Below, piece after piece: positions 1 to 64,000 of a DNA stretch of 64,000 nucleotides (within the stretch, counting starts at the first letter, position 1; every line of letters begins with the position of its first letter). The DNA is from Paludibacteraceae bacterium (GTDB lineage Bacteria; Bacteroidota; Bacteroidia; Bacteroidales; Paludibacteraceae). The stretch covers positions 186,001 through 250,000 of the forward strand of contig JAEERP010000004.1 of the NCBI GenBank assembly GCA_016285885.1, written 5' to 3'. The translations under genes and the position numbers were made by a program. The notes beneath the pieces were generated by a model. That model saw only the letters and a program-made list of their open reading frames with translations, did not search any database and was not told the DNA's origin.

Positions 1-333
1 TTGCACAACACCTCCTACCAGCCGTTGCCACCATTCCAACCAGGCTGTGAGGATGAATCCACCTCCATGATGGAGTTCATCTATCCGAAGGATTTCCGGG
101 CATTGTATATCCCGAAGGAGATGGACGGGAAACGGGGAGAGGTTATCTTCGAGGTGGCGCATCGTCATACGGATAAGACGCTCTACTGGCATCTGGACGA
201 GACCTATTTGGGCGAGACGAAACGGTTCCATCAGAAGGGCATCAGCGCGACGGAAGGAGAACATACGATTACGGTGGTCGACGAGGATGGAAACCGTTTG
301 GAGAAACGCTTTAAGGTGATCGTGACGGAGTGA
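1..333 (+). CDS. pbpC: Penicillin-binding protein 1C, C-terminal fragment
   Basis: The frame is open at the left edge, so this is only the last 110 or so codons; the TTG at position 1 is not a credible start. The visible protein matches the C-terminal domain of penicillin-binding protein 1C (BiPBP_C family), with a short all-beta segment built around YWHLDETYLGET, EGEHTITVVDEDG and a terminal KRFKVIV strand. In complete proteins this domain follows a glycosyltransferase and a transpeptidase domain and acts in the periplasm in peptidoglycan synthesis, often beside an alpha-2-macroglobulin gene. Neither catalytic domain is in this window, so the assignment rests on the tail alone. Confidence 0.75.
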   Translation: MHNTSYQPLPPFQPGCEDESTSMMEFIYPKDFRALYIPKEMDGKRGEVIFEVAHRHTDKTLYWHLDETYLGETKRFHQKGISATEGEHTITVVDEDGNRLEKRFKVIVTE

Positions 334-429
334 GGTTTCTCAGGGTGGAGGATTCCTTTTTTATGTTTTTCCGTGCTTGCCGCCAAGCCTTGCTGTGCGG
401 CCTTATGTCGCTTTTTTCTTTCTTCTTTT

Positions 430-460
430 TTTGCCTATATGTTATTTGTTTGTAACTTTG
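430..460 (+). promoter_or_regulatory. Bacteroidota promoter for the 486-5351 cassette
   Basis: TTTG at 430-433 and TAACTTTG at 453-460 are separated by exactly 19 bases. This fits the Bacteroidota sigma-ABfr consensus (TTTG, about 19 bases, TAnnTTTG). The first start codon is 26 bases downstream of the -7 box. The genes behind it run without gaps, so this is likely the main promoter of the cassette. Confidence 0.75.
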
Positions 461-485
461 TAGAGGATAATACATTAGAAATGTT

Positions 486-1157
486 ATGAAAAACGGTAAG
501 AAGATAGTTGCAATGGTACCCATTAAGCTAAATAGCGAAAGGGTGAAAGAAAAAAATTTGCGTGTCTTTTGTGATGGCAAGGTATTGGTCCAGTTTATAT
601 TAGAAGCATTGTTGGAAAGCAAATACGTTGATGAGGTATACGTTTACTGTAGTGATGAAAGAATAAAAGGGTATTTGCTTGATGGTGTGAAGTTCTTACG
701 TCGCCCGGAATATCTGGATTTGAACACATCCAATTGTAATGATATAATTCGTGAGTTCATGAAAGAAGTGAAGTCCGATTATTACGTGGTTTCACATGCG
801 ACCGCTCCGTTCACGACTTCTGATAGTATTGACCGCTGTGTCGATAGTGTGGTTGACTCGGAGCAGTATGATTCTTCTTTTACCGTGGAAAAAATCCAAA
901 CGTTTATGTGGACGAAGGGGAAACCTATGAACTTCGACCCTAGCCATTTCCCGCGCACGCAAGATTTGGACCCGATCTATGTTGAGACGTCAGGCGCCTT
1001 TGTCTTTCCGAGGGAAGTGTTTGAGAAATATGATCGACGCATAGGCGTTCGCCCATGTTTGGTCGAGGTCGATGCGAAGGAGAGTTGCGATATTGATACT
1101 GAGTACGACATGATGGTCGCTCAGTCACTGTATATGTATAAAATGAATAATAAGTAA
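486..1157 (+). CDS. Acylneuraminate-type cytidylyltransferase
   Basis: A 223-residue protein of the CTP_transf_3 (NeuA/KdsB-like) fold. Enzymes of this family join CTP and a 2-keto-3-deoxy sugar acid to give a CMP-sugar and pyrophosphate in the cytosol. The N-terminal nucleotide-binding loop reads VPIKLNSERVKEKNLR, a variant of the IPARGGSKxxxxKN loop of CMP-sialate synthetases. Further conserved stretches are SHATAPF (about residue 100), FPRTQDLDPIYVETSGAFVF (about 157-176) and the acidic DIDTEYD near the C-terminus. It is the first gene behind the promoter at 430-460, and the aldolase gene starts two bases after its stop. There is no neuB, kdsA or neuC here, so the substrate is unknown; the aldolase-TPP-HAD context suggests an unusual keto acid. 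Confidence 0.82.
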   Translation: MKNGKKIVAMVPIKLNSERVKEKNLRVFCDGKVLVQFILEALLESKYVDEVYVYCSDERIKGYLLDGVKFLRRPEYLDLNTSNCNDIIREFMKEVKSDYYVVSHATAPFTTSDSIDRCVDSVVDSEQYDSSFTVEKIQTFMWTKGKPMNFDPSHFPRTQDLDPIYVETSGAFVFPREVFEKYDRRIGVRPCLVEVDAKESCDIDTEYDMMVAQSLYMYKMNNK

Positions 1158-1158
1158 T

Positions 1159-2193
1159 ATGAGTTTTCAGATTTCAGATTGCACAATTCGTGATGGTGGC
1201 TATTTGACGGGAAAGGTCTTCCCTGATGAATTCGTTCATGGTGTTTTGGAGGGTTTGGTTAATGCGGGAATCGATTATGTCGAGGTCGGCTTCCTTCAAA
1301 AACAGGTTAATGGGGAACCGATTGTATACCTCGACTCGAAAGGTGTGATGAAATATCTTCCAAAGGATAAGAAGGGAACCGAGTTTGTCGGTTTTTGTGA
1401 CAATAGCAGATACTCCATCGATTTATTGGACGAATGTGATCATCAGTCATTCGAGAGTCTACGTATATCATTTGCGAAACACGAGAGCGCTGAGGCTTTG
1501 AAGTTTTGCGCTGCCGCCAAGCAGAAGGGATATCGCGTGTTTGTTCAGCCTATGGATGCTCCTGGTTATACATTCGAGGAGCGGGCGAAGATGATCGAGG
1601 AGGTGAACAAAATGCAACCGGAGACGTTCTCGATTGTGGATACCTTCGGAATCATGGATATGCATGAATTGCGTGGAATTTTCCATCAAGTCGATGAACT
1701 CTTGGATAAGAACATTAAAGTTGGTCTGCACTCCCATAATAACTTGAATCTGTCGTGCGCTTTGGTTGAGGATTTGATCAGCATGGCGGAGAAAACGGAT
1801 CGTAGTGTGGTTGTGGATGGTGCTTTGTTTGGTATGGGCCGTGGCGCTGGAAATGCTAATACGGAGGCCATTGTGCATCTTCTTAACAAGAGATATGGTA
1901 AGAACTATGATCTTCCTCTATTGTTGGATGTGATAGAGAAATATATTGTTCCGTTGAAGTCTCAGGTGCGCTGGGGATACGATATGCCGATGTTTGTGTG
2001 CGGTTCTCAGTGTTCACATGTGGACAATGTATACTATATAGAGCGGACGAAGAAGGCTTCCGTTCGTGACATGTATGAGGTTCTAGGTTCTTTGAGCGTC
2101 GATAAAAGGAAACGATATGGAACTGGCTATTCCAAGAATGATTTTTCCTTGCTTCAGGAATCTCTTGATTCATATTACAAAGAAAAGAAATGA
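1159..2193 (+). CDS. HMGL-like (DRE-TIM) aldolase
   Basis: A 344-residue TIM-barrel metalloaldolase-type protein. It shows the family signature DCTIRDGGY at residues 7-15, the metal-binding GLHSHNN at about 189-195 and the G-rich GMGRGAGNANTEA near 225. Known relatives are 4-hydroxy-2-oxovalerate aldolase, HMG-CoA lyase and the isopropylmalate/homocitrate synthases, which make or break C-C bonds next to a keto acid using a divalent metal. The best fit is the 4-hydroxy-2-oxovalerate aldolase branch, which condenses pyruvate with an aldehyde. The stop overlaps the next start as ATGA at 2190-2193, a sign of translational coupling to the TPP enzyme. I infer that it makes the keto-acid skeleton later activated by the cytidylyltransferase. 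The exact reaction cannot be read from the sequence. Confidence 0.8.
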   Translation: MSFQISDCTIRDGGYLTGKVFPDEFVHGVLEGLVNAGIDYVEVGFLQKQVNGEPIVYLDSKGVMKYLPKDKKGTEFVGFCDNSRYSIDLLDECDHQSFESLRISFAKHESAEALKFCAAAKQKGYRVFVQPMDAPGYTFEERAKMIEEVNKMQPETFSIVDTFGIMDMHELRGIFHQVDELLDKNIKVGLHSHNNLNLSCALVEDLISMAEKTDRSVVVDGALFGMGRGAGNANTEAIVHLLNKRYGKNYDLPLLLDVIEKYIVPLKSQVRWGYDMPMFVCGSQCSHVDNVYYIERTKKASVRDMYEVLGSLSVDKRKRYGTGYSKNDFSLLQESLDSYYKEKK

Positions 2194-2723
2194 CGTGTGC
2201 AGAGTATTTGGTTGATTTCCTGATCTCTCGTGGTGTGACCGATGTTTTTGGTTATGCTGGAGGGTATATCGTGCCGTTCATGGATGCCTTGCGGATGCGT
2301 AATGATGAAATACGTGTGCATGTTTGTTACAATGAGCAAGGATGTGCGTTCGCCGCTAATGGATATGCGCGCGTGAGCGGACAAATCGGCGCCTATTTTA
2401 CGACTTCTGGTCCGGGGGCGGTGAATGCATTGGGAGGTCTTGCGGATGCTTGGTTCGATGGGGTGCCAATGATGGGGGTATGTGGAAATGTGCCTACCAA
2501 TGAGATGAAAGGCTTTTCGGGAATCCGTCAGAATGGTTTCCAAGAGATGGACATTGTTTCGATGACTCGTCACATCACGAAATATTCAGTTACTCCTATG
2601 AGTGCGGAGGAGTTTCCGGATGTTGTCTCTCGCGCATATAATATGGCAATGACAGGTAGAAAGGGGGGTGTTTTAATTGATTTTCCATACAACATACAAA
2701 AAGCCAGTCTTACTGGTCGGTAA
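2190..2723 (+). CDS. TPP-dependent enzyme, N-terminal (PYR) part
   Basis: 177 residues covering the pyrimidine-binding domain of an acetolactate-synthase-like TPP enzyme. FGYAGGYIVPFMDAL and NEQGCAFAANGYAR carry the glutamate that activates the thiamine ring, and TTSGPGAVNALGGLADAW follows. The domain reaches its normal last strand (GGVLIDFPYNIQ) and then meets a stop after KASLTGR. The rest of the enzyme continues in another frame from about 2700. Relatives have some 35-45 residues between this strand and the central domain, and these are absent, so a small deletion plus frame change is likely. It may be a disabled gene, an assembly error, or less likely a two-chain enzyme. The start overlaps the aldolase stop. 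Confidence 0.75.
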   Translation: MTCAEYLVDFLISRGVTDVFGYAGGYIVPFMDALRMRNDEIRVHVCYNEQGCAFAANGYARVSGQIGAYFTTSGPGAVNALGGLADAWFDGVPMMGVCGNVPTNEMKGFSGIRQNGFQEMDIVSMTRHITKYSVTPMSAEEFPDVVSRAYNMAMTGRKGGVLIDFPYNIQKASLTGR

Positions 2724-3786
2724 TGGCGCTCGTTTTTCGGGTGCGGTTGACTTGATCCATGAATTTGTCAAAAGGACTCATGTGCCTGTGCTGACTACGA
2801 TGAATGCGGTCGATTTGGCGCAGGATGATATTCGTTTGGGTTTCATTGGCACCTATGGCAACCGTGTCTCCAATATGATCCTCTCAGAATGTGATTTGCT
2901 CATCTCTGTGGGCGCTCGTTTGGGATTGCGCCAAATAGGCCATGTGCGTGAGCGCTTCGCTCCTAAGGCGAAGCTCATCCGTGTTGACATTGACCCTAAT
3001 GAGTTGAGCCGAATTGTCAAGGATGATGAGAAACAATATCTGATGGACGTGTCTGCGTTTTTGCGCCAATTGTTGACTGAGGATGTGCCAGACTTCTCCG
3101 ATTGGTGGTATCGTTGTATGAAAGCCAAGGACCTTTTGTCCCAATATGATGACGAATTGGGTAATGTGGTGGTGAAGAAGATTTCTTCCCTGTTGCCTCC
3201 TAATCCGATTGTCTCTGTGGATGTCGGCCAAAATCAGTGTTGGTGTGCCCAATCGCTCTCTTTGAAAGGAGATAAGGGACGCATCTTGATTGGGGGAGGT
3301 TATGGCTCCATGGGATGTGGCTTGCCTATGGCTATCGGCTCGTCAATCGCTACGGGTAAGGGTGTCGTTTATTGTATAACGGGTGATGGTGGACTGCAGA
3401 TGAACATCCAAGAATTAGAATCGGTTGTGGCGGAACACCTTCCTGTGAAGATAATTGTAATGAATAACCATGCTTTGGGAAAAATCAGTGAGATACAATA
3501 CGTTTCTTATGGTTCCCGATATGCGCAAACAACGCATGGAAGCGGTTATTGTGTCCCGGCTTTCGAGAAGATAGCTGAGGCGTATGGTATCCGCTCTGTG
3601 GCATTGGAATCCTATGAGTCATTGGATGCTTATGCCGGATGGTTGCTTGATAAGGATCCTTGCCTTATCAATATTAATATGCCGGAAAACACGTTGCTGA
3701 TTCCGAAAATCAAGTGGGAGTCGGGTGAAATTTTGCCTAAACTCACGGAAGATCTTTTGCGTGAGGTGAATGATTTACTACGCTAA
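2677..3786 (+). CDS. TPP-dependent enzyme, central and C-terminal part
   Basis: This frame holds the central and C-terminal domains of the same acetolactate-synthase-like enzyme. The central domain starts at KPVLLVGNGARFSG, directly where the first fragment ends. The C-terminal domain has the TPP/Mg motif GDGGLQ...VMNN (about residues 237-263) and a full-length tail. The only possible early start is TTG at 2677, preceded by the purine-rich run AGAAAGGGGGG, so independent translation is not excluded. Relatives use TPP for decarboxylation or for transfer of an acetaldehyde unit from pyruvate; a YerE-like branching reaction on a sugar is one possibility. The intact C-terminal domain suggests recent disruption or retained use. 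Confidence 0.72.
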   Translation: MIFHTTYKKPVLLVGNGARFSGAVDLIHEFVKRTHVPVLTTMNAVDLAQDDIRLGFIGTYGNRVSNMILSECDLLISVGARLGLRQIGHVRERFAPKAKLIRVDIDPNELSRIVKDDEKQYLMDVSAFLRQLLTEDVPDFSDWWYRCMKAKDLLSQYDDELGNVVVKKISSLLPPNPIVSVDVGQNQCWCAQSLSLKGDKGRILIGGGYGSMGCGLPMAIGSSIATGKGVVYCITGDGGLQMNIQELESVVAEHLPVKIIVMNNHALGKISEIQYVSYGSRYAQTTHGSGYCVPAFEKIAEAYGIRSVALESYESLDAYAGWLLDKDPCLININMPENTLLIPKIKWESGEILPKLTEDLLREVNDLLR

Positions 3787-3797
3787 CTCTTTGGGAT

Positions 3798-4292
3798 ATG
3801 TATAAATTTTTGGTGATGGACGTCGATGGCACGTTGACCGACGGGAAAATATATGTGGGTAACGATGGTGAACTTTTTAAATCATTTGATGTGAAGGATG
3901 GTTGCGGAATCGCTGTCGTCCTTCCTAAGTATGGTGTCATCCCTGTTGTTATCACAGCACGTAAAAGTGCTATTGTCGCTAATCGTTGTAAGGAACTGAA
4001 TGTGAAGGAGTGTAGACAGGGCGTGATGAATAAGTATGAAGTTCTATGCCAAGTCCTTGCCGATTATTCCCGTGCGGATGGGGTGGAATATACCTTGCGG
4101 GATGTCGCCTATATCGGAGACGACTTGGTGGATTTGCAATGCATGATGCCTGTCAAGTCTGCGGGAGGTTTGGTCGCATGCCCTTCTGACGCCATAAGAG
4201 AGGTGAAGGATATCTCTGATTATATTTGTTCGAATAGGGGAGGTGACGGCGCTGTCCGGGAGCTGATTGATTGGATGGTTGGTAATGCATAG
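3798..4292 (+). CDS. KdsC-like HAD phosphatase
   Basis: A 164-residue haloacid-dehalogenase phosphatase of the cap-less KdsC (KDO-8-phosphate phosphatase) type. DVDGTLTDG at residues 8-16 carries the two catalytic aspartates, ITARKS at about 52-57 is motif II, and YIGDDLVDLQCM at about 109-120 is the metal-binding motif. In KDO and sialic acid routes such enzymes remove the phosphate from the newly made keto sugar before CMP activation. The same role fits here, between the TPP enzyme and a CMP-sugar-type transferase. The length is normal for the family and the protein looks intact. Substrate specificity cannot be told from the sequence. Confidence 0.85.
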   Translation: MYKFLVMDVDGTLTDGKIYVGNDGELFKSFDVKDGCGIAVVLPKYGVIPVVITARKSAIVANRCKELNVKECRQGVMNKYEVLCQVLADYSRADGVEYTLRDVAYIGDDLVDLQCMMPVKSAGGLVACPSDAIREVKDISDYICSNRGGDGAVRELIDWMVGNA

Positions 4293-4313
4293 TGAAATGT
4301 CATAATAGAAAAA

Positions 4314-5351
4314 GTGGAAAGAGAACTTAACAAGTCATATGCGATTTGTCTCTGCATATCTCCTTATGCGTTGTTGCTCTATATGCTTGTCGCTGAGGAG
4401 GATAAGGCTAAAAACGAGACACTCTATGTCTTGGGTAAAGGCATCAGTAGGATTGTCTGTGACCGTCTCTCGGGTATCTATCTGGAGACAATTAACGGAA
4501 ACTCTTTAAAAGACAAGGCAAAGCGCTTCCTCAGCAAACTGCAGATGCGTGGCTTCTGGCGGCGTCAGGGAATTGATGTGCGGAATCATGAGATCTTTGC
4601 GCAGGATCATGCGGTTCTCTCTATTCTGCTGAGAGACGTCAATTACAAGCTTCTGTCGGACGGACCGAAGTATTTCTCTATTAACATGCAGGAGGATAGT
4701 ACGGAATATCGTAGGCTTTTGGCGAAAAGGAATTCGCTGGAGGGCAAGTTGGCCCGCCTCTTTTATGGTAATGTGGCGGTCTCTCCTTTTGGTGATAATG
4801 CGCAATGTACGGATGTCTATCTGACGGAGGAGGATTCTTCCCCTGTTTTGAGAAATAAGATCCTTCATGTGCATTCTTTCCAAGAGTTATGGAACGGATC
4901 GTCCGAGGAGAAACGCTCGTTTGTTAATTCGGTCTTCGATGTCTCCTTGGAAGATGTCTCTTTCCTGAATCGGAAGAGCGTGATCTTTTTTAGCCAGCCT
5001 TTGGTGGCGGACGGTATTCTTTCCGAATCAGACTACATGGAGCTGTTGAAGCGGATTTTCTCTAGATATGACCATGAGAGATTGTTGATTAAGACACATC
5101 CTAGGGACAAGTATGATTATAGAACATTATTCCCTGATGTGGAGGTCTATGAAAAGAGCGTGAATGTTCAGTTGTTGGTGCTGAATGGCCTCAAGGTGGA
5201 AAGGGTGGCTACGATTTTTTCTTCCTCTGTTGACGCTTTCCCGGAGTCTGTCGAGGTGGATTGGTTCGCTAATGCGCATCCTGTCACAAAGGCTTATTGT
5301 GGAGGCACGTTGAAACCTCATAGGAGATTCAATGATATCCTTTCCGTGTAG
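4314..5351 (+). CDS. Putative GT52/sialyltransferase-like glycosyltransferase
   Basis: A 345-residue protein with a GTG start. The N-terminus (YAICLCISPYALLLYML) resembles the opening strand of GT52 lipooligosaccharide sialyltransferases (ICLTPLQ...). The C-terminal half has LLIKTHPRDKYDY, matching the HP motif, and TIFSSSVDAF, matching the serine-pair motif of bacterial GT-B sialyl- and polysialyltransferases. In those families these residues handle the CMP moiety of the donor. As last gene of a cassette with a cytidylyltransferase, it probably transfers the CMP-activated product to a surface glycan. The acidic DDG-type motif of the family was not clearly found, so a distant or divergent member is likely. 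It ends in a hairpin shared with the convergent gene. Confidence 0.6.
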   Translation: MERELNKSYAICLCISPYALLLYMLVAEEDKAKNETLYVLGKGISRIVCDRLSGIYLETINGNSLKDKAKRFLSKLQMRGFWRRQGIDVRNHEIFAQDHAVLSILLRDVNYKLLSDGPKYFSINMQEDSTEYRRLLAKRNSLEGKLARLFYGNVAVSPFGDNAQCTDVYLTEEDSSPVLRNKILHVHSFQELWNGSSEEKRSFVNSVFDVSLEDVSFLNRKSVIFFSQPLVADGILSESDYMELLKRIFSRYDHERLLIKTHPRDKYDYRTLFPDVEVYEKSVNVQLLVLNGLKVERVATIFSSSVDAFPESVEVDWFANAHPVTKAYCGGTLKPHRRFNDILSV

Positions 5352-5371
5352 TTGGGGGCGTTATCCCAACT
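5350..5371. terminator. Hairpin between convergent genes
   Basis: AGTTGGG at 5350-5356 pairs with CCCAACT at 5365-5371 across an 8-base loop. It overlaps the stop codons of the plus-strand transferase and the minus-strand glycosyltransferase, so it can act on both. No long T tract follows, so its strength is uncertain. Confidence 0.45.
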
Positions 5372-6215
5372 CCTCTTCGTAACGTTTGATCAGTTCCTCT
5401 ATCATGTTGTCTTTGCTTGCCACTTTCTTCCAATAGGATCCATTGATGGTGTGTAGCCATGTACGGTCGAATATTTCCACCTGGTCTTGATGCCGGAGCC
5501 CTCCTTCCCTGAAATCCTCGAGATATTCTGTTGCGAACCGGATGGTGTTGGGGTCAATCTTCGCATAGATGTCATACCAATTGCCACCTCCCGAGTCTAA
5601 ATAATCTCCATCTACCTGTACGGGCATGAAATCCACTTTTTTCCCTTGCATATATGAAAAATTGAAGAAGAACATGATAGCGGACAGATACCACTTGTCC
5701 TTCTTCTCTCCTCTTTCCCTTTTTACTCCATAGACGGGCTGGTCTTTTAGTAGGCTCTTGATGTCGATGCCTTTTACGGGGAAAAGATCGTGGTCGATGA
5801 ATCCGAAGTAGGTGGGTCTCCTGTTCGACACCACATGTTTGTAGGCCCAATTGAGCGCCGCTGCGTGAGAGTAGCTCGGACCGATTAGGTTCAGGTGATT
5901 CTTGGGCAGGCGTATGTACGATACGTTCTCCTTCTGACAGATTCTCATGATTTTGTTCGACTCTTCCTCGTTGGATGAGTTATCCGCTACGATATAGGAG
6001 TAGTTGCCCAAGATGTGTTTGCGCACGCAACGGATTTGGTTTTCAATGACCACAGGATTGTTGAACGCAATGGTGATGAGATCCACGTCGTTCTCCTCTC
6101 GCTTCTCTTTAAGGGTGAGGTTGAGTTGGGTGCAGTTCTTTTCGTTGTGTAAATTGTGGATCTTCTCTAATCCGCGGACTGCCAGCCTGAAAAGCATACG
6201 TTTGGGTGTCATCAT
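5361..6215 (-). CDS. GT-A type glycosyltransferase-like protein
   Basis: A 284-residue cytosolic protein that looks like a divergent family 2 (GT-A) glycosyltransferase. DLITIAFNNPVVIENQIRC (about 45-63) is the first nucleotide-binding strand and helix, YIVADNSSNEEES is the second strand, and YFGFIDHDLFPVKG (about 135-148) carries a DHD triad in the place of the DxD metal site. There are no membrane segments after the N-terminal basic stretch. It is the last gene of a minus-strand group with a second glycosyltransferase (17-base gap) and a YfhO protein, so surface-glycan assembly is the likely role. Donor and acceptor cannot be predicted. Confidence 0.62.
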   Translation of the reverse strand: MMTPKRMLFRLAVRGLEKIHNLHNEKNCTQLNLTLKEKREENDVDLITIAFNNPVVIENQIRCVRKHILGNYSYIVADNSSNEEESNKIMRICQKENVSYIRLPKNHLNLIGPSYSHAAALNWAYKHVVSNRRPTYFGFIDHDLFPVKGIDIKSLLKDQPVYGVKRERGEKKDKWYLSAIMFFFNFSYMQGKKVDFMPVQVDGDYLDSGGGNWYDIYAKIDPNTIRFATEYLEDFREGGLRHQDQVEIFDRTWLHTINGSYWKKVASKDNMIEELIKRYEEELG

Positions 6216-6231
6216 GATGGAACTCTTTTCT

Positions 6232-7152
6232 TTAGTGTCCTAATAATCCTTTGGTTACGTTGAATCTGAATTGAAGCAATTTCCAGCCCTTGAGGGGGGA
6301 TAGCGTTAGGGTGTAGAATAGGAAGAACACGATGGATGCTCCCCATTTGACGAGTTCAGAAAGAATCCGTTTCAGGTATTTGAGTGTGGATATGTTCTTG
6401 GTCCGTATTCTCTCGCTTTTCCCGATGGAGTGCGTCAATTTATCGAAGTACTCTTTCTGCAGTTTCTTCTCGGGGATAATATGGTATAGGATCGCGGTCG
6501 GCAAATAGAAGAATCTTAGGCCTATTGTGGTCATCTTGTCGAAAATATCTTTCTCCTCTGCGCCGATTAGGCTATCGCCTTTCCTCCCCAAATCCACGTT
6601 GAATAGACCCACCTTGTCGAACACCTCTTTCCTGTATGCTGCGTTTCCTCCGCCGGGGAATGCGTTTTTGGGGAATTCCCTCTCTTTGTCTCCGAGGTAT
6701 AGTTTGCCCGTCAGGAGTTGTCTCGTGTATGGGGACATCCAATTGGGTTCCTCCGTCTCGTAGAGGGGGAGGATGGGCCCTCCTGCCGCATGGATATTAG
6801 GGTTCTTGTCGAAAAAGTCCGTGTAGGTCTGGAGGTATTCTTTGTTGATGAGGGCATCGTCGTCCACATAGACGATAACACTTCCGTGGGACTCCTTGAT
6901 GCCTCTATTCCTTGCGTAAGAGAGGCCTTGCGACGTCTCTATGTGATAGTTGAACTTAACGGAGGGATAATCTTTGCGGAAACGTTCACATTCCGATTCG
7001 GTATTGTCTGTGCTGTTGTTATTCACTAGCACAATCTCGAACTGGTCCGAACTCAATGTGTTCTCGGCCACACTCTTCAGCAGGTTGTAGATATATTTCT
7101 CCCTGTTGTAGGTGCAGACGATAACGGATAGCTTTATTTCCCCGTTTGACAT
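6232..7152 (-). CDS. Family 2 glycosyltransferase
   Basis: A 306-residue GT2 enzyme. LSVIVCTYNREKYIYNLLKS (about residues 8-27) is the nucleotide-binding start, EIVLVNNNSTDNT is the second strand, SYARNRGIKESHG is the conserved ARN-G region, and YVDDDALI (about 95) is the DxD metal site. FPGGGNAAYRKEVF and GAEEKDIFDKM match the acceptor region of GT2 proteins. A hydrophobic stretch near the C-terminus (ASIVFFLFYTLTLSPL) may attach it to the inner membrane. Its start overlaps the end of the upstream YfhO gene by 19 bases, so the two are probably co-translated. Sugar specificity is unknown. Confidence 0.85.
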   Translation of the reverse strand: MSNGEIKLSVIVCTYNREKYIYNLLKSVAENTLSSDQFEIVLVNNNSTDNTESECERFRKDYPSVKFNYHIETSQGLSYARNRGIKESHGSVIVYVDDDALINKEYLQTYTDFFDKNPNIHAAGGPILPLYETEEPNWMSPYTRQLLTGKLYLGDKEREFPKNAFPGGGNAAYRKEVFDKVGLFNVDLGRKGDSLIGAEEKDIFDKMTTIGLRFFYLPTAILYHIIPEKKLQKEYFDKLTHSIGKSERIRTKNISTLKYLKRILSELVKWGASIVFFLFYTLTLSPLKGWKLLQFRFNVTKGLLGH

Positions 7153-9626
7153 ACTAAGCTTGTTTTTTTGTTCTTCCTATCAAAGTAGATGGCGACACCT
7201 ATTCCGATGATAAGAAGGAATGACATGATGGTCTCTATCCTTTTCAGATTCCAGTAGGTGTTTGGCTCGAATTTGAATTCGATGTTATGGTCGCCTGCAG
7301 GAATCCTAAGGCCTCTTAGAATCCAATTGGCGCGGAAGTGATCCACCTTTTTTCCGTCGATGTATGCGTTCCATCCTGGTTGGTAGTATACCTCCGAGAA
7401 GAGGGCGATGTTTTCTGCGTTTCCTTGAGATTTATATTTCACGCACATAGGCGTGTAGTCTGTCATTTCGATCTTCGCATTGTCATCCATTGGGGCGTTC
7501 TTTCCCGCCACAGCCTCAAACGATTTATCTATGACGGCCGTGGTCTTAGGGTCAATACGATCCAACGCGGTCATCTCCTCGTCCGCATTGTTCACGTATT
7601 CGATGTTTTTGACGAACCATGCGTTCCCGTTGGCGCTCTTGTTCCTAATGGCTCGTATGTTGTCTTGGAGAATGATGTAACGTGTGTTCAGCATGTCCAA
7701 TATCGGGGTCTTCGCCTGAGATACCATGGAATCTGCCTCTTCGATTGTTCTAGCTCCTTTGCTGATCTCCTGCTGGATGACTTGCATCTCAGGAGCGATG
7801 TGGAGCTCTATTAGGTCTTGGTATCTGCGCAGTTTCGCCGCATTGTATCCTCCGATGGATTTATGGAAATAGCTGACGTTAGTGTCGTTGAATGTGTTGT
7901 TGAAGGTCAAGACTCTGTAAGATGGGTCTTTGTCCTGGAGAATATAGTTGTCAGCCTCTGTTTTTGTATAGCTCTTCACCTTCGCCTTTTTGACGAAATT
8001 GTTCTCGCTGAGGTATCTCCTGTCCACATTCCAAAGATCGATTATGGTGAGTGCGGCGATGGCGGCTAAGAAGTATGGCATGCGCTCCTTGAATCTTGTG
8101 GAGATTATCAGGATGGCTGTTGCCGCCAAGATGAAATACAGTGACCTCCATGCGTCTTTGACGAATATCGCTTCCCTATCTTGGACAAGTGCGTTATAGT
8201 ACCAATCCGGTAGTTTGTTCCCAGCGTCTTGGGCGGACTGAAATGATAGGAATTGTGATCCGAAAAGTGCCATTATCAGGCAAAAACCGCCTGTTATGCC
8301 AGCTGCTATATAGATGGATTTGTCTAGTTTCTCCTTGCTTATGGCCCCTTCGCTAATCTCTTTCAAGGCTAAACATCCCAACCACATGAAGGTTAGTTGC
8401 GGGATGACCAAGGCCATGGACGGGGTCCTGAACTTGTTGTAGAATGGCAGATGGTGGAATAGGAAGTCGTTGATGCTCATGCAGTTTCCTCCCCAACTCA
8501 TGATGATAAGGAAGGCTGTGGCACCGACTACCCACCATTTGTATTTATTGTTCACGATTAGGAGGGCAAGCACGAAAAGGAAGCATACGACGGCTCCGAA
8601 GTATACTGGGCCGGACGTGAACCTTTGTTCTCCCCAATAGGTGTACGAACGTAGTGGATTCGACACTTGCGCGTTGTGATTCCGCAAAGCCTTTGCCAGG
8701 TGGGAGTCTGATGATAGCTCTCCTCCCGATGCTCCTCCGTAGAAATTAGGGATGAGCAATGTGAATGTTTCGCTCTTCCCGTAACTCCATTCAAATGCAT
8801 AGCTTTGGTCCAATCCTGTGGACTTGTCGTCTTTGCCATCTATGTTGGAGGTCAGCTCCGATTTGCCTCGTATACTCGTTTCGCTCATCTCCAAGTTAGA
8901 GTATAGTTGGGCGGAGTTGAGGATCAAGGATACCACAATGCCTGCTAATAGTGTGAGCGTCGTTTTGATGATTTCGTCTTGCTTCTTTTCTCTCAGTTTG
9001 TTGACGATGTATCCTATGAAGAAGATGAGACAGAGGATGAGTAGGTAGTAGGTGACCTGGATGTGCCCATGCCTAATGTTCTCCGTGAGTGAGAAGGCGA
9101 AGAAACATCCTCCCATTATGAGTTTCCCTCGCATGACCAGTAACATACTGGCGATGACGATTGGCATGGTCGCCATTACCCAACCTTTGGTCACGTGCCC
9201 CGCATCAATGATGATGGGAAAATAGGAAGAAAAGGCGAAGGCGAAGGCTCCGAATATGGCGATTGGTATCGAACAACCTAATGTGATACACAATGCGTAA
9301 CCGCATAGTAATGCAAGTAAAATGATGGCTGCTGTCTCCACGTTGAGCCATCGAATCGGAGCCTCTATGATGTCTATGCCATTGACGAAATTGTTTGGTG
9401 TGCTGACGGTGTAGGCGGGCATTCCTGAAAACATACTGCCACACCAAGCGACATTCTCTCCGCTCTCTTTATGGAAGTCTGAGGCTTCTTTGGCCATCCC
9501 TTGCCATTTGATTTGATCTCCTTGGGGTAATTCTTTCCCTTGAAATTGGGGTAAAAAATAGATGATGGTAGCGACAAAGAAGAATAGGATGCATCCTACA
9601 TGCTTCCATATTGATTTATTTTTCAT
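7134..9626 (-). CDS. YfhO-family polytopic membrane protein
   Basis: An 830-residue inner-membrane protein with about a dozen hydrophobic segments in its first two thirds and a soluble C-terminal domain before a last membrane helix. It matches the bacterial YfhO family, GT-C-like proteins proposed to glycosylate lipid or polymer carriers. FFVATIIYFLPQFQGKELPQ lies in the first segment, and the tail has YYQPGWNAYIDGKKV and GDHNIEFKFEP, typical of YfhO. I chose the ATG at 9626 because an earlier in-frame start at 9656 would overlap the promoter -7 box. Located with two glycosyltransferases, it probably helps decorate a surface glycan. Confidence 0.8.
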   Translation of the reverse strand: MKNKSIWKHVGCILFFFVATIIYFLPQFQGKELPQGDQIKWQGMAKEASDFHKESGENVAWCGSMFSGMPAYTVSTPNNFVNGIDIIEAPIRWLNVETAAIILLALLCGYALCITLGCSIPIAIFGAFAFAFSSYFPIIIDAGHVTKGWVMATMPIVIASMLLVMRGKLIMGGCFFAFSLTENIRHGHIQVTYYLLILCLIFFIGYIVNKLREKKQDEIIKTTLTLLAGIVVSLILNSAQLYSNLEMSETSIRGKSELTSNIDGKDDKSTGLDQSYAFEWSYGKSETFTLLIPNFYGGASGGELSSDSHLAKALRNHNAQVSNPLRSYTYWGEQRFTSGPVYFGAVVCFLFVLALLIVNNKYKWWVVGATAFLIIMSWGGNCMSINDFLFHHLPFYNKFRTPSMALVIPQLTFMWLGCLALKEISEGAISKEKLDKSIYIAAGITGGFCLIMALFGSQFLSFQSAQDAGNKLPDWYYNALVQDREAIFVKDAWRSLYFILAATAILIISTRFKERMPYFLAAIAALTIIDLWNVDRRYLSENNFVKKAKVKSYTKTEADNYILQDKDPSYRVLTFNNTFNDTNVSYFHKSIGGYNAAKLRRYQDLIELHIAPEMQVIQQEISKGARTIEEADSMVSQAKTPILDMLNTRYIILQDNIRAIRNKSANGNAWFVKNIEYVNNADEEMTALDRIDPKTTAVIDKSFEAVAGKNAPMDDNAKIEMTDYTPMCVKYKSQGNAENIALFSEVYYQPGWNAYIDGKKVDHFRANWILRGLRIPAGDHNIEFKFEPNTYWNLKRIETIMSFLLIIGIGVAIYFDRKNKKTSLVCQTGK

Positions 9627-9650
9627 TGCATTATTTAATTTTATACATTT

Positions 9651-9680
9651 TTGCAAAGGTAATAAAAAAATGTGATTTAG
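9651..9680 (-). promoter_or_regulatory. Promoter element of the YfhO operon
   Basis: The reverse strand carries TACCTTTG (9654-9661), a full -7 match, 28 bases before the chosen ATG. A 30-base stretch including this box and an A/T-rich run recurs with one mismatch at 10783-10812 in front of trpS. Confidence 0.7.
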
Positions 9681-9720
9681 GTTATTGCATCGGAGATTTT
9701 GACGTCGGTGGGAACTGCAA

Positions 9721-9744
9721 AGAAAAAGGGGCCGTTCAGCCCCT
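9721..9744 (-). terminator. trpS terminator
   Basis: On the minus strand a 6-bp stem AGGGGC/GCCCCT with a 6-base loop is followed by TTTTTCT. It lies 21 bases after the trpS stop and before the next minus-strand promoter, as expected for an intrinsic terminator. Confidence 0.75.
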
Positions 9745-9764
9745 CTTACTTGTGGTATTTGTTT

Positions 9765-10754
9765 TCAGAAATTTCTGAATCCCATGATTTCTCTCACCTC
9801 CCTGATGGTCTTGGATGCGCTTTCCCTCGCCAATTCCTTGCCTCGGGTGACTGCGTTGTGCAGGATCTCAGGGTGTGCGTCAATGTAGGCGATGCGCTCG
9901 CGGATAGGCTCCGTGGCTGCGATGATGTCGGCCGCCAATTGTTTCTTGAGGTCTCCGTAGCGGATCTCGCATTTGTTCCACTGCTCGTCGAAGTAGGCTA
10001 CCGTGTCAGGGGTCGACACAACCTTCATGATGGTGAATAGGTTCTCGATGTAGTCGGGCTTAGGAGAGTTCGGCTCTGTCGGCCCTTGGTCGGTCAACGC
10101 TTTCTTCACCTTCTTCTCGATGGTCTTCGCATCATCCGCCAAATAGATGCAGTTGCCTTCCGACTTGCCCATCTTGCCGCTTCCGTCCAATCCAGGGATC
10201 TTGATAGGCTCGGTGCCGTCATTGTAGGCGACTGGCTCCTTGAAGTATTCCACCTTGTAGAAGTTGTTGAATCGTTTGGCGAAGTTGCGGGTCATTTCCA
10301 AGTGCTGCAGTTGGTCTTTGCCCACTGGCACCTGGTCTGCATTGTGGATCAGGATGTCCGCCGCCATTAGCGTAGGGTAGGTGAGGAGTCCGGCGTTCAC
10401 GTTCTCTGGCTGCTTCCTCGCTTTGTCTTTGAAAGAGACGGTCTTCGTCAACTCTCCGAGGTAAGCGTGCATGTTGAGCATCAGATAGAGCTCCACCACT
10501 TCCGGCACATCGCTTTGGATGAAGATAGCCGACTTCTCAGGATCCAACCCGCAGGCTAGATACTCTGTCAGAACGCTCTTCACGTTCGGATAGAGGATGT
10601 TGGGGTCTGGATGCGTTGTCAGGGAGTGGTAGTCTGCTATGAAGAAGAAACAACGGTTGTTCTCTTGCATGCGTATAAAATTCTTTAGGGCTCCGTAATA
10701 ATTGCCCAAGTGCAGGTTTCCGGTCGAACGGATGCCGCTTACGACAGTTTTCAT
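9765..10754 (-). CDS. trpS: Tryptophanyl-tRNA synthetase
   Basis: A 329-residue class I aminoacyl-tRNA synthetase that charges tRNA-Trp with tryptophan in the cytosol. The HIGH-type motif is NLHLGNYYGAL (residues 13-23) and the KMSKS-type loop is GSGKMGKSEGNCIYL (about 191-205), both typical of bacterial TrpS. AGLLTYPTLMAADILIHNAD and VPVGKDQLQHLEMTR are the conserved core regions that contact tryptophan and ATP. Length is normal. It is a single transcription unit with its own -7 box at 10786-10793 and an intrinsic terminator at 9721-9744. Confidence 0.96.
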   Translation of the reverse strand: MKTVVSGIRSTGNLHLGNYYGALKNFIRMQENNRCFFFIADYHSLTTHPDPNILYPNVKSVLTEYLACGLDPEKSAIFIQSDVPEVVELYLMLNMHAYLGELTKTVSFKDKARKQPENVNAGLLTYPTLMAADILIHNADQVPVGKDQLQHLEMTRNFAKRFNNFYKVEYFKEPVAYNDGTEPIKIPGLDGSGKMGKSEGNCIYLADDAKTIEKKVKKALTDQGPTEPNSPKPDYIENLFTIMKVVSTPDTVAYFDEQWNKCEIRYGDLKKQLAADIIAATEPIRERIAYIDAHPEILHNAVTRGKELARESASKTIREVREIMGFRNF

Positions 10755-10782
10755 TTTATAATTGCTTTATTTTTATATACCT

Positions 10783-10812
10783 TTGCAAAGGTAAGAAAAA
10801 AATGTGATTTAG
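10783..10812 (-). promoter_or_regulatory. trpS promoter element
   Basis: The -7 box TACCTTTG reads on the minus strand at 10786-10793, within the palindrome CCTTTGCAAAGG. The surrounding 30 bases repeat, with one mismatch, the element upstream of the YfhO gene at 9651-9680. Confidence 0.7.
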
Positions 10813-10858
10813 ATTCGGTTTTGAGCGATTTGGATCGTTAATGTAAATAATTTTCAAT

Positions 10859-11263
10859 ATGCGTTTTTTCAGAGTTTATGGCATGTCCCTCGTGTTGTCT
10901 CTTGCTGTTCTGTATGTGAGCATTATTCGCACGGTTCCGGAGTTCCCTGATTTGCAATTCCGTTGGATGGATAAGGTTGCCCATTTCTTTATGTATTTTG
11001 TGCTGTCTGGGGTGGTTTGTTTCGAGTTGTACCGCCAACGTTATGACTTCAGCGACCGCCAGATGCGCCTGTGGGGGCTTATCTATCCTATCGTCTATGG
11101 CGGTGTCATCGAGTTGCTGCAGGAAAATTTCTTTCCTCCTCGCACGGGGGATTGGTTCGATTGGGCGGCCGATGCCTTGGGCGCTGTGGCTGCTTATTTC
11201 TTGGCGAAGAAACTGTTCCCTAAATATGTGAAACCGGAGGACCAGGGTATTGGTTGCCGATAA
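10859..11263 (+). CDS. VanZ-like membrane protein
   Basis: A 134-residue protein with four hydrophobic segments: about residues 8-25, 41-60, 76-92 and 110-125. The conserved VanZ-family residues are present: DKVAHFFMYF in helix 2, GGVIELLQ in helix 3 and WFDWAADALGA before helix 4. VanZ-like proteins are small inner-membrane proteins; the prototype gives low-level teicoplanin resistance, but most members have no known role. It is divergent from trpS, and its end overlaps the region before the downstream glycosyltransferase start at 11272, so the two are probably co-transcribed. Confidence 0.8.
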   Translation: MRFFRVYGMSLVLSLAVLYVSIIRTVPEFPDLQFRWMDKVAHFFMYFVLSGVVCFELYRQRYDFSDRQMRLWGLIYPIVYGGVIELLQENFFPPRTGDWFDWAADALGAVAAYFLAKKLFPKYVKPEDQGIGCR

Positions 11264-11271
11264 TTATTCTT

Positions 11272-12309
11272 ATGAAATTTTCTGTTTTAGTTCCCGTATA
11301 TAATCGCCCGAATGAGGTCGGCGAATTGCTCGAAAGCCTCACTTCTCAATCTTTCGGCGACTTTGAGGTGATCATCGTGGACGATGGTTCCGATGTGCGT
11401 TGCGGGGAGGTGTGCGCTTCCTTTTCCGATAAAATGACCCTCCGTTATTTCTACAAGGAGAATAGCGGGCCGGGACAGACGCGCAATTATGCCGCGGAGC
11501 GCGCACAGGGCGACTATTTCCTTATCCTTGATTCGGACGTGATCCTCCCGCCGGACTATCTGAAGAACACAGCGGACGAGCTGGAACGTGAGTATGCTGA
11601 CGCTTTCGGCGGACCGGATTGTGCGCACGACTCCTTCACGGATCTCCAAAAGGCGATTAGTTATAGCATGACCTCTTTCTTCACCACGGGTGGAATCCGT
11701 GGCGGCGACAAGAAGATGGATAAGTTTTACCCCCGCAGTTTCAACTTGGGGGTGAAGGCGGATGTCTTCCGTGCTTTGGAGGGCTTCTCTTCCATGCGCT
11801 TTGGCGAGGACATTGATTTTAGTATCCGTGTCTTCAAGGGTGGTTACAAGTGTCGCCTGTTCCCTGATTCATGGGTGTGGCACAAGCGCAGGACGGATTT
11901 GAAGAAGTTCTTCAAACAGGTATACAACAGTGGCATGGCCCGTATCAATCTATACAAGAAGTATCCAGAATCGCTGAAACTGGTGCATCTGTTGCCGGCT
12001 GCTTTCACGGCGGGTTCATTGCTGTGCATCGTCTGCGCAGTTCTTCTTGCGGTGCTCTCCTTTGCGCTTTCATCGTCCTCCCTGGCCTGTTGGGCCGCTA
12101 TATGTGTGGCTCCGATCCTGCTCTATTCGTTATTGGTTATGGTGGACTCGATGGTGAAGAATAGTAGCTTGAAGATCGGACTGCTTTCCGTCCCGGCCGC
12201 TTTCACGCAGCTGTGGGGCTACGGACTGGGCTTCTTCCATGCGTGGTGGTCGCGTTGCGTGCGGGGTGGAGGAGAGACGAGCGCCTTCTCGAAAACCTTT
12301 TACAAGTAA
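11272..12309 (+). CDS. Membrane-anchored family 2 glycosyltransferase
   Basis: A 345-residue GT2 protein starting at the ATG of MKFSVLVPVYNRPNEVGELL. EVIIVDDGSD (about 32-41) is the second nucleotide-binding strand and LILDSDVILPPDY carries the DSD metal site. GEDIDFSIRVFKGGYKC holds the catalytic-base ED region. Two membrane helices follow near residues 245-270 and 282-305, so it is an inner-membrane enzyme facing the cytosol. Together with YfhO and the GTs at 5-7 kb it adds to the surface-glycan gene set. An upstream in-frame TTG at 11254 is ignored because the family motif begins directly after the ATG. Sugar specificity is unknown. Confidence 0.85.
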   Translation: MKFSVLVPVYNRPNEVGELLESLTSQSFGDFEVIIVDDGSDVRCGEVCASFSDKMTLRYFYKENSGPGQTRNYAAERAQGDYFLILDSDVILPPDYLKNTADELEREYADAFGGPDCAHDSFTDLQKAISYSMTSFFTTGGIRGGDKKMDKFYPRSFNLGVKADVFRALEGFSSMRFGEDIDFSIRVFKGGYKCRLFPDSWVWHKRRTDLKKFFKQVYNSGMARINLYKKYPESLKLVHLLPAAFTAGSLLCIVCAVLLAVLSFALSSSSLACWAAICVAPILLYSLLVMVDSMVKNSSLKIGLLSVPAAFTQLWGYGLGFFHAWWSRCVRGGGETSAFSKTFYK

Positions 12310-12330
12310 GTTTGGTGATGATAAAAAGGA

Positions 12331-12364
12331 AAAGGGTCGATCTGCATAAGCTTTTCGACCCTTT
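12331..12364. terminator. Bidirectional intrinsic terminator
   Basis: A perfect 10-bp stem, AAAGGGTCGA with TCGACCCTTT, closes a 14-base loop between two convergent genes. A-rich sequence on the left and T-rich sequence on the right allow termination from both sides. Confidence 0.8.
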
Positions 12365-12392
12365 GTTTATAAAGTAGTTTTATCTCGGTTAA

Positions 12393-13037
12393 TCAGAAGT
12401 TGTGCCAGTCGCTGAATATCAGGTCTTCGTCCAACTCGTCGTTCGCTCCGCATAGGAAGGTGTTGTTGTAGTCGTCCGAGCACTGGAATGTGATCAATCC
12501 GTCACCTAATTGTAGGGATTCGGGAACTACCTCTTCGATGAGGGCATCCCATCTGAACATCGGGAAGTATTCTTTCAGCAAAGCCTCGAAGTCCACTTTC
12601 TCGATGGAACCATCGTTGGGTGAACCTTCGTATTCGTCCGCCGCCTTCCCTAACTCCTCTTCGTGTAGGTCATAAAGCGTGTCGTCCATCTTCTCTCCCT
12701 TTGGCACAGCGTTCGGGTCGAATATCTTTTCTATGTTCCAGAACTCTGTGCCAGAGTTGTTCATGTCTAGATAAATATTTCGAAGAAAATTATTATTCAC
12801 CTGCTTGCGGTTCTTTTTCACTTTTTTCTCAAAGTCGTTGAAGTACTTTGTCAGGAATTTAGCCAATTCCTCATCTGTGCTGTCCGCCTTGTTGCTGTCC
12901 GCCACAATGGCCCATTCTCTCACTTCCCCGGGAGTGCTTTCTATGGATATCATATCATCATCATATACTCCCATATATCCAAGATCGAAATCTCCGCCGA
13001 TTTCGAATTCCCCATCGATGATTCTAATGTCTATCAT
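12393..13037 (-). CDS. Acidic protein of unknown function
   Basis: I do not recognise this 214-residue protein. It has no signal peptide or membrane helix and is strongly acidic, with aspartate/glutamate runs such as GVYDDDM and NDELDEDLIFSDW at the C-terminus. One short basic patch (KKVKKNRKQVNNNF, about residues 92-105) stands out. Alternating hydrophobic and acidic strands at the N-terminus (MIDIRIIDGEFEIGGDFDLG) suggest a beta-rich fold like those of immunity or DUF-type cytosolic proteins, but nothing proves this. It is a single gene, convergent with the glycosyltransferase to its left and divergent from an acyltransferase. Confidence 0.7.
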   Translation of the reverse strand: MIDIRIIDGEFEIGGDFDLGYMGVYDDDMISIESTPGEVREWAIVADSNKADSTDEELAKFLTKYFNDFEKKVKKNRKQVNNNFLRNIYLDMNNSGTEFWNIEKIFDPNAVPKGEKMDDTLYDLHEEELGKAADEYEGSPNDGSIEKVDFEALLKEYFPMFRWDALIEEVVPESLQLGDGLITFQCSDDYNNTFLCGANDELDEDLIFSDWHNF

Positions 13038-13364
13038 AAATCTCCTTTTGCTGATTAATAACTAACGCCTTGTAAATATATAAATTATTTTGAATATCAA
13101 AAAATATATCAGTGTATAAGTCATCAATTTTAGACGTGAAAATGATCGGAGAAGTCGTGATGCGGGAATCTATGGGAATCGGAATTTGCTCTTCCGCTCT
13201 TTGCGGTAGTCTCAGATTCCGCATGTGCGGCGCTTCTCTTTGGGGCAGGAATATTGGTCTAAGCAACCGCTTCCACTGATATCTTGGGGCCGTTGAGATA
13301 TCGCAAATTGATATTTGTGTATTTGAAAAATTATGCCGAACTTCGGGGCGTTTTTGCGTGGAAT

Positions 13365-14396
13365 ATGTGTGAGGTTAATGGTGTTAGTGGTCAAATGGAC
13401 GGTAATAGGTTGGACAAGGGATATTTTCCATATCTTGACATCATAAAAATACTTAGTTGTATAGGCATTGTGGCGATACATACTCAGCCATTTTGTGCCT
13501 ATGAGTGGTTGTATGTCAGGTTTTCCTATATATACCCTGTCTTTGTGCCTTCCTTTTTTGTGGTCTCTTCACTCCTGTTCTGGAAAAAAATAGAGTGGAG
13601 TGATGCGGATTGGCGTGTTTTGCGACATTTCACGGTACGACTGTTTGTGTTGTATTTAGGTTGGAACATCATCCTTTCCCCTTCGTGGCTTAGAGTCTGT
13701 GTCCTTCAAAATCCTGATACATGGATGTGGATGATCCCCCTGAGGCTCTTTCTCTTCGGTGGCTCTCTGGGTAGTTGGTTCATCTTGTCGTTGATATATG
13801 GGATGTGGATATGTTATCTGCTCAACCGATATCTAAATAAGCACGTCGTATTTGTTTTGTTGTTTTTTGTGTGGCTATATTATAGCTTGGTCCATTATAA
13901 TAAGATGGATGACTTCCTCGGTATATTTTTCAGGGAAGGTGCTGTGGATGCCTATTTCTCGCCCATAAGGTCCGTGTTTTGGATCGAGAGTTTTTATCTC
14001 TCTTCTTTGCTCAGGTTGGATAGGCTCAATAAAAGGTGCTTCGTGCGATGTGTCATTGCTTTGATGGTCGCATATTTGGGCTTCTCTTTTATTGTTAATG
14101 GACCGTGTCAATTCGTCGTCAATGCGTTGATGGCTTTTTTGTTGCCGATGCTTTGTTATAGGCAGGAGAATGTGATATACAGCGACAAGCTGGTCACTCT
14201 GCGCAAGATGTCGATCGTCGTCTATTTTTCCCACACCGTGATGCTTTCGGTCTTTAATAACGCATACAGAAGGGGATTCACCTCTTTTGAGTGTGGCATG
14301 GTTGTCTTTCTCTCAACGTTAGTTGTTAGTGGAGTCTTTGCATATATTCTGGTCAGATTGTCCAACCGGTATAAGTGGCTAAAATACTTTTACTGA
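13365..14396 (+). CDS. Acyltransferase family 3 membrane protein
   Basis: An inner-membrane acyltransferase-3 (OafA/WecH-like) protein of about 343 residues with some ten hydrophobic segments. The N-terminal signature YLDIIKILSCIGIVAIHTQPF holds the catalytic histidine, and SSLLFWKK and LGSWFILSLIYGMW are further family landmarks. Such enzymes move acetyl or other acyl groups from the cytosol onto surface sugars. The first ATG (13365) is used here; the ATG at 13395 would place MDGNR nearer to the conserved start and is equally possible. A related gene stands at 17661, interrupted by a frameshift. The acceptor is unknown, but surface polysaccharide or LPS is likely from the nearby GTs. Confidence 0.78.
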   Translation: MCEVNGVSGQMDGNRLDKGYFPYLDIIKILSCIGIVAIHTQPFCAYEWLYVRFSYIYPVFVPSFFVVSSLLFWKKIEWSDADWRVLRHFTVRLFVLYLGWNIILSPSWLRVCVLQNPDTWMWMIPLRLFLFGGSLGSWFILSLIYGMWICYLLNRYLNKHVVFVLLFFVWLYYSLVHYNKMDDFLGIFFREGAVDAYFSPIRSVFWIESFYLSSLLRLDRLNKRCFVRCVIALMVAYLGFSFIVNGPCQFVVNALMAFLLPMLCYRQENVIYSDKLVTLRKMSIVVYFSHTVMLSVFNNAYRRGFTSFECGMVVFLSTLVVSGVFAYILVRLSNRYKWLKYFY

Positions 14397-14474
14397 ACAC
14401 GCATGGTTTGACGCACTTGTTTCGAGGCATGTGTTTGTCTGTTGGATTCTCCTCCCGTGAGAGTTCCCTTCCCG

Positions 14475-17240
14475 TTAGAATAAGTTCAGCTTTTTTTTCT
14501 TAGCCTCTTCCAAGTCGACCAGTTTCTCCTCTTTTTGCTGGTGAGTGGCTCTGCACTCCGCTTGCGCCGCTCTGTTTTGTGCCTCGTACTCCTTTTGTGT
14601 CTTCTTGTTCAGAAGCATTGAGATGGCATAGGTGTTTTGTGAGGCGTCGCGCATGTGCATGACCGTTCCGCTGTAGCTTGGGGCGATCTTCACGGCGGTG
14701 TGTATGTCTGATGTAGTGGCTCCTCCGACAAGCAAAGGTATCTTCAGGTGCGCCTTCTCCATCGCTTCCGCCACGTGGCACATCTCTTCGAGCGATGGCG
14801 TGATGAGTCCGCTGAGGCAAACCACGTCCACCTGTTCCTTGATGGCTGTCTCGATGATTTGTTCGGTCGGCACCATCACCCCAAGGTCGATCACCTCGTA
14901 GTTGTTGCATGCGAGGATGACGGCGACGATGTTCTTGCCGATGTCGTGCACGTCTCCCTTGACGGTGGCGATGAGCACCTTCCCGGATTTCTTGCCCGTC
15001 CCTTTGTTCTGCTCCTCTATGTGGGGCTGCAGGATTGATACTGCCTTCTTCATCGTTCTGGCGGTCTTGACCACCTGTGGCAGGAACATCTTGCCCGCAC
15101 CGAATAGTTCTCCCACCTCGTTCATGCCCGCCATCAGTGGTTTCTCGATGATTTCAACGGCGGAGGAGTAGGTTTTTAAGGCTTCACCCATATCCTCCTC
15201 GAGATAGTCTCCGATGCCTTTCACGAGGCTGTAGGATATCCTTTTCTCAAGAGGGTAGGTCCTCCATTCTATTTTGTTCTGCGCAGCCTCTGCGCTTTGG
15301 GAATTCTTGATTTCGTCCGCCTTCTCGATCAGTCGCTCGGTGGCGTCCTTGCGGCGGTTCAGGACCACATCCTCCACCAGTTCGAGCAGGTCGGCGGGTA
15401 TCTCCTCGTAGACTTGCAGCATCCCCGCATTCACGATGCCCATGTCCATTCCTTTTTTGATGGCATGGTAGAGGAACACGGAGTGCATGGCCTCACGTAT
15501 AGGGTTGTTTCCCCTGAATGAGAAGGAGAGGTTGCTGACACCACCGCTGATCTTGGCGTATGGCAGGTTCTGGCGGATCCATCCTGTCGCATTGATGAAA
15601 TCGACGCCGTAGTTGTTGTGCTCTTCGATACCTGTGGCCACCGATAGCACGTTGGGGTCGAAGATGATGTCTTCCGGAGGGAAGCCTATGTTCATCAGCA
15701 GGTCGTACGCCCGTTTGCATATCTCGATACGCCGCTCGTAGGTGGCGGCCTGTCCTTGCTCGTCGAAAGCCATCACGACGGTGGCCGCTCCGTATTGCTG
15801 GATCTTTTTCGCCTTTGCCAGGAACTTCTCTTCCCCTTCCTTGAGGGATATGGAGTTGACGATGCTCTTGCCTTGCACGCATTGCAGACCCGCCTCGATG
15901 ACTTCCCATTTGGAGGAGTCGATCATGATCGGCACCTTCGCCACGTCGGGGTCCGATGCGATCAGGTTCAGGAAGGTGACCATCTCTTTCTTCGCATCCA
16001 GCATGGCGTCGTCCATGTTGACGTCCACTACTTGCGCACCGTCTTCCACCTGTTTGCGCGCGATGGAAAGGGCCTCGTCGTAATTCTTTTCGTTGATGAG
16101 GCGAAGGAACTTGCGGGATCCCGCGACGTTACACCGCTCTCCTATGTTCACGTAGAGGGAGCGTTCCTGGGGCTCGTTGAGGCTCGCGTTGATGGATTTG
16201 ATCTCCAATGGTTCCAGACCCGATAGCCTCAAGTGGTGGTTGGCCACTTTGGGAACGCGCGGCTTCGCACCGTTGACAAAATCTTGGTATTTGGCGATGT
16301 GCGCGGGTGTCGTTCCGCAACAGCCACCTAGGATATTGACCAACCCCTCGTCCACATACTCGACCACTTGCTCCGCCATCATCTCAGGCGTCTCGTCGTA
16401 TTGCCCGAACTGGTTGGGAAGTCCCGCGTTCGGATAGGCGCTGACGTAGCAGGTGGCGACGTCGCTGATTTCCTTCAGGTATTTCTTCAGGTCCCTGGCG
16501 CCGAAGGAACAGTTCAGTCCGATGGACAATGGGTTGGCGTGCATGACGGAGTTCATGAAGGCCTGCATGGTCTGCCCGGAAAGCGTTCTGCCGCTGATGT
16601 CCGCCACTGTCGCGGAGAGCATGATATAGACGGTCCGTCCGCTGCGGGCGATGCATTCGTTGGCCGCCGAGATGGCCGCTTTCGCATTGAGCGTGTCGAA
16701 TATGGTCTCTATGAGCAAGGCGTCGACACCCCCTTCGATGAGGGCGTCCATCTGTTCGACGTAAGCCTCTTTCATCTCTTGGAAGGAGACGTTGCGGAAG
16801 GCGGGATTGTTGACGTCAGGCGATATGGAGCACGTTTTGTTTGTGGGACCGACGGACCCGGCCACGAATCTCGGCTTGCTCGGGTCTTTGGCCGTATAGT
16901 TGTCCGCCGCTTTCCTCGCCAATTGTGCGGCGGCGAAGTTGAGCTCATGGATATGGTCTTCCATCTTATAGTCGGCCATCGAAATCCGTTGGGAGTTGAA
17001 CGAGCAGGTCTCGATGATGTCCGCGCCCGCTTCCAGGTATTTGTTATGGATGTCGGAGATGACGTCGCTTCGGGTGATGCAGAGCAGGTCATTGTTCCCC
17101 TTTTGCTGCACTTCGCTGTTTGGCACGAAGATCCCGCGGTAATCCTCTTCCGTTAGTCCGTATTGTTGTATCATGGTTCCCATACCTCCGTCGAGGACCA
17201 GTATGCGGGAGCTTAATTCTTTTTTTAAGTCGAACTTCAT
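14475..17240 (-). CDS. metH: Cobalamin-dependent methionine synthase lacking the reactivation domain
   Basis: A 921-residue MetH that transfers a methyl group from methyltetrahydrofolate via methylcobalamin to homocysteine. The homocysteine domain (about 1-325) has [15 protein letters not shown]-type N-terminus (here [16 protein letters not shown]), LNCSFGA and [11 protein letters not shown], which supply the three zinc cysteines. The folate domain (about 350-620) starts at [16 protein letters not shown]. The B12 domain has [15 protein letters not shown] near residue 757, with the cobalt-ligand histidine. The protein stops after [11 protein letters not shown], where E. coli MetH (1227 residues) goes on into the AdoMet-binding reactivation domain. 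The -7 box leaves a leader of about 13 bases, with no room for a riboswitch. Confidence 0.93.
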
Positions 17241-17660
17241 GTTGCCGTTAAATTTTTTGCAAAGATAGGATTAGAATTTTGAATGAGGGAATATGAGAGG
17301 AAAAATAGATGCTTGTTGAGAGAGACCATAATCTATTGCTCTTTTGTGTTTTGCTTCTTCCCATAGAGGAATCATGGTGTATATTTGGCATGAAAGATTA
17401 TGAATGATATAATATGTTCATTTCTTCTATAGTAGCAACGTGACGCCTTCATATCAAAATAATAAGTGTAATGGGGCATTCAGTGTCCGCCTTGCTCAAG
17501 ATATTAAGTGAAATAAAGAATAAATGAAGTTGAAGGGCTGCCGTAAGGTGTCTCTTTTTTATTAAAAAATTATTTTTGTGATAAAAAACGATTATATTTA
17601 CGCACTTTATCATATAATTGTTGTTTAATGTAAATAATCCGAGGAGGGGAGATAAAAAGA
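17241..17660. other. Intergenic region between metH and a broken acyltransferase
   Basis: 420 bases between divergent genes. It holds the metH -7 box at its left edge and, at 17593-17600, TATATTTA as a possible -7 box for the acyltransferase. GAGGAGGGGAG at 17640-17650 is an unusually good ribosome-binding sequence for this phylum. No cobalamin-riboswitch B12 box, SAM riboswitch or RNA gene was seen in the rest. Confidence 0.5.
17260..17267 (-). promoter_or_regulatory. metH -7 promoter box
   Basis: The minus strand reads TATCTTTG followed by C, a perfect TAnnTTTGY box, 20 bases before the metH ATG. Confidence 0.7.
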
Positions 17661-17969
17661 ATGAAACGTGATTTGAGCCTTGATCTTTTGAAGATCATAG
17701 CGATATTTGCTGTCGTTGCGGTGCATACACAGAGATGCCTTGCGACCGGAGAACTATATAATCCGGTTGTGTACTATTTTTTTAGATTTGCGATGCCCTT
17801 ATTTGTCATGTGTAATGGGTACCTAATCCTTAATAAGGACCATTTTGATTTTAAGTATTACAAGAAGAAAATTCTAAGAATAATAGTTTTGTTGGTAATT
17901 TGGGGGGTAGTCACATTTGCATATCAGTTTTTTTTTGTGTCATACACCCTTGGGGGAATCACTTTATGA
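17661..17969 (+). CDS. Acyltransferase family 3, N-terminal fragment
   Basis: 102 residues forming the first third of an acyltransferase-3 protein: SLDLLKIIAIFAVVAVHTQRC with the catalytic histidine, then FRFAMPLFVMCNGYLIL and a third helix IIVLLVIWGVVTFAY. The frame ends with TLGGITL and a stop, but the remaining helices continue in the +1 frame (17917-18666). Removing a single base from the T9 run at 17928-17936 or the G5 run at 17952-17956 joins the two parts into one protein of roughly the normal length. It has its own good ribosome-binding site. It is either phase-variable, a recent pseudogene or a sequencing error. Confidence 0.75.
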   Translation: MKRDLSLDLLKIIAIFAVVAVHTQRCLATGELYNPVVYYFFRFAMPLFVMCNGYLILNKDHFDFKYYKKKILRIIVLLVIWGVVTFAYQFFFVSYTLGGITL

Positions 17970-18666
17970 CGGCCTGAAATGTACACTTGGAGCATATATA
18001 GTTCCTTTTTGGTTTCTCTTCACTTTCGGTCTCATCTATACGATTCTTCTTTTCACTTTTGATAAGGTGAAAAAGTATTCGAAACAGATAATAATTTGTT
18101 TGGCGGTTTGTATGATAATCGTGGATATTATTTCCCTTATCAATATCTTCCATGGCGGGTACTTTGTTCAATGGTATGTGACGCAGAGACTTAGGCTATG
18201 GACGTGGATGTTCTATTTTGTGGTTGGTTATAAGATCAAGACATCCATGCATGTGTTCGATAAGGTGAAAACTCCGGTGCTGGTGACGCTCTTCTTGGTG
18301 TTGTCGGTGATAGCGGTTTTGTATCAATACTACTTGTGCGCAGTATATCTCGGGAAAATTAATGCGGAATATTGTTATGATAATGCCATTATCATCTTGT
18401 GGAGCTTGTCTTTCTTTGTTTTGATTAACCGAATAGATTTAGAGAAGTGCAGTGATAAGGTTAAACGGGCAATCTCTGTTGTGGTCGAGAACTGTTTTGG
18501 CGTTTTCTTGATTCATAGTTACATCGACCATTACTTCAATTTCACGGGAAGAATATCCACTGCCTTCGAATCAACGATATTGTGGCTTTCCGTCTTTACC
18601 TTCTGCCTAGTGGTCACTTACTTCCTGAGAAAGATTAAATATGTTGGCAGGATGTTTGAATACTGA
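17917..18666 (+). CDS. Acyltransferase family 3, C-terminal fragment
   Basis: The remainder of the acyltransferase-3 protein in the next frame, with at least seven hydrophobic helices. Useful sequence begins near ESLYDGLKCTLGAYIVPFWFL, which continues the N-terminal fragment after the frame break. LWTWMFYFVVGYKIK and VENCFGVFLIHSY match the later helices of the family; the last one often carries a conserved histidine-serine pair. No proper start codon or ribosome-binding site precedes it, so it is not a gene of its own. Codon use and composition match its neighbours, which argues for recent loss or reversible switching. Confidence 0.7.
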   Translation: MHISFFLCHTPLGESLYDGLKCTLGAYIVPFWFLFTFGLIYTILLFTFDKVKKYSKQIIICLAVCMIIVDIISLINIFHGGYFVQWYVTQRLRLWTWMFYFVVGYKIKTSMHVFDKVKTPVLVTLFLVLSVIAVLYQYYLCAVYLGKINAEYCYDNAIIILWSLSFFVLINRIDLEKCSDKVKRAISVVVENCFGVFLIHSYIDHYFNFTGRISTAFESTILWLSVFTFCLVVTYFLRKIKYVGRMFEY

Positions 18667-19093
18667 TTGACGGATTACGTCATAGGTCGTTTCCGTATCC
18701 TCCGTGCCTCAATTTAAAATCCAAGTTTGAGGGAGAGAATAGGTGGGGAAGGGAAATAGATGCGTTTGTTATGGTGGAAGTTGGTGTCGCATAAAGGAAA
18801 AAAAATCTTGAATCTTTTTGATAAGAGTATGATAATTATTATCTTAGTCTAATATAAGTGAAAAGAGTGATCTTGGGTGACGAGGAGGTGACGGAGGCAG
18901 ACGCACTCGTACTCTCTTTAGGGGAGATCATCGAACTGGACCCTTCCGTGGAGGAGGTGCTGGACATGAAGATGGGGTGTTCGGCACACAGAACCTCGAA
19001 GGTGGATGCTTGGAAGATAAATAAGGAATAGGAAGGACGGGTCAACTCATACATGGATTCTGCTGATTTTTGAATGTCCTCAAATGTTATAAT
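18667..19093. other. Low-information intergenic region with a possible 57-codon frame
   Basis: About 425 bases without a recognised gene. On the plus strand 18858-19031 has a GTG-started open frame of 57 codons rich in acidic residues, with no clear ribosome-binding site and no family that I know. A minus-strand frame over the same bases has implausible composition. I treat both as unproven. Confidence 0.3.
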
Positions 19094-19855
19094 ATGGGAA
19101 AGCTGAATTTTGAATTTATTAGGAAGATAAATCATGTGTTAATCTTTTTGGGCGCATGCGCAGGGATTGTATTTGTTTGTGTGTTAGTTGGTTGTGCGAT
19201 CTTTGACGCTATCTCCTCGTCTTCGTCCCGTGACGAATCTGCTGTGTTTGTGAAAACGGATGCTGCCGATGTGTCGTCGCCAAGTGACGTTGAGGCTGAA
19301 AATAATGCGGAGAATGAGGGTGGGGTAAAGGAAGAGGAAGAGAAAGAGTATATTGAATTTAACCGTATGCTCAAGGATGTATATGTGTTTGATGTGCTGG
19401 ATTCATCTCTATGTGTGAAAAAGGATGTGACTCGCTCAAGATATTCTAGGTCGACTGAAGCCAGGAATAAAAGTGTACATGCTAATTTCTTGTTTGTGAA
19501 CAGTAATAAGGAGGAGCATAAGTTGTTTCCGACAAATTCGCAATATATAATCAAGCATTCTTTCCGCGATAGTTGTGCCATCTATGTTGTTATCAAGCAT
19601 GATACAAACGGTGATAAGGTGCTCGATTTTTCAGACGATGCTTCTCTTTATGTCTCTGATTACGATGGGAAGAACCTAATGGAGATGTCATCGTCCGTTT
19701 TCGATTCGAAGCCTATCGGTAAGGGGTTGATCCTTATCACGGAGTTCCATGACGATGAACTGAAGTTCTATGTGCTCGATTGTGTGAAAAGGGAGAAGAA
19801 TTTAATCAAGTCGGTGAAGCAAAAAGCCAGTAAAAGCAATTGCCTCGTTTTTTGA
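19094..19855 (+). CDS. Membrane-anchored protein with an EF-hand-like loop
   Basis: A 253-residue protein of unknown role. One hydrophobic helix (VLIFLGACAGIVFVCVLVGC, about residues 14-33) anchors it in the membrane. A low-complexity acidic spacer rich in serine and glutamate follows (about 40-90). The C-terminal domain contains DTNGDKVLDFSD, which has acidic or asparagine ligands at loop positions 1, 3, 5, 9 and 12 like a calcium-binding EF-hand, followed by YVSDYDGKNLMEM. Such loops occur in many Bacteroidota envelope proteins. The first in-frame codon (19070) is less likely than this ATG because the latter directly precedes the basic cap of the helix. No operon partner is visible. Confidence 0.65.
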   Translation: MGKLNFEFIRKINHVLIFLGACAGIVFVCVLVGCAIFDAISSSSSRDESAVFVKTDAADVSSPSDVEAENNAENEGGVKEEEEKEYIEFNRMLKDVYVFDVLDSSLCVKKDVTRSRYSRSTEARNKSVHANFLFVNSNKEEHKLFPTNSQYIIKHSFRDSCAIYVVIKHDTNGDKVLDFSDDASLYVSDYDGKNLMEMSSSVFDSKPIGKGLILITEFHDDELKFYVLDCVKREKNLIKSVKQKASKSNCLVF

Positions 19856-19887
19856 AGCAAGACGGATTTGACGTCGGATATGATGGC

Positions 19888-19923
19888 AAAAAAAGAGGAT
19901 ACATCCTGCCGATATATCCTCTT
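19888..19923 (-). terminator. tRNA-Gly terminator
   Basis: On the minus strand a 9-bp stem AAGAGGATA/TATCCTCTT is followed by a run of seven T, directly after the tRNA-Gly 3' end. Confidence 0.8.
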
Positions 19924-19925
19924 CG

Positions 19926-19998
19926 AGCGGTAAACGGGACTCGAACCCGCGACCCCCAGCTTGGGAAGCTAGTGCTCTACCAACTGAGCTATTACCGC
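19926..19998 (-). tRNA. tRNA-Gly (anticodon CCC)
   Basis: A 73-base tRNA with acceptor arms GCGGTAA/TTACCGC, D-loop AGCTCAGTTGGTAGAGC, anticodon loop TTCCCAA and the T-arm GGGTTCGAGTCCC. The discriminator is T, as usual for tRNA-Gly. The CCA end is not encoded. The anticodon CCC reads GGG. Confidence 0.95.
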
Positions 19999-20040
19999 AA
20001 AACCGGGAACCTATTGCAATCCCCTCGTTTTTTGGTGACA

Positions 20041-20048
20041 CAAAGGTA
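20041..20048 (-). promoter_or_regulatory. tRNA-Gly -7 promoter box
   Basis: The minus strand reads TACCTTTG, 42 bases upstream of the mature tRNA-Gly 5' end. Confidence 0.6.
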
Positions 20049-20175
20049 GTAATATTTTTGAAATAGGGCAATGTGTGGGGATTTTATTTCTTGGAAAATT
20101 CACTTGCCATGTGAGATATTTACTATTTAGCTATTTACGATTTACTATTTGGTTATTTGCCAATTGTCGTTCGAA

Positions 20176-20210
20176 AGAAAAAGGAGACTCTGAAAACTCA
20201 GAATCTCCTT
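20176..20210 (-). terminator. tRNA-Gln terminator
   Basis: On the minus strand a stem AAGGAGA/TCTCCTT with further inner pairing is followed by TTTTTCTTTC, just after the tRNA-Gln CCA end. Confidence 0.75.
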
Positions 20211-20219
20211 TGGGATTGG

Positions 20220-20290
20220 TTGTCTCACGAGGATTCGAACCTCGACAGACAGTACCAAAAACTGTAGTGCTACCATTACACCATGAGACA
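20220..20290 (-). tRNA. tRNA-Gln (anticodon TTG)
   Basis: A 71-base tRNA with acceptor arms TGTCTCA/TGAGACA, anticodon stem ACAGT/ACTGT, loop TTTTGGT (anticodon TTG) and T-arm with GGTTCGAATCC. The discriminator is A and a CCA triplet follows in the DNA (20217-20219 on the minus strand), unlike the neighbouring tRNA-Gly. Confidence 0.94.
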
Positions 20291-20321
20291 ATCCTCAATT
20301 GCCTTCTCTTCGAAAGCGGTG

Positions 20322-20329
20322 CAAAGATA
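20322..20329 (-). promoter_or_regulatory. tRNA-Gln -7 promoter box
   Basis: The minus strand reads TATCTTTG followed by C, 31 bases upstream of the tRNA-Gln 5' end. Confidence 0.6.
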
Positions 20330-20471
20330 CGTCATTTTTCTGAACCTGCAAGCGTTGAAACGATTTTTTTATTTCTGTTCTGATGATTTTAGGGGAAGAG
20401 CCGTGTGTTTGCGCCCTTTTCGCATCATGTGACCTGCTGTCGTATGGCTCTCCCGTAATTTTTTCGCTAAT

Positions 20472-20504
20472 TTTGTGTTTTTTTACATTTTTTTGTTATG
20501 TTTG
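20472..20504 (+). promoter_or_regulatory. Promoter of the large repeat-protein gene
   Basis: TTTG at 20472-20475 and TATGTTTG at 20497-20504 are 21 bases apart, 40 bases before the ATG. This fits the Bacteroidota consensus closely. Confidence 0.55.
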
Positions 20505-20544
20505 TCGAATGTGACATGTTTATAAACTACAAATTATTAGAAAT

Positions 20545-23500
20545 ATGAGAAGAGTTATTACGCTTTTATGTCTGGTTTTGGGCATTGGATGCAAGATGCT
20601 TGCCATGAACGGAACGGGTACGGCGGAAGATCCGTACCAGATTAGCACTGCGGACGATCTCTATGAGTTCGCGGACATAGTCAGTGGTTTGCACAAAAGT
20701 ATCGATCAGAACCTTAATGCACATGCTGTTTTGATGAACGACATTACCATCAATGAGAACGTTTTGGACGAGGAAGGCAATTGGAACCGCAAGGGAGATT
20801 TCAGAGAGTGGAGGCCTATCTGCAAGTACCAAGTAAGTGGTGCCCGGGGATATCAGGGTGTGTTCGACGGGCAGAAGCACGTCATCCGAGGCGTCTATTG
20901 CACGGAAGGCGGGGATATGTCCGGCTTCTTCTCCGTGTTGAGCTCGGGGGCTGAGGTTATCAACGTCGGTTTCGAGGATTGCTACATTGAATCCTCCATG
21001 GGCAGGGACGGCGGCATTTGTGGACAGTGTTGGGGCGGTCACATCCGTAACTGCTATTTCATCGGAGTGGTGGATGGTGATGGTTCTGAGATTGGAGGAA
21101 TTTGTTCCTTGATAGATTCCGGAACAATAGAAAATTGTTTCAGCGTGGCCAACTTGTCAGGCCATTCGAGGGTGGATGGCATCTGTGCCATCAACCAAAA
21201 GTCGGAGATTCGTAATTGTTACTCCATGCCGCTCAAAGGTGCGGACACGGAGCTGAAGGAGCGGTTCCTCACGGGTGAGATCGCGTATCTCCTGCAACAA
21301 GGGCAGACGGAGCATGTATGGGGACAGAGGATCGGTGTGGACAAGCATCCAGTCTTTGACGGCAATAAAGTCTATGCTTGTACGGATAGTGTTCTTAAAT
21401 ATTCCAATCATGTGGACTGTGGGGAATCCCATGTGTTTGATCATTGCGTCTGCACTTATTGTGGCTATCGTGATACCACATGTGCCTGTGAACATGTTTA
21501 TGACAATTGTGTCTGCACCTATTGCGGCGCATGCGATACGACGTGCTGGTTCAATATCTATACGGTCGATGACCTCTATAAGTTTGCGGAGATCGTGTAT
21601 GGGGTTAATTGTAAGGTGAATGCACGATTGATGAATGACATCACCATCAACGAGAACGTGTTGGATGAGAACGGGAACTTGAATGAGGGGTCATTCCGGG
21701 AATGGGTCTGTAAGAAAAAGAACGGAGACTACTATCAAGGCATTTTCGAAGGGAACAAACATGTGATTCGAGGAATATACATAGAGGATGGCGGCGACAG
21801 AGCCGGCTTTTTCTCTCAGTTATATAAGGGAGAGGTGAGAAACCTTGGAATCGAGGACTCTTACATTGCCTCCAGTATGGGCAGGTGTGGCGGTATCTGC
21901 GGACAGAGTTGGAAGTCGACCATCAACAACTGCTATTTCATTGGTGTGGTCAAATGTGGAGGTAACGAAGTGGGCGGAATCAGCTCTTTAAATGAAGGAA
22001 TACTCAGCAACTGTTTTTCTATATGTAAATTAACATCTGCATCTGGCGAGATGGACCCTGTCTGCAGGGTGCTAAAAAAACCTATAGAGAATTGTTATGG
22101 CATGTATATGTCGGAGGCGTCGGGTTCCGAACTGAGGAGGTCTTTCGAAAGTGGAGAGGTTGCTTATCTTTTGCAGAATGGGCAGACGGAGCATGTTTGG
22201 GGACAGAAAATCGGTGTGGACAAGCATCCAGTCTTCGATGGTGATACGGTCTATGGGTCGACTCCATGCCCGCAATCTTTCTCAAATACGCAGAGTGACG
22301 AGGTGATAGCTCATGATTTAGACCATTGCGTCTGCAAGGCCTGTGGTTTCCGTGACACCACCTGTGTCTGTGAGCATGTCTATGACCATTGTGTCTGCAC
22401 TTATTGTGGCTATCGTGATACCACCTGCATCTGTGAGCATGTCTATGACCAGTGTGTCTGCACTTATTGTGGCTATCGTGATACCACCTGCATCTGCAAG
22501 CATGTCTATGTTCGTTGCATCTGCATCTATTGTGGGGAGGCGAATCATGATTTAGACCATTGCGTCTGTAAGGTCTGCGGTTTCCGTGATACCACGTGTG
22601 TCTGTGAGCATGTCTATGATCATTGCTTCTGCATCTATTGTGGGGAGGCGAATCATGAGTTCGACAACTGCTATTGTGTCAACTGCAAGGCTAGGGATAT
22701 TACTTGCACCAACCATGAGCATCGTTTCGAGAATTGTTATTGCGTTTGTGGAGAACCTGACACAATTCCTGATTGTTGGTTCAACATATATACGGTCGAT
22801 GACCTCTATAAGTTTGCGGAGATCGTGTATGGGGTTAATTGTAAGGTGAAAGCACGATTGATGAACGACATCACCATCAACGAGAACGTGTTGGATGAGA
22901 ACGGGAACTTGAATGAGGGGTCATTCCGGGAATGGGTCTGTAAGAAAAAGAACGGAGACTACTATCAAGGCATTTTCGAAGGGAACAAACATGTGATTCG
23001 AGGAATATACATAGAGGATGGCGGCGACAGAGCCGGCTTTTTCTCTCAGTTATATAAGGGAGAGGTGAGAAACCTTGGAATCGAGGACTCTTACATTGCC
23101 TCCAGTATGGGCAGGTGTGGCGGTATCTGCGGACAGAGTTGGAAGTCGACCATCAACAACTGCTATTTCATTGGTGTGGTCAAATGTGGAGGTAACGAAG
23201 TGGGCGGAATCAGCTCTTTAAATGAAGGAATACTCAGCAACTGTTTTTCTATATGTAAATTAACATCTGCATCTGGCGAGATGGACCCTGTCTGCAGGGT
23301 GCTAAAAAAACCTATAGAGAATTGTTATGGCATGTATATGTCGGAGGCGTCGGGTTCCGAACTGAGGAGGTCTTTCGAAAGTGGAGAGGTTGCTTATCTT
23401 TTGCAGAATGGGCAGACGGAGCATGTTTGGGGACAGAAAATCGGTGTGGACAAGCATCCAGTCTTCGATGGTGATACGGTCTATGGGTCGACTCCATGCC

Positions 23501-26235
23501 CGCAATCTTTCTCAAATACGCAGAGTGACGAGGTGATAGCTCATGATTTAGACCATTGCGTCTGCAAGGCCTGTGGTTTCCGTGACACCACCTGTGTCTG
23601 TGAGCATGTCTATGACCATTGTGTCTGCATCTATTGCGGTGAGGTGTATCATGAGTTCGACAACTGCTATTGTGTCAACTGCAAGGCTAGGGATATTACT
23701 TGCACCAACCATGAGCATCGTTTCGAGAATTGTTATTGCGTTTGTGGAGAACCTGACACAATTTCTGATTGTTGGTTCAACATATATACGGTCGATGACC
23801 TCTATAAGTTTGCGGAGATCGTGTCTGGGGGTAATTTAAAGGTGAATGCACGGCTGATGAACGACATCACCATCAATGAGAACGTTTTGGACGAGGAAGG
23901 CAATCTGAACGAGGGAACCTTCAGAGAGTGGAGGCCTATCTGCAAGTACCAAGTACGTGGTGCCCCGGGATATCAGGGTGTGTTCGACGGGCAGAAGCAC
24001 GTCATCCGAGGCGTCTATTGCACGGAAGGCGGGGATATGTCCGGCTTCTTCTCCGTGTTGAGCTCGGGGGCTGAGGTTATCAACGTCGGTTTCGAGGATT
24101 GCTACATTAAATCCTCCATGGGCAGGGACGGCGGTATTTGCGGACAGTGTTGGGGCGGCCACATCCGTAACTGCTATTTCATCGGAGTGGTGGATGGTGA
24201 TGGTTCTGAGATTGGAGGAATTTGTTCCTTGGTAGATTCCGGAACAATAGAAAATTGTTTCAGCGTGGCCAACTTGTCAGGCCATTCGAGAGTGGATGGC
24301 ATCTGTGCCATCAACCAAAAGTCGGAGATTCGTAATTGTTACTCCATGCCACTCAAAGGTGCGGACACGGAGCTGAAGGAGCGGTTCCTCACGGGTGAGA
24401 TCGCGTATTTCCTGCAACAAGGGCAGACGGAGCATGTCTGGGGACAGAAAATCGGTGTGGACAAGCATCCAGTCTTCGATGGTGATACGGTCTATGGGAC
24501 GACTCCATGCCCGCAATCTTTCTCAAATACGCAGAGTGACGAGGTGATAGCTCATGATTTAGACCATTGCGTCTGCAAGGCCTGTGGTTTCCGTGATACC
24601 ACCTGTGTCTGTGAGCATGTCTATGACCATTGCGTCTGCATCTATTGCGGTGAGGTGTATCATGAGTTCGACAACTGCTATTGTGTCAACTGCAAGGCTA
24701 GGGATATTACTTGCACCAACCATGAGCACCGTTTCGAGAATTGTTATTGCGTCTGTGGAGAACCTGACACAATTTCTGATTGTTGGTTCAACATATATAC
24801 GGTGGAAGACTTTTACGAGTTCGCCCGGATAGTGAACGATGTAAACCCGAGTCAGAATGCTCGGTTGATGAACGATATCGTGTTGAATGAGGAACACCAA
24901 CTTACGGTTACTCCGGAATACGTGTGGAATCCATCTAATTATTGCCTGGCCACTTGGCCTGGTGCGGACTCATTGACGATACTTGATTACTTCATCTACC
25001 GTACATATTCCGGCGTTTTTGATGGACAGAATCATGTGATAAGGGGTTTGTGCGGTATCTTTGAGTTGGGTGGCATTATAGAGTATATGAATGGTGGCGA
25101 AATAAGGAATGTCGGATTTGAGGATGCGTTCCTTTCTGGTTGTGGATATTCCGCTATTGTGGCGGAAGCGTCGAACACAAAATTCACCAATTGTTATGTC
25201 ACGGGGAATCTGTTTGCGTATGGAGATTATGGCGTTGCCTCTTTGGCGGCTCATTCAAAAGCTTGCTCGTTTGAAGGGTGTTATAATTTGGCGAAGATTA
25301 TTTGTCCAGGCAGTTGTGCAGGTATTACTTGCGCCCTGGATGGGGCTGGTGACGTTTCAATAAATAGATGCTGGAATGCGGGTGATGTTATTTCGGAGTA
25401 TGGTAGTCCTTCTGGATTGGTTTCGTTTAATCTTGGATTTGGAAGGGAGAGGGAAAGGCCTCGGAAAGCCACTTGTTCTATCTCAAATAGCTATAATTTG
25501 GGGGAAATCAAAGGATCTCCAAATATGAATTTGGGATCTGGTATCGTTTCATTCGACGCAAAGGATGTGGCTTATGATGACATCTATCTGGAAAATTGCT
25601 ACAATGCAGGAATCGTTAGTGGCGAGGAGCACACTGTTGCGGATCCTTTTTGTGCTTCTCTTGAATTTGGAAATGTGGCTGATCATCTTCATTTCAGCAA
25701 CTGCTATTATCTAGATAGTTGTGTGGCGGAGGGAAACATTTTACATGCCTATCCGGACTCTATAGATGTGCATGCCATGTCTGCCGAGCAATTCGCCAAT
25801 GGTGAAGTGTGCTACCGGTTGAACAAAGGTGTGACGGATGGCACGCAACCGTTCTACCAGAACCTGAACGAGGTGCGGGTGCGCCCTGTCCCGATGCGTC
25901 CTGCCCCTGTCACGGTGGACCCATATCCGGTGTTGGATAACACGCACCTCACCGTCTACACCGACGGAGACACTTACTTCAACTACAAGACGAATGTGGG
26001 TATCGAACAAACCTCCGATGACCTTTCGAATCCTTTGGTCTATGTGGTGGACCGCACCATATATGTCTGCAATGTGGAGGGACGTGTGCTCCTTTCCGAC
26101 ATGAACGGGCGGATCCTCTTCTCCCAGAAGGTGCAGAAGGAGGGAACCTCCTCGTGTGCGGAGATCCCGGTTCGTGACGCAGGCGCCTATCTGCTAGTGG
26201 TGAATGGCGCGCCGTGCAAGGTGGTGGCGAGGTGA
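20545..26235 (+). CDS. Large secreted GLUG-repeat protein with Cys-rich linkers and T9SS sorting domain
   Basis: A 1896-residue predicted surface or secreted protein. A signal peptide (residues 1-20) is followed by five modules of 240-360 residues at about 22-280, 334-575, 744-985, 1076-1320 and 1413-1770. Each starts with a line like FNIYTVDDLYKFAEIV and has GLUG-like strands such as GGICGQ...NCYFIGVV...GGI, typical of beta-helix adhesins. Modules 1 and 4 are alike, 2 and 3 are nearly identical, and 5 is divergent (A-B-B-A-C). Between them lie linkers full of CxCxxCG units (about 290-333, 586-743, 996-1075, 1332-1412). The last 70 residues (VEGRVLLSDMNGRILF ... GAYLLVVNG) resemble a type A T9SS sorting domain. 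T9SS genes lie 3.5 kb downstream. Ligand and function are unknown; adhesion is a guess from the module type. Confidence 0.88.
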   Translation: MRRVITLLCLVLGIGCKMLAMNGTGTAEDPYQISTADDLYEFADIVSGLHKSIDQNLNAHAVLMNDITINENVLDEEGNWNRKGDFREWRPICKYQVSGARGYQGVFDGQKHVIRGVYCTEGGDMSGFFSVLSSGAEVINVGFEDCYIESSMGRDGGICGQCWGGHIRNCYFIGVVDGDGSEIGGICSLIDSGTIENCFSVANLSGHSRVDGICAINQKSEIRNCYSMPLKGADTELKERFLTGEIAYLLQQGQTEHVWGQRIGVDKHPVFDGNKVYACTDSVLKYSNHVDCGESHVFDHCVCTYCGYRDTTCACEHVYDNCVCTYCGACDTTCWFNIYTVDDLYKFAEIVYGVNCKVNARLMNDITINENVLDENGNLNEGSFREWVCKKKNGDYYQGIFEGNKHVIRGIYIEDGGDRAGFFSQLYKGEVRNLGIEDSYIASSMGRCGGICGQSWKSTINNCYFIGVVKCGGNEVGGISSLNEGILSNCFSICKLTSASGEMDPVCRVLKKPIENCYGMYMSEASGSELRRSFESGEVAYLLQNGQTEHVWGQKIGVDKHPVFDGDTVYGSTPCPQSFSNTQSDEVIAHDLDHCVCKACGFRDTTCVCEHVYDHCVCTYCGYRDTTCICEHVYDQCVCTYCGYRDTTCICKHVYVRCICIYCGEANHDLDHCVCKVCGFRDTTCVCEHVYDHCFCIYCGEANHEFDNCYCVNCKARDITCTNHEHRFENCYCVCGEPDTIPDCWFNIYTVDDLYKFAEIVYGVNCKVKARLMNDITINENVLDENGNLNEGSFREWVCKKKNGDYYQGIFEGNKHVIRGIYIEDGGDRAGFFSQLYKGEVRNLGIEDSYIASSMGRCGGICGQSWKSTINNCYFIGVVKCGGNEVGGISSLNEGILSNCFSICKLTSASGEMDPVCRVLKKPIENCYGMYMSEASGSELRRSFESGEVAYLLQNGQTEHVWGQKIGVDKHPVFDGDTVYGSTPCPQSFSNTQSDEVIAHDLDHCVCKACGFRDTTCVCEHVYDHCVCIYCGEVYHEFDNCYCVNCKARDITCTNHEHRFENCYCVCGEPDTISDCWFNIYTVDDLYKFAEIVSGGNLKVNARLMNDITINENVLDEEGNLNEGTFREWRPICKYQVRGAPGYQGVFDGQKHVIRGVYCTEGGDMSGFFSVLSSGAEVINVGFEDCYIKSSMGRDGGICGQCWGGHIRNCYFIGVVDGDGSEIGGICSLVDSGTIENCFSVANLSGHSRVDGICAINQKSEIRNCYSMPLKGADTELKERFLTGEIAYFLQQGQTEHVWGQKIGVDKHPVFDGDTVYGTTPCPQSFSNTQSDEVIAHDLDHCVCKACGFRDTTCVCEHVYDHCVCIYCGEVYHEFDNCYCVNCKARDITCTNHEHRFENCYCVCGEPDTISDCWFNIYTVEDFYEFARIVNDVNPSQNARLMNDIVLNEEHQLTVTPEYVWNPSNYCLATWPGADSLTILDYFIYRTYSGVFDGQNHVIRGLCGIFELGGIIEYMNGGEIRNVGFEDAFLSGCGYSAIVAEASNTKFTNCYVTGNLFAYGDYGVASLAAHSKACSFEGCYNLAKIICPGSCAGITCALDGAGDVSINRCWNAGDVISEYGSPSGLVSFNLGFGRERERPRKATCSISNSYNLGEIKGSPNMNLGSGIVSFDAKDVAYDDIYLENCYNAGIVSGEEHTVADPFCASLEFGNVADHLHFSNCYYLDSCVAEGNILHAYPDSIDVHAMSAEQFANGEVCYRLNKGVTDGTQPFYQNLNEVRVRPVPMRPAPVTVDPYPVLDNTHLTVYTDGDTYFNYKTNVGIEQTSDDLSNPLVYVVDRTIYVCNVEGRVLLSDMNGRILFSQKVQKEGTSSCAEIPVRDAGAYLLVVNGAPCKVVAR
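20821..21350 (+). repeat. Module A repeat, copy 1
   Basis: Pairs with 23941-24470, exactly 3120 bases away and in the same frame. By eye only scattered substitutions separate the copies. Encodes the GLUG-like core of module 1 of the large repeat protein. Confidence 0.85.
21561..22399 (+). repeat. Module B repeat, copy 1 (839 bp)
   Basis: Direct repeat with 22791-23629 at an offset of 1230 bases (410 codons). I see two substitutions, both in the first 100 bases. It spans module 2 and the first part of its Cys-rich linker. Confidence 0.92.
22365..22490 (+). repeat. 63-bp tandem repeats in the Cys-rich linker
   Basis: Two adjacent 63-base units (22365-22427, 22428-22490), each coding 21 residues of the form CxCEHVYDxCVCTYCGYRDT plus T, with a degenerate third unit after them. 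Synonymous and non-synonymous differences are few. Confidence 0.85.
22791..23629 (+). repeat. Module B repeat, copy 2 (839 bp)
   Basis: Second copy of the 21561-22399 repeat, covering module 3. The match ends where the linker of this copy becomes shorter than that of copy 1. Confidence 0.92.
23941..24470 (+). repeat. Module A repeat, copy 2
   Basis: Second copy of 20821-21350, in module 4. Differences include S/R, R/P and E/K codon changes and a few silent bases. Confidence 0.85.
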
Positions 26236-26275
26236 AATGAATTATAGTTGGTCATAGACCACCTTTGTGTATACG

Positions 26276-26312
26276 AAGAATGGCTGAGTCTCCTTGAGGC
26301 TCAGCCATTCTT
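26276..26312. terminator. Hairpin between repeat-protein gene and tyrS
   Basis: A perfect 13-bp inverted repeat, AAGAATGGCTGAG with CTCAGCCATTCTT, lies between two convergent genes. No strong T tract follows on either side, so termination may be weak, but the position is typical. Confidence 0.65.
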
Positions 26313-26333
26313 GTGATTAGGCTTTCTCTTCTG

Positions 26334-27629
26334 TTATTTACAGATCAGCAAGAAATAATTCTTCTTGCCTTTTTGAACCAATATGTACTTGTTGTTCAGA
26401 AGGGATGCGCTGTCGATGGTGGTGTCGAAATCCGCCAACTTCTCTTTGTTCACGGAGACGCCACCGCCTTGAACTAGTTTCCTCAACTCGCCTTTGGAAG
26501 GGAAGATGGCCGCCTTCTCGGTGAAGAGCTCAGCTACTTTCACGCCTTGCTTGATCTCCTCCAGCGACACCTCGAATTGCGGAACGCCCTCGAATACGGA
26601 GAGGAGCGTCTCCTCGTCCAATTTCTTCAGTGCGTCGGAAGTTGCGTTGCCGAACAGAATGTTGGAAGCCTCGACCGCGGCGTTGTAGTCCTCTTCGGAG
26701 TGCACCATGATGGTGATCTCCTTCGCCAGTCTCTTCTGGAGCGGACGCAAGTGCGGAGCCTCTTTCTGCTCTTGGATGAGTGCGTCGATCTCCTCGTGAG
26801 GGAGGCTAGTGAAGATCTTGATGTATTTCTCGGCGTCCTCGTCGGATACGTTCAGCCAGAATTGGTAGAACTTGTAAGGCGAGGTGTATCGCTTGTCCAA
26901 CCATACGTTGCCCGACTCCGTCTTGCCGAACTTCTTGCCGTCGGCCTTCGTGATGAGAGGGCAGGTGAGGGCGAACGCCTCGTTGCCGGTTACCTTGCGG
27001 ATCATCTCCGTTCCGGTGGTGATGTTACCCCATTGGTCCGCGCCACCCAACTGCAGCTTGCAGTTCTTGTGGCTATTCAGGTATACGAAGTCATATCCTT
27101 GGAGCAATTGGTAGGAGAACTCGGTGAAGGACATGCCGTCCGCACCGTTCTCGCCCGTGAAGCGTCTCTTGACGGAGTCTTTCGACATCATGTAGTTGAC
27201 CGTGATGAGCTTACCCACGTTCCTGATGAAATCGAGGAAGGTGAAGTCCTTCATCCAGTCGTAGTTGTTCACCAGCTCGGCTGCGTTCTCCGCCTTGCTG
27301 TTGAAGTCGAGGAATTTCTCCAACTGTTTTTTGATGCACTCTTGGTTGTGGCGCAGCCTAGGCTCGTCGATGAGGACACGCTCCTGCGACTTTCCGGAAG
27401 GGTCTCCGATCATACCCGTGGCACCTCCGATGAGGGCGATTGGCTTGTGACCGCTGCGTTGGAAGTGACGAAGCATCATCACTCCGACCAGGTGACCGAT
27501 GTGCAGGGAATCTGCCGTAGGGTCGATGCCCAAGTAAGCGGTTGTCATCTCTTTCTTCAGTTGTTCTTCAGTGCCTGGGGTCATGTCCTGAATCATCCCA
27601 CGCCATTTAAGTTCTTCGACAAAATTCAT
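26334..27629 (-). CDS. tyrS: Tyrosyl-tRNA synthetase
   Basis: A 431-residue class I synthetase that charges tRNA-Tyr. The HIGH motif is [14 protein letters not shown] (near residue 40) and the KMSKS-type loop is KFGKTESGN (about 233-241), as in the bacterial TyrZ/TyrS group. [11 protein letters not shown] and [14 protein letters not shown] are the tyrosine-binding regions. A C-terminal S4-like RNA-binding domain follows, with the [19 protein letters not shown] stretch. The start is the ATG at 27629 ([11 protein letters not shown]); an upstream in-frame start at 27686 would lie ahead of the -7 box at 27675-27682. Confidence 0.96.
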
Positions 27630-27674
27630 TTTATATGATTCTAATAGTTTTTTGATACGAATTGTTATGGGGTG

Positions 27675-27682
27675 CAAAGTTA
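27675..27682 (-). promoter_or_regulatory. tyrS -7 promoter box
   Basis: The minus strand reads TAACTTTG followed by C, a perfect box, 46 bases before the tyrS ATG. Confidence 0.7.
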
Positions 27683-27756
27683 GCAATTCTTTTTCCAGCG
27701 AGAGCCACTTTGTCTCTTTTTATGAACTTTTATTGTGTGTTTTTCAGATTTTAAAC

Positions 27757-27764
27757 TAAATTCG
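27757..27764 (+). promoter_or_regulatory. efp -7 promoter box
   Basis: TAAATTCG followed by CG is one base off the TAnnTTTG consensus. The same octamer stands at the leuS promoter (35647-35654), which supports it as a functional variant. It is 39 bases before the efp ATG. Confidence 0.55.
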
Positions 27765-27802
27765 CGGTGATTTATAAGTCGTAATCAAAATTTTGTATCA
27801 GT

Positions 27803-28369
27803 ATGATAAATGCACAAGACATCAAGAACGGAACTTGCATCCGTATGGATGGAAAACTCTATTTTTGTATTGAGTTCCTGCATGTAAAGCCAGGTAAGGG
27901 AAACACCTTTATGCGTACCAAGTTGAAAAACGTTGTCAACGGACTCGTTGTGGAGAAACGTTTCAACATCGGTGAGAAATTGGAGGACGTACGCGTAGAG
28001 CGCCGCGAGCACCAATATTTGTATCAAGAGGGTGAGGATTACATCTTCATGAACCAAGAGACTTTCGAGCAGGTACCTATCGCTCATGACTTGATCACAG
28101 GTGTCGAGTTCATGAAAGAGGGAGATGTTGTACAAGTTGTGTTCGACGCCTCCACTGAATCCGTTCTTTTCGCCGAGATGCCGGTGAAGACTCCGTTGAA
28201 GATTACATACACGGAGCCAGGTTTGAAGGGTGATACCGCTACGAACACCTTGAAGCCAGCTACGGTTGAGACGGGTGCCACGGTACGTGTGCCTCTTTTC
28301 ATCAACGAGGGCGAGACCATCTTGGTGGATACGCGCGACGGTTCTTACATCGAGCGTGTGAAAGCGTAG
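27803..28369 (+). CDS. efp: Elongation factor P
   Basis: A 188-residue EF-P, which binds ribosomes stalled at consecutive prolines and promotes peptide bond formation. The three OB-like domains are visible: domain I starts [21 protein letters not shown] with the tip loop [17 protein letters not shown] (residues about 28-44), which holds the lysine modified in many species. Domain III ends with the standard [12 protein letters not shown]. Length is normal. It is divergent from tyrS and ends in an intrinsic terminator, though the methyltransferase gene follows at once. Confidence 0.97.
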
Positions 28370-28391
28370 TCTCTAAGTAACCTTAATATAT

Positions 28392-28427
28392 GAGGTGGGG
28401 ACTTTCGGGTCTCCACCTCTTTTATTT
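28392..28427 (+). terminator. efp terminator
   Basis: A stem with GAGGTGG and CCACCTC arms (28392-28398, 28413-28419) is followed by a T-rich tail. The ATG of the next gene is only a few bases after it. Confidence 0.8.
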
Positions 28428-28430
28428 GAC

Positions 28431-29207
28431 ATGACGATCCATTATCTCAAAAATTACGTAAGGTATCTATTCTGTTCCCGTCATTGGCGGGGATACGGTA
28501 TCCATTCGCCCTTTGTCTTCGAATTGGTCACCAAGGTGATCGAGGAGAAGCTGCCGTATTATAAGTACGGGTTGGTGGAGAAGGTGCGGAAGATATACCA
28601 GACATCCTCCAAGAGCCTATCCTTGGACGACGAGGAGGTGAAGGTCTCCAGCCTTGTCAAGCGGCTCTCCATGGATCCCTCCCATGCCCAGGTGATGTTC
28701 CGCCTGGTCAACAAGTTCAAGCCGAAGAATGTGGTGGAGACAGGGATGGGGCTGGGCATCACCACGATGTACCTGGCGGCGCCCGATTCCAAGCTCAATG
28801 TCGTCACGCTAGAGCGGCGGAAGGTGTTGGCGGAATTCGCCTCCTCATATGTGAGGAAGGCCGGATTTCGTAATGTGAAAGTGGAGGAGGGAGACCCTTT
28901 GGAGCGCTTGCCGAAAGTTTTGGATGCGATGGAGAGTCTGGATTTCCTCTATATGGGGGATTGTCAGGATGCGGAGGATGTCGAGAAGCGGCTGAACCTA
29001 TGCATGCCGAAGATGGGGGAGCAATCGGTGCTCGTCGTGTGCGGTATCTACGAAAACGAGTCGATGACGGAGGCTTGGAGGCGCATTCAGGCGATGGAAA
29101 AGGTGCGTGTGACGCTGGATCTCTTCAAATATGGCATAGTCATCTTCGACGACAGGTTGCAGAAGGAAGATTATTATTTCCGCTATTTCCCTGATTTCCA
29201 TATCTAA
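28431..29207 (+). CDS. Class I SAM-dependent methyltransferase-like protein
   Basis: A 258-residue cytosolic protein with a Rossmann-type methyltransferase core. KNVVETGMGLGITTMYLA (about residues 102-119) fits motif I, the glycine-rich AdoMet loop, and NVVTLERRKVLAEFA supplies the acidic residue after strand 2. DFLYMGDCQDAEDV fits the motif IV region of O-methyltransferases of the class I type. The N-terminus (HYLKNYVRYLFCSRHWRGYGIHSPF) is an extension seen in Bacteroidota relatives. The ATG at 28431 is chosen; the longer upstream frame would run through the efp terminator. Substrate unknown. Confidence 0.75.
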   Translation: MTIHYLKNYVRYLFCSRHWRGYGIHSPFVFELVTKVIEEKLPYYKYGLVEKVRKIYQTSSKSLSLDDEEVKVSSLVKRLSMDPSHAQVMFRLVNKFKPKNVVETGMGLGITTMYLAAPDSKLNVVTLERRKVLAEFASSYVRKAGFRNVKVEEGDPLERLPKVLDAMESLDFLYMGDCQDAEDVEKRLNLCMPKMGEQSVLVVCGIYENESMTEAWRRIQAMEKVRVTLDLFKYGIVIFDDRLQKEDYYFRYFPDFHI

Positions 29208-29258
29208 CGGGGCGGGCGAAAAAAATAAATTCATTTTTCCACATAATTTTTCGCTCAA

Positions 29259-29292
29259 TTTGTTGTTAGTACTGAAAAAAGGTATATTTTTG
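29259..29292 (+). promoter_or_regulatory. Promoter of the DUF2795-like gene
   Basis: TTTG at 29259-29262 and TATTTTTG at 29285-29292 followed by C, with 22 bases between. The ATG is 40 bases downstream. Confidence 0.6.
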
Positions 29293-29332
29293 CAGACCTC
29301 AACATGAGGATAATTTTTAATTCTTTTTCGTT

Positions 29333-29554
29333 ATGTATTGGACATTAGAGTTAGCTTCAAAATTGGAAGATGCGCCGTGGCCAGCCACGAAAGATGAGTT
29401 GGTGGATTATGCGGTGCGCTCGGGTGCTCCTCTTGAAGTTCTGGAGAACTTGCAGGAAATGGAAGACGAGGGGGAGATTTATGAGAGTATCGAGGACATA
29501 TGGCCCGATTATCCTAGCAAGGAAGATTTCCTCTTTAACGAGGAAGAGTATTAA
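29333..29554 (+). CDS. DUF2795-like small acidic protein
   Basis: A 73-residue protein resembling the DUF2795 family, small acidic proteins common in Bacteroidota. MYWTLELASKLEDAPWPATKDELVDYAVRSGAP begins it: helical, with the APWPATKDEL(I/V)DYA core and a tail rich in glutamate and aspartate (YPSKEDFLFNEEEY). The function of the family is not known to me; a nucleic-acid or protein-interaction role has no proof here. A well-formed promoter precedes it, and the T9SS gene porP follows after 156 bases with its own promoter candidate. Confidence 0.85.
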   Translation: MYWTLELASKLEDAPWPATKDELVDYAVRSGAPLEVLENLQEMEDEGEIYESIEDIWPDYPSKEDFLFNEEEY

Positions 29555-29646
29555 AAATGTTTAAAAAAAAAGAAATACTAATTCGCTGAATTTAAACGAC
29601 ATGAGATTTTTACTTCGGGTAAAGCCGAAAAAAATGAGGTCGATAA

Positions 29647-29678
29647 TTTGTGAATTAATGTAAAAACTTGTAATATTG
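29647..29678 (+). promoter_or_regulatory. Candidate promoter of the porP-gldKLMN block
   Basis: TTTG at 29647-29650 and TAATATTG at 29671-29678 are 20 bases apart; the -7 box has one mismatch. The porP start is 32 bases downstream. A small TTCGG/CCGAA hairpin just upstream may end the preceding gene. Confidence 0.5.
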
Positions 29679-29710
29679 TTGTCGATTTTCTTGTGACTGA
29701 CAGTTGAAAT

Positions 29711-30691
29711 ATGAGGGAAAGGCAGTTCATATTAGTCGTTTTTTTTCTATGTATTTCAATATTGAGATCTTCAGCTCAGATGAGCCCTCAATTCAGTCAG
29801 TATATGGAAGTCCCGACGACCACGAACCCCGCCGCGGTAGCGGAGGAAGAGATGATAAGTGTGTTTGGTGTCTATAGGAGACAGTGGGCAGGGTTCAGTG
29901 GAGGGCCGCAGGATGTTTATTTCTCGTTGACCGCACCATTTAAGGTCGGGGAGACAAAACATGGGGCTGGATTAGTCTTTTCAAGTGATGAGATAGGTTT
30001 ATTTAAAAACCAGAGCGTTCTTTTACAATATTCGTATAAAACGAAACTTTGGGGTGGAAGGTTGAGTCTTGGCTTAGGTGTTGGTTTTTTGAACCACGTT
30101 TTTGACAAGGAGAGTGTTGATTTTACAGGCGGTGGTGAGAAAGTGTTGAACGGTGATGATTTCCACAAGGAGAGTGATCCATTTGTTTCGAGTTTCACGG
30201 CAGAAGGGAATAGCGATGTGTTATTTGATGTCTCGTTTGGTTGTTTATATACGAGAGAGCATTATTACATTGGCCTATCCGCTTTGCATTTGAACTCGGG
30301 TACCATTGATTTAGGAAACGAGTTGTATGGAATGTATGTGCCTCGCACAATTTATTTGACGGGCGGATACAATATTTCAACTTCTAATCCGTTGGTTACT
30401 TTGACGCCGTCTTCGCTAATTAAAACAGATTTCTGTTCATGGCAAGCGGAAGTTTCGGGTTTATTAGAGTATTCTAAAAGAGTGAGAGGAGGAATTTCAT
30501 ATCGTTTTGGGGATGCTTTCGTATTCATTTTTGGAATGGATGTGATAAGTGGACTCCAAGTAGGTTATTCTTATGATTTGCCCACATCGAAATTGATTAG
30601 GTCGGGGGGAAGTCATGAAGTCTATTTGCGTTATAGTTTCCGACCTCAGTTCACTAAAAAGAATCGATATAAGAGTGATCGAATATTGTAG
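29711..30691 (+). CDS. PorP/SprF-family T9SS outer-membrane protein
   Basis: A 326-residue outer-membrane beta-barrel protein of the PorP/SprF family. A signal peptide ends near SSAQ (residues 1-22), followed by the family start MSPQFSQYMEVPTTTNPA and VFGVYRRQWAGFSGGPQ. Many amphipathic strands and a terminal YLRYSFRPQF follow. In T9SS organisms PorP/SprF proteins partner the PorK-PorN ring, and some serve particular cargo. The position right in front of gldK matches the porP-porK-porL-porM-porN order of Porphyromonas. Which name applies cannot be settled, so no symbol is given. Confidence 0.88.
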   Translation: MRERQFILVVFFLCISILRSSAQMSPQFSQYMEVPTTTNPAAVAEEEMISVFGVYRRQWAGFSGGPQDVYFSLTAPFKVGETKHGAGLVFSSDEIGLFKNQSVLLQYSYKTKLWGGRLSLGLGVGFLNHVFDKESVDFTGGGEKVLNGDDFHKESDPFVSSFTAEGNSDVLFDVSFGCLYTREHYYIGLSALHLNSGTIDLGNELYGMYVPRTIYLTGGYNISTSNPLVTLTPSSLIKTDFCSWQAEVSGLLEYSKRVRGGISYRFGDAFVFIFGMDVISGLQVGYSYDLPTSKLIRSGGSHEVYLRYSFRPQFTKKNRYKSDRIL

Positions 30692-30736
30692 TAGTAAATA
30701 ATAACAAATGACAAAGACAATAAAGTAGTTTATATC

Positions 30737-32140
30737 ATGAAAAAGCTGTTAATTATTTCATTAGTCGCCGTCCTTCTCGCTGCTTGCAGTGGAGAAAATG
30801 GAGAATTGGTGGGAGTTTACAACAAATCTTGGAAGGAGCCGGTACCGTATGGTATGCTGTACATTAGGCGTGGTTCTTTCACTATGGGTCAGAACGACCA
30901 AGATGCAAACTGGGCAATGTCGTCCCAATCCCGTACGGTTTCTCTCGATGCGTTCTGGATGGATGAGACGGAGATCACAAATGGTGAGTACCGCCAGTTC
31001 GTGCATTGGGTGCGTGACTCAATTGCAAGAGAGAAGTTGGCTGATGTCGACGAGTCTTACAAAATTTACCAAGACAAGAACGGTAATGAGTTGGAGACTC
31101 CTATCTTGAATTACAAGAAGAAAATTCCTTGGAACAAGCAGACTGAGGATCAGAAAGCCGCTTTGGATAGCATGTACTATCAAGGTGCTGACAAGATCGA
31201 CTTCGCGGCAGAGGTGAATGCAGCCATTTACATGTACAAATATGCATGGGTGGATTACATCCAGGCTGCTAAGAAGGAGAACAAGTTTGATCCGTTGTTG
31301 GGCCGTTACAACCGCAGCATCGCTGGCCTTGGCAAGACAAAGGATAGTGCTGATGTGATGGTGAAGAAGGATACTACGATCTACAATGAGAATGGTGAGA
31401 TCCAAAACATCACGGTTTATCGTGAGTTGAAACACCGTTCAGACTTCATCTCTGTAAAACGTGTGAATATTTATCCTGATACATTGTGCTGGATCCGTGA
31501 CTATACGTACGCTTACAATGAGCCTTACATGAAGATGTACTTCGCTCACCCTGGATATGGAGAGTATCCTGTTGTCGGAGTATCTTGGGAACAAGCACAG
31601 GCATTCTGCCACTGGAGAACATATTTGTTCAACTCTTACCAAGTTGCTAACAAGGGCGTGAGAGTTCAGGATTATCGTCTCCCAACCGAGGCTGAGTGGG
31701 AATATGCCGCTCGTGGTGGAAAGGATTTGTCTATGTATCCTTGGGGTGGTAATTACATTCGTACCGCTAAAGGTTGTTTCTTGGCTAACTTCAAGCCTCA
31801 AAGAGGTAACTATACGGATGATGGTTATTTGATTTCATCAAAGGTAGCTTCTTATCCGCCGAATGAGTACGGTTTGTATGATATGGCTGGTAACGTGGCT
31901 GAGTGGACCTCTTCCGCTTATCATGAGTCTAACTACTCTTTCGTACATGACTTGAACCCAAGTTATGATTACAACGCGAAGAGCTCTGACCCAGATGTGA
32001 TGAGACGTAAGGTTATCCGTGGCGGATCATGGAAGGATGTTGGTATCTTCTTGCAGTGTGGTGTCCGCACGTATGAGTACCAGAACGAGAACCGATCTTT
32101 CTTAGGTTTCAGATGTGTTCGTAGCTATATTGGAGAGTAA
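30737..32140 (+). CDS. gldK: T9SS ring lipoprotein GldK/PorK
   Basis: A 467-residue lipoprotein of the type IX secretion system. The signal peptide ends in the lipobox LLAACS, so the protein is lipidated at Cys-17 and held in the outer membrane. The rest is a formylglycine-generating-enzyme-type (FGE-sulfatase) domain: SFTMGQNDQD, WMDETEITNGEYRQFV, PVVGVSWEQAQAFCHW, RLPTEAEWEYAARGG and FLGFRCVRS. In GldK/PorK this fold is used structurally; with GldN it forms the periplasmic ring. An insertion near residues 120-210 rich in charged residues is normal for the family. First of four core T9SS genes. Confidence 0.95.
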   Translation: MKKLLIISLVAVLLAACSGENGELVGVYNKSWKEPVPYGMLYIRRGSFTMGQNDQDANWAMSSQSRTVSLDAFWMDETEITNGEYRQFVHWVRDSIAREKLADVDESYKIYQDKNGNELETPILNYKKKIPWNKQTEDQKAALDSMYYQGADKIDFAAEVNAAIYMYKYAWVDYIQAAKKENKFDPLLGRYNRSIAGLGKTKDSADVMVKKDTTIYNENGEIQNITVYRELKHRSDFISVKRVNIYPDTLCWIRDYTYAYNEPYMKMYFAHPGYGEYPVVGVSWEQAQAFCHWRTYLFNSYQVANKGVRVQDYRLPTEAEWEYAARGGKDLSMYPWGGNYIRTAKGCFLANFKPQRGNYTDDGYLISSKVASYPPNEYGLYDMAGNVAEWTSSAYHESNYSFVHDLNPSYDYNAKSSDPDVMRRKVIRGGSWKDVGIFLQCGVRTYEYQNENRSFLGFRCVRSYIGE

Positions 32141-32190
32141 TTATTAATTGGATGAGATAACATATTATTAACCTTAAAATATTTATTAAA

Positions 32191-33027
32191 ATGAGTTTTT
32201 CAGAATTGCGTGATACCGCAGGTTATCAGAAATTCACTGCCCTTGCGTATGGTTTGGGTGCGAGTGTCGTTATTATTGGAGCGTTGTTTAAGATCATGCA
32301 CTGGCCAGGTGCAGGTATCGTGTTGACAATCGGTATGTGTACGGAGGCTTTCTTGTTTGCATTGTCCGCATTCGATAAACCTCACGTAGAGTACAAGTGG
32401 GATAGAGTATATCCTCAATTGAACGAAGACGAGGAAGGTGGTACTGCTACCGGACTTGTTAATGCTAATACTAATGCAGCTGAGGAGAAGAGACTTGAGC
32501 TTCAGAAGATCCGTGAAATGGTTGACGGTGAGATGCAAAACTTGAAGGATGGTATCCACAGCTTGAACGTAACTGCAGGTCAATTGACAGACTTGTCAAG
32601 CGCTGCAGCAGTTTCTGGCGAGTATACTAACACTTTGAGACAAGCAACTAGCGCAGCTAGCGCATTCGCTTCTTCTCAACAAAGCTTGAAAGAGGCTTCT
32701 GAGTCTTTGGATTCTTCTTACAAGAATATCGCCGCTAGCATCAGCTCAGCCTCTCAAGGTTCTCAGAGCTTCGCTGCTCAGATGGACGGTATCAACAAGA
32801 ACATTTCTACTATCAACTCAGTATTCGAGCTTCAAGTTAAGTCTGTTAACGAACAGAACGAGGCTATGAAGACTTTGGCTTCTGCAGTTAAAACAATCGA
32901 AACTTCATTGAACGGTTCTGCTGCTGAGGCTGAGGAGTACAAGAAACAAGTTGCTTTGTTGGCTTCTCAGATGAAGAGCTTGAACTCTATCTATGGCGGT
33001 ATGCTTAGCGCTATGACTATTAAATAA
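32191..33027 (+). CDS. gldL: T9SS inner-membrane motor protein GldL/PorL
   Basis: A 278-residue protein with two N-terminal transmembrane helices (ALAYGLGASVVIIGALFKI at about 18-36 and AGIVLTIGMCTEAFLFALSAF at about 42-62) linked by HWPG, as in GldL/PorL. The remainder is cytoplasmic and coiled-coil-like, with long Ser/Ala/Gln-rich helices. GldL is the stator-like part of the proton-driven motor that, with GldM, powers T9SS export and gliding. A glutamate (about residue 53) lies in helix 2, where the proton path is known in the family. It follows gldK by 50 bases and is followed by gldM. Confidence 0.95.
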   Translation: MSFSELRDTAGYQKFTALAYGLGASVVIIGALFKIMHWPGAGIVLTIGMCTEAFLFALSAFDKPHVEYKWDRVYPQLNEDEEGGTATGLVNANTNAAEEKRLELQKIREMVDGEMQNLKDGIHSLNVTAGQLTDLSSAAAVSGEYTNTLRQATSAASAFASSQQSLKEASESLDSSYKNIAASISSASQGSQSFAAQMDGINKNISTINSVFELQVKSVNEQNEAMKTLASAVKTIETSLNGSAAEAEEYKKQVALLASQMKSLNSIYGGMLSAMTIK

Positions 33028-33065
33028 TGAATTTTAGGATTTAATCTAACTAAAGAAGTTTAATT

Positions 33066-34649
33066 ATGGGTGGCGCTAAAAATTGTCCGGAAACCCCGAG
33101 ACAGAAGATGATATCCATGATGTATTTGGTGTTGACCGCAATGCTTGCATTGAACGTGTCTGCCCAGATCTTGAATGGATACGCTTTGGTGAATGATTCA
33201 ATGAAGAAAAACATCACGATCAGTGATGGTAAGCTTGACAATTTGAGCAACGAATTTGATGGCTTATTGCATTCGGATTCCATCAAAGCCAATAAGGTGA
33301 AGCCTAGGGTTGACAGCGTGATCGCTCAATCTGACGCTTTCTGTGAATACATTAGTGGTCTTGAGAAAAAGATCATTACTACGATCATGGGTGATCCAAA
33401 CGCTACGGAGTTGGATCCTTCTATGCACGGTGATTTGAACGTAGCTAGCCAAATCGGTTTGGTTGACAAGGAGAACGGTAAGACCAATGCAACTATCTTG
33501 AAAGAGAAGATGATTGAGTACCGTACTTTCATGGCTACCATCGATACGGCTAAGGCTAAATCAATCGAGAACACTTTCTCTACGGATGATCTTACTCCAA
33601 CAGAGAAGGGTGGTAAGAAAAAAGCTTGGGAGCTTGGTGTGTTCGAGGACATGCCTGCTATCGCAACGTTGACAGTGCTTAACAAGATCAAGAACGATGT
33701 CAAGATCACTCAATCTGAGGCACTCGCTTACTTGATCGGATCTATGGATGCCGGTGACTTCCGTGTGAACAAGATCCAAGCCCTCGCAATTCCTAACTCA
33801 AGCTACATCATGCGTGGTGGTAAGTACTCTGCTCAGATCATCTTGGCTGCTACTGACTCTACTAAGAAGCCAGTCATCACCATCAATGGTACTCCATTGG
33901 AGAAGGATCGTTATGAGTTCGTTTGTACTTCCGTTGGTACGAAGAAGTATTCAGGTAACATGGTTCTTACTAAGAAGAACGGTGAGACTCAAACTTACAA
34001 CTTCGAGAGCGAGTATACCGTTGGTGAGCCTACGGCTACTGTATCTGCTGACTTGATGAACGTGCTCTACGCCGGTTTCAAGAACCCAATCAGCGTGTCA
34101 GTTCCAGGTGTGGCTGCTAACAGTATCGAGATCAGCCCTTCTAACATCAAGTCTTCTTCTAGAACTTCTACAGGATGGTTGGTTGTTCCTGCTAAGGTGG
34201 GTACTCCTTGTAACATCTCTGTAAGCGCTAAGGTTGACGGTAAGACGCAACACATCGCGACTAAGACATTCCGTGTAAAGAAATTGCCAGATCCATTGGC
34301 AATGATCGAGTATACGAATGCTCAAGGTGTTAAGAGCAGATATAGAGGTAACGCTTTGGATAAGAGCATCTCTAAGAACCTCTTGATCACTGCTCGTCGT
34401 ATTGTTGCTGAGTTGAACGATTCTGATTTGGATGTTAAGTATAAAGTGTTGGAGTTCTCTTTGAACTATTTCGACTCAATGGGTAACACCTTGATCGAGA
34501 AATCTTCAGGTGATCAATTGAACGATAGACAATTGAGAATCTTCAGAGAGATGACTAACAGAAAGACCGTTTATGTGTCTAACACGAAGGCTCTTGGTCA
34601 AGATGGTCTTACTCGTACTTTGCCTCCAGTGGAAGTGAAAATTAAATAA
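33066..34649 (+). CDS. gldM: T9SS motor-shaft protein GldM/PorM
   Basis: A 527-residue protein with a single N-terminal membrane helix (MISMMYLVLTAMLALNVSA, about residues 15-33) after the typical GAKNCPETPRQKM start. The large periplasmic part begins with a helical domain and continues as repeated beta-sandwich domains (for example GKYSAQIILAATD, YAGFKNPISVSVPGV). In known systems GldM spans the periplasm as a dimer, joins GldL in the inner membrane and reaches the GldK/GldN ring. Length agrees with family members. Codons are strongly biased, as expected for an abundant protein. Confidence 0.95.
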   Translation: MGGAKNCPETPRQKMISMMYLVLTAMLALNVSAQILNGYALVNDSMKKNITISDGKLDNLSNEFDGLLHSDSIKANKVKPRVDSVIAQSDAFCEYISGLEKKIITTIMGDPNATELDPSMHGDLNVASQIGLVDKENGKTNATILKEKMIEYRTFMATIDTAKAKSIENTFSTDDLTPTEKGGKKKAWELGVFEDMPAIATLTVLNKIKNDVKITQSEALAYLIGSMDAGDFRVNKIQALAIPNSSYIMRGGKYSAQIILAATDSTKKPVITINGTPLEKDRYEFVCTSVGTKKYSGNMVLTKKNGETQTYNFESEYTVGEPTATVSADLMNVLYAGFKNPISVSVPGVAANSIEISPSNIKSSSRTSTGWLVVPAKVGTPCNISVSAKVDGKTQHIATKTFRVKKLPDPLAMIEYTNAQGVKSRYRGNALDKSISKNLLITARRIVAELNDSDLDVKYKVLEFSLNYFDSMGNTLIEKSSGDQLNDRQLRIFREMTNRKTVYVSNTKALGQDGLTRTLPPVEVKIK

Positions 34650-34670
34650 GTAGTATAAAAGTTTAACGTT

Positions 34671-35558
34671 ATGAGTAATCTAGTTAAATTATTGTGTGTT
34701 GGTTTCGCGGCATTCTCCACTTCTGCCGTTTTCGCTCAGTTCGAGGAGAATTCTTTCTTCGATGAGTCTGGTGATGTATCTGTGGAAGTCGCTTCTAACA
34801 TGCCAACAAGTGGTCCTAAGGAGGGTCTCGAACCGATTGAATTGGTAAATCCTCGTGCGGACGATATCTTTTGGCAAAAGGTAGTTTATAGGACTATTGA
34901 CTTGCGTGAGAAGATGAATTATCCTTTGTATTATCCTGAAGAAGCTGTAGACAACAGACAAAGTTTCTTTACTCTGATGTTTAGACTTATTCAAGAAGAT
35001 AAGATTAAGGCTTATGAGTATCTCGATGCTCGTGAGATCTTTACAAAGGAGCACGAACTTACGTTTAGCGAAATCATCAATAAGTTCGAAATTATCCATG
35101 AGAAGAAAGCTGATTCTTTGACAAACGATTCTATCATCGTTGTCGCTGAGTCTGACGTTCCTAACCGTGATGTCGTTAAGTTCTACGTAAAAGAGGTTTG
35201 GTATTTCGACAAAATCACTTCTACGTTCAATGCACGTATCATCGCATTCTGCCCTATTATGGTCAAGGAAGGTGACCTCGGTCTTCAAAAGTTCCCTCTC
35301 TTCTGGGTTCCGTTTGAGACGATCCGCCCATACTTGGCACAACAGGAAGTCCTTATAACTGATAAGAACAATGGCGCAAGACCTTCTCTTGACGATATCT
35401 TCGTGAAGAGACGTTTCTCAAGCTACATTTATAAGGAGTCTAACATCTACAACAGAAACTTGTTGCAGTACAATGTCTCTTCAGAGGATGTTAGAAAAGA
35501 ACAGCAGAAGGTTAAGACTTTGTTGCTTAACTTCGAAACGGATTTGTGGGAGTATTAA
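34671..35558 (+). CDS. gldN: T9SS ring protein GldN/PorN
   Basis: A 295-residue periplasmic protein with a signal peptide (cleavage near AVFAQ, residues 1-23). DIFWQKVVYRTIDLREKMNYPLYYP (split in two parts: DIFWQKVVYRTIDLREKM and NYPLYYPEE) and VKEVWYFDKITSTFNARIIA are characteristic of GldN/PorN. GldN interacts with GldK and GldM to form the ring around the outer-membrane translocon. It is the last core gene of the block and is followed by a strong terminator, so porP-gldKLMN is a self-contained unit. The remaining T9SS genes (sov/sprA, porV and others) are not in this window. Confidence 0.94.
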   Translation: MSNLVKLLCVGFAAFSTSAVFAQFEENSFFDESGDVSVEVASNMPTSGPKEGLEPIELVNPRADDIFWQKVVYRTIDLREKMNYPLYYPEEAVDNRQSFFTLMFRLIQEDKIKAYEYLDAREIFTKEHELTFSEIINKFEIIHEKKADSLTNDSIIVVAESDVPNRDVVKFYVKEVWYFDKITSTFNARIIAFCPIMVKEGDLGLQKFPLFWVPFETIRPYLAQQEVLITDKNNGARPSLDDIFVKRRFSSYIYKESNIYNRNLLQYNVSSEDVRKEQQKVKTLLLNFETDLWEY

Positions 35559-35576
35559 TCTTACTCTGAGTATATG

Positions 35577-35608
35577 AAGGGGTGACGGAAACGTTACCCC
35601 TTTTTTTT
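35577..35608 (+). terminator. gldN terminator
   Basis: An 11-bp stem, AAGGGGTGACG with CGTTACCCCTT, and a 4-base loop are followed by a T run. It separates the T9SS block from leuS. Confidence 0.9.
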
Positions 35609-35622
35609 GTCCCCTCCTTTCT

Positions 35623-35654
35623 TTTGTATGGTCTCTTAATTTTATGTAAATTCG
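35623..35654 (+). promoter_or_regulatory. leuS promoter
   Basis: TTTG at 35623-35626 and TAAATTCG at 35647-35654 with 20 bases between. The -7 variant is the same as at efp. It lies 18 bases before the leuS ATG, so the leader is very short. Confidence 0.6.
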
Positions 35655-35671
35655 CGAAAAAATTTGTCGAT

Positions 35672-38428
35672 ATGGATTATGTTTTCAGAGAAATAGAGAA
35701 AAAGTGGCAGAGTTATTGGAAGGATAATTCCACCTATAAGGTTGATATCAACAAGTCAAAGCCTAAATGTTATGTTTTGGATATGTTCCCGTATCCTTCG
35801 GGCGCTGGCCTTCATGTGGGACATCCGCTTGGGTATATCGCTTCTGACATCTATAGTAGATACAAACGTTTGTGCGGTTTTAATGTGCTGCACCCTATGG
35901 GGTACGACTCCTATGGTTTGCCTGCTGAACAGTATGCGATACAGACTGGCCAACACCCTGCTGTCACGACGACCAAGAATATTAATCGTTATCGTGAGCA
36001 ATTGGATAAGATAGGCTTCTGCTATGACTGGTCTCGCGAAGTCCGCACCTGCGACCCGAAATATTACAAATGGACGCAGTGGGCTTTCATCCAAATGTTT
36101 AATTCCTATTACGACAATGATTGCAACAGCGCTAAGCCTATCGCTGACCTTGTGGCTAAGCTCGAGAAGGGTGGCGCTGCTTCTGTCCATGCGGCTTGTT
36201 CCGAGGAGTTGACCTTCTCTGCCGAGGAGTGGAAGACTATGGATTTTAAACAGCAGCAAGCTGTTCTGATGAATTATCGTATCGCATATTTGGCTGACAC
36301 GAAAGTGAATTTCTGCCCGAAATTGGGTTGCGTGCTTGCCAATGATGAGATCAGTGAGGGTCTTTCCATCCGTGGTGGCTATCCTGTCGAACAACGTGTG
36401 ATGCGCCAGTGGAGCCTTCGTGTTTCCGCTTATGCCCAGCGTTTGTTGGACGGACTTGATGTTTTGGATTGGACGGACTCTTTGAAGGAGACCCAACGCA
36501 ACTGGATCGGCAGAAGCGAGGGTACTGAGATGAAGTTCAAGATTAAGGACAAGGATATTGATTTCGAGATCTTCACCACCCGCGCGGATACGATCTTTGG
36601 TGTCACCTTTATGGTTTTGGCGCCTGAATCCGCTTATGTGGATATGGTGACGACTCCTGGACAACGTCAGGCTGTGGATGAATACCTTGCGGCTGTGAAG
36701 CGTAGGACAGAGCGTGAACGCTTGGCTGATCGTCGTGTGACGGGTGTCTTCTCGGGAGCCTATGCCATTAACCCTGTCACGGAGAAGGAGATTCCGATTT
36801 GGATCAGTGATTATGTCCTCTCAGGATATGGTACGGGTGCGATCATGGCGGTCCCTGCCCACGATTCGCGCGACTACGCCTTCGCCAAGCATTTCAACTT
36901 GCCGATCATCCCTGTGATTGAGGGATGCGACGTGAGCGAGCAGAGCTTTGATGCCAAGGATGGTATCATGACCAATTCCGGATTCCTGAACGGCAAGACG
37001 GTGAAGGAGGCTATCGCTGCCACGAAGGTATATGTGAAGGAACATAACATCGGACGGGTTAAGGTGAACTACCGTCTCCGTGACGCTATCTTTAGTCGTC
37101 AACGTTATTGGGGCGAGCCTTTCCCTGTGTATTATAAAGATGGTTTGCCTTACGTCTTGGATGAGAGCAAGTTGCCTTTGGAACTTCCTGAGATTGAGAA
37201 CTTCCTCCCTACCGCATCGGGCGAGCCTCCGTTGGGTCATGCGAAGAACTGGTGCACGTCCGAGGGCTATCCGTATGAATTGAATACGATGCCAGGTTTC
37301 GCAGGCTCTTCCGCTTATTTCCTCCGCTACATGGATCCGCACAACGATAATGCTTTGGTCAGCCGTGAGGCGAACGACTATTGGCAGAATGTGGACCTCT
37401 ATTTGGGTGGTACGGAACATGCCACGGGTCACTTGATCTATAGCCGTTTCTGGAATAAATTCCTGTACGACTTGGGCATTATCTGTCAGGATGAGCCATT
37501 CAAGAAACTGATCAACCAGGGTATGATCCAGGGACGTTCTAATTTCGTCTATCGTATCAAGGATACCAACACGTTCGTCTCCCTGAATCTGAAGGATCAA
37601 TACGAGGTGACTCCTATCCATGTGGACGTGAATATCGTAAGCAATGATGTCCTCGATATCGAAGCGTTCAAGAACTGGATGCCTGATTACAAGAATGCGG
37701 AGTTCATCTTGGAGGACGGCAAATATATCTGTGGTTGGGCGGTTGAGAAGATGTCCAAGTCTATGTTCAATGTCGTCAACCCAGATGTTGTGGTGGAGAA
37801 ATATGGAGCGGACACGTTGCGTCTCTACGAGATGTTCCTTGGTCCGTTGGAGGCTTCAAAACCATGGGACACCAATGGTATCGATGGCGTCCATCGTTTC
37901 TTGAAGAAGTTCTGGAGCATGTTCTACGACAAAGATCAGGTGAAGGTGACGGATGAATCGTTGACCCCTGAGGAGTTGAAATCCCTTCATAAGCTGATCA
38001 AGAAGGTCACCTCGGATATCGAGAGCTTCTCTTTCAACACTTCAGTTGCCGCCTTTATGATCTGTGTGAATGAGTTGTCTTCCATGAAGTGCAGCAAGAA
38101 GGCCGCATTGGAGCCTTTGTGTATCCTTTTGGCGCCGTTCGCTCCGCACATCTCGGAGGAGCTGTACCATGCGCTTGGAAATACAGGGACAATCTGTGAC
38201 GCGCAATGGCCGAAATACGACGAGCAATACCTGAAGGAATCCAATTGCAAGTATGCGATCTCCTTCAATGGAAAGGTGAAGCAGTCTATGGAATTGCCGG
38301 TTGATATGGACAAGGCAACGGTGGAGAAGACCGTTGTTTCATCCGAAGCTGTGGCTAAGATACTTGGCGACAAGCCGATCAAAAAGGTGATCGTAGTCCC
38401 TGGAAAAATTGTTAACATCGTCTTTTGA
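35672..38428 (+). CDS. leuS: Leucyl-tRNA synthetase
   Basis: A 918-residue class I synthetase for tRNA-Leu. The HIGH motif is in [16 protein letters not shown] (about residues 40-55), the CP1 editing domain has [13 protein letters not shown] and [16 protein letters not shown], and the KMSKS loop is EKMSKSMFN (about 693). CP1 hydrolyses wrongly charged tRNA. An additional segment with [15 protein letters not shown] near 152-170 is typical of Bacteroidota LeuS. The ATG at 35672 is chosen because an earlier frame start would overlap the gldN terminator and the promoter. The anticodon-binding helical domain is complete. Confidence 0.96.
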
Positions 38429-38438
38429 CGGAAAACAG

Positions 38439-38469
38439 TTTGCCAGTAAAAAATGTTTTATTAATTTTG
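38439..38469 (+). promoter_or_regulatory. rplS promoter
   Basis: TTTG at 38439-38442 and TAATTTTG at 38462-38469 followed by C, exactly 19 bases apart. About 80 bases of leader precede rplS. Confidence 0.75.
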
Positions 38470-38550
38470 CGAAGTTTTTGCGCAATCTCTGTCGGAGCAA
38501 AAGGTATCCGTTACATTGCGTTATGTTTAAAGTAATAATTAAAAACTAAA

Positions 38551-38898
38551 ATGGATTTAATTAAAGTAGCTGAGGGAGCGTTTTCTGCAGGAAAGGAATT
38601 CCCTCAATTTAAGAGCGGAGACACGGTGACTGTCGCATACAGAATCGTGGAGGGTAACAAGGAGCGTATCCAGCAATTCCGCGGAGATGTCATCCGTATC
38701 TGTGGACACATGGACAAGAAGCGTTTTACTGTACGTAAGATCTCTGGTGGTGTGGGTGTAGAGAGAATTTTCCCTATGGATTCTCCATTCATCGAGAGCA
38801 TCACAGTGAACAAGGTTGGTAAGGTTCGTAGAGCTAAGTTGTATTATCTTCGTGATCTCACTGGTAAGAAAGCTAGAATCAAAGAGAAGAAAATCTAA
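38551..38898 (+). CDS. rplS: 50S ribosomal protein L19
   Basis: A 115-residue ribosomal protein L19, found at the 30S-50S interface. [50 protein letters not shown] and [20 protein letters not shown] are all typical of the family. The gene is monocistronic here, between a consensus promoter and an intrinsic terminator. The leader of about 80 bases shows no known ribosomal autoregulatory structure that I recognise. Confidence 0.98.
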
Positions 38899-38917
38899 AT
38901 CAATCTTAATATTCAGG

Positions 38918-38947
38918 AAAGAGAGGCCCCAAAAGTCTCTCTTTTTT
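38918..38947 (+). terminator. rplS terminator
   Basis: An 8-bp stem AAAGAGAG/CTCTCTTT is followed by a T run. It partly overlaps the -33 element of the next promoter. Confidence 0.8.
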
Positions 38948-38977
38948 GTTTTTTAATGGATATTTTATGTAAATTTG
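38945..38977 (+). promoter_or_regulatory. Promoter of the SurA/OstA gene train
   Basis: TTTG at 38945-38948 and TAAATTTG at 38970-38977 followed by C, 21 bases apart. The gene starts 29 bases downstream. Confidence 0.65.
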
Positions 38978-39006
38978 CCTGTCATATAAAAATTTGAAAA
39001 CATAAA

Positions 39007-40962
39007 ATGAGAGACATGAAACGTTGCATAAGTGTGGTTTTGATGTGGATGGCTTGGTCCCAGGTCACTCTTGCCCAAAATACTGACCCCGTCCTTTTTA
39101 CAATGAAGAGTCTTGGAGATGAATATATAGAGGAGGTGACTAAATCCGAGTTCGAGTATATATACCGGAAAAACAATTCGAATCTTGCGACTGAGAAGAA
39201 GTCGTTGGATGAATATCTGCAATTGTTCGTCGATTTCAAGTTGAAGGTCTTGGACGCGAAGTTGATGTGGATAGACCGTTCCGAATCATACAAGAGGGAG
39301 TTGTCCACTTATGAGGCGCAATTGACGTTGCCATACCTGCGCGACACGCTGAAAGAGGAAGAGTTGGCTCGTGAGGCGTATGACCGTGATGCGTATGATG
39401 TTTCCGCATCGCATATCCTGGTCGCTTTGGATGAAAATGCGGCAGACACGACGAAAGCGTTCGCAAAGATTAACGATGTATATAACCAGTTGAAGAACGG
39501 CGCCTCTTTCCGTGAGATGGCCCAGAAATATTCTGACTGTCCTTCGAAGAGGGATGGCGGTTCTTTGGGTATTGTCAGACCGTTCACGACGGTATACCCA
39601 TTCGAAAATGCGGTCTACAACACGGCAGTTGGTGCGATCAGTAAGCCATTCAGGACCAAGTTCGGTTATCATATCGTGAATGTGACGAAGAAAGCTCCTC
39701 ACTACAGCGACGTACGTTTCTCTCAGATCGTTTTGGATGATTCTGTAGCAGCGAAGAATGATTTCGCCAACAAACTGTGTGAGCAGTTGAATGCGAAGAA
39801 GGTGAAGTTCGCCGATGCGGTGAAGAAATATTCTATCGATTCACTCACCCGAGTAAAAGATGGTGATGCTGGATGGTTGTCCTCCATGCCATATATCCCT
39901 CCTTTCTATGCGAATCAGTTGTGCCAAATAGGAGAAAAGGGCAAGTATGTCGTGCTGAAGTCGTTTGTCACCACCAATATTGTGGTCTTGACAGATATGG
40001 TGGGTAATAAACCTTATGACGAGGTGAAGAAGGAGTACAGGGCTCGGGTTGCCAAGGGTGATCGTGGAGAATTGTCGGTGGATAATGTTGTGGAGAAGAT
40101 GAAGCGTGATTATGGCGTGAAGGTCTTTCCTGAGGGCGTGGAGCCTTTCTATAGAATGGTCGAGATGAAATCTAATGATGACATTCACAACGAGTATCGC
40201 AAATTGTCCGAACCTCTCTATTCGTTTGACGGAAATGTATATCCTCAGGAGGATTTCCTCCCTGTGTTCAAAGATGAGCGTCATCAGTACAAAAAGAGCG
40301 ACACATTGTCCGCAAAACAATTCGTCGACAGATCTTTGGACGCATTCCTCAAGAAGAAGTGTTGGGAGAAGACCAAGTCTGATCTGAAGGAGAGAAATGC
40401 CGAGTATCGTAATCTCTTGAAGGAGTATAGCGATGGACTATTGCTCTTTGAGGCTAGTTCCCGGAAAGTGTGGAATAAGGCGGCGAAGGATAAGGAAGGA
40501 TTGGCTAAATTCTTTGATGAGAACAAGTCTAAATATAAGTGGACTGCCCCTAAATACAAGGGCGTTGTGATCTATTGCGCAGATAAGCCGACATTGACGA
40601 AGGTGAACAAGATGTTGCCTAAGTTAGATCAGGATTCCGTTGCCATCGTACTGAACAGAGAGTTCAACAAGGATGGTAAGAAACTTGTGAAGATGGAGCG
40701 CGGATTGTTCCAAGAGGGAGCTAACGCTGTAGTGGATTGCGATATCTTCAAGAAGGAGGGTGTTACTCTTCCGTCTGATGGAGCATTCCCATTCCATACG
40801 CTTAAAGGGAAATTGCTCACGGCGCCTGAATCTTACATGGATGTGAAGGGCCCTCTTACCGCTGATTACCAAAATTACTTGGAGCGTAAATGGGTGGAGG
40901 AACTACGGGAGCGTCATGAAGTCCACATTTTTAACAATGTACTCAATATGATTCATGAGTAA
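39007..40962 (+). CDS. Parvulin-type peptidyl-prolyl isomerase (SurA/PpiD-like)
   Basis: A 651-residue periplasmic foldase-like protein. A signal peptide covers residues 1-24 (cleavage after VTLAQ). A parvulin (rotamase) domain is seen at about 135-225: SASHILVALDENA, FREMAQKYSDCPSKRDGGSLG and FRTKFGYHIVNVTK. A second, degenerate domain follows (YSDVRFSQIVLDDS, about 237-320). The C-terminal 300 residues are helical and rich in lysine. SurA-like proteins chaperone outer-membrane proteins. The end overlaps the next start by 8 bases, and two further SurA-type genes follow, so the three probably work in the same assembly pathway. Confidence 0.85.
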   Translation: MRDMKRCISVVLMWMAWSQVTLAQNTDPVLFTMKSLGDEYIEEVTKSEFEYIYRKNNSNLATEKKSLDEYLQLFVDFKLKVLDAKLMWIDRSESYKRELSTYEAQLTLPYLRDTLKEEELAREAYDRDAYDVSASHILVALDENAADTTKAFAKINDVYNQLKNGASFREMAQKYSDCPSKRDGGSLGIVRPFTTVYPFENAVYNTAVGAISKPFRTKFGYHIVNVTKKAPHYSDVRFSQIVLDDSVAAKNDFANKLCEQLNAKKVKFADAVKKYSIDSLTRVKDGDAGWLSSMPYIPPFYANQLCQIGEKGKYVVLKSFVTTNIVVLTDMVGNKPYDEVKKEYRARVAKGDRGELSVDNVVEKMKRDYGVKVFPEGVEPFYRMVEMKSNDDIHNEYRKLSEPLYSFDGNVYPQEDFLPVFKDERHQYKKSDTLSAKQFVDRSLDAFLKKKCWEKTKSDLKERNAEYRNLLKEYSDGLLLFEASSRKVWNKAAKDKEGLAKFFDENKSKYKWTAPKYKGVVIYCADKPTLTKVNKMLPKLDQDSVAIVLNREFNKDGKKLVKMERGLFQEGANAVVDCDIFKKEGVTLPSDGAFPFHTLKGKLLTAPESYMDVKGPLTADYQNYLERKWVEELRERHEVHIFNNVLNMIHE

Positions 40963-41842
40963 GAAGAGATTGTCATATAGAACGCACGTCGTTCCGAGAC
41001 CTGTTTCGATTGTGGGGGGGATTATCCTCTCTCTGGTGCTCTCTTCCTGCGATTTCGTCTCCTCGTTGGTTCGCCACGACAAGGTGGTGGCGGAGGTGAT
41101 GGGAAAGCGTCTGACGGAAACGGAGTTGTACAGGAATCTCGATTTGACGGGTCTGAGCTCTTCCGATAGTGCGGATGCCATAGATGTATATGTGAGGGAT
41201 TGGGCCTCTAGTACCTTGATGTATGAATTGGCGCGCGATGAGTTTTCGGGAAGCAAAGAGCTTGACTCTTTGGTGGAGAGTTATCGGCAGTCGTTATATG
41301 TCTATGAGTATGAGTTGCGTTTGATTAAAGAGCATTTGTCGACTCAGATCACGGACGATCAGGTGTTTACCTACTACAAGGAGAACTCATCCTTGTTCTA
41401 CTTGCAGGAACCTTTGGTGCAGGGTGTCTTGATGACCCTCCTGAATAAGTCGCCGGACTATGAGGTGATCAAGTTGTTGATGGAATCTCCAAGAGACACG
41501 AACATGGATATGATAGAGTCGTACAGCGTGAAGAATGCGGCGAAGTTTGATTACTTCAACAACACATGGACCCTCTTCTCCGAGATCCAAAAGAAATGTC
41601 CTTTGCCGATCCATGAGGTTGATTTCAAGGAAAAGACCTTGTATACGGAGACAGACTCTGTCCGTACGGTTTTTTTGTATGTGACGAAGTGTGTCTCGGC
41701 GGGCGATATGCAACCGTTTGAGTTTGCCAAGAGTAGAATCCGATCCATTTTGACAGAACAGCGAAAGACTGGCTATCTTCGTTCCTATCGGAATGAATTG
41801 TATGAGAGAGGTTTGTCGAATGGCTCTGTGAAACGATATTAA
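40955..41842 (+). CDS. SurA-like lipoprotein without a clear isomerase domain
   Basis: A 295-residue lipoprotein. The signal region GGIILSLVLSSC ends in a lipobox (LSSC), with the lipidated cysteine near residue 32. The N-terminal region after it (KVVAEVMGKRLTETELYRNL) and the helical stretch with DDQVFTYYKENSSLFYL resemble the SurA N-terminal chaperone core. No complete parvulin active-site pattern was found. It overlaps both neighbours (8 bases before, TAATG after), so it is translated together with the other two. A chaperone role without catalysis is my inference; it may hold outer-membrane protein clients close to a membrane. Confidence 0.75.
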   Translation: MSKKRLSYRTHVVPRPVSIVGGIILSLVLSSCDFVSSLVRHDKVVAEVMGKRLTETELYRNLDLTGLSSSDSADAIDVYVRDWASSTLMYELARDEFSGSKELDSLVESYRQSLYVYEYELRLIKEHLSTQITDDQVFTYYKENSSLFYLQEPLVQGVLMTLLNKSPDYEVIKLLMESPRDTNMDMIESYSVKNAAKFDYFNNTWTLFSEIQKKCPLPIHEVDFKEKTLYTETDSVRTVFLYVTKCVSAGDMQPFEFAKSRIRSILTEQRKTGYLRSYRNELYERGLSNGSVKRY

Positions 41843-43197
41843 TGTTGATTATGAATAATAGATTATTTGCGCTATTTTTTTTAGCTGTTTTATCCCTTGC
41901 TCCGGCGAGAAGCGCCAGTGTGATTGATGAGGTCGCGTGGATTGTCGGTGACGAAGCCATTTTGCTGTCTGATGTCGAAGAATACCGCCAAAGGCTGAAA
42001 TACGAGGGCTCGGAGTTCGAAGGAGACCCGTATTGTTATATCCCTGAGCAGTTGGCCTTGCAGAAACTCTATTTGGACCAAGCGAAGATCGATAGCATCT
42101 ATGCGGACGATAAGGTGGTCTCTAATCAAGTGGAGATGCGTATCAATTATTTGATTTCCCAGGTGGGTTCCAGGGAAAAATTGGAGGAGTATTTCAAGCA
42201 AGACATTGCCTCTTTAAGAGAGGAACTCACGGAGATGGTTTCTAACCAACAGATCATCCAGCAGATGCAACGCAAGATCGTGGGTGACGCTAAGGTTACG
42301 CCAGCCGAGGTGAAGCAATTCTTCAATTCCTTGCCGGAAGATAGTATCCCTGACATACCAACGCAGGTGGAGGTTCAGTTGTTGACTGTCGCACCGGTTA
42401 TAAATACGAAGACAATTGAGGAGGTTAAGGCTAAATTGAGAGGCTTCAAGGATCGTGTGGATGCCAAGGAAACGGAGTTCTCCACGTTGGCGATCCTCTA
42501 TTCCGAAGACAAGGAGTCTGCTAAGCATGGCGGTGAATTGGGCTTCATGGGTAGGGGTCAGCTGGTTCCCGAATTTGCGGATGTCGCCTTCTCCTTGCGT
42601 GATCCGTCTAGGGTCTCGAAAGTGGTAGAGACTGAGTTCGGTTTCCATATCATCCAATTGATCGAGAAGGGTGGCGACAAGGTGAATGTCCGCCATATCT
42701 TAATGAAGCCAAAGGCGTCATTGGCGGAGAAGAATAACGCGATGGCTCGTTTGGATAGTATCGCCGCCGTTGTGGATAGCAGCATCCTCTCTTTTGAGCA
42801 GGCTGTGGCGCTCTATTCGGTGGACAAGGGAAGCAAAAATAGTTTAGGACTGATGACGAACGCTAAAACCGGTTCGTCCAAGTTCCAAATGAGCGAATTG
42901 CCTCAGGATGTGGCGAAAGCGATTTATCGTCTTAACCAAGGGGAGATCACGAAACCATTCATGATGATCGATTCCAAGGGTAATGAGGTCTATGCGATCG
43001 CTAAGGTAAAAACGCTACTGAAGGCTCATAAAGCCAATGTGGAAGATGATTTCATGGCAATCAAGGCGGCCTACCAAGAACAGAAGAACAGTGAGATTTT
43101 GAAGGCTTGGGTGCTTGAGAAACAAAAATCCATCTATGTGAGGATTGATCCTAAGTGGCGCAATTGCGAGTTCCAGTATCCGGGTTGGATTAAGTAA
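41842..43197 (+). CDS. surA: SurA-type periplasmic chaperone/peptidyl-prolyl isomerase
   Basis: A 451-residue periplasmic protein with a signal peptide (ending near PARSAS). The chaperone core begins at VIDEVAWIVGDEAILLSDVEEY, the classical SurA start. Two parvulin domains follow: about 170-270 (VEVQLLTVAP, YSEDKESAKHGGELGFMGRG, ETEFGFHIIQLI) and about 278-385 (VNVRHILMKPKAS, YSVDKGSKNSLGLM). The sequence order chaperone-PPIase-PPIase matches SurA. It delivers beta-barrel proteins to the Bam complex in well-studied bacteria. The start codon overlaps the stop of the lipoprotein gene, and the OstA gene follows after 12 bases. Confidence 0.9.
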   Translation: MLIMNNRLFALFFLAVLSLAPARSASVIDEVAWIVGDEAILLSDVEEYRQRLKYEGSEFEGDPYCYIPEQLALQKLYLDQAKIDSIYADDKVVSNQVEMRINYLISQVGSREKLEEYFKQDIASLREELTEMVSNQQIIQQMQRKIVGDAKVTPAEVKQFFNSLPEDSIPDIPTQVEVQLLTVAPVINTKTIEEVKAKLRGFKDRVDAKETEFSTLAILYSEDKESAKHGGELGFMGRGQLVPEFADVAFSLRDPSRVSKVVETEFGFHIIQLIEKGGDKVNVRHILMKPKASLAEKNNAMARLDSIAAVVDSSILSFEQAVALYSVDKGSKNSLGLMTNAKTGSSKFQMSELPQDVAKAIYRLNQGEITKPFMMIDSKGNEVYAIAKVKTLLKAHKANVEDDFMAIKAAYQEQKNSEILKAWVLEKQKSIYVRIDPKWRNCEFQYPGWIK

Positions 43198-43209
43198 GAT
43201 CGTCTCGTT

Positions 43210-44709
43210 ATGAAAAGGTATCTCTTAGCCTTATTGGTGATCCTCTCATCTTTCCCCCTCTTCCCGGAGACAAGGAATGTCATCTTGGAACAGTGTGACG
43301 TGCTCTCGTTTGATAAAACTACGGGGGCGCAATATCAGGTGTTGAAGGGCAATGTGCGTTTCCGCCACGAGAGTGCCTTGATGTTCTGCGATAGCGCCTA
43401 TTTCTACGACACGAACAACTCATTCGATGCGTTTGGTCATGTGAAGGTGATCGATAAGAATTCAACGATGACCTCCGATAAGATGTTCTATGACGGAAAT
43501 ACTACCCTGATGAAAATCCGTAACAATGTTGTCGTGAATAATGAGGGGACGATGTTGTCCACGAACTCCTTGGACTTTGTCCGCAACAAGAATTATGGTT
43601 ATTATGTGGGTGGAGGGAAAATCGTGGACCCTGAGTATGAACTCACCTCCCAAAAGGGTTATTATTACCCGGACACTAAGACCTATTTCTTTAAGACCAA
43701 TGTCGTGTTGACCAGTCCTGATTATGTCATTAAGAGCGATTCATTACAGTTCAACAACGAGACGGGCAAGGTTGTCTTGATCGGCCCCTCTGTCGTACAG
43801 GAAAAGGATTACACGATCTACACCTCGAATGCTTGGATAAACAAGCAGACTAAGGTGGGCAGATTGTATGACTACTCTGTCATTGTTTCCAAGGATGGCC
43901 AGCGCATGACGGCGGATTCTATCTATTACGACATGAACATAGAGTATGCGAAGGCGTATCATAATATAGATATACAGGATTCTTCGCAAAAGGTTATTGG
44001 TCGAGGAAATTTTGCGGAATTCTGGAAGAAATCACCCTCGAAGGGCTATATTACAGACCGTGCGTATGTGATAGATTATTCCGAGGAAGACTCACTCTTC
44101 TTGGCGGCTGACACGATTTTTGGTTTGGAGATAGATTCTTCCCGAAGTGAGGTACGTGCCTATTCCCATGTGAAATTTTACAGGGAAGATATGCAGGGCA
44201 AGTGTGACTCCATGGTCTATTCTTCGCACGATTCGATACTGACGATGTATGGGACTCCTGTCCTCTGGAGTGAGGAGAGCCAGCTGACTGGCGATAAGAT
44301 TAATATCTACATGAAGGACCAAAAGCCGGAGCATATTCATATCACCCGGAACGCGATGATTGTCCAATATGAGGACGAGGACATGTTCAACCAACTATCG
44401 GGAAAAGAATCGAAGGCATACCTCAAGAACAACAAACTCTCTCGTGTGGATATGTTAGGGGATGCGATTTCCATCTACTATTCCAAGGATGAGCGGGATG
44501 CGTTGGTGGGTGTGAATAAGGCTAGGGGCAACGCCATGACCATTTTCATGAAGAGCAACAAGAAGGTGGAAAAAATATTGATGACACCTGATTCCGAAGG
44601 TGTTCTATATCCGCCGTTGAAGGTGCCTGAGGAGGAAAAGCGCTTGAGCACGTTTAAGTGGCTCGAGGATCAGCGGCCCAAGTGCAAGAATGATATTTTT
44701 GTCAAGTAA
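43210..44709 (+). CDS. OstA/LptA-like envelope protein
   Basis: A 499-residue exported protein with a signal peptide (residues 1-20) and two OstA-type beta-jellyroll segments. LKGNVRFRHESALMFCDSAYFYD, FGHVKVIDKNSTMTSDKM and VVVNNEGTMLSTNSLDF show the alternating strands of the OstA/LptA family, which in Gram-negatives shuttles lipopolysaccharide across the periplasm. The Bacteroidota members are longer than LptA and lack the LptD barrel, as here. Placed directly behind surA, it supports an outer-membrane assembly operon. It may be part of the LPS bridge; that role is inferred from the family. Proper length suggests an intact gene. Confidence 0.85.
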   Translation: MKRYLLALLVILSSFPLFPETRNVILEQCDVLSFDKTTGAQYQVLKGNVRFRHESALMFCDSAYFYDTNNSFDAFGHVKVIDKNSTMTSDKMFYDGNTTLMKIRNNVVVNNEGTMLSTNSLDFVRNKNYGYYVGGGKIVDPEYELTSQKGYYYPDTKTYFFKTNVVLTSPDYVIKSDSLQFNNETGKVVLIGPSVVQEKDYTIYTSNAWINKQTKVGRLYDYSVIVSKDGQRMTADSIYYDMNIEYAKAYHNIDIQDSSQKVIGRGNFAEFWKKSPSKGYITDRAYVIDYSEEDSLFLAADTIFGLEIDSSRSEVRAYSHVKFYREDMQGKCDSMVYSSHDSILTMYGTPVLWSEESQLTGDKINIYMKDQKPEHIHITRNAMIVQYEDEDMFNQLSGKESKAYLKNNKLSRVDMLGDAISIYYSKDERDALVGVNKARGNAMTIFMKSNKKVEKILMTPDSEGVLYPPLKVPEEEKRLSTFKWLEDQRPKCKNDIFVK

Positions 44710-44721
44710 TCGTTTGGGCAT

Positions 44722-47127
44722 ATGAGGCATCTCTTTTCCATCGTCATGCTAGTGGCACTTCTCCCTTTGGCTTCTTTCTCCAAGGGCAGGGTGGTGACCG
44801 GGGTCGTGCGGAATTCCGCAGGAGAGCCTTTGGATCTGGTGGATGTGGCGGAAGGCCGATTCCAAGTGGGCACATATTGTGACGCGAGGGGCCATTTCAT
44901 GTTGGAGATCCCCTCTGACACGGTTCGCGAGGCTGATCTACAGTTCTCGCTCGTGGGGTATGAGGACCATAGCGAAGTGGTGCGCCTGGTGGGTGACACC
45001 ACGACCATTCGCATAGTTTTGAACGATAAGTCCGACGAGATTGGGCAAGTTGATGTCGTGGCGCAGGGCAAGCAGGAGACCACCGTCGAGAATCTTAAGG
45101 TGGAGGTTACGAAAACAATGCCTAGCGCAAGTGGGGACGGTATCGTCGGTGTGGTTACCGCTCAACCGGGTGTCTCGTCCAACAACGAGCTGAGTTCCCA
45201 GTATTCGGTGCGTGGTGGCAACTATGATGAGAACTGCGTCTACGTGAACTCCATAGAGGTCTATCGCCCTTTGCTGATCCGTAGCGGTGAGCAGGAAGGA
45301 CTTAGTTTTGTGAACCAGGACTTGGTCGAGTCCGTCTCTTTCTCTTCTGGAGGATTCTCCCCTGAGTATGGCGACAAGATGTCGTCCGTGTTGGATATTA
45401 AATATAAAAAACCGACCGCTTTCGAGGGATCAGCTTCCATCAGTTTCTTGGGTGCGTCCGCCTATATCGGTTCATCTTCCAAGCGTTTCTCTCAGATGCA
45501 CGGGTTCAGGTATAAAACCTCTTCCTATTTGTTGAACACGTTGGAGACCAAAGGAGAATACAATCCGAAATTCCTGGATTATCAGACATACATGACTTAC
45601 GTCTTCTCCCCTAAGTGGGACCTCTCTTTCTTGGGGAACATCTCCAGAAACAAGTATAACTTCATCCCCGCTTCGCGCAGCACCAATTTCGGCACGATGA
45701 CTGACATGCACAATGTCAATTTCGATTTCTATGGGCAGGAGATGGATCTGTTTTCCACCTATTTCGGTGCATTGACATTATCATGCAAGCCAAGCTCCTC
45801 TTTGAACTTGGACTTCATCGGATCCACGTTCCGTTCTGTGGAGCGGGTGGGGTATGATATCACTAGCGTATATTCGATGGCGCAGGTCGAGATGGGCGGA
45901 TCGTACGGTAGGGACGAAGGAGGTGGCGCGTTCCATCAACATTCGAGGGATAGGTTCGCAGGAACCGTCACGAATATCTCCCATATTGGTACGCTGGATT
46001 TGAAGAAGAACACGCTTAAGTGGGGCCTCTCATGGCAGTTGGAAGATATGTCGGAGGAGGTGAACGAGTGGGAGTACCGTGACTCTGCGGGCTATTCACT
46101 CCCGATCGATCCTAACTGCATGTCCCTGTATGATAATTTATCAGCCGACGTGGGCAAGGTATCCCATCGCTTGTCGGGCTTTGTGCAAGACTCCTACTCG
46201 TGGCGTACGGCGGCAGGTCGGTATGTGTTGTTGGGTGGCGTGAGATTCTCGTATTGGGACTTTAATGAGCAGTTGATTTGCAGTCCCCGCGGATCCTTCG
46301 CATGGTTCCCTGCTCACAGCTCGTGGGCCTTCCGTGTGGCTACTGGCATATACCACCAAGCGTTGATGTTCAAGGAGATGAAAAAGGTGGTGGAGGAGGA
46401 TGGCAACCGTGTCGTCTATTTGAATCGTGATGTGAAAACCCCTCGTTCCTCGCAGATCATATTGTCGTCAGACTATTACTTCAAGAAGTGGGGGCGTCCG
46501 TTCAAGTTGACGGGAGAGCTCTATTACAAGTACATGGACCGGATCATCCCTTACAAGGTGGATAATATGCAGATCACCTATCGGGGAGAGAATTGCGCGG
46601 ATGGTTTCGCATTTGGCGGAGACGTGAAACTCTTTGGCGAGTTTGTCCCGGGGACAGACTCCTGGATATCCTTCTCCATGATGAACACGAGGGAGAATAT
46701 CTACGGGGACCAATATGGCTATGTGCCTCGTCCAACCGATCAGCGTTATAACATATCCTTGTTCTTCCAGGACTATCTTCCTGGTTATGAACGTTTGAAA
46801 TTTAACATCAAGTTGGTTTGGGCGGATGGATACCCTTTCCGTTCACCCTATTCCTCGTCCTATAATGACAAGTACCGCATGGCAGATTACAGACGACTTG
46901 ACATCGGTGCGGTCTATCAATTGCAGAAAGGGGTTGACGCTATCATGGAGAAGAAAGTCTTCGCATGGATGAAGACCATCTCCTTCAATTTGGATGTGTT
47001 TAATGTGTTGGGCATTAGCAATGTCAACTCCTATTACTGGGTTCCGGTGCAGGATGGTTGCCAATACGCCGTTCCAAACTATCTGACGGGTAGGCTCTTC
47101 AATCTGAGGCTGGCGATAGGATTTTAG
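44722..47127 (+). CDS. TonB-dependent receptor with carboxypeptidase-like N-terminal domain
   Basis: An 801-residue outer-membrane receptor. A signal peptide (1-20) precedes a carboxypeptidase-regulatory-like domain (about 22-100: GRVVTGVVRNSAGEPLDLVDV), then a TonB plug (SGDGIVGVVTAQPGVSSNN, SVRGGNYDENCVYVNSIEVY) and a beta-barrel ending in LFNLRLAIGF. The C-terminal aromatic residue is the standard signal for Bam insertion. Unlike SusC proteins it has no SusD partner, so a non-glycan ligand such as an iron or vitamin complex, or a peptide, is possible. It is the last gene of the surA-ostA train with a 12-base gap and may be co-transcribed. Confidence 0.88.
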   Translation: MRHLFSIVMLVALLPLASFSKGRVVTGVVRNSAGEPLDLVDVAEGRFQVGTYCDARGHFMLEIPSDTVREADLQFSLVGYEDHSEVVRLVGDTTTIRIVLNDKSDEIGQVDVVAQGKQETTVENLKVEVTKTMPSASGDGIVGVVTAQPGVSSNNELSSQYSVRGGNYDENCVYVNSIEVYRPLLIRSGEQEGLSFVNQDLVESVSFSSGGFSPEYGDKMSSVLDIKYKKPTAFEGSASISFLGASAYIGSSSKRFSQMHGFRYKTSSYLLNTLETKGEYNPKFLDYQTYMTYVFSPKWDLSFLGNISRNKYNFIPASRSTNFGTMTDMHNVNFDFYGQEMDLFSTYFGALTLSCKPSSSLNLDFIGSTFRSVERVGYDITSVYSMAQVEMGGSYGRDEGGGAFHQHSRDRFAGTVTNISHIGTLDLKKNTLKWGLSWQLEDMSEEVNEWEYRDSAGYSLPIDPNCMSLYDNLSADVGKVSHRLSGFVQDSYSWRTAAGRYVLLGGVRFSYWDFNEQLICSPRGSFAWFPAHSSWAFRVATGIYHQALMFKEMKKVVEEDGNRVVYLNRDVKTPRSSQIILSSDYYFKKWGRPFKLTGELYYKYMDRIIPYKVDNMQITYRGENCADGFAFGGDVKLFGEFVPGTDSWISFSMMNTRENIYGDQYGYVPRPTDQRYNISLFFQDYLPGYERLKFNIKLVWADGYPFRSPYSSSYNDKYRMADYRRLDIGAVYQLQKGVDAIMEKKVFAWMKTISFNLDVFNVLGISNVNSYYWVPVQDGCQYAVPNYLTGRLFNLRLAIGF

Positions 47128-47179
47128 TGATAGTGATTAGTGAAAAAAATCTGGGGCATATCGTCCTATAAAATAGATT

Positions 47180-48607
47180 ATGATGGAAGAAAATAAAGTT
47201 CAGAACTATTCTTTTTCGTTGGTCAAGTTGACCATGTTGTTTTTCATGTGGGGATTCATCACCTGTTTGAATGATATACTCATCCCTTATCTGAAAGGCG
47301 TTTTTGATTTGTCCCAGTTTGAGGCCACGTTGGTTCAGCTGGCGTTTTTCTTTGCCTATTTTGTGGTCTCGTTGATCTACTTTATCGTCTCCGCCACGTT
47401 CGGAGACCCCATACTGAAGATAGGATATAAAAACACGATATCCCTCGGACTCTTTATTTCGGCGGTGGCTTGCTTCTTGTTCTTCATTGAGGCAGATTCC
47501 GAGACGCCTGTCTTTGCCGTCTTTTTGCTGGCCCTCTTCCTTTTGGGGGCAGGTTTCACCTTCTTGCAGATTGCAGCCAATCCGTTGGTGGCCATGTTGG
47601 GTACGCCTGAAACAGCCTCCAGCCGTCTGAACTTGTCACAGGCATTCAACTCGTTGGGTACCACCCTGGCCCCGATTATCGGTGGTGTGCTCATCTTCGA
47701 TTATTTCTTGGTGGACGGGCAAGGCGCCTCTTCTGTGAGGATTCCTTATCTGGTGTTGGCAAGTCTCCTGCTGATCCTGTTCGGCGTCATATTCTTCGCG
47801 GAGATACCAAACGTTAATGTGGTTGATGACCAGAAAGGGTTGGATAAGTTAGGCGCATTGCGTCATCCACACCTGCGCTATGGCATGATCGGTATCTTTT
47901 GCTATGTGGGCGCCGAGGTGGCGATAGGTAGTAACCTTGTCGAGTACATGAAGAATATCCACTCTATGACGGAGCTGAACGCAAGTAAGTTGCTGACCTT
48001 CTATTGGGGCGGTGCGATGATCGGACGTTTTATGGGCTCCATCTCCATGAGTAAGATGGCTATGCACTTGAAGTGCCTTTGCATGGTGCTCTCGGCGGTG
48101 GCTTCGTTGGTGTTGATCTTCTGTGTGATTGGCCTTTCGGCAGACATGACGCTGAAGCAGTTCTTCACCTTCTTCTTTGACATGAAGGTTTATTACTTCC
48201 TGTTCTTCTTGGTGTTGAACTTCTTCGTCTTCATCATGGCCAAGTCATTGCCTTCCCGCACGTTGGGTATGTTCGCCGTCATGAATATGTTGTTGATCAC
48301 GTTGATGCTGGTTATGAACAATGAAGTCTCTCTGTGGGCGATCTTGGCGGTCGGTTTGTTCAACTCCATCATGTTCCCGAATTTGGTGACGTTGGCGATC
48401 GATGGTCTAGGGAAATATACTTCGCAAGGTTCATCCCTCTTGGTGATGATGATCCTAGGAGGTGCGGTTGTTCCTCCGTTGCAAGGATTGCTTTCCGACT
48501 CTATCAATGCGCATGTGGCATTCGTGCTGCCTTTGGCATGTTACGCCTACTTGGTGTGGTACGGCTACGTCGGATGCAAGAGACGTAAGGCGGATGCGGA
48601 GGATTAA
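47180..48607 (+). CDS. FHS-family sugar:proton symporter (glucose/galactose or fucose type)
   Basis: A 475-residue major-facilitator protein with about 12 membrane helices. The N-terminal SLVKLTMLFFMWGFITCLND and the conserved LGAGFTFLQIAANPLVAMLG, SRLNLSQAFNSLGTTLAPI and AVVPPLQG are signatures of the fucose-galactose-glucose:H+ symporter family (FucP, GluP). A ROK-type glucokinase follows 39 bases later, which makes glucose or galactose a more likely substrate than fucose. It sits in the inner membrane and uses the proton gradient. No obvious promoter was found in the 50-base gap before it. Confidence 0.85.
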   Translation: MMEENKVQNYSFSLVKLTMLFFMWGFITCLNDILIPYLKGVFDLSQFEATLVQLAFFFAYFVVSLIYFIVSATFGDPILKIGYKNTISLGLFISAVACFLFFIEADSETPVFAVFLLALFLLGAGFTFLQIAANPLVAMLGTPETASSRLNLSQAFNSLGTTLAPIIGGVLIFDYFLVDGQGASSVRIPYLVLASLLLILFGVIFFAEIPNVNVVDDQKGLDKLGALRHPHLRYGMIGIFCYVGAEVAIGSNLVEYMKNIHSMTELNASKLLTFYWGGAMIGRFMGSISMSKMAMHLKCLCMVLSAVASLVLIFCVIGLSADMTLKQFFTFFFDMKVYYFLFFLVLNFFVFIMAKSLPSRTLGMFAVMNMLLITLMLVMNNEVSLWAILAVGLFNSIMFPNLVTLAIDGLGKYTSQGSSLLVMMILGGAVVPPLQGLLSDSINAHVAFVLPLACYAYLVWYGYVGCKRRKADAED

Positions 48608-48646
48608 GATCTGAAAACGAATATATTAACTAATAAACAAATAAAT

Positions 48647-49609
48647 ATGAAGTCTGAATTGAAACCAAATGTGGTTGGAATCGACATCGGCGGTACCAAC
48701 ACGGTATTCGGAATTGTTGATGTGAATGGTAATGTCTTGGCGTCCAATTCCATTAAGACACAGGCTTATCCAGAGTTGGAAGATTATATCAATGCTTTGG
48801 GTGATGGCTTGTTGGATCTTATCTCCAAAAACGGTGGTGCGGAGAAGATTAACGGAATTGGTGTCGGAGCGCCTAATGCGAACTATTACACGGGTAATAT
48901 CGAGCATGCGGCCAACTTGCCTTGGAAGGGCATCGTGCCATTCGCGAAGATGCTCTCTGACAAGGTGGGCCTTCCTGTCGCTTTGACGAACGATGCGAAT
49001 GCTGCCGCAATCGGTGAGATGAAGTATGGCGCTGCCCGCGGAATGCGTGATTTCATCATGATCACGTTGGGTACGGGCGTTGGTAGCGGCGTGGTTGCCA
49101 ATGGCCAATTGATCTACGGACACGATGGCAACGCGGGAGAGTTGGGCCACGTGATCGTACGTCGTGACGGAAGAACCTGCGGATGTGGTAATAAGGGATG
49201 CTTGGAGACCTATACCTCCGCTACGGGTGTCGCAAGAACCGCCAAAGAGTTCTTGTTGAACCGTAATGAGGATTCGGTGCTTCGTAAAATCGACTTGGAT
49301 AAGATCACCTCTAAGGATGTGTTTGACGCTGCAATGGCTGGCGATCAGATTGCGAAGGATATTTTCGCCTTCACGGGCCAGATCTTGGGTGAGGCTTTGG
49401 CTGACTTCGTTAAATTCAGTAGCCCGGAAGCTTTCGTCCTGTTTGGCGGTTTGGCCAAGGCTGGCGATCTGTTGTTCGCTCCAGTGAAGAAAGCGATGGA
49501 CGACAACCTGATGCCTGTCTTTAAGGGAAAGGTGAAAGTCTTGTTCTCCCAAATGAAGGATGCGGATGCCGCTGTATTAGGTGCCTCCGCATTGGCTTGG
49601 GATATCTAA
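48647..49609 (+). CDS. ROK-family glucokinase
   Basis: A 320-residue ROK (repressor-ORF-kinase) protein without the DNA-binding domain, so a sugar kinase. The ATP-binding GIDIGGTNTVFGIVDVNG starts at residue 10 and ALTNDANAAAIGE (about 103-115) carries the catalytic aspartate. GTGVGSGVVANGQL is the second phosphate-binding loop and CGCGNKGCLETYTS (about 181-194) the zinc site of the family. It most probably phosphorylates glucose for glycolysis, in step with the upstream permease. The gene ends in a good terminator at 49629-49661. Other ROK kinases act on fructose or N-acetyl sugars, so the substrate is not certain. Confidence 0.9.
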   Translation: MKSELKPNVVGIDIGGTNTVFGIVDVNGNVLASNSIKTQAYPELEDYINALGDGLLDLISKNGGAEKINGIGVGAPNANYYTGNIEHAANLPWKGIVPFAKMLSDKVGLPVALTNDANAAAIGEMKYGAARGMRDFIMITLGTGVGSGVVANGQLIYGHDGNAGELGHVIVRRDGRTCGCGNKGCLETYTSATGVARTAKEFLLNRNEDSVLRKIDLDKITSKDVFDAAMAGDQIAKDIFAFTGQILGEALADFVKFSSPEAFVLFGGLAKAGDLLFAPVKKAMDDNLMPVFKGKVKVLFSQMKDADAAVLGASALAWDI

Positions 49610-49628
49610 TTGAAGAGAATATCACAGG

Positions 49629-49661
49629 GAAGAGGGGTCAGCGACGGCCCCTCTTCTTTTT
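49629..49661 (+). terminator. ROK kinase terminator
   Basis: A 9-bp stem GAAGAGGGG/CCCCTCTTC is followed by TTTTT. It ends the permease-kinase unit. Confidence 0.88.
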
Positions 49662-49815
49662 GCATATACATTGCATAAATATTCCTTCTTAACACTTCTG
49701 TTTGATATTTATGCAATTTTAAGTAAAAAAAGATCGTGGTTTGATTTTTTTGTTGTACTTTCGCGCTGTTATTCGAAAAAGTAGTTAGTAACAGAATAAA
49801 GAATAGTAAGGAACA

Positions 49816-51303
49816 ATGGCATTTAACTTTATCACTGCCGAAGAGGCGGCATCGTACATTAAGAACAATGATGTGATCGGTATCGGTGGATTCTCATCGG
49901 TGGGTACAGTCAAGGCAGTAACGAAGGCTCTTGCGGCAAAGGCGGAAGCGGAGCATGCGAAAGGAAATGAATTCAAGGTTGGAATGATTACAGGAGGTTC
50001 GACGGGCGACGAGATCGATGGAGCGTTGTCACGTGCGAAGGCGGTGAAATTCCGTACCCCTTTCCAATCCAGCAAATATATGAGGGAAGCGATCAACAAG
50101 TGTGAAGTGCAATACTTCGATATGCACTTGTCCCATGTCGCACAAGATTTACGATACGGATTCCTCGGTCCTGTTGATTATGCCCTCATCGAGGCGGCTG
50201 ATATCACCGACAAGGGCGAGATCGTTTTGACCACATCCGTAGGTATCACCCCAACTTTGGCAGACAAGGCGAAGAAAATCATCATAGAATTAAACGCACA
50301 TCATCCGGCGAAGATAAAAGGAATGCACGACTTGTATGAGCCAGTCAATCCACCTTATCGTCGTGAGATCCCGATCTATACACCATCCGACCGTATCGGT
50401 AGCGCGACCTTGAAATTGGATCCATCCAAGGTGATTGGTGTGGTGAAGACCGATATGAAAGATGGCATCGCACAGTTCACTCCGGTGGACGATGTTACCG
50501 CGAAGATCGGAGAGAATGTGGCTAACTTCTTGTTGAGCGAGCTCCATAAGGGTATCATCCCGAAAGAGTTCTTGCCGTTGCAATCAGGTGTGGGTAACAT
50601 TGCGAACGCAGTGTTGAGTTCACTTGGCAATTGTGACGATATACCATCGTTCACCATGTTCACCGAGGTGATCCAAAACTCAGTGATCGATTTGATGAAG
50701 CGTGGTCGCATCACCTTCGCCAGCGGTAGTTCCCTGACGTTGTCGGACGATGTGTTGTTGGATGTATATGCCAATTATGATTTCTTCAAGGACAAGTTGA
50801 TGCTTCGTCCTCAGGAGCTTACGAACAATCCGGAGCTGGTTCGTCGTTTGGGCGTCATCGCCATCAATACGGCCCTTGAGTTGGATATCTTCGGAAACGT
50901 GAACAGCACGAATGTGTTGGGACAGAAGATGATGAATGGTTTGGGTGGTTCGGCGGATTTCGCTCGTAACGCTTTCTTGTCTATCTTCACTTGCCCGTCC
51001 GTAGCCAAGGGTGGTGTCATCTCGGCGATTGTGCCGATGGCGAGCCATATCGACAGTTCGGAGCACTCTGTGAAGGTGATCGTTACCGAGCAGGGTGTCG
51101 CAGACTTGCGCGCGAAGTCTCCATTGCAGAAGGCGGAAGCCATCATCGAGAATTGCGTTCATCCTGATTACAAGGAACTTTTGTGGGATTATCTTAAGAT
51201 GGCGGCAGGCAAGTGCCATACGCCGATGACGTTGTCCAAAGCCTTGAAAATGCATCTCGCATTCGAGGAGACTGGCGATATGCGTAATACCAAGTGGGAT
51301 TAA
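49816..51303 (+). CDS. Acetyl-CoA hydrolase/succinyl-CoA:acetate CoA-transferase
   Basis: A 495-residue enzyme of the acetyl-CoA hydrolase/transferase family (Cat1/AarC-like). Landmarks are IGIGGFSSVGTVKAV at about 21-35, LQSGVGNIANAVLSSL at about 255-270 and the segment FTMFTEVIQNSVIDL (about 280-294), whose glutamate forms the acyl-glutamyl-CoA intermediate. GLGGSADFARNAF and TEQGVADLRAKSP complete the family. It would interchange CoA between succinate, acetate or propionate, a step of the succinate-propionate fermentation common in gut Bacteroidales. It is a single gene, 206 bases behind the ROK gene. A succinate-type substrate is an inference from the organism. Confidence 0.88.
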   Translation: MAFNFITAEEAASYIKNNDVIGIGGFSSVGTVKAVTKALAAKAEAEHAKGNEFKVGMITGGSTGDEIDGALSRAKAVKFRTPFQSSKYMREAINKCEVQYFDMHLSHVAQDLRYGFLGPVDYALIEAADITDKGEIVLTTSVGITPTLADKAKKIIIELNAHHPAKIKGMHDLYEPVNPPYRREIPIYTPSDRIGSATLKLDPSKVIGVVKTDMKDGIAQFTPVDDVTAKIGENVANFLLSELHKGIIPKEFLPLQSGVGNIANAVLSSLGNCDDIPSFTMFTEVIQNSVIDLMKRGRITFASGSSLTLSDDVLLDVYANYDFFKDKLMLRPQELTNNPELVRRLGVIAINTALELDIFGNVNSTNVLGQKMMNGLGGSADFARNAFLSIFTCPSVAKGGVISAIVPMASHIDSSEHSVKVIVTEQGVADLRAKSPLQKAEAIIENCVHPDYKELLWDYLKMAAGKCHTPMTLSKALKMHLAFEETGDMRNTKWD

Positions 51304-51375
51304 TAGTGTTGTCTTTTTTGTTGGACTATTTTGTGGCTTTGTGACGTTTTGAGGACGTCCCGAAGTGGGCAAATG

Positions 51376-51414
51376 AAAGGGGTGCTATGACAGATAGCAT
51401 CCCTTTCCTTTTTT
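51376..51414 (+). terminator. CoA-transferase terminator
   Basis: A 13-bp stem, AAAGGGGTGCTAT with ATAGCATCCCTTT (one G-T pair), and a T run. Confidence 0.9.
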
Positions 51415-51680
51415 GTGGTGGATTGAAGGAATATCACCGTTCCCGAGAAGAGGAGAGACCTGTGCTGCGTGCGCCACCTGACGGGCTGGCGGACGAATGG
51501 GCGTGCAAACCATAGGTGTGTGTGGATGTCCAAAAAACAGCAAGAAGGGTAAACCGTATTGTGAAAAAAAATATAAGATTTTGTGATGGCATATTGTTTT
51601 GTTGAAAGAAAATGGGCGTTTGACGAAAAATCTTTTTAGACTTTTTTAGAAAAAAAAGTGCGAAATAACGATATTTAACT

Positions 51681-51688
51681 TATATTTG
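51681..51688 (+). promoter_or_regulatory. SusC -7 promoter box
   Basis: TATATTTG followed by CG, a perfect box, 71 bases upstream of the susC-like ATG. No clear TTTG lies about 19 bases before it. Confidence 0.6.
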
Positions 51689-51759
51689 CGTTGCTTTATG
51701 TTTAATGTGAATGATTCTGAGAATATTTCAATTTGTATTAATAATAGTTATTTAAAAAG

Positions 51760-54700
51760 ATGAAAAAAGTTTTATTGTCTTTGACGTTACTCTGTACCGC
51801 AGGGGGACTTATGGGACGTGACATCACGGGTGTTGTCATGGATTCACAGGGACCAGTGCCAGGAGCTGACGTTGTAGTTCAGGGATCTGATGATACCAAT
51901 TATGAGATCACTGATGAAAGCGGAGAGTTTTCTATTTCCGTAGAGACTGGTGACGTTTTGGTAATCTCTTCCGAGGGATATGAAACCAAAAAAGTAAAAA
52001 TCGATTCACGTAACAGCTATACGATAACGTTGGCTACGCAAGAGACAGAGCTTGAGGCTGTTACTGTGACGGGAGATTATGGAAAGCAGAACAAGTCCGA
52101 TAGAACGGGTTCCACTTCCCAAGTCGATGGATCAAAACTTACTAGTTCGCCAACTCCATCAGTGGAGAATGCATTGGCAGGTAAGGTGTCTGGTCTTCGT
52201 GTCTCCTCAAGTTCTGGTCAGCCAGGTCAGGCGTCTACCGTCCAGATCCGTGGTGTGGGTTCATTGACGGGAAGCAATGATCCGTTGTATGTCGTTGATG
52301 GTATGCCAATCAATGGTGGAGGTAAAACGGCTTCTAACGATAACCCGTTGGCCTCAATCAACCAAAACGATATCCTCTCCATCGAGGTGTTGAAGGATGC
52401 GTCTGCAACAGCCATCTACGGTGCTCGTGCCGCAAACGGTGTCGTGATGATCACGACCAAGAGAGGAAAGAACACTAAGGAGGCAAACCAAGAGAGCTCT
52501 TCAATTTCATATGCTGGACAATTCTCTGTTTCATCTGTGTCTGACAAGTTGGACTTGATGGACTTGCAAGAGTTCGCATCTTACTACACTGACCCATATG
52601 TTGCTTCAGCTTACAACCAAACCGTAGATAAGGAGTTGGTTGCTCTCGCACGTTATGGAGGTGCAGGTACAGACTGGCAGGACGTGATGTTCCGTACGGC
52701 ACTTAGCCACAGCCACCAGGTTTCTTTGACGGGTGGAACGGACAAGACACAATACGCTTTGTCTTTGGGTTATATGAATCAGGACGGTATCCTCGTTAAT
52801 ACCGACTTCGAGCGTTTCAACTCACGTTTGAACTTGGAGAACCAAGTTAAGTCATGGTTGAGAGTCGGATTGAACATGGCGTACACGCACATGACTCAAA
52901 CCAAGCAGAACGGTTTCGATTTCGCTGACGACAACAAGTTGAGCGGTATCGGTTCAGGTAGCGCAAACGAGGAGGCTGTATATATCCAGTCTTTGATCTC
53001 TAGCCCTGCTACTTCTCCATATGATTTCAATGGAGACTATACGGAGTTGGGTTCTGCAGATCAGGAAATCAAGATGAACCCTCTTCGTGAGGCGAACTAC
53101 TCTCCAATCAACTTGAAGAAGAACAACGTTACGGGTCAAACATTCATGGCCATTAACCTTACGAAGGATTTGAACTGGAGAAACACTTTCGGTATTGACT
53201 ATTCAAGCGCAGGTGAGGGTCGTTATACGCCAGCACAAAGCTTGGGATCAAACCAACAAGAGTTTATCAATCGTGAAAACATGTACTATCGTTTCTGCTC
53301 TACTTTGAACTATGTATTGCCACAACCTCAAGACAGCAAGCATAGATTGAACGCATTGTTGGGTTACGAGGCATGGAAAGCAACTTGGGAAGGTACTTCT
53401 ACTCACAAGGGTAACTACTTGGATAACTTGAAGTACACCGACAAGAGATACCAGAACAACAACTTGGGAGATCCAGAGGGTCTTATCTCTGGTTACAAGG
53501 GTGAGCAATCAATGATGTCCGCATTCGCGCGTGTGAACTATACGCTCAACAGACGTTATTTGTTGACTGCAACCGGTCGTTTCGATGGATCATCAACTTT
53601 GGCTCCTGAGAACCGTTGGGGATTCTTCCCTTCATTCTCTTTGGCATGGAATGCTGACCAAGAGCTCTTCATGAAGAGAATCACCGCTAAGAAGAAGATC
53701 ACTCAATTGAAGCTTCGTGCTGGTTGGGGACAAACTGGTAACGCAGGAAACAACATGGGTTATATCGGTTCTTACAAGTCTGTAAATACTCAGTATGGTG
53801 CAGGTAAGGTATATGGAACATGGTTGAACCCTGATTTGATCTGGGAGACGAACTGGCAGGTTAACGCCGGTATCGACGCAAGTTTCTTCAACAACAGATT
53901 GAACCTTGTATTCGATGCCTTCTATAAGAAGAACAACGACTTGATCGTGAAGGCTGAGCCAGGTCCAACTTTGGCAAGTACGGTTAATACATACCTTTAT
54001 ACTTCAGTGCCTGATATCAACGCAGGTTCTATCAAGAACGTCGGTTTCGATGTTACCCTTTCTTCTACGAACATCAAGAAGGACGAGTTGGGCGGAAAAC
54101 CATTCGCATGGTACTCTGACTTCAACTTCTCTTTCGTACGTAACGAGGTGGTTAAGTTGCAAAGCGACTCAGCTGTGCTCGAGGGTAAGCAGTCATTCAA
54201 GACTTCTACTCGTACATATTGCGTCAGCCGTGTAGGTCACGCTCCAGGTTTGTTCTGGGGTTACAAGACCGATGGTTTGATCCAAAACTCTGATCAATTG
54301 GATCTCCTCGAGCGTGCGGATGCTACAGATGTGGGTGACTTCAACTTCGTCGATATCAACTCTGATGGTAAGATCACTGAGGCCGATAAGACATACATCG
54401 GTGACCCTAACCCAGACTTCACTTTCGGTTTAGGAAATACAGTTAACTGGGGTCCATGGTCTTTGAATGTATTCTTGACTGGTTCTTATGGCAACGACGT
54501 ATATAACTTGCTCCGTTCTAAATTGGAGGGTATGGACCGTGGTGGAATCAACCAATTGAAGACTGTCCTCAACTGCGCTCGTGTCGAGACTGATGAGAAC
54601 GGTAAGAAGTACATCTCTAATTCTTCTACGAATATCCCTCGTCCAAACTCAGTTGCTGAGGGTCGTAACGTCGCAAATGTTGTGTCAGATCGTTATGTTG

Positions 54701-54945
54701 AGGATGCTTCATACATCCGTATCCAATCAATCGGACTTTCATACACTGTTCCTTCTGAGTCTGTAAAGAAGATCGGTTTGAACAACTTGAGAGTGTCATT
54801 CAGCGTTCAAAACGTTGCTACGTTCACGAACTATTCTGGTTTGAATCCTGAGGTTCCAAACATCAGCGCAATTAACCAAGGTGTTGACACTGGTAGCTAT
54901 CCATTGTCTAGATCTTATGTTATTGGTGTGAATTTTGATTTCTAA
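51760..54945 (+). CDS. SusC-type TonB-dependent outer-membrane transporter
   Basis: A 1061-residue SusC-like transporter. After a signal peptide (1-19) comes a carboxypeptidase-like domain (DITGVVMDSQGPVPGADVVV, about 20-95), a TonB-box/plug region (VENALAGKVSGLRVSSSSGQ, GVGSLTGSNDPLYVVDGMPI, SIEVLKDASATAIYGARAAN) and a long barrel ending in SYVIGVNFDF. The SusC-signature LYVVDG and EVLKDASATAIYG are present. It imports oligosaccharides, or in some systems peptides, across the outer membrane with the SusD lid encoded next. Strong codon bias suggests high expression. Substrate unknown because no degradative enzyme is adjacent. Confidence 0.95.
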   Translation: MKKVLLSLTLLCTAGGLMGRDITGVVMDSQGPVPGADVVVQGSDDTNYEITDESGEFSISVETGDVLVISSEGYETKKVKIDSRNSYTITLATQETELEAVTVTGDYGKQNKSDRTGSTSQVDGSKLTSSPTPSVENALAGKVSGLRVSSSSGQPGQASTVQIRGVGSLTGSNDPLYVVDGMPINGGGKTASNDNPLASINQNDILSIEVLKDASATAIYGARAANGVVMITTKRGKNTKEANQESSSISYAGQFSVSSVSDKLDLMDLQEFASYYTDPYVASAYNQTVDKELVALARYGGAGTDWQDVMFRTALSHSHQVSLTGGTDKTQYALSLGYMNQDGILVNTDFERFNSRLNLENQVKSWLRVGLNMAYTHMTQTKQNGFDFADDNKLSGIGSGSANEEAVYIQSLISSPATSPYDFNGDYTELGSADQEIKMNPLREANYSPINLKKNNVTGQTFMAINLTKDLNWRNTFGIDYSSAGEGRYTPAQSLGSNQQEFINRENMYYRFCSTLNYVLPQPQDSKHRLNALLGYEAWKATWEGTSTHKGNYLDNLKYTDKRYQNNNLGDPEGLISGYKGEQSMMSAFARVNYTLNRRYLLTATGRFDGSSTLAPENRWGFFPSFSLAWNADQELFMKRITAKKKITQLKLRAGWGQTGNAGNNMGYIGSYKSVNTQYGAGKVYGTWLNPDLIWETNWQVNAGIDASFFNNRLNLVFDAFYKKNNDLIVKAEPGPTLASTVNTYLYTSVPDINAGSIKNVGFDVTLSSTNIKKDELGGKPFAWYSDFNFSFVRNEVVKLQSDSAVLEGKQSFKTSTRTYCVSRVGHAPGLFWGYKTDGLIQNSDQLDLLERADATDVGDFNFVDINSDGKITEADKTYIGDPNPDFTFGLGNTVNWGPWSLNVFLTGSYGNDVYNLLRSKLEGMDRGGINQLKTVLNCARVETDENGKKYISNSSTNIPRPNSVAEGRNVANVVSDRYVEDASYIRIQSIGLSYTVPSESVKKIGLNNLRVSFSVQNVATFTNYSGLNPEVPNISAINQGVDTGSYPLSRSYVIGVNFDF

Positions 54946-54964
54946 TTAATAAAGAATTTTCGGT

Positions 54965-56908
54965 ATGAAATTGCATAATATTAAATATAAATCTTTACTG
55001 TGGGGGTTGGGAGCGTTGGCTTTCTGCACTACATCATGTAAGGATTTCCTTGATGTGGATGTACTTGACCAGTATAGTACTGAGTCTGTTGGTACGTACC
55101 AAGATTGTATGACATTGACTAAGCCTTTGTATGGCGGATATCTTTGGACAGAGTATGAAAGTAAGTTCGCATGGTGCGTGAACGAGGGTCTCCCTGGTGT
55201 ACTCTTCAATGTGCATCAGGAGGAGGGCGCTTTGTTCCTTCTTTCTATCGGTGCTGATAACCCGATCCTGTTGGAGGGCTATAGGTCTTTGTATTCAGGT
55301 GTGATTGCGATCAGCAACCAGGTTATTGACAAGGTCAGCGCTATGGAGACGAATGCTTCTTTGACGGAGTCACAGAAGTTACAGGCCATGGCTGAGGCCC
55401 GTTTGTTCAGGGGTTATGCGCACTTCCTCGCAACAGAGTACTTCGGCGAGGCTCCATTGGTTATGCATAGTTCCAAAAACATCTCTGAGAATGTGACTCT
55501 CCCACGTGTGTCTCGTAAAACTTTGTACACGGCTATCGAGAACGATCTTAAGTTCGCTGAGCAATATCTGCCAGAGACTCCTTCTGAGAACTGGAGAGCA
55601 AGCAAATACTCTGCGAAGGCTTTGTTGGCAAAACTCTATTTGACGATGGGTTCTTGTGTGGCTGACCTTCCTGGCGCTACTTATCCTTTCAAGGTTTCAG
55701 CTGCCGAGTCTCAAGCCTACATGAATAAGGTAGTTGAGTTGACTTCTGAGGTGATCGATAAGATGGGTTCAGCTGCGTTGACCTCTCATGCAGACATCTT
55801 CTCTGCGGAGGGACGTAATGCTCCTTGCTCCGAGACAGTCTTCGCTTTGTACTGGAGATTGGGTTCTTATGGCGAGGGTTCCGCTTATCAAGCTCAAATG
55901 GCGCCTGAGTCTATCTGGAGCCCAGGTTCTGGTTGGGGTTCAGGAAAGGGAATCTCTTACACCTTGTTCAACTCTTTCGAGAAGACAGACCCTCGTTTGT
56001 ACGAGTTGTGTTTCGTCGCAGACCACGAGTACACTACGGTCAATGGTGTTAGGGTTTACTATGGACCTAACTACAGCGCATACGACCCTAAGGTGGATCA
56101 TGTGAAGACTGGTTCTGATTTCTTGAACACAGGACAATGTCTTTTGAATAATGTTAAGAAGTATATTTGGGGTGTGGATGGTACGATGACCAACCCTACT
56201 GTAGGTATGGCTACTGACCGTCGTCAGGATGTTATCCGTCTTTCTGATGTGTTCATGATGCGTGCGGAGGCTAAGATGGCCCTTGAGAACATGAGCGTTA
56301 CCGCAAAATGTTCTTCTGGTCTTGATGACATCAACGCAGTGTTGAAAGCTCATGGCGCTTCTCCAGTTAGCTCTATCGCATTCTTCGACGATATGGAGCA
56401 ACAAGCTACTGATTATAAATTCAACGTGAAGATCGACGATGGTGCTCCAAGAGCGTTCACAGTTCATGGAGACAGACCGATGTACCACAACTTGGTTCGT
56501 GCCGACCTCATGCAACAACGTCGTAAGGAGTTCGCTATGGAAGGTCATGCTTGGTTGGATTTGAAGCGTTTCTTCTATCGTGATCCTGTGATGGCTGAGA
56601 AGTTCATGTACCAAATGGACCGTGGTATTCAATTCTCTCAAAACCCTGAGGTTCAAGACGAGTCTATGTTCCAGATAGAGGATGGTTACTTGCGTCGTGA
56701 TCTTGTCTATGGGTTGAACGTAGAGTTGAAAAAGGCTAATCCGTCAGGCGATTACAATACGGGTGATAAAGAACCTACAGTGTTCGTTCCAACGTTTATT
56801 GAGCGAAAATATTGGTATTTGCCAATCCCTGCATCTGCTAAGGCTTATTTGCTTCCTGACATTTTGGATGTGCCTGGACAGGTGTTGGATCAAACCTACC
56901 CTTATTAA
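54965..56908 (+). CDS. SusD-type surface glycan-binding lipoprotein
   Basis: A 647-residue SusD/RagB-family lipoprotein. The signal peptide and lipobox appear as LAFCTTSC (Cys-25 or nearby), followed by KDFLDVDVLDQYS, the conserved SusD beginning. ALFLLSIGAD, SLTESQKLQAMAEARLFRGYAHF (in two parts: ESQKLQAMAEARLFRGY, AHFLATEYFGEAPL) and the C-terminal RRKEFAMEGHAWLDLKRF are typical TPR-like elements of the family. SusD caps the SusC barrel and binds the ligand. It lies 19 bases behind SusC and forms the standard transporter pair. At 647 residues it is longer than the 550 or so of SusD. Confidence 0.93.
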   Translation: MKLHNIKYKSLLWGLGALAFCTTSCKDFLDVDVLDQYSTESVGTYQDCMTLTKPLYGGYLWTEYESKFAWCVNEGLPGVLFNVHQEEGALFLLSIGADNPILLEGYRSLYSGVIAISNQVIDKVSAMETNASLTESQKLQAMAEARLFRGYAHFLATEYFGEAPLVMHSSKNISENVTLPRVSRKTLYTAIENDLKFAEQYLPETPSENWRASKYSAKALLAKLYLTMGSCVADLPGATYPFKVSAAESQAYMNKVVELTSEVIDKMGSAALTSHADIFSAEGRNAPCSETVFALYWRLGSYGEGSAYQAQMAPESIWSPGSGWGSGKGISYTLFNSFEKTDPRLYELCFVADHEYTTVNGVRVYYGPNYSAYDPKVDHVKTGSDFLNTGQCLLNNVKKYIWGVDGTMTNPTVGMATDRRQDVIRLSDVFMMRAEAKMALENMSVTAKCSSGLDDINAVLKAHGASPVSSIAFFDDMEQQATDYKFNVKIDDGAPRAFTVHGDRPMYHNLVRADLMQQRRKEFAMEGHAWLDLKRFFYRDPVMAEKFMYQMDRGIQFSQNPEVQDESMFQIEDGYLRRDLVYGLNVELKKANPSGDYNTGDKEPTVFVPTFIERKYWYLPIPASAKAYLLPDILDVPGQVLDQTYPY

Positions 56909-56929
56909 TGATTTAAAATTATTTGTAAA

Positions 56930-58498
56930 ATGAGAATGAAATATGGCTTTTTTGCATCGGTAGCCTCTTTGGCGCTTGCGACCGCTGGATTCTTTTCTTC
57001 CTGCGAGGACAAGTGTGTGGGTTGCCAATGTGATTCATTCGTAGTTGACCAAGTTGTCAATGCGGATTCTATGGACGTGGCTTTGACCGAGTTGTCATCT
57101 AACACCACTGTCGTGATTTTGGGATCAGGACTCGCTACCGCCAATGGTATTTATTTGGTGGATGCTGAGAACAACAGATACCCAGTCGCTTTGAACCCTA
57201 CATTCGTGACGGATAACGCAATCGTTGTCACTTTGGATAGCGACGCTGACAACTTGCGTACGGAGAGACTTCTCGTGACTTCAACGGGTGGTTGTGAGAA
57301 ATATGTGGAATTGGCTAAGCCAGTTCCTGCTCCTTCTATTAAGATGTTCTACTCTGAGTTCGTTCCTGATGGTGACACTTTGAGAATCGCTGGTAGCGCC
57401 TTCTTGAATGTGCCTGGTGATGAGTTGAAGGTATACTTCTATGACAAGAACGATAACAAGATCGAGGCTAAGTATACGAAGGCTCATGGCGACAATGAAC
57501 TCTTGGTTATTGTTCCAGCGGGTGTGGCTGACTCTAAGCCTGTAACTGTTTCTAACAGATTCGGTGAGGCTACTAGCTCTATGTTGTTCCGTGATACAAG
57601 AAATATCTTCTTGGATTTCGACAAGGTGGTCGCTGGTGACCAACATGGTGCTTTGGAACCTTTCACGTTTGACTGGAACAAGTATGTGACAGGTAGTGCG
57701 TCTGCATCTGTATACAACAGTATGTTGGATGCTATGGGTGGCAAGATGCCTGCTCCATGTAACGGCTATTACGCGGCTATCACTTCTACAGGTGACGGTT
57801 TCGGATTCAAGGAGGATGAGATGATCTATTTCACTCCTAAGTCTCAGGGTCTCGAGAATGTTAGCTTGCTGGGTCAATTCGCTAGCGAGGACTTGGAGAA
57901 CCTCCTCTTGAAGTTCGAGGTTTTCGTTCCTTCTCAAATTCCATTGGGCGCATGGTTCTATGTGGTATTCTCTGGTTATGGCGCTGAGATCGAGGATGAT
58001 TGTTATGAGATCTATGACATGCCTCACTACGGATACTATAGCCGTGACCTTACCAAGGTGGATGAGTTCGTGACCGCCACAGCTACTTGTAACCCTCTCG
58101 GCGAAGGTGTCCCTGCTGCTTGGTTGAACATGACTACTTTGTCTGTGGATGACACTAAGTCTGACCCTGCCGTTTCTTTGTCTAAGGCATTCGATACGGG
58201 TGGCAAATGGATGACTGTCGCAGTTCCTTTGACGAAGGCTTACTTCAAACAAGATGTTAGCTCTTGGGGTCTTGCTACGAATGAGAACTATGTGTCTTGT
58301 GGTATTTTGAAGAAGGAGAGAGACTTCGGTAACTTCTTAATCCACTGCGATGCTAATGGTTTCCAATCCCAAGCTGCTAACTTCAACGGTAAACTCTTCT
58401 GTGCATTCGATAACTTCCGTATCGTCCCTGAGGACAACGGTGGTGTTCGTTTCTCGAAGTACTATGGTGCTACTCCAGCATCTAAGTATCCTTTCTAA
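56930..58498 (+). CDS. Surface glycan-binding protein-like lipoprotein
   Basis: A 522-residue exported lipoprotein in the position of a SusE/SGBP gene. The signal sequence ATAGFFSSCEDKC gives a lipidated cysteine near residue 25. Ig-like domains are visible at about 50-125 (AVILGSGL-type strands such as TVVILGSGLATANGIYLVD) and 135-225 (IKMFYSEFVPDGDTLRIAGS, an IPT/TIG-like start). The last 290 residues resemble the C-terminal domain of SGBP-B-type proteins (FLDFDKVVAGDQHGALEPF). A CxxCxC pattern follows the lipobox (EDKCVGCQC), which is odd. It is co-transcribed with SusC/SusD, 22 bases after SusD, and should bind the glycan at the cell surface. Confidence 0.8.
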   Translation: MRMKYGFFASVASLALATAGFFSSCEDKCVGCQCDSFVVDQVVNADSMDVALTELSSNTTVVILGSGLATANGIYLVDAENNRYPVALNPTFVTDNAIVVTLDSDADNLRTERLLVTSTGGCEKYVELAKPVPAPSIKMFYSEFVPDGDTLRIAGSAFLNVPGDELKVYFYDKNDNKIEAKYTKAHGDNELLVIVPAGVADSKPVTVSNRFGEATSSMLFRDTRNIFLDFDKVVAGDQHGALEPFTFDWNKYVTGSASASVYNSMLDAMGGKMPAPCNGYYAAITSTGDGFGFKEDEMIYFTPKSQGLENVSLLGQFASEDLENLLLKFEVFVPSQIPLGAWFYVVFSGYGAEIEDDCYEIYDMPHYGYYSRDLTKVDEFVTATATCNPLGEGVPAAWLNMTTLSVDDTKSDPAVSLSKAFDTGGKWMTVAVPLTKAYFKQDVSSWGLATNENYVSCGILKKERDFGNFLIHCDANGFQSQAANFNGKLFCAFDNFRIVPEDNGGVRFSKYYGATPASKYPF

Positions 58499-58574
58499 TG
58501 GATGTTTATCCTTGAATTGGTCTAACCAACGTTTGCTCTTGAGCTAGTTGGTGAAACTAAAATAGAATCTTACG

Positions 58575-58617
58575 GAACATCATTGTGGGGCTTCCCCGCA
58601 ATGATGTTCTTTTTTTG
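58575..58617 (+). terminator. Terminator of the SusC/SusD unit
   Basis: A 16-bp stem (arms 58575-58590 and 58594-58609, one G-T pair) with a 3-base loop is followed by a run of eight T. Confidence 0.95.
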
Positions 58618-58751
58618 TCTCTCTTCGAGCTCTCCTTGCGAGTGCCGCCCTTGCATCTGGGCTGCGTTGACATCTGTCGGGGCATCCATCCTCCTCTAAA
58701 CATTTCTCCCTTTTTTGTTCGGAAAATGTTTTTAGTTTCGTTTGTTTTCCC

Positions 58752-58759
58752 TATCTTTG
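58752..58759 (+). promoter_or_regulatory. tRNA-Leu -7 promoter box
   Basis: TATCTTTG followed by CG, a perfect box, 17 bases before the mature tRNA-Leu. Confidence 0.7.
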
Positions 58760-58775
58760 CGCTCGCTAAGCCAAT

Positions 58776-58857
58776 GCGGATATGGCGAAATTGGTAGACG
58801 CGTCAGACTTAGGATCTGATACCGTAAGGCGTATGGGTTCGAGTCCCTTTATCCGCA
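58776..58857 (+). tRNA. tRNA-Leu (anticodon TAG)
   Basis: An 82-base class II tRNA with acceptor arms GCGGATA/TATCCGC and discriminator A, anticodon loop CTTAGGA (TAG, reads CTA), a variable arm of about 12 bases (TACCGTAAGGCGTA) and T-arm GGGTTCGAGTCCC. The CCA end is not encoded. Confidence 0.95.
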
Positions 58858-58858
58858 C

Positions 58859-58890
58859 AAGGTGGGAGTTGTTTCAACTTCCACCTTTTT
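58859..58890 (+). terminator. tRNA-Leu terminator
   Basis: A 13-bp stem with arms at 58859-58871 and 58875-58887 followed by T-rich sequence. Confidence 0.88.
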
Positions 58891-58950
58891 CTTTTTCTGT
58901 TTCTCCCAATTATTTTGTAAATTCGTCCCCAAATTCAAAATCATGTTGCT

Positions 58951-61602
58951 ATGTCGGACGAAACTAAAGGCACTAACGAAGAATTGGATGGCGTGACGGA
59001 CGGAGAGGTGGTTGAGACTTCCTCCAATTCCTCCTATGAGGTGCCGGAGAATACCGATTCTCAGGATATTTTCCATCATATCCCAGGCATGTATAGGACA
59101 TGGTTCTTGGATTATGCTTCGTACGTGATCTTAGAGCGTGCGGTGCCCCATTTGGACGACGGTCTGAAGCCTGTTCAGCGTCGTATCCTCCATTCCATGA
59201 AACGCTTGGACGACGGCCGCTACAATAAGGTGGCTAACATCGTCGGTCACACCATGCAGTTCCACCCGCATGGCGACGCCTCTATCGGTGGTGCGTTGGT
59301 GACATTGGGCCAGAAGGACCTCCTGATCGATTGCCAGGGAAACTGGGGAAACATCCTTACGGGCGATAGCGCGGCCGCTCCTCGTTACATCGAGGCACGC
59401 CTTTCGAAGTTCGCCCTCGATGTGGTCTTCAGCCCTAAGGTGACGGAATGGAAGGCCTCATACGATGGACGAAACAAGGAGCCGATCACCTTGCCGGTGA
59501 AGTTCCCTCTCTTGCTCGCACAAGGCGTTGAGGGTATCGCGGTCGGCCTCTCTTCTAAGATATTGCCTCATAACTTCAATGAGATACTGGATGCCGCTGT
59601 GGCATACCTGAACGATGAACCGTTCGAACTCTACCCGGACTTTCAAACAGGCGGTCTGATAGACGTCTCCCACTACAATGATGGAGAGCGTGGCGGTAGG
59701 GTGCGTGTCCGCGCGAAAATCAGTAAGATTGATAATAAGACGCTGGTCATCAACGATATACCATACGGTAAGACAACGAATGTGTTGATTGATTCTATCC
59801 TGAAGGCGAACGAGAAGGGTAAGATCAATATCCGCAAGGTGGAGGATAACACGTCCGACCATGCGGAGATCATCATCCATTTGGAGAGCAAGACCTCGTC
59901 CGACAAGACGATCGATGCGCTCTATGCCTTCACGGATTGCGAGGTGAACATCTCGCCTTGCTGTTGCGTCATCCACGACAAAAAACCTATGTTCACCAAT
60001 GTCTCGAGCATGTTGAAGATGTCGGTGGACCGTACGAAGGAGCTGTTGCGCCGGGAGTTGCTCATCCAACGTGGGGAGTTGCTGGAGCAGTTGCACTATT
60101 GCTCGTTGGAGAAGATATTCATCGAGGAGCGCATCTACAAGGACAAGAAGTTCGAGGAGAGCAAGAACGTCGATGCCGCCTTGGATCATATCGCCACCCG
60201 CTTGGAGCCGTTCCGTTCGCTGTTCGTTCGGGATGTGACGAGGGAAGACCTGCAGCGACTGTTGGAAATCAAGATGGCGCGTATCCTCAAGTTCAATTCG
60301 GACAAGTCGGAGGAGCAGATCGTCGCGTTGAAGCAACAGATCGAGAGCGTGGATTACAACTTGGAGCATCTTGTTGCGTTCACCATCGCATGGTATAAGT
60401 CTCTGAAGAACAAGTACGGGGAGAAGTATCCTCGTTTGACCGAGATCCGTAACTTCGAGACGATTGAGGCCTCCAAGGTGGTCGAGGCGAACGAGAAACT
60501 CTATGTGAACTGGGCGGAGGGCTTTGTAGGAACCGCCTTGAAGAAGGACGATTTTGTATGCAATTGCTCGGATATCGATGATATCATCCTCATCCATAAG
60601 GATGGTAAGTATCAGATCATCAAAGTGCCTGACAAGAAATATGTGGGCAAGGATATTATCCATGTGAACGTCTTCCGAAAGAATGATAAGCGCACAGTCT
60701 ACAATGTGGCCTATCGGGACGGGAAGAGCGGTTTCAATTACCTCAAACGTTTTGCGATAACGGGTGTCTCAAGGGATAAGGATTATGATATCACGCAGGG
60801 AACGCCTGGTTCGAAGATTCTCTATTTCTCCGCGAACTCCAATGCGGAGGCGGAGACGATACATGTGGTGTTGAAGCCTCGTCTGCGCCTGAAGGTGTCG
60901 GCTTTCGACCGTGATTTCGGCGAGATAGCCATCAAGGGTCGCCAATCCATGGGTAACATTCTGACCAAGAACGAGGTGATGCGTATCACGCTGAAGCAGC
61001 GCGGCTCTTCCACGTTAGGTGGACGTTCCGTATGGTTCGACAGGGATGTGCTCCGCCTGAACTATGACGGCAGGGGAGAGCCTCTTGGCGACTTCCAGTC
61101 GGAGGATAAGATCCTTGTCGTCTCTTCCAAGGGTGAATATTACCTCTCCGGGTTCGAGGATACCAACCATTTCGACGAGGATGTTAAGATCGTGGAGAAA
61201 TTCGATCCGGAGAAGATCTGGACGGTGGCTCTCTTCGATGCCAACGAAGGCTTCAAGTACCTGAAGCGTTTCCGCTTTGAGGTGACGAGCAAGCGCCAGA
61301 ACTTTATTGGCGAGAATCCGAAGTCGGTGATGTTGCTGATCACGGATACCTATTACCCTCGTTTGAAGCTCGTCTTTGGCGGAAAGGATGCGCATCGTGA
61401 ACCATTGGAGATCGATGCGGATGAGTTTATCGGTGTGAAGGGTATGAAGGCGAAGGGAAAACGTTTGCATACGTGGGAGATACAAAGTGTGGAGGAACTG
61501 GAACCGTTACGTTTCCCGGAAAAGAGTGAGGATGGATATGAGTCGTCTGACGAATCAGAGGAGGATGCCTCCCAAGCAAATGACCAACCAACTTTGTTCT
61601 AA
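58951..61602 (+). CDS. DNA topoisomerase IV/gyrase subunit A
   Basis: An 883-residue type IIA topoisomerase A subunit, which cuts and rejoins DNA to separate chromosomes or change supercoiling. MYRTWFLDYASYVILERAVP and GLKPVQRRILHSMKRL are the GyrA/ParC start, and SAAAPRYIEARLSKFALD holds the catalytic tyrosine (about residue 149). FHPHGDASIGGALV and NWGNILTGDSAAAP surround the quinolone-determining region. The C-terminal part (about 540-850) forms a beta-pinwheel with repeats; the tail is acidic. Bacteroidota often carry this second A subunit, annotated as ParC, besides gyrA. No parE is adjacent, so gyrase and topoisomerase IV cannot be separated with certainty. Confidence 0.88.
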   Translation: MSDETKGTNEELDGVTDGEVVETSSNSSYEVPENTDSQDIFHHIPGMYRTWFLDYASYVILERAVPHLDDGLKPVQRRILHSMKRLDDGRYNKVANIVGHTMQFHPHGDASIGGALVTLGQKDLLIDCQGNWGNILTGDSAAAPRYIEARLSKFALDVVFSPKVTEWKASYDGRNKEPITLPVKFPLLLAQGVEGIAVGLSSKILPHNFNEILDAAVAYLNDEPFELYPDFQTGGLIDVSHYNDGERGGRVRVRAKISKIDNKTLVINDIPYGKTTNVLIDSILKANEKGKINIRKVEDNTSDHAEIIIHLESKTSSDKTIDALYAFTDCEVNISPCCCVIHDKKPMFTNVSSMLKMSVDRTKELLRRELLIQRGELLEQLHYCSLEKIFIEERIYKDKKFEESKNVDAALDHIATRLEPFRSLFVRDVTREDLQRLLEIKMARILKFNSDKSEEQIVALKQQIESVDYNLEHLVAFTIAWYKSLKNKYGEKYPRLTEIRNFETIEASKVVEANEKLYVNWAEGFVGTALKKDDFVCNCSDIDDIILIHKDGKYQIIKVPDKKYVGKDIIHVNVFRKNDKRTVYNVAYRDGKSGFNYLKRFAITGVSRDKDYDITQGTPGSKILYFSANSNAEAETIHVVLKPRLRLKVSAFDRDFGEIAIKGRQSMGNILTKNEVMRITLKQRGSSTLGGRSVWFDRDVLRLNYDGRGEPLGDFQSEDKILVVSSKGEYYLSGFEDTNHFDEDVKIVEKFDPEKIWTVALFDANEGFKYLKRFRFEVTSKRQNFIGENPKSVMLLITDTYYPRLKLVFGGKDAHREPLEIDADEFIGVKGMKAKGKRLHTWEIQSVEELEPLRFPEKSEDGYESSDESEEDASQANDQPTLF

Positions 61603-61613
61603 TATAATAATCT

Positions 61614-62153
61614 ATGAAACGCATATTGGTTATACTAACACTCTTGGGTTCCATGGGTTCCGCCCACGCGGCAAATCTGGAAAAGTACGAGAAGCTTTAT
61701 GCTGGTTGCGTGGACAATCAAGAGTCGACTATTTATGGGGGAACATATGGGGCATGGCCGAAAAATCTTATTCTGCCGGAATTCCCAGATGGTGGGGATG
61801 TTGAGTTTACTCGCTTCATCTACCATAACCAGATGTACCCGGAGGTTGTGGAGTCATACGATAGCGTGACGAAACAACCTATATTGCCGACGGGTGTTGT
61901 GGCTGTCCAAATCGTCATCGATAGATGTGGAAGGGCAACGCGTCAGGAAATCATACAATCCATGAATGAGGAATATGACCAGGAAGCCCTTCGTATCATG
62001 AATGGCTTGCCAGTCTTCAGAGCGGGGGAGATTGATGGTATTAGGGTGAAAGTGGCGCTTATTGTGCCTGTGAGATTCTCGAGGACTCATCTTCCACCTA
62101 AGACGGAAGAGGTCATTGATTTTGATGAAAACTATAATTTTGATGATTGGTGA
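61614..62153 (+). CDS. Secreted TonB C-terminal-domain protein
   Basis: A 179-residue exported protein. A signal peptide ends near SAHAA (residue 19), followed by about 60 residues with no proline-rich spacer and then a TonB C-terminal-like domain: VVAVQIVIDRCGRATRQEII (about 97-116), DQEALRIMNGLPVF and GIRVKVALIVPVRF. TonB proteins normally have an N-terminal membrane anchor and a spacer that spans the periplasm; both are absent. It may be a periplasmic energy-transduction partner or merely share the fold. It overlaps aroK by one base (TGATG), so translation is coupled. Confidence 0.75.
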   Translation: MKRILVILTLLGSMGSAHAANLEKYEKLYAGCVDNQESTIYGGTYGAWPKNLILPEFPDGGDVEFTRFIYHNQMYPEVVESYDSVTKQPILPTGVVAVQIVIDRCGRATRQEIIQSMNEEYDQEALRIMNGLPVFRAGEIDGIRVKVALIVPVRFSRTHLPPKTEEVIDFDENYNFDDW

Positions 62154-62659
62154 TGAAACAAACACGTTTGTTTTTAGTGGGTTACATGGGATGCGGGAAA
62201 ACGCATACCGCTAAGCGTTTGGCTAAAAAGTACGGTATGGACTATATCGATCTGGATCAGTATATCGAGCGTCGATTCTTCAAGACCATCCCGCAGATCT
62301 TCGCCGAGAGGGGAGAGGAGGGATTCCGTAAACTGGAGCACAACATGTTGGAGGAGGTCGCCTCCTTCGAGAATGTCATCATCTCTACGGGTGGTGGCGC
62401 GGCATGTTTCTACGACAACATGGAGTTGATGAACGCTTCGGGCGAGACGGTCTACCTCCAGGCTTCACCGGAAGGCCTTTTCGCTTATCTGAAGAATGCG
62501 AAGGCGGAACGTCCTTTGTTGGCCGGCAAGTCTGACGACGAGATGCTGGCGTTCATCCGCACAAGCCTAGAGACGAGGGAGCCCTACTATCTGAAGGCGA
62601 AGCATGTCATCGATTCTAAGGATGAAAGCGATGTGCTTTTCGACCAACTGTTGAAATAA
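62153..62659 (+). CDS. aroK: Shikimate kinase
   Basis: A 168-residue P-loop kinase that phosphorylates shikimate with ATP in the chorismate pathway. FLVGYMGCGKTHTAKRLAKK (residues about 7-26) is the Walker A loop, DLDQYIERRFFKTIPQIF holds the DxD metal-binding aspartates, and GEEGFRKLE and STGGGAACF match the shikimate-binding sites. Length is normal. The start is the ATG that overlaps the stop of the preceding gene; a start six bases upstream is in frame but less likely. Confidence 0.95.
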   Translation: MKQTRLFLVGYMGCGKTHTAKRLAKKYGMDYIDLDQYIERRFFKTIPQIFAERGEEGFRKLEHNMLEEVASFENVIISTGGGAACFYDNMELMNASGETVYLQASPEGLFAYLKNAKAERPLLAGKSDDEMLAFIRTSLETREPYYLKAKHVIDSKDESDVLFDQLLK

Positions 62660-62684
62660 TACTTGGCTAAATAATTACATATTC

Positions 62685-64000
62685 ATGCAAGAGAAAATTA
62701 TCGTATTGGATTTCGGTGGGCAGTATGCTCACCTGATTGCGAATAGAGTCCGCCGTCTGGGCGTTTTCACGGAGATATGCTCCCCAACCGCTTCCGTCGA
62801 GGAATTGGCGGGCGCTAAGGGAATCATCTATAGTGGCGGTCCTTCCAGCGTGTATGCGGAGGATGCCCCTGATTATAATCCTGAGATATTGAACATCCCG
62901 GTGCCTAAGCTGGGTATCTGCTACGGACATCAGCTGATGGCCTCCCAGTTGGGTGGTACGGTGAAACCGGGTAAGGTGAAGGAGTATGGCATCGCGGATC
63001 TCCTGCTGAAGGAGCCTCAACATCCCCTTTTGAAGGGTATCCCTGCCTCTTCCCCTATGTGGATGAGCCATGGCGACGCGGTGGAGAAACTGCCTGCGGG
63101 TTATAAGATCATCGCCTCCACCAAGGATTGCCCGATTGCGGCCGTCGCTTTGGACGAGCGCAAGATCTATGGCATACAGTTCCACCCGGAGGTGACGCAC
63201 AGCAAGTTCGGTATGAAGATATTGGACAACTTCATTGATATCTGTGGCTGCGAACGTACGTGGAACATGAAGAGCTACATGCCGCTGATCTCGGAGAAGA
63301 TCAAGAAGGAGGTGGGCGACCGCAAGGTGTTCCTGCTGGTTTCCGGTGGTGTGGACAGTACCGTGGCGTTCGTGTTGCTGAACCGTGTGTTGGGCACTGA
63401 CCGTGTCATGGGTCTGCACATCGACAATGGTATGATGCGTATGGACGAGTCCGCTAAGATCATTGATTTCTTGAAGGCTGAGGGCATGCACAACCTGCGT
63501 GTGGTGGATGCGACCGACACCTTCCTTGGCAAGCTGAAGGGCATCACGGCTCCTGAGCAGAAACGTAAGATCATCGGCGCCACTTTCTTGGTGGTGAAGG
63601 ACGAGGAGATGGCTAAACTGAACCTCGACCCTAAGGAGTGGATGATTGCCCAGGGCACCATTTATCCGGATACCATCGAGAGCGGTGGTACGAAGAACGC
63701 TGATTTGATCAAGACCCACCACAACCGTGTGAAGGAGGTGATGGATCTGATGGCGCAAGGCTTGTTGCTGGAGCCGTTGGCAGACCTCTACAAGGATGAG
63801 GTCCGCATGTTGGGCGAGGAGTTGGGTATTCCTCATAACCTCGTGTGGAGGCATCCGTTCCCTGGCCCGGGCTTGGGCGTGCGCCTGCTTTGCACCGACG
63901 GAAAGGGTGAGTTCGCGAAGATGGAGGATGTGCCGGGCTTGGCGGATTATCTGAAAGAGAACCATATAGAGGGAAAGATCCTTCCGATCAAGAGTGTGGG
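62685..64000 (+). CDS. guaA: GMP synthase (glutamine-hydrolysing), 3' end missing
   Basis: About 438 codons of GMP synthase, cut by the window edge. The glutamine amidotransferase domain starts IIVLDFGGQYAHLIANRVR and has the catalytic cysteine in GICYGHQLMA and the His-Glu pair in FHPEV. The ATP pyrophosphatase domain has the P-loop FLLVSGGVDSTVAF and IESGGTKNADLIKTHHN. After PFPGPGLGVRLL comes the start of the dimerisation domain, ending at PIKSVG. Roughly 85 residues remain outside. The enzyme aminates XMP to GMP in the cytosol. A reverse-strand open frame across 62667-63965 is only a shadow of this gene. Confidence 0.96.
   Translation, partial: MQEKIIVLDFGGQYAHLIANRVRRLGVFTEICSPTASVEELAGAKGIIYSGGPSSVYAEDAPDYNPEILNIPVPKLGICYGHQLMASQLGGTVKPGKVKEYGIADLLLKEPQHPLLKGIPASSPMWMSHGDAVEKLPAGYKIIASTKDCPIAAVALDERKIYGIQFHPEVTHSKFGMKILDNFIDICGCERTWNMKSYMPLISEKIKKEVGDRKVFLLVSGGVDSTVAFVLLNRVLGTDRVMGLHIDNGMMRMDESAKIIDFLKAEGMHNLRVVDATDTFLGKLKGITAPEQKRKIIGATFLVVKDEEMAKLNLDPKEWMIAQGTIYPDTIESGGTKNADLIKTHHNRVKEVMDLMAQGLLLEPLADLYKDEVRMLGEELGIPHNLVWRHPFPGPGLGVRLLCTDGKGEFAKMEDVPGLADYLKENHIEGKILPIKSV

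Follow-up and report, generated by a model that had tools for sequence, protein, structure and literature searches.

A pyruvate-type aldolase and a probable two-subunit ThDP enzyme suggest an undescribed acidic surface sugar in gut and rumen bacteria

The routes to sialic-acid-like sugars and to Kdo start, to our knowledge, with a PEP-dependent synthase. Among the YerE-like carboligases of LPS branched-chain sugars, ErwE does not use pyruvate and favours longer donors, 4-hydroxy-2-oxo acids among them, according to a review (PMC12247030); pyruvate aldolases yield products of this class. The locus described here, located in a window of 64,000 nucleotides (the whole stretch of Paludibacteraceae DNA that was analysed), is a rare cassette of gut and rumen bacteria that seems to serve the formation of an unusual acidic surface sugar, and its combination of a pyruvate aldolase with a two-subunit, carbon-joining ThDP enzyme points to a sugar of so far undescribed chemistry. 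Our main reading, to which we assign a probability of roughly 0.6, is that the cassette forms an operon dedicated to one CMP-activated 2-keto sugar acid (ulosonate), derived from pyruvate and with an unusual branched or extended skeleton, which would be transferred to a surface glycan. No such pathway was found among the listed titles and abstract openings of the open-licence literature searched.

Upstream of the cassette, on the forward strand from which it is read, lies a promoter-like sequence, TTTG-N19-TAACTTTG (positions 430–460), which ends 25 bases ahead of the first ATG of the cassette and is of the −33/−7 type, a consensus that we take to be a Bacteroidota promoter type. Six matches of this type occur in the window against 1.1 expected, and none of 100 shuffles reached six. 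The presence of a single such match ahead of the cassette agrees with the one promoter claimed in an earlier note on this DNA, and the ATGA overlap described there between the aldolase gene and the next gene is also present; the gap between the cytidylyltransferase and aldolase genes, given as 2 bases, measures 1 base. Facing the cassette from the reverse strand are two GT2 glycosyltransferase genes (5361–7152; PF00535), and beyond them on the same strand is a gene for a YfhO-type membrane protein (7134–9656; PF09586), all of which probably belong to one glycan locus with the cassette. The second of the two GT2 genes recurs near 6 of the 17 complete cassettes compared below, and a YfhO-type gene near 8, the window being included in both counts. 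The base composition of the cassette is similar to that of its flanks.

The first gene (486–1157) encodes a NeuA/PseF-related cytidylyltransferase (CYT), a predicted CMP-sugar-acid synthetase that matches PF02348 (CTP_transf_3) at 62.1 bits (cut-off 22.6). Its relatives in the PDB are NeuA-type, and its score against TIGR03584, the PseF model for pseudaminic acid cytidylyltransferases, is 67.9 bits, below the cut-off of 205.7. The KdsC-type HAD phosphatase (3798–4292) scores 129.7 bits against TIGR01670 (cut-off 106.95), has KdsC among its PDB relatives and carries no YhcH domain in the window; it is predicted to dephosphorylate the 2-keto sugar acid. The last gene (4314–5351), which has a GTG start, encodes a GT52-like transferase and predicted CMP-sugar-acid transferase (PF07922, 67.3 bits, cut-off 26.1; PF07388, 27.8 bits, also over cut-off). 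The HP and SS motifs previously ascribed to this protein are found at residue 262 and, as SSS, at residue 303. A relative with 29–32% identity lies in the NeuB locus of the same genome, and a PDB search at E 0.01 returned no match.

The aldolase (ALD, 344 aa; 1159–2193) is of the HMGL/DmpG type, with 77.2 bits against PF00682 (HMGL-like; cut-off 29), and with it the four family assignments made earlier (cytidylyltransferase, HMGL aldolase, KdsC-like phosphatase and GT52-like transferase) all hold over their family cut-offs. Its DCTIRDGGY and HSHN motifs are present as quoted, the metal-binding Asp-His-His residues (D12, H191 and H193) are invariant in 17 aligned rows, and its PDB relatives are 3dxi, 8ih7 and 1nvm. 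The catalytic His21 of DmpG aligns to Tyr15 of ALD, itself invariant in 17 rows, which renders the classical pyruvate-aldolase reaction uncertain for ALD. Scores against the 4-hydroxy-2-oxovalerate aldolase models also fall below cut-off (TIGR03217, 77.8 bits against 286; PRK08195, 84.5 against 229). Searched at the nucleotide level, E. coli genomes contained no match to the aldolase. Of 63 distant matches (L050–L112, 27–30% identity, mostly Paenibacillus and Cohnella), 57 stood in loci devoid of further cassette relatives and six had an ALS-like match. One close aldolase match (L049) covers residues 44–207 at a contig edge, where it is accompanied by no other cassette gene.

The comparison of gene neighbourhoods covers 17 complete loci, namely the window and 16 named loci from 15 assemblies, in Bacteroidales and Lachnospiraceae-type Firmicutes; one carrier is Lachnoclostridium sp. 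Marseille-P6806 (L036). The genes for CYT, ALD and the two ThDP subunits (PYR and MPP) are contiguous in all 17 (CYT of L035 is cut by the contig end), and this co-conservation favours the single pathway proposed earlier; a lack of co-occurrence elsewhere, which would have refuted that proposal, is contradicted by the recurrence of the order in the 16 named loci, which span two phyla. What the sequences themselves show is the order of the genes, their families, the split of the ThDP enzyme, its YerE-type signature and co-conservation. KdsC directly follows MPP in 12 of the 17 loci and lies 1–3 kb away in 2, and in the other 3 the flanks fetched yielded no KdsC; in 5 of 14 cases it is fused to a YhcH-type (sialate-anomerase-family) domain. 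The transferases near the cassettes are GT52-type in 5 of 17 loci, polysialyltransferase-type in L039 and GT99-like, below cut-off, in L043. In four loci the product of the next gene is not recognisable as a CMP-ulosonate transferase: it is without a Pfam match in L033 and L041, an epimerase in L034 and a weak GT4 match in L045. In L047 there is a weak MptE-like match only. Support for the previously claimed CMP-2-keto-sugar setting comes from KdsC, from the KdsC–YhcH fusions in relatives and from the CMP-ulosonate-type transferases that some of the loci have.

The accompanying claim that NeuB and KdsA are lacking stands for the cassette, and no PEP-dependent synthase was found among the ten proteins of positions 1–9656 that were scanned, but it does not extend to the genome, which has NeuB on another contig (G000:C13) and, on G000:C12 at a distance of about 158 kb, a KdsA-like protein that was assigned to KdsA from its length and on visual inspection. 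A keto-sugar-forming dehydratase is absent from the cassette, unlike in yersiniose-type clusters. A phosphonate pathway was considered and rejected, since none of the ten scanned proteins is a PEP mutase. A KdsD-type gene directly precedes the cytidylyltransferase gene in L046 and lies beside a second cytidylyltransferase gene in L033. A Kdo backbone derived from arabinose-5-phosphate was nevertheless given little weight, because the KdsD-type genes of L038 and L039 sit in a housekeeping-like neighbourhood with IspD and another KdsC.

Where a single TPP-enzyme gene had been described, we find two open reading frames in different frames, encoding a small subunit (PYR, 177 aa; 2190–2723) that consists of the PYR domain only (PF02776) and a large subunit (MPP, 369 aa; 2677–3786) with the M and PP domains (PF00205 and PF02775). 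The ALS-type domain set, with all three domains over cut-off, is therefore spread over two polypeptides. PYR has a Glu49 of the catalytic type, and the GDG...NN cofactor motif of MPP is invariant in 15 aligned rows, as are Lys269 and Glu272 of its putative acceptor pocket. Searched with PYR, 295 genomes of the order gave three cassette members, with frames of 178–184 aa, and the others among the matches listed were frames of 565–625 aa, except one of 292. A plasmid search with MPP gave 27 records; the 15 listed are annotated as acetolactate synthase or carry no annotation. The best reading of these sequences is that PYR and MPP are the small and large subunits of one YerE-like ThDP enzyme. The YerE-type mark used here, a six-residue insertion before FQE with the motif [IV]RQ-GFQE that AHAS lacks, is a feature found in this analysis and not a published criterion. 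It is present in all 17 cassette proteins; of 28 full-length ALS-like proteins fetched from Bacteroidales, 27 are without it. The sole exception (L136, in L156) stands among RfbG-, RfbH- and reductase-like genes in a yersiniose-like cluster. The cassette enzyme also retains FQE and the arginine of GLRQ, which have roles in carboligation. The insertion is likewise found in 5AHK (as IRQ-GFQE, the form also present in L156), which we take to be PpYerE (Hampel 2018, as cited in PMC12247030) and which is listed under the molecule name acetolactate synthase II. With an altered motif it occurs in 8RPH, identified as JanthE in an excerpt of PMC12188165. FastTree grouped the cassette and YerE types against AHAS with a support of 0.991, and IQ-TREE placed the cassette with JanthE (96/80, with a long-branch warning) and PpYerE apart from the cassette.

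We infer every substrate, the order of the aldolase and ThDP steps, and the product as follows. ALD would add the enolate of pyruvate to a probably phosphorylated aldose, generating a 4-hydroxy-2-oxo acid phosphate and replacing the PEP-dependent NeuB/KdsA step. PYR and MPP would then assemble, decarboxylate a 2-oxo acid and join the resulting acyl unit to a carbonyl, an event by which the skeleton would become branched or extended. Either pyruvate or, after the manner of ErwE, the product of the aldolase might serve as the donor; the C2 unit suggested earlier is only one option, because ErwE does not use pyruvate and favours longer donors (PMC12247030). KdsC would take off the phosphate, and the fused YhcH-type domain of some relatives may open or flip the ring, after which CYT would make the CMP-sugar and the GT52-like enzyme would transfer it. 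ThDP coupling at the 2-keto carbon would, however, remove the group that NeuA-like enzymes usually activate, such that the second and fourth steps misfit unless an assumption is added. Also counting against the main reading are Tyr15 of ALD, the absent dehydratase, the position of PpYerE and the long-branch warning in the IQ-TREE tree, the loci whose next gene is no recognised CMP-ulosonate transferase, the isolated aldolase match of L049 and the three loci in which KdsC was not found.

With respect to the split, a frameshift, whether a broken gene, a sequencing error or a programmed +1 event giving one fused enzyme, would account for the 47-base overlap of MPP with PYR in the +1 frame, which is seen in 10 of the 17 loci, the window among them, and for the conserved TTG start of the second half. 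In the window this TTG follows an A/G-rich, Shine-Dalgarno-like run, which also encodes a conserved GRKGG and is therefore not independent evidence of a start. We nonetheless consider a frameshift highly improbable, and an error was rejected because all 17 loci are split alike. The overlap is 32 bases in one locus and 4 bases (ATGA) in six, the latter starting from an ATG in the −1 frame, and a clear GGAGG run is visible by eye in four of the ATGA type (L040, L041, L044 and L046); moreover, L047 carries an ATG and a stop at the position of the others' TTG. Also missing is the linker, which in the full-length YerE-type protein of L156 measures 43 residues between the flanking strands, and it is likewise missing in a characterised split-gene transketolase according to an excerpt of its report (PMC7661550). 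Just as hard to credit is the notion that PYR and MPP form an acetolactate synthase or a catabolic enzyme lying beside sugar genes by chance. In its favour, acolac_lg is the top NCBIfam model for each half, though below cut-off, and E. coli AHAS I is the second-ranked PDB match of MPP. The halves score 158.1 and 226.1 bits against TIGR00118 (AHAS), or 384 together, against a cut-off of 538 that is set for whole proteins and hard on halves. A housekeeping acetolactate synthase was rejected since the genome has a separate full-length ALS, the cassette enzyme falls outside the AHAS clade (clade support 100/97) and it carries the YerE-type insertion; strict co-conservation with the cytidylyltransferase and aldolase across two phyla argues in the same direction.

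A rather unlikely, but more substantial, alternative is that the aldolase alone makes a CMP-activated 2-keto-3-deoxy acid, with the ThDP enzyme serving as a decarboxylase that supplies the aldehyde (2-oxo acid to aldehyde and CO2), in which case the pair would lengthen a 2-oxo acid by two carbons and introduce no branch. Two congeners (G003 and G006) have, in the same neighbourhood, a cassette of a cytidylyltransferase and a 527-aa aldolase beside an 84% identical GT52, and no PYR, MPP or KdsC relatives were found in the fetched stretches around them; an aldolase and a cytidylyltransferase can therefore be enough. It also fits that 2-keto sugar acids are what proteins of the KdsC and YhcH types act upon (PMC8141875). 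The aldolase of these ThDP-free cassettes is, however, a different one (30–31% identity to ALD of the window) with an extra domain, and hence their product may differ; the C-terminal domain of the 527–533-aa aldolases has no Pfam match over cut-off. The carboligase-type insertion of the cassette enzyme and its retained FQE and GLRQ Arg further speak against a simple decarboxylase. We retain the dedicated operon for a branched or extended ulosonate as the preferred reading. At somewhat less than even odds, and so only tentatively, we propose a new class of route in which a pyruvate aldolase and a two-subunit YerE-type carboligase replace the PEP-dependent synthases to give a C-branched or chain-extended ulosonate, an undescribed kind of monosaccharide, the route having been passed between Bacteroidales and Lachnospiraceae-type gut bacteria.

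The pairing of a pyruvate-type aldolase with a sugar-branching-type ThDP enzyme and CMP activation predicts surface sugars in gut and rumen commensals that, as far as our searches show, have been overlooked. The two-gene carboligase, in turn, provides a defined and conserved break point between the PYR and M domains of an ALS/YerE-type enzyme.

Compared with known systems, ALD shares the HMGL family, the Asp-His-His metal site and the RDG motif with the 4-hydroxy-2-oxovalerate aldolases DmpG and BphI, but differs in having Tyr15 at the place of DmpG His21 and in its biosynthetic setting; no aldehyde dehydrogenase partner was found among the scanned neighbours of ALD. The split-gene transketolase of Carboxydothermus is, in the excerpt of its report, likewise one ThDP enzyme made from two genes with the linker lost, although it is of the transketolase type, whereas the cassette enzyme is of the ALS/YerE type and is cut between the PYR and M domains (PMC7661550). 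The sialic acid anomerase YhcH (DUF386) belongs to the domain family fused to KdsC in some cassettes, but its role as described in the excerpt of PMC8141875 is catabolic and feeds an aldolase, while the cassette operon appears biosynthetic and has no such fusion in the window. With the YerE-like carboligases (YpYerE, PpYerE, ErwE and JanthE) the cassette enzyme has in common the domain set, the insertion and a location in surface-sugar loci; theirs is one polypeptide and the cassette enzyme two, and the cassette adds an aldolase, a KdsC phosphatase and a CMP-sugar synthetase and lacks CDP-keto-deoxysugar genes. Finally, the NeuB/NeuA and KdsA/KdsC/KdsB pathways to sialic acids, legionaminic acids and Kdo share with the cassette a NeuA-related cytidylyltransferase, a KdsC-type phosphatase and, in part of the loci, transferases of the GT52 or polysialyltransferase type, but where those pathways have the PEP-dependent NeuB or KdsA, the cassette has an HMGL aldolase and a ThDP enzyme.

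In the window, which lies on contig C12 of a 3.75-Mb genome, the cassette comprises, all on the plus strand, a cytidylyltransferase (CYT, 486-1157), an HMGL aldolase (ALD, 1159-2193), two ThDP-enzyme ORFs, a KdsC-type phosphatase (3798-4292) and a GT52-like transferase (4314-5351). Specifically, PYR (2190-2723) holds the N-terminal ThDP domain only, and MPP (2677-3786) holds the central and C-terminal domains in a different frame. The cassette described in the earlier note is real, but it had been mis-segmented, as its single TPP gene is in fact these two ORFs. CYT, the first gene, is preceded by one promoter-like site of the Bacteroidota type, and two GT2 genes and one YfhO-type gene face the cassette from the opposite strand. 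Elsewhere in the window, a 1896-aa ORF (20545-26235) has no Pfam match at E 1e-5.

The proposal that these genes serve a single pathway is well supported by their recurrence. Relatives were found by scanning genome contigs with two peptide patterns, and the best 80 of 247 were kept; 17 of these 80 (loci L033-L049) are close relatives, with aldolase identities of 55-68%. L049, where a contig edge leaves only aldolase residues 44-207, was left out. The remaining 16 loci represent 15 assemblies, and carry the names Bacteroidales, Bacteroidetes or Paludibacteraceae (12 loci) and Lachnospiraceae, Eubacterium or Lachnoclostridium (4 loci). CYT, ALD, PYR and MPP follow one another without an intervening gene in 17/17 loci, including the window (CYT of L035 is cut by a contig end). 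One assembly, CAMIZG01, carries two cassettes (L043 8643-13656 and L045 9290-12629), the former preceded by a second cytidylyltransferase and a GT99-like gene whose score is under the cut-off.

A close relative of the aldolase was found in its own genome alone among 16 of the genus (next best, 32%), in 3 of 295 genomes of the order, own included, and in 1 of 395 of the phylum, again its own. A second draw of the order gave close relatives in 2 of 393 genomes, in a listing that also includes a distant one (G018). In the large-subunit tree the Bacteroidales proteins form one group (99/95) with four Firmicutes proteins outside, an arrangement that would be compatible with a single passage between phyla.

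The split of the ThDP enzyme is likewise present in all 17 loci, which rules out a frameshift, plausible as that would be for one genome alone. The PYR/MPP overlap is 47 bases in 10 loci, 32 in L047 and 4 (ATGA) in 6, with MPP in the +1 frame relative to PYR in the two longer classes and in the -1 frame in the ATGA class. By eye, Shine-Dalgarno-like runs precede the MPP start in the +1 group, where the same bases encode conserved residues, and in 4/6 of the -1 group; they are weak in L042, L047 and L048. The simplest reading is that PYR and MPP would be two polypeptides, each with its own start. When 295 genomes of the order were searched with the PYR half, 89 had matches at E <= 1e-32; the frames are 178-184 aa long in the cassettes of the own genome, of G260 from the same family and of G135, and 565-625 aa in the remaining matches among those listed, with one exception of 292. 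In all 15 of the 17 rows that were aligned, neither Glu49 (small subunit) nor the GDG...NN motif (large subunit) varies.

With respect to the type of ThDP enzyme, both halves score below the acetolactate synthase (ALS) cut-off, a whole-protein threshold that is a hard test for halves, and a full-length ALS is encoded elsewhere in the own genome (572-aa frame). A careful tree of the 17 cassette proteins, 28 full-length Bacteroidales ALS-like proteins from fetched loci and three PDB fragments closes the AHAS clade at 100/97 with the cassette excluded, and the cassette clade at 100/98. In this tree the carboligase JanthE falls with the cassette (96/80) and PpYerE with L136, one of the full-length proteins (98/84), placements that a long-branch warning leaves less than firm; FastTree groups all four at 0.991. 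A discrete character agrees with this placement beside YerE types: six extra residues with an [IV]RQ-GFQE motif occur in 17/17 cassette proteins (L045 by eye) and in 5AHK (PpYerE), and JanthE (8RPH) has the same insertion with an altered motif. Among the 28 full-length proteins, L136 has both insertion and motif, and the insertion is absent from the other 27. L136, a Bacteroidales YerE-type protein, adjoins DegT-family RfbH-like and epimerase-family proteins and, by eye, reductase-like and RfbG-like ones, and its locus (L156 6310-12151) is a yersiniose-like cluster. Given the trees, the insertion and this setting, we regard the cassette enzyme as YerE-like at the sequence level and as a candidate for the corresponding activity.

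The nearest relatives of ALD are the putative aldolase 3dxi and the 4-hydroxy-2-oxovalerate aldolases, and its metal ligands do not vary across 17 rows. CYT, which belongs to CTP_transf_3, scores far under the PseF cut-off; its plasmid relatives in E. coli and Enterobacter (44-45%) lie two genes ahead of a NeuB-family gene. KdsC directly follows MPP in 12/17 loci, lies 1-3 kb off in 2/17, and was not found in the flanking stretches fetched for L033, L045 and L047. Of the 14 KdsC proteins (one of which, that of L037, is cut by a contig end), 5 carry a fused YhcH/DUF386 domain, by Pfam in L036 (15505-16410) and L046 (12670-13605), and by BLAST in L040 (12658-13581), L042 (12660-13586) and L048 (10040-10975). 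YhcH is described as a sialic acid anomerase supplying the open form (PMC8141875), and the fusion links the pathway with a sugar acid of the 2-keto type. This sialate anomerase family is here seen fused to KdsC in a biosynthetic setting. Two further loci types were observed: in a polysaccharide-type locus from Lachnospiraceae (L033 19642-21023), where Kdo is unexpected, a second cytidylyltransferase beside a KdsD-like gene with a SIS domain; and a distinct HMGL aldolase (~316 aa, motif DCT[IV]RDGG) behind a ~100-aa gene that is chorismate-mutase-like by eye (L028 3732-4995, L029 8544-9931, L030 8509-9777, L031 5713-6999).

TRANSFERASES and context: GT52-type genes lie close to 5/17 cassettes, and a polysialyltransferase-type gene follows that of L039. 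Counted against a CMP-ulosonate-type transferase setting are the next genes in L033 and L041 (no Pfam family), L034 (epimerase) and L045 (weak GT4 match), together with L047, which has no more than a weak MptE-like match. The second GT2 recurs close to 6/17 cassettes and YfhO close to 8/17. In the own NeuB locus (L153 5184-13119; NeuA and legionaminate-like character called by eye), a GT52-type protein sharing 29-32% identity with the window's stands one gene away from a NeuA-like protein.

Taken together, the product is most likely a CMP-activated ulosonate whose carbon skeleton is unusual; searches of open-licence PubMed Central for such a pathway showed none among the titles and abstract beginnings listed. 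We give a probability of about 0.35 to the ThDP enzyme using the aldolase product as donor. According to one review, YerE-like enzymes make branched LPS sugars, and the ErwE donors are 4-hydroxy-2-oxo acids and the like, not pyruvate (PMC12247030); such acids are pyruvate-aldolase products, and this would account for the strict pairing of ALD with the ThDP enzyme. Coupling of a pyruvate-derived acetyl group is, in our judgement, just as tentative a proposal, and some other role is improbable.

An unlikely alternative, in which the enzyme merely decarboxylates a 2-oxo acid to the aldehyde for the aldolase and makes no branch, draws its main support from ThDP-free cassettes. Besides the own genome, a GT52 of 84% identity occurs among the 16 genus genomes only in G003 and G006, where the same neighbourhood holds a different cassette (L026 1295-4622, L027 8124-11433) of a cytidylyltransferase (~42%) and a 527-aa aldolase (30-31%) with a C-terminal domain that matches no Pfam family; no PYR, MPP or KdsC relative was seen in the stretches fetched. 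From this exchange beside the GT52 it would seem that either cassette's product can serve the transferase, and, beyond its use for that alternative, the exchange supports a CMP-activated aldolase product.

Relative to known systems, ALD has Tyr15 at the position of the catalytic His21 of DmpG. In one case only, a Desulfobaculum plasmid (L113 8825-12993), a relative with 28% identity over 98% of the aldolase follows annotated rfbH and a transketolase encoded in two genes, so that in this LPS-type locus an ALD-type aldolase adjoins a different type of ThDP enzyme that is likewise split over two genes. In L156's full-length YerE-type protein the interdomain linker measures 43 residues from one strand to the next; the cassette enzyme has lost it, as has a characterised split-gene transketolase (PMC7661550).
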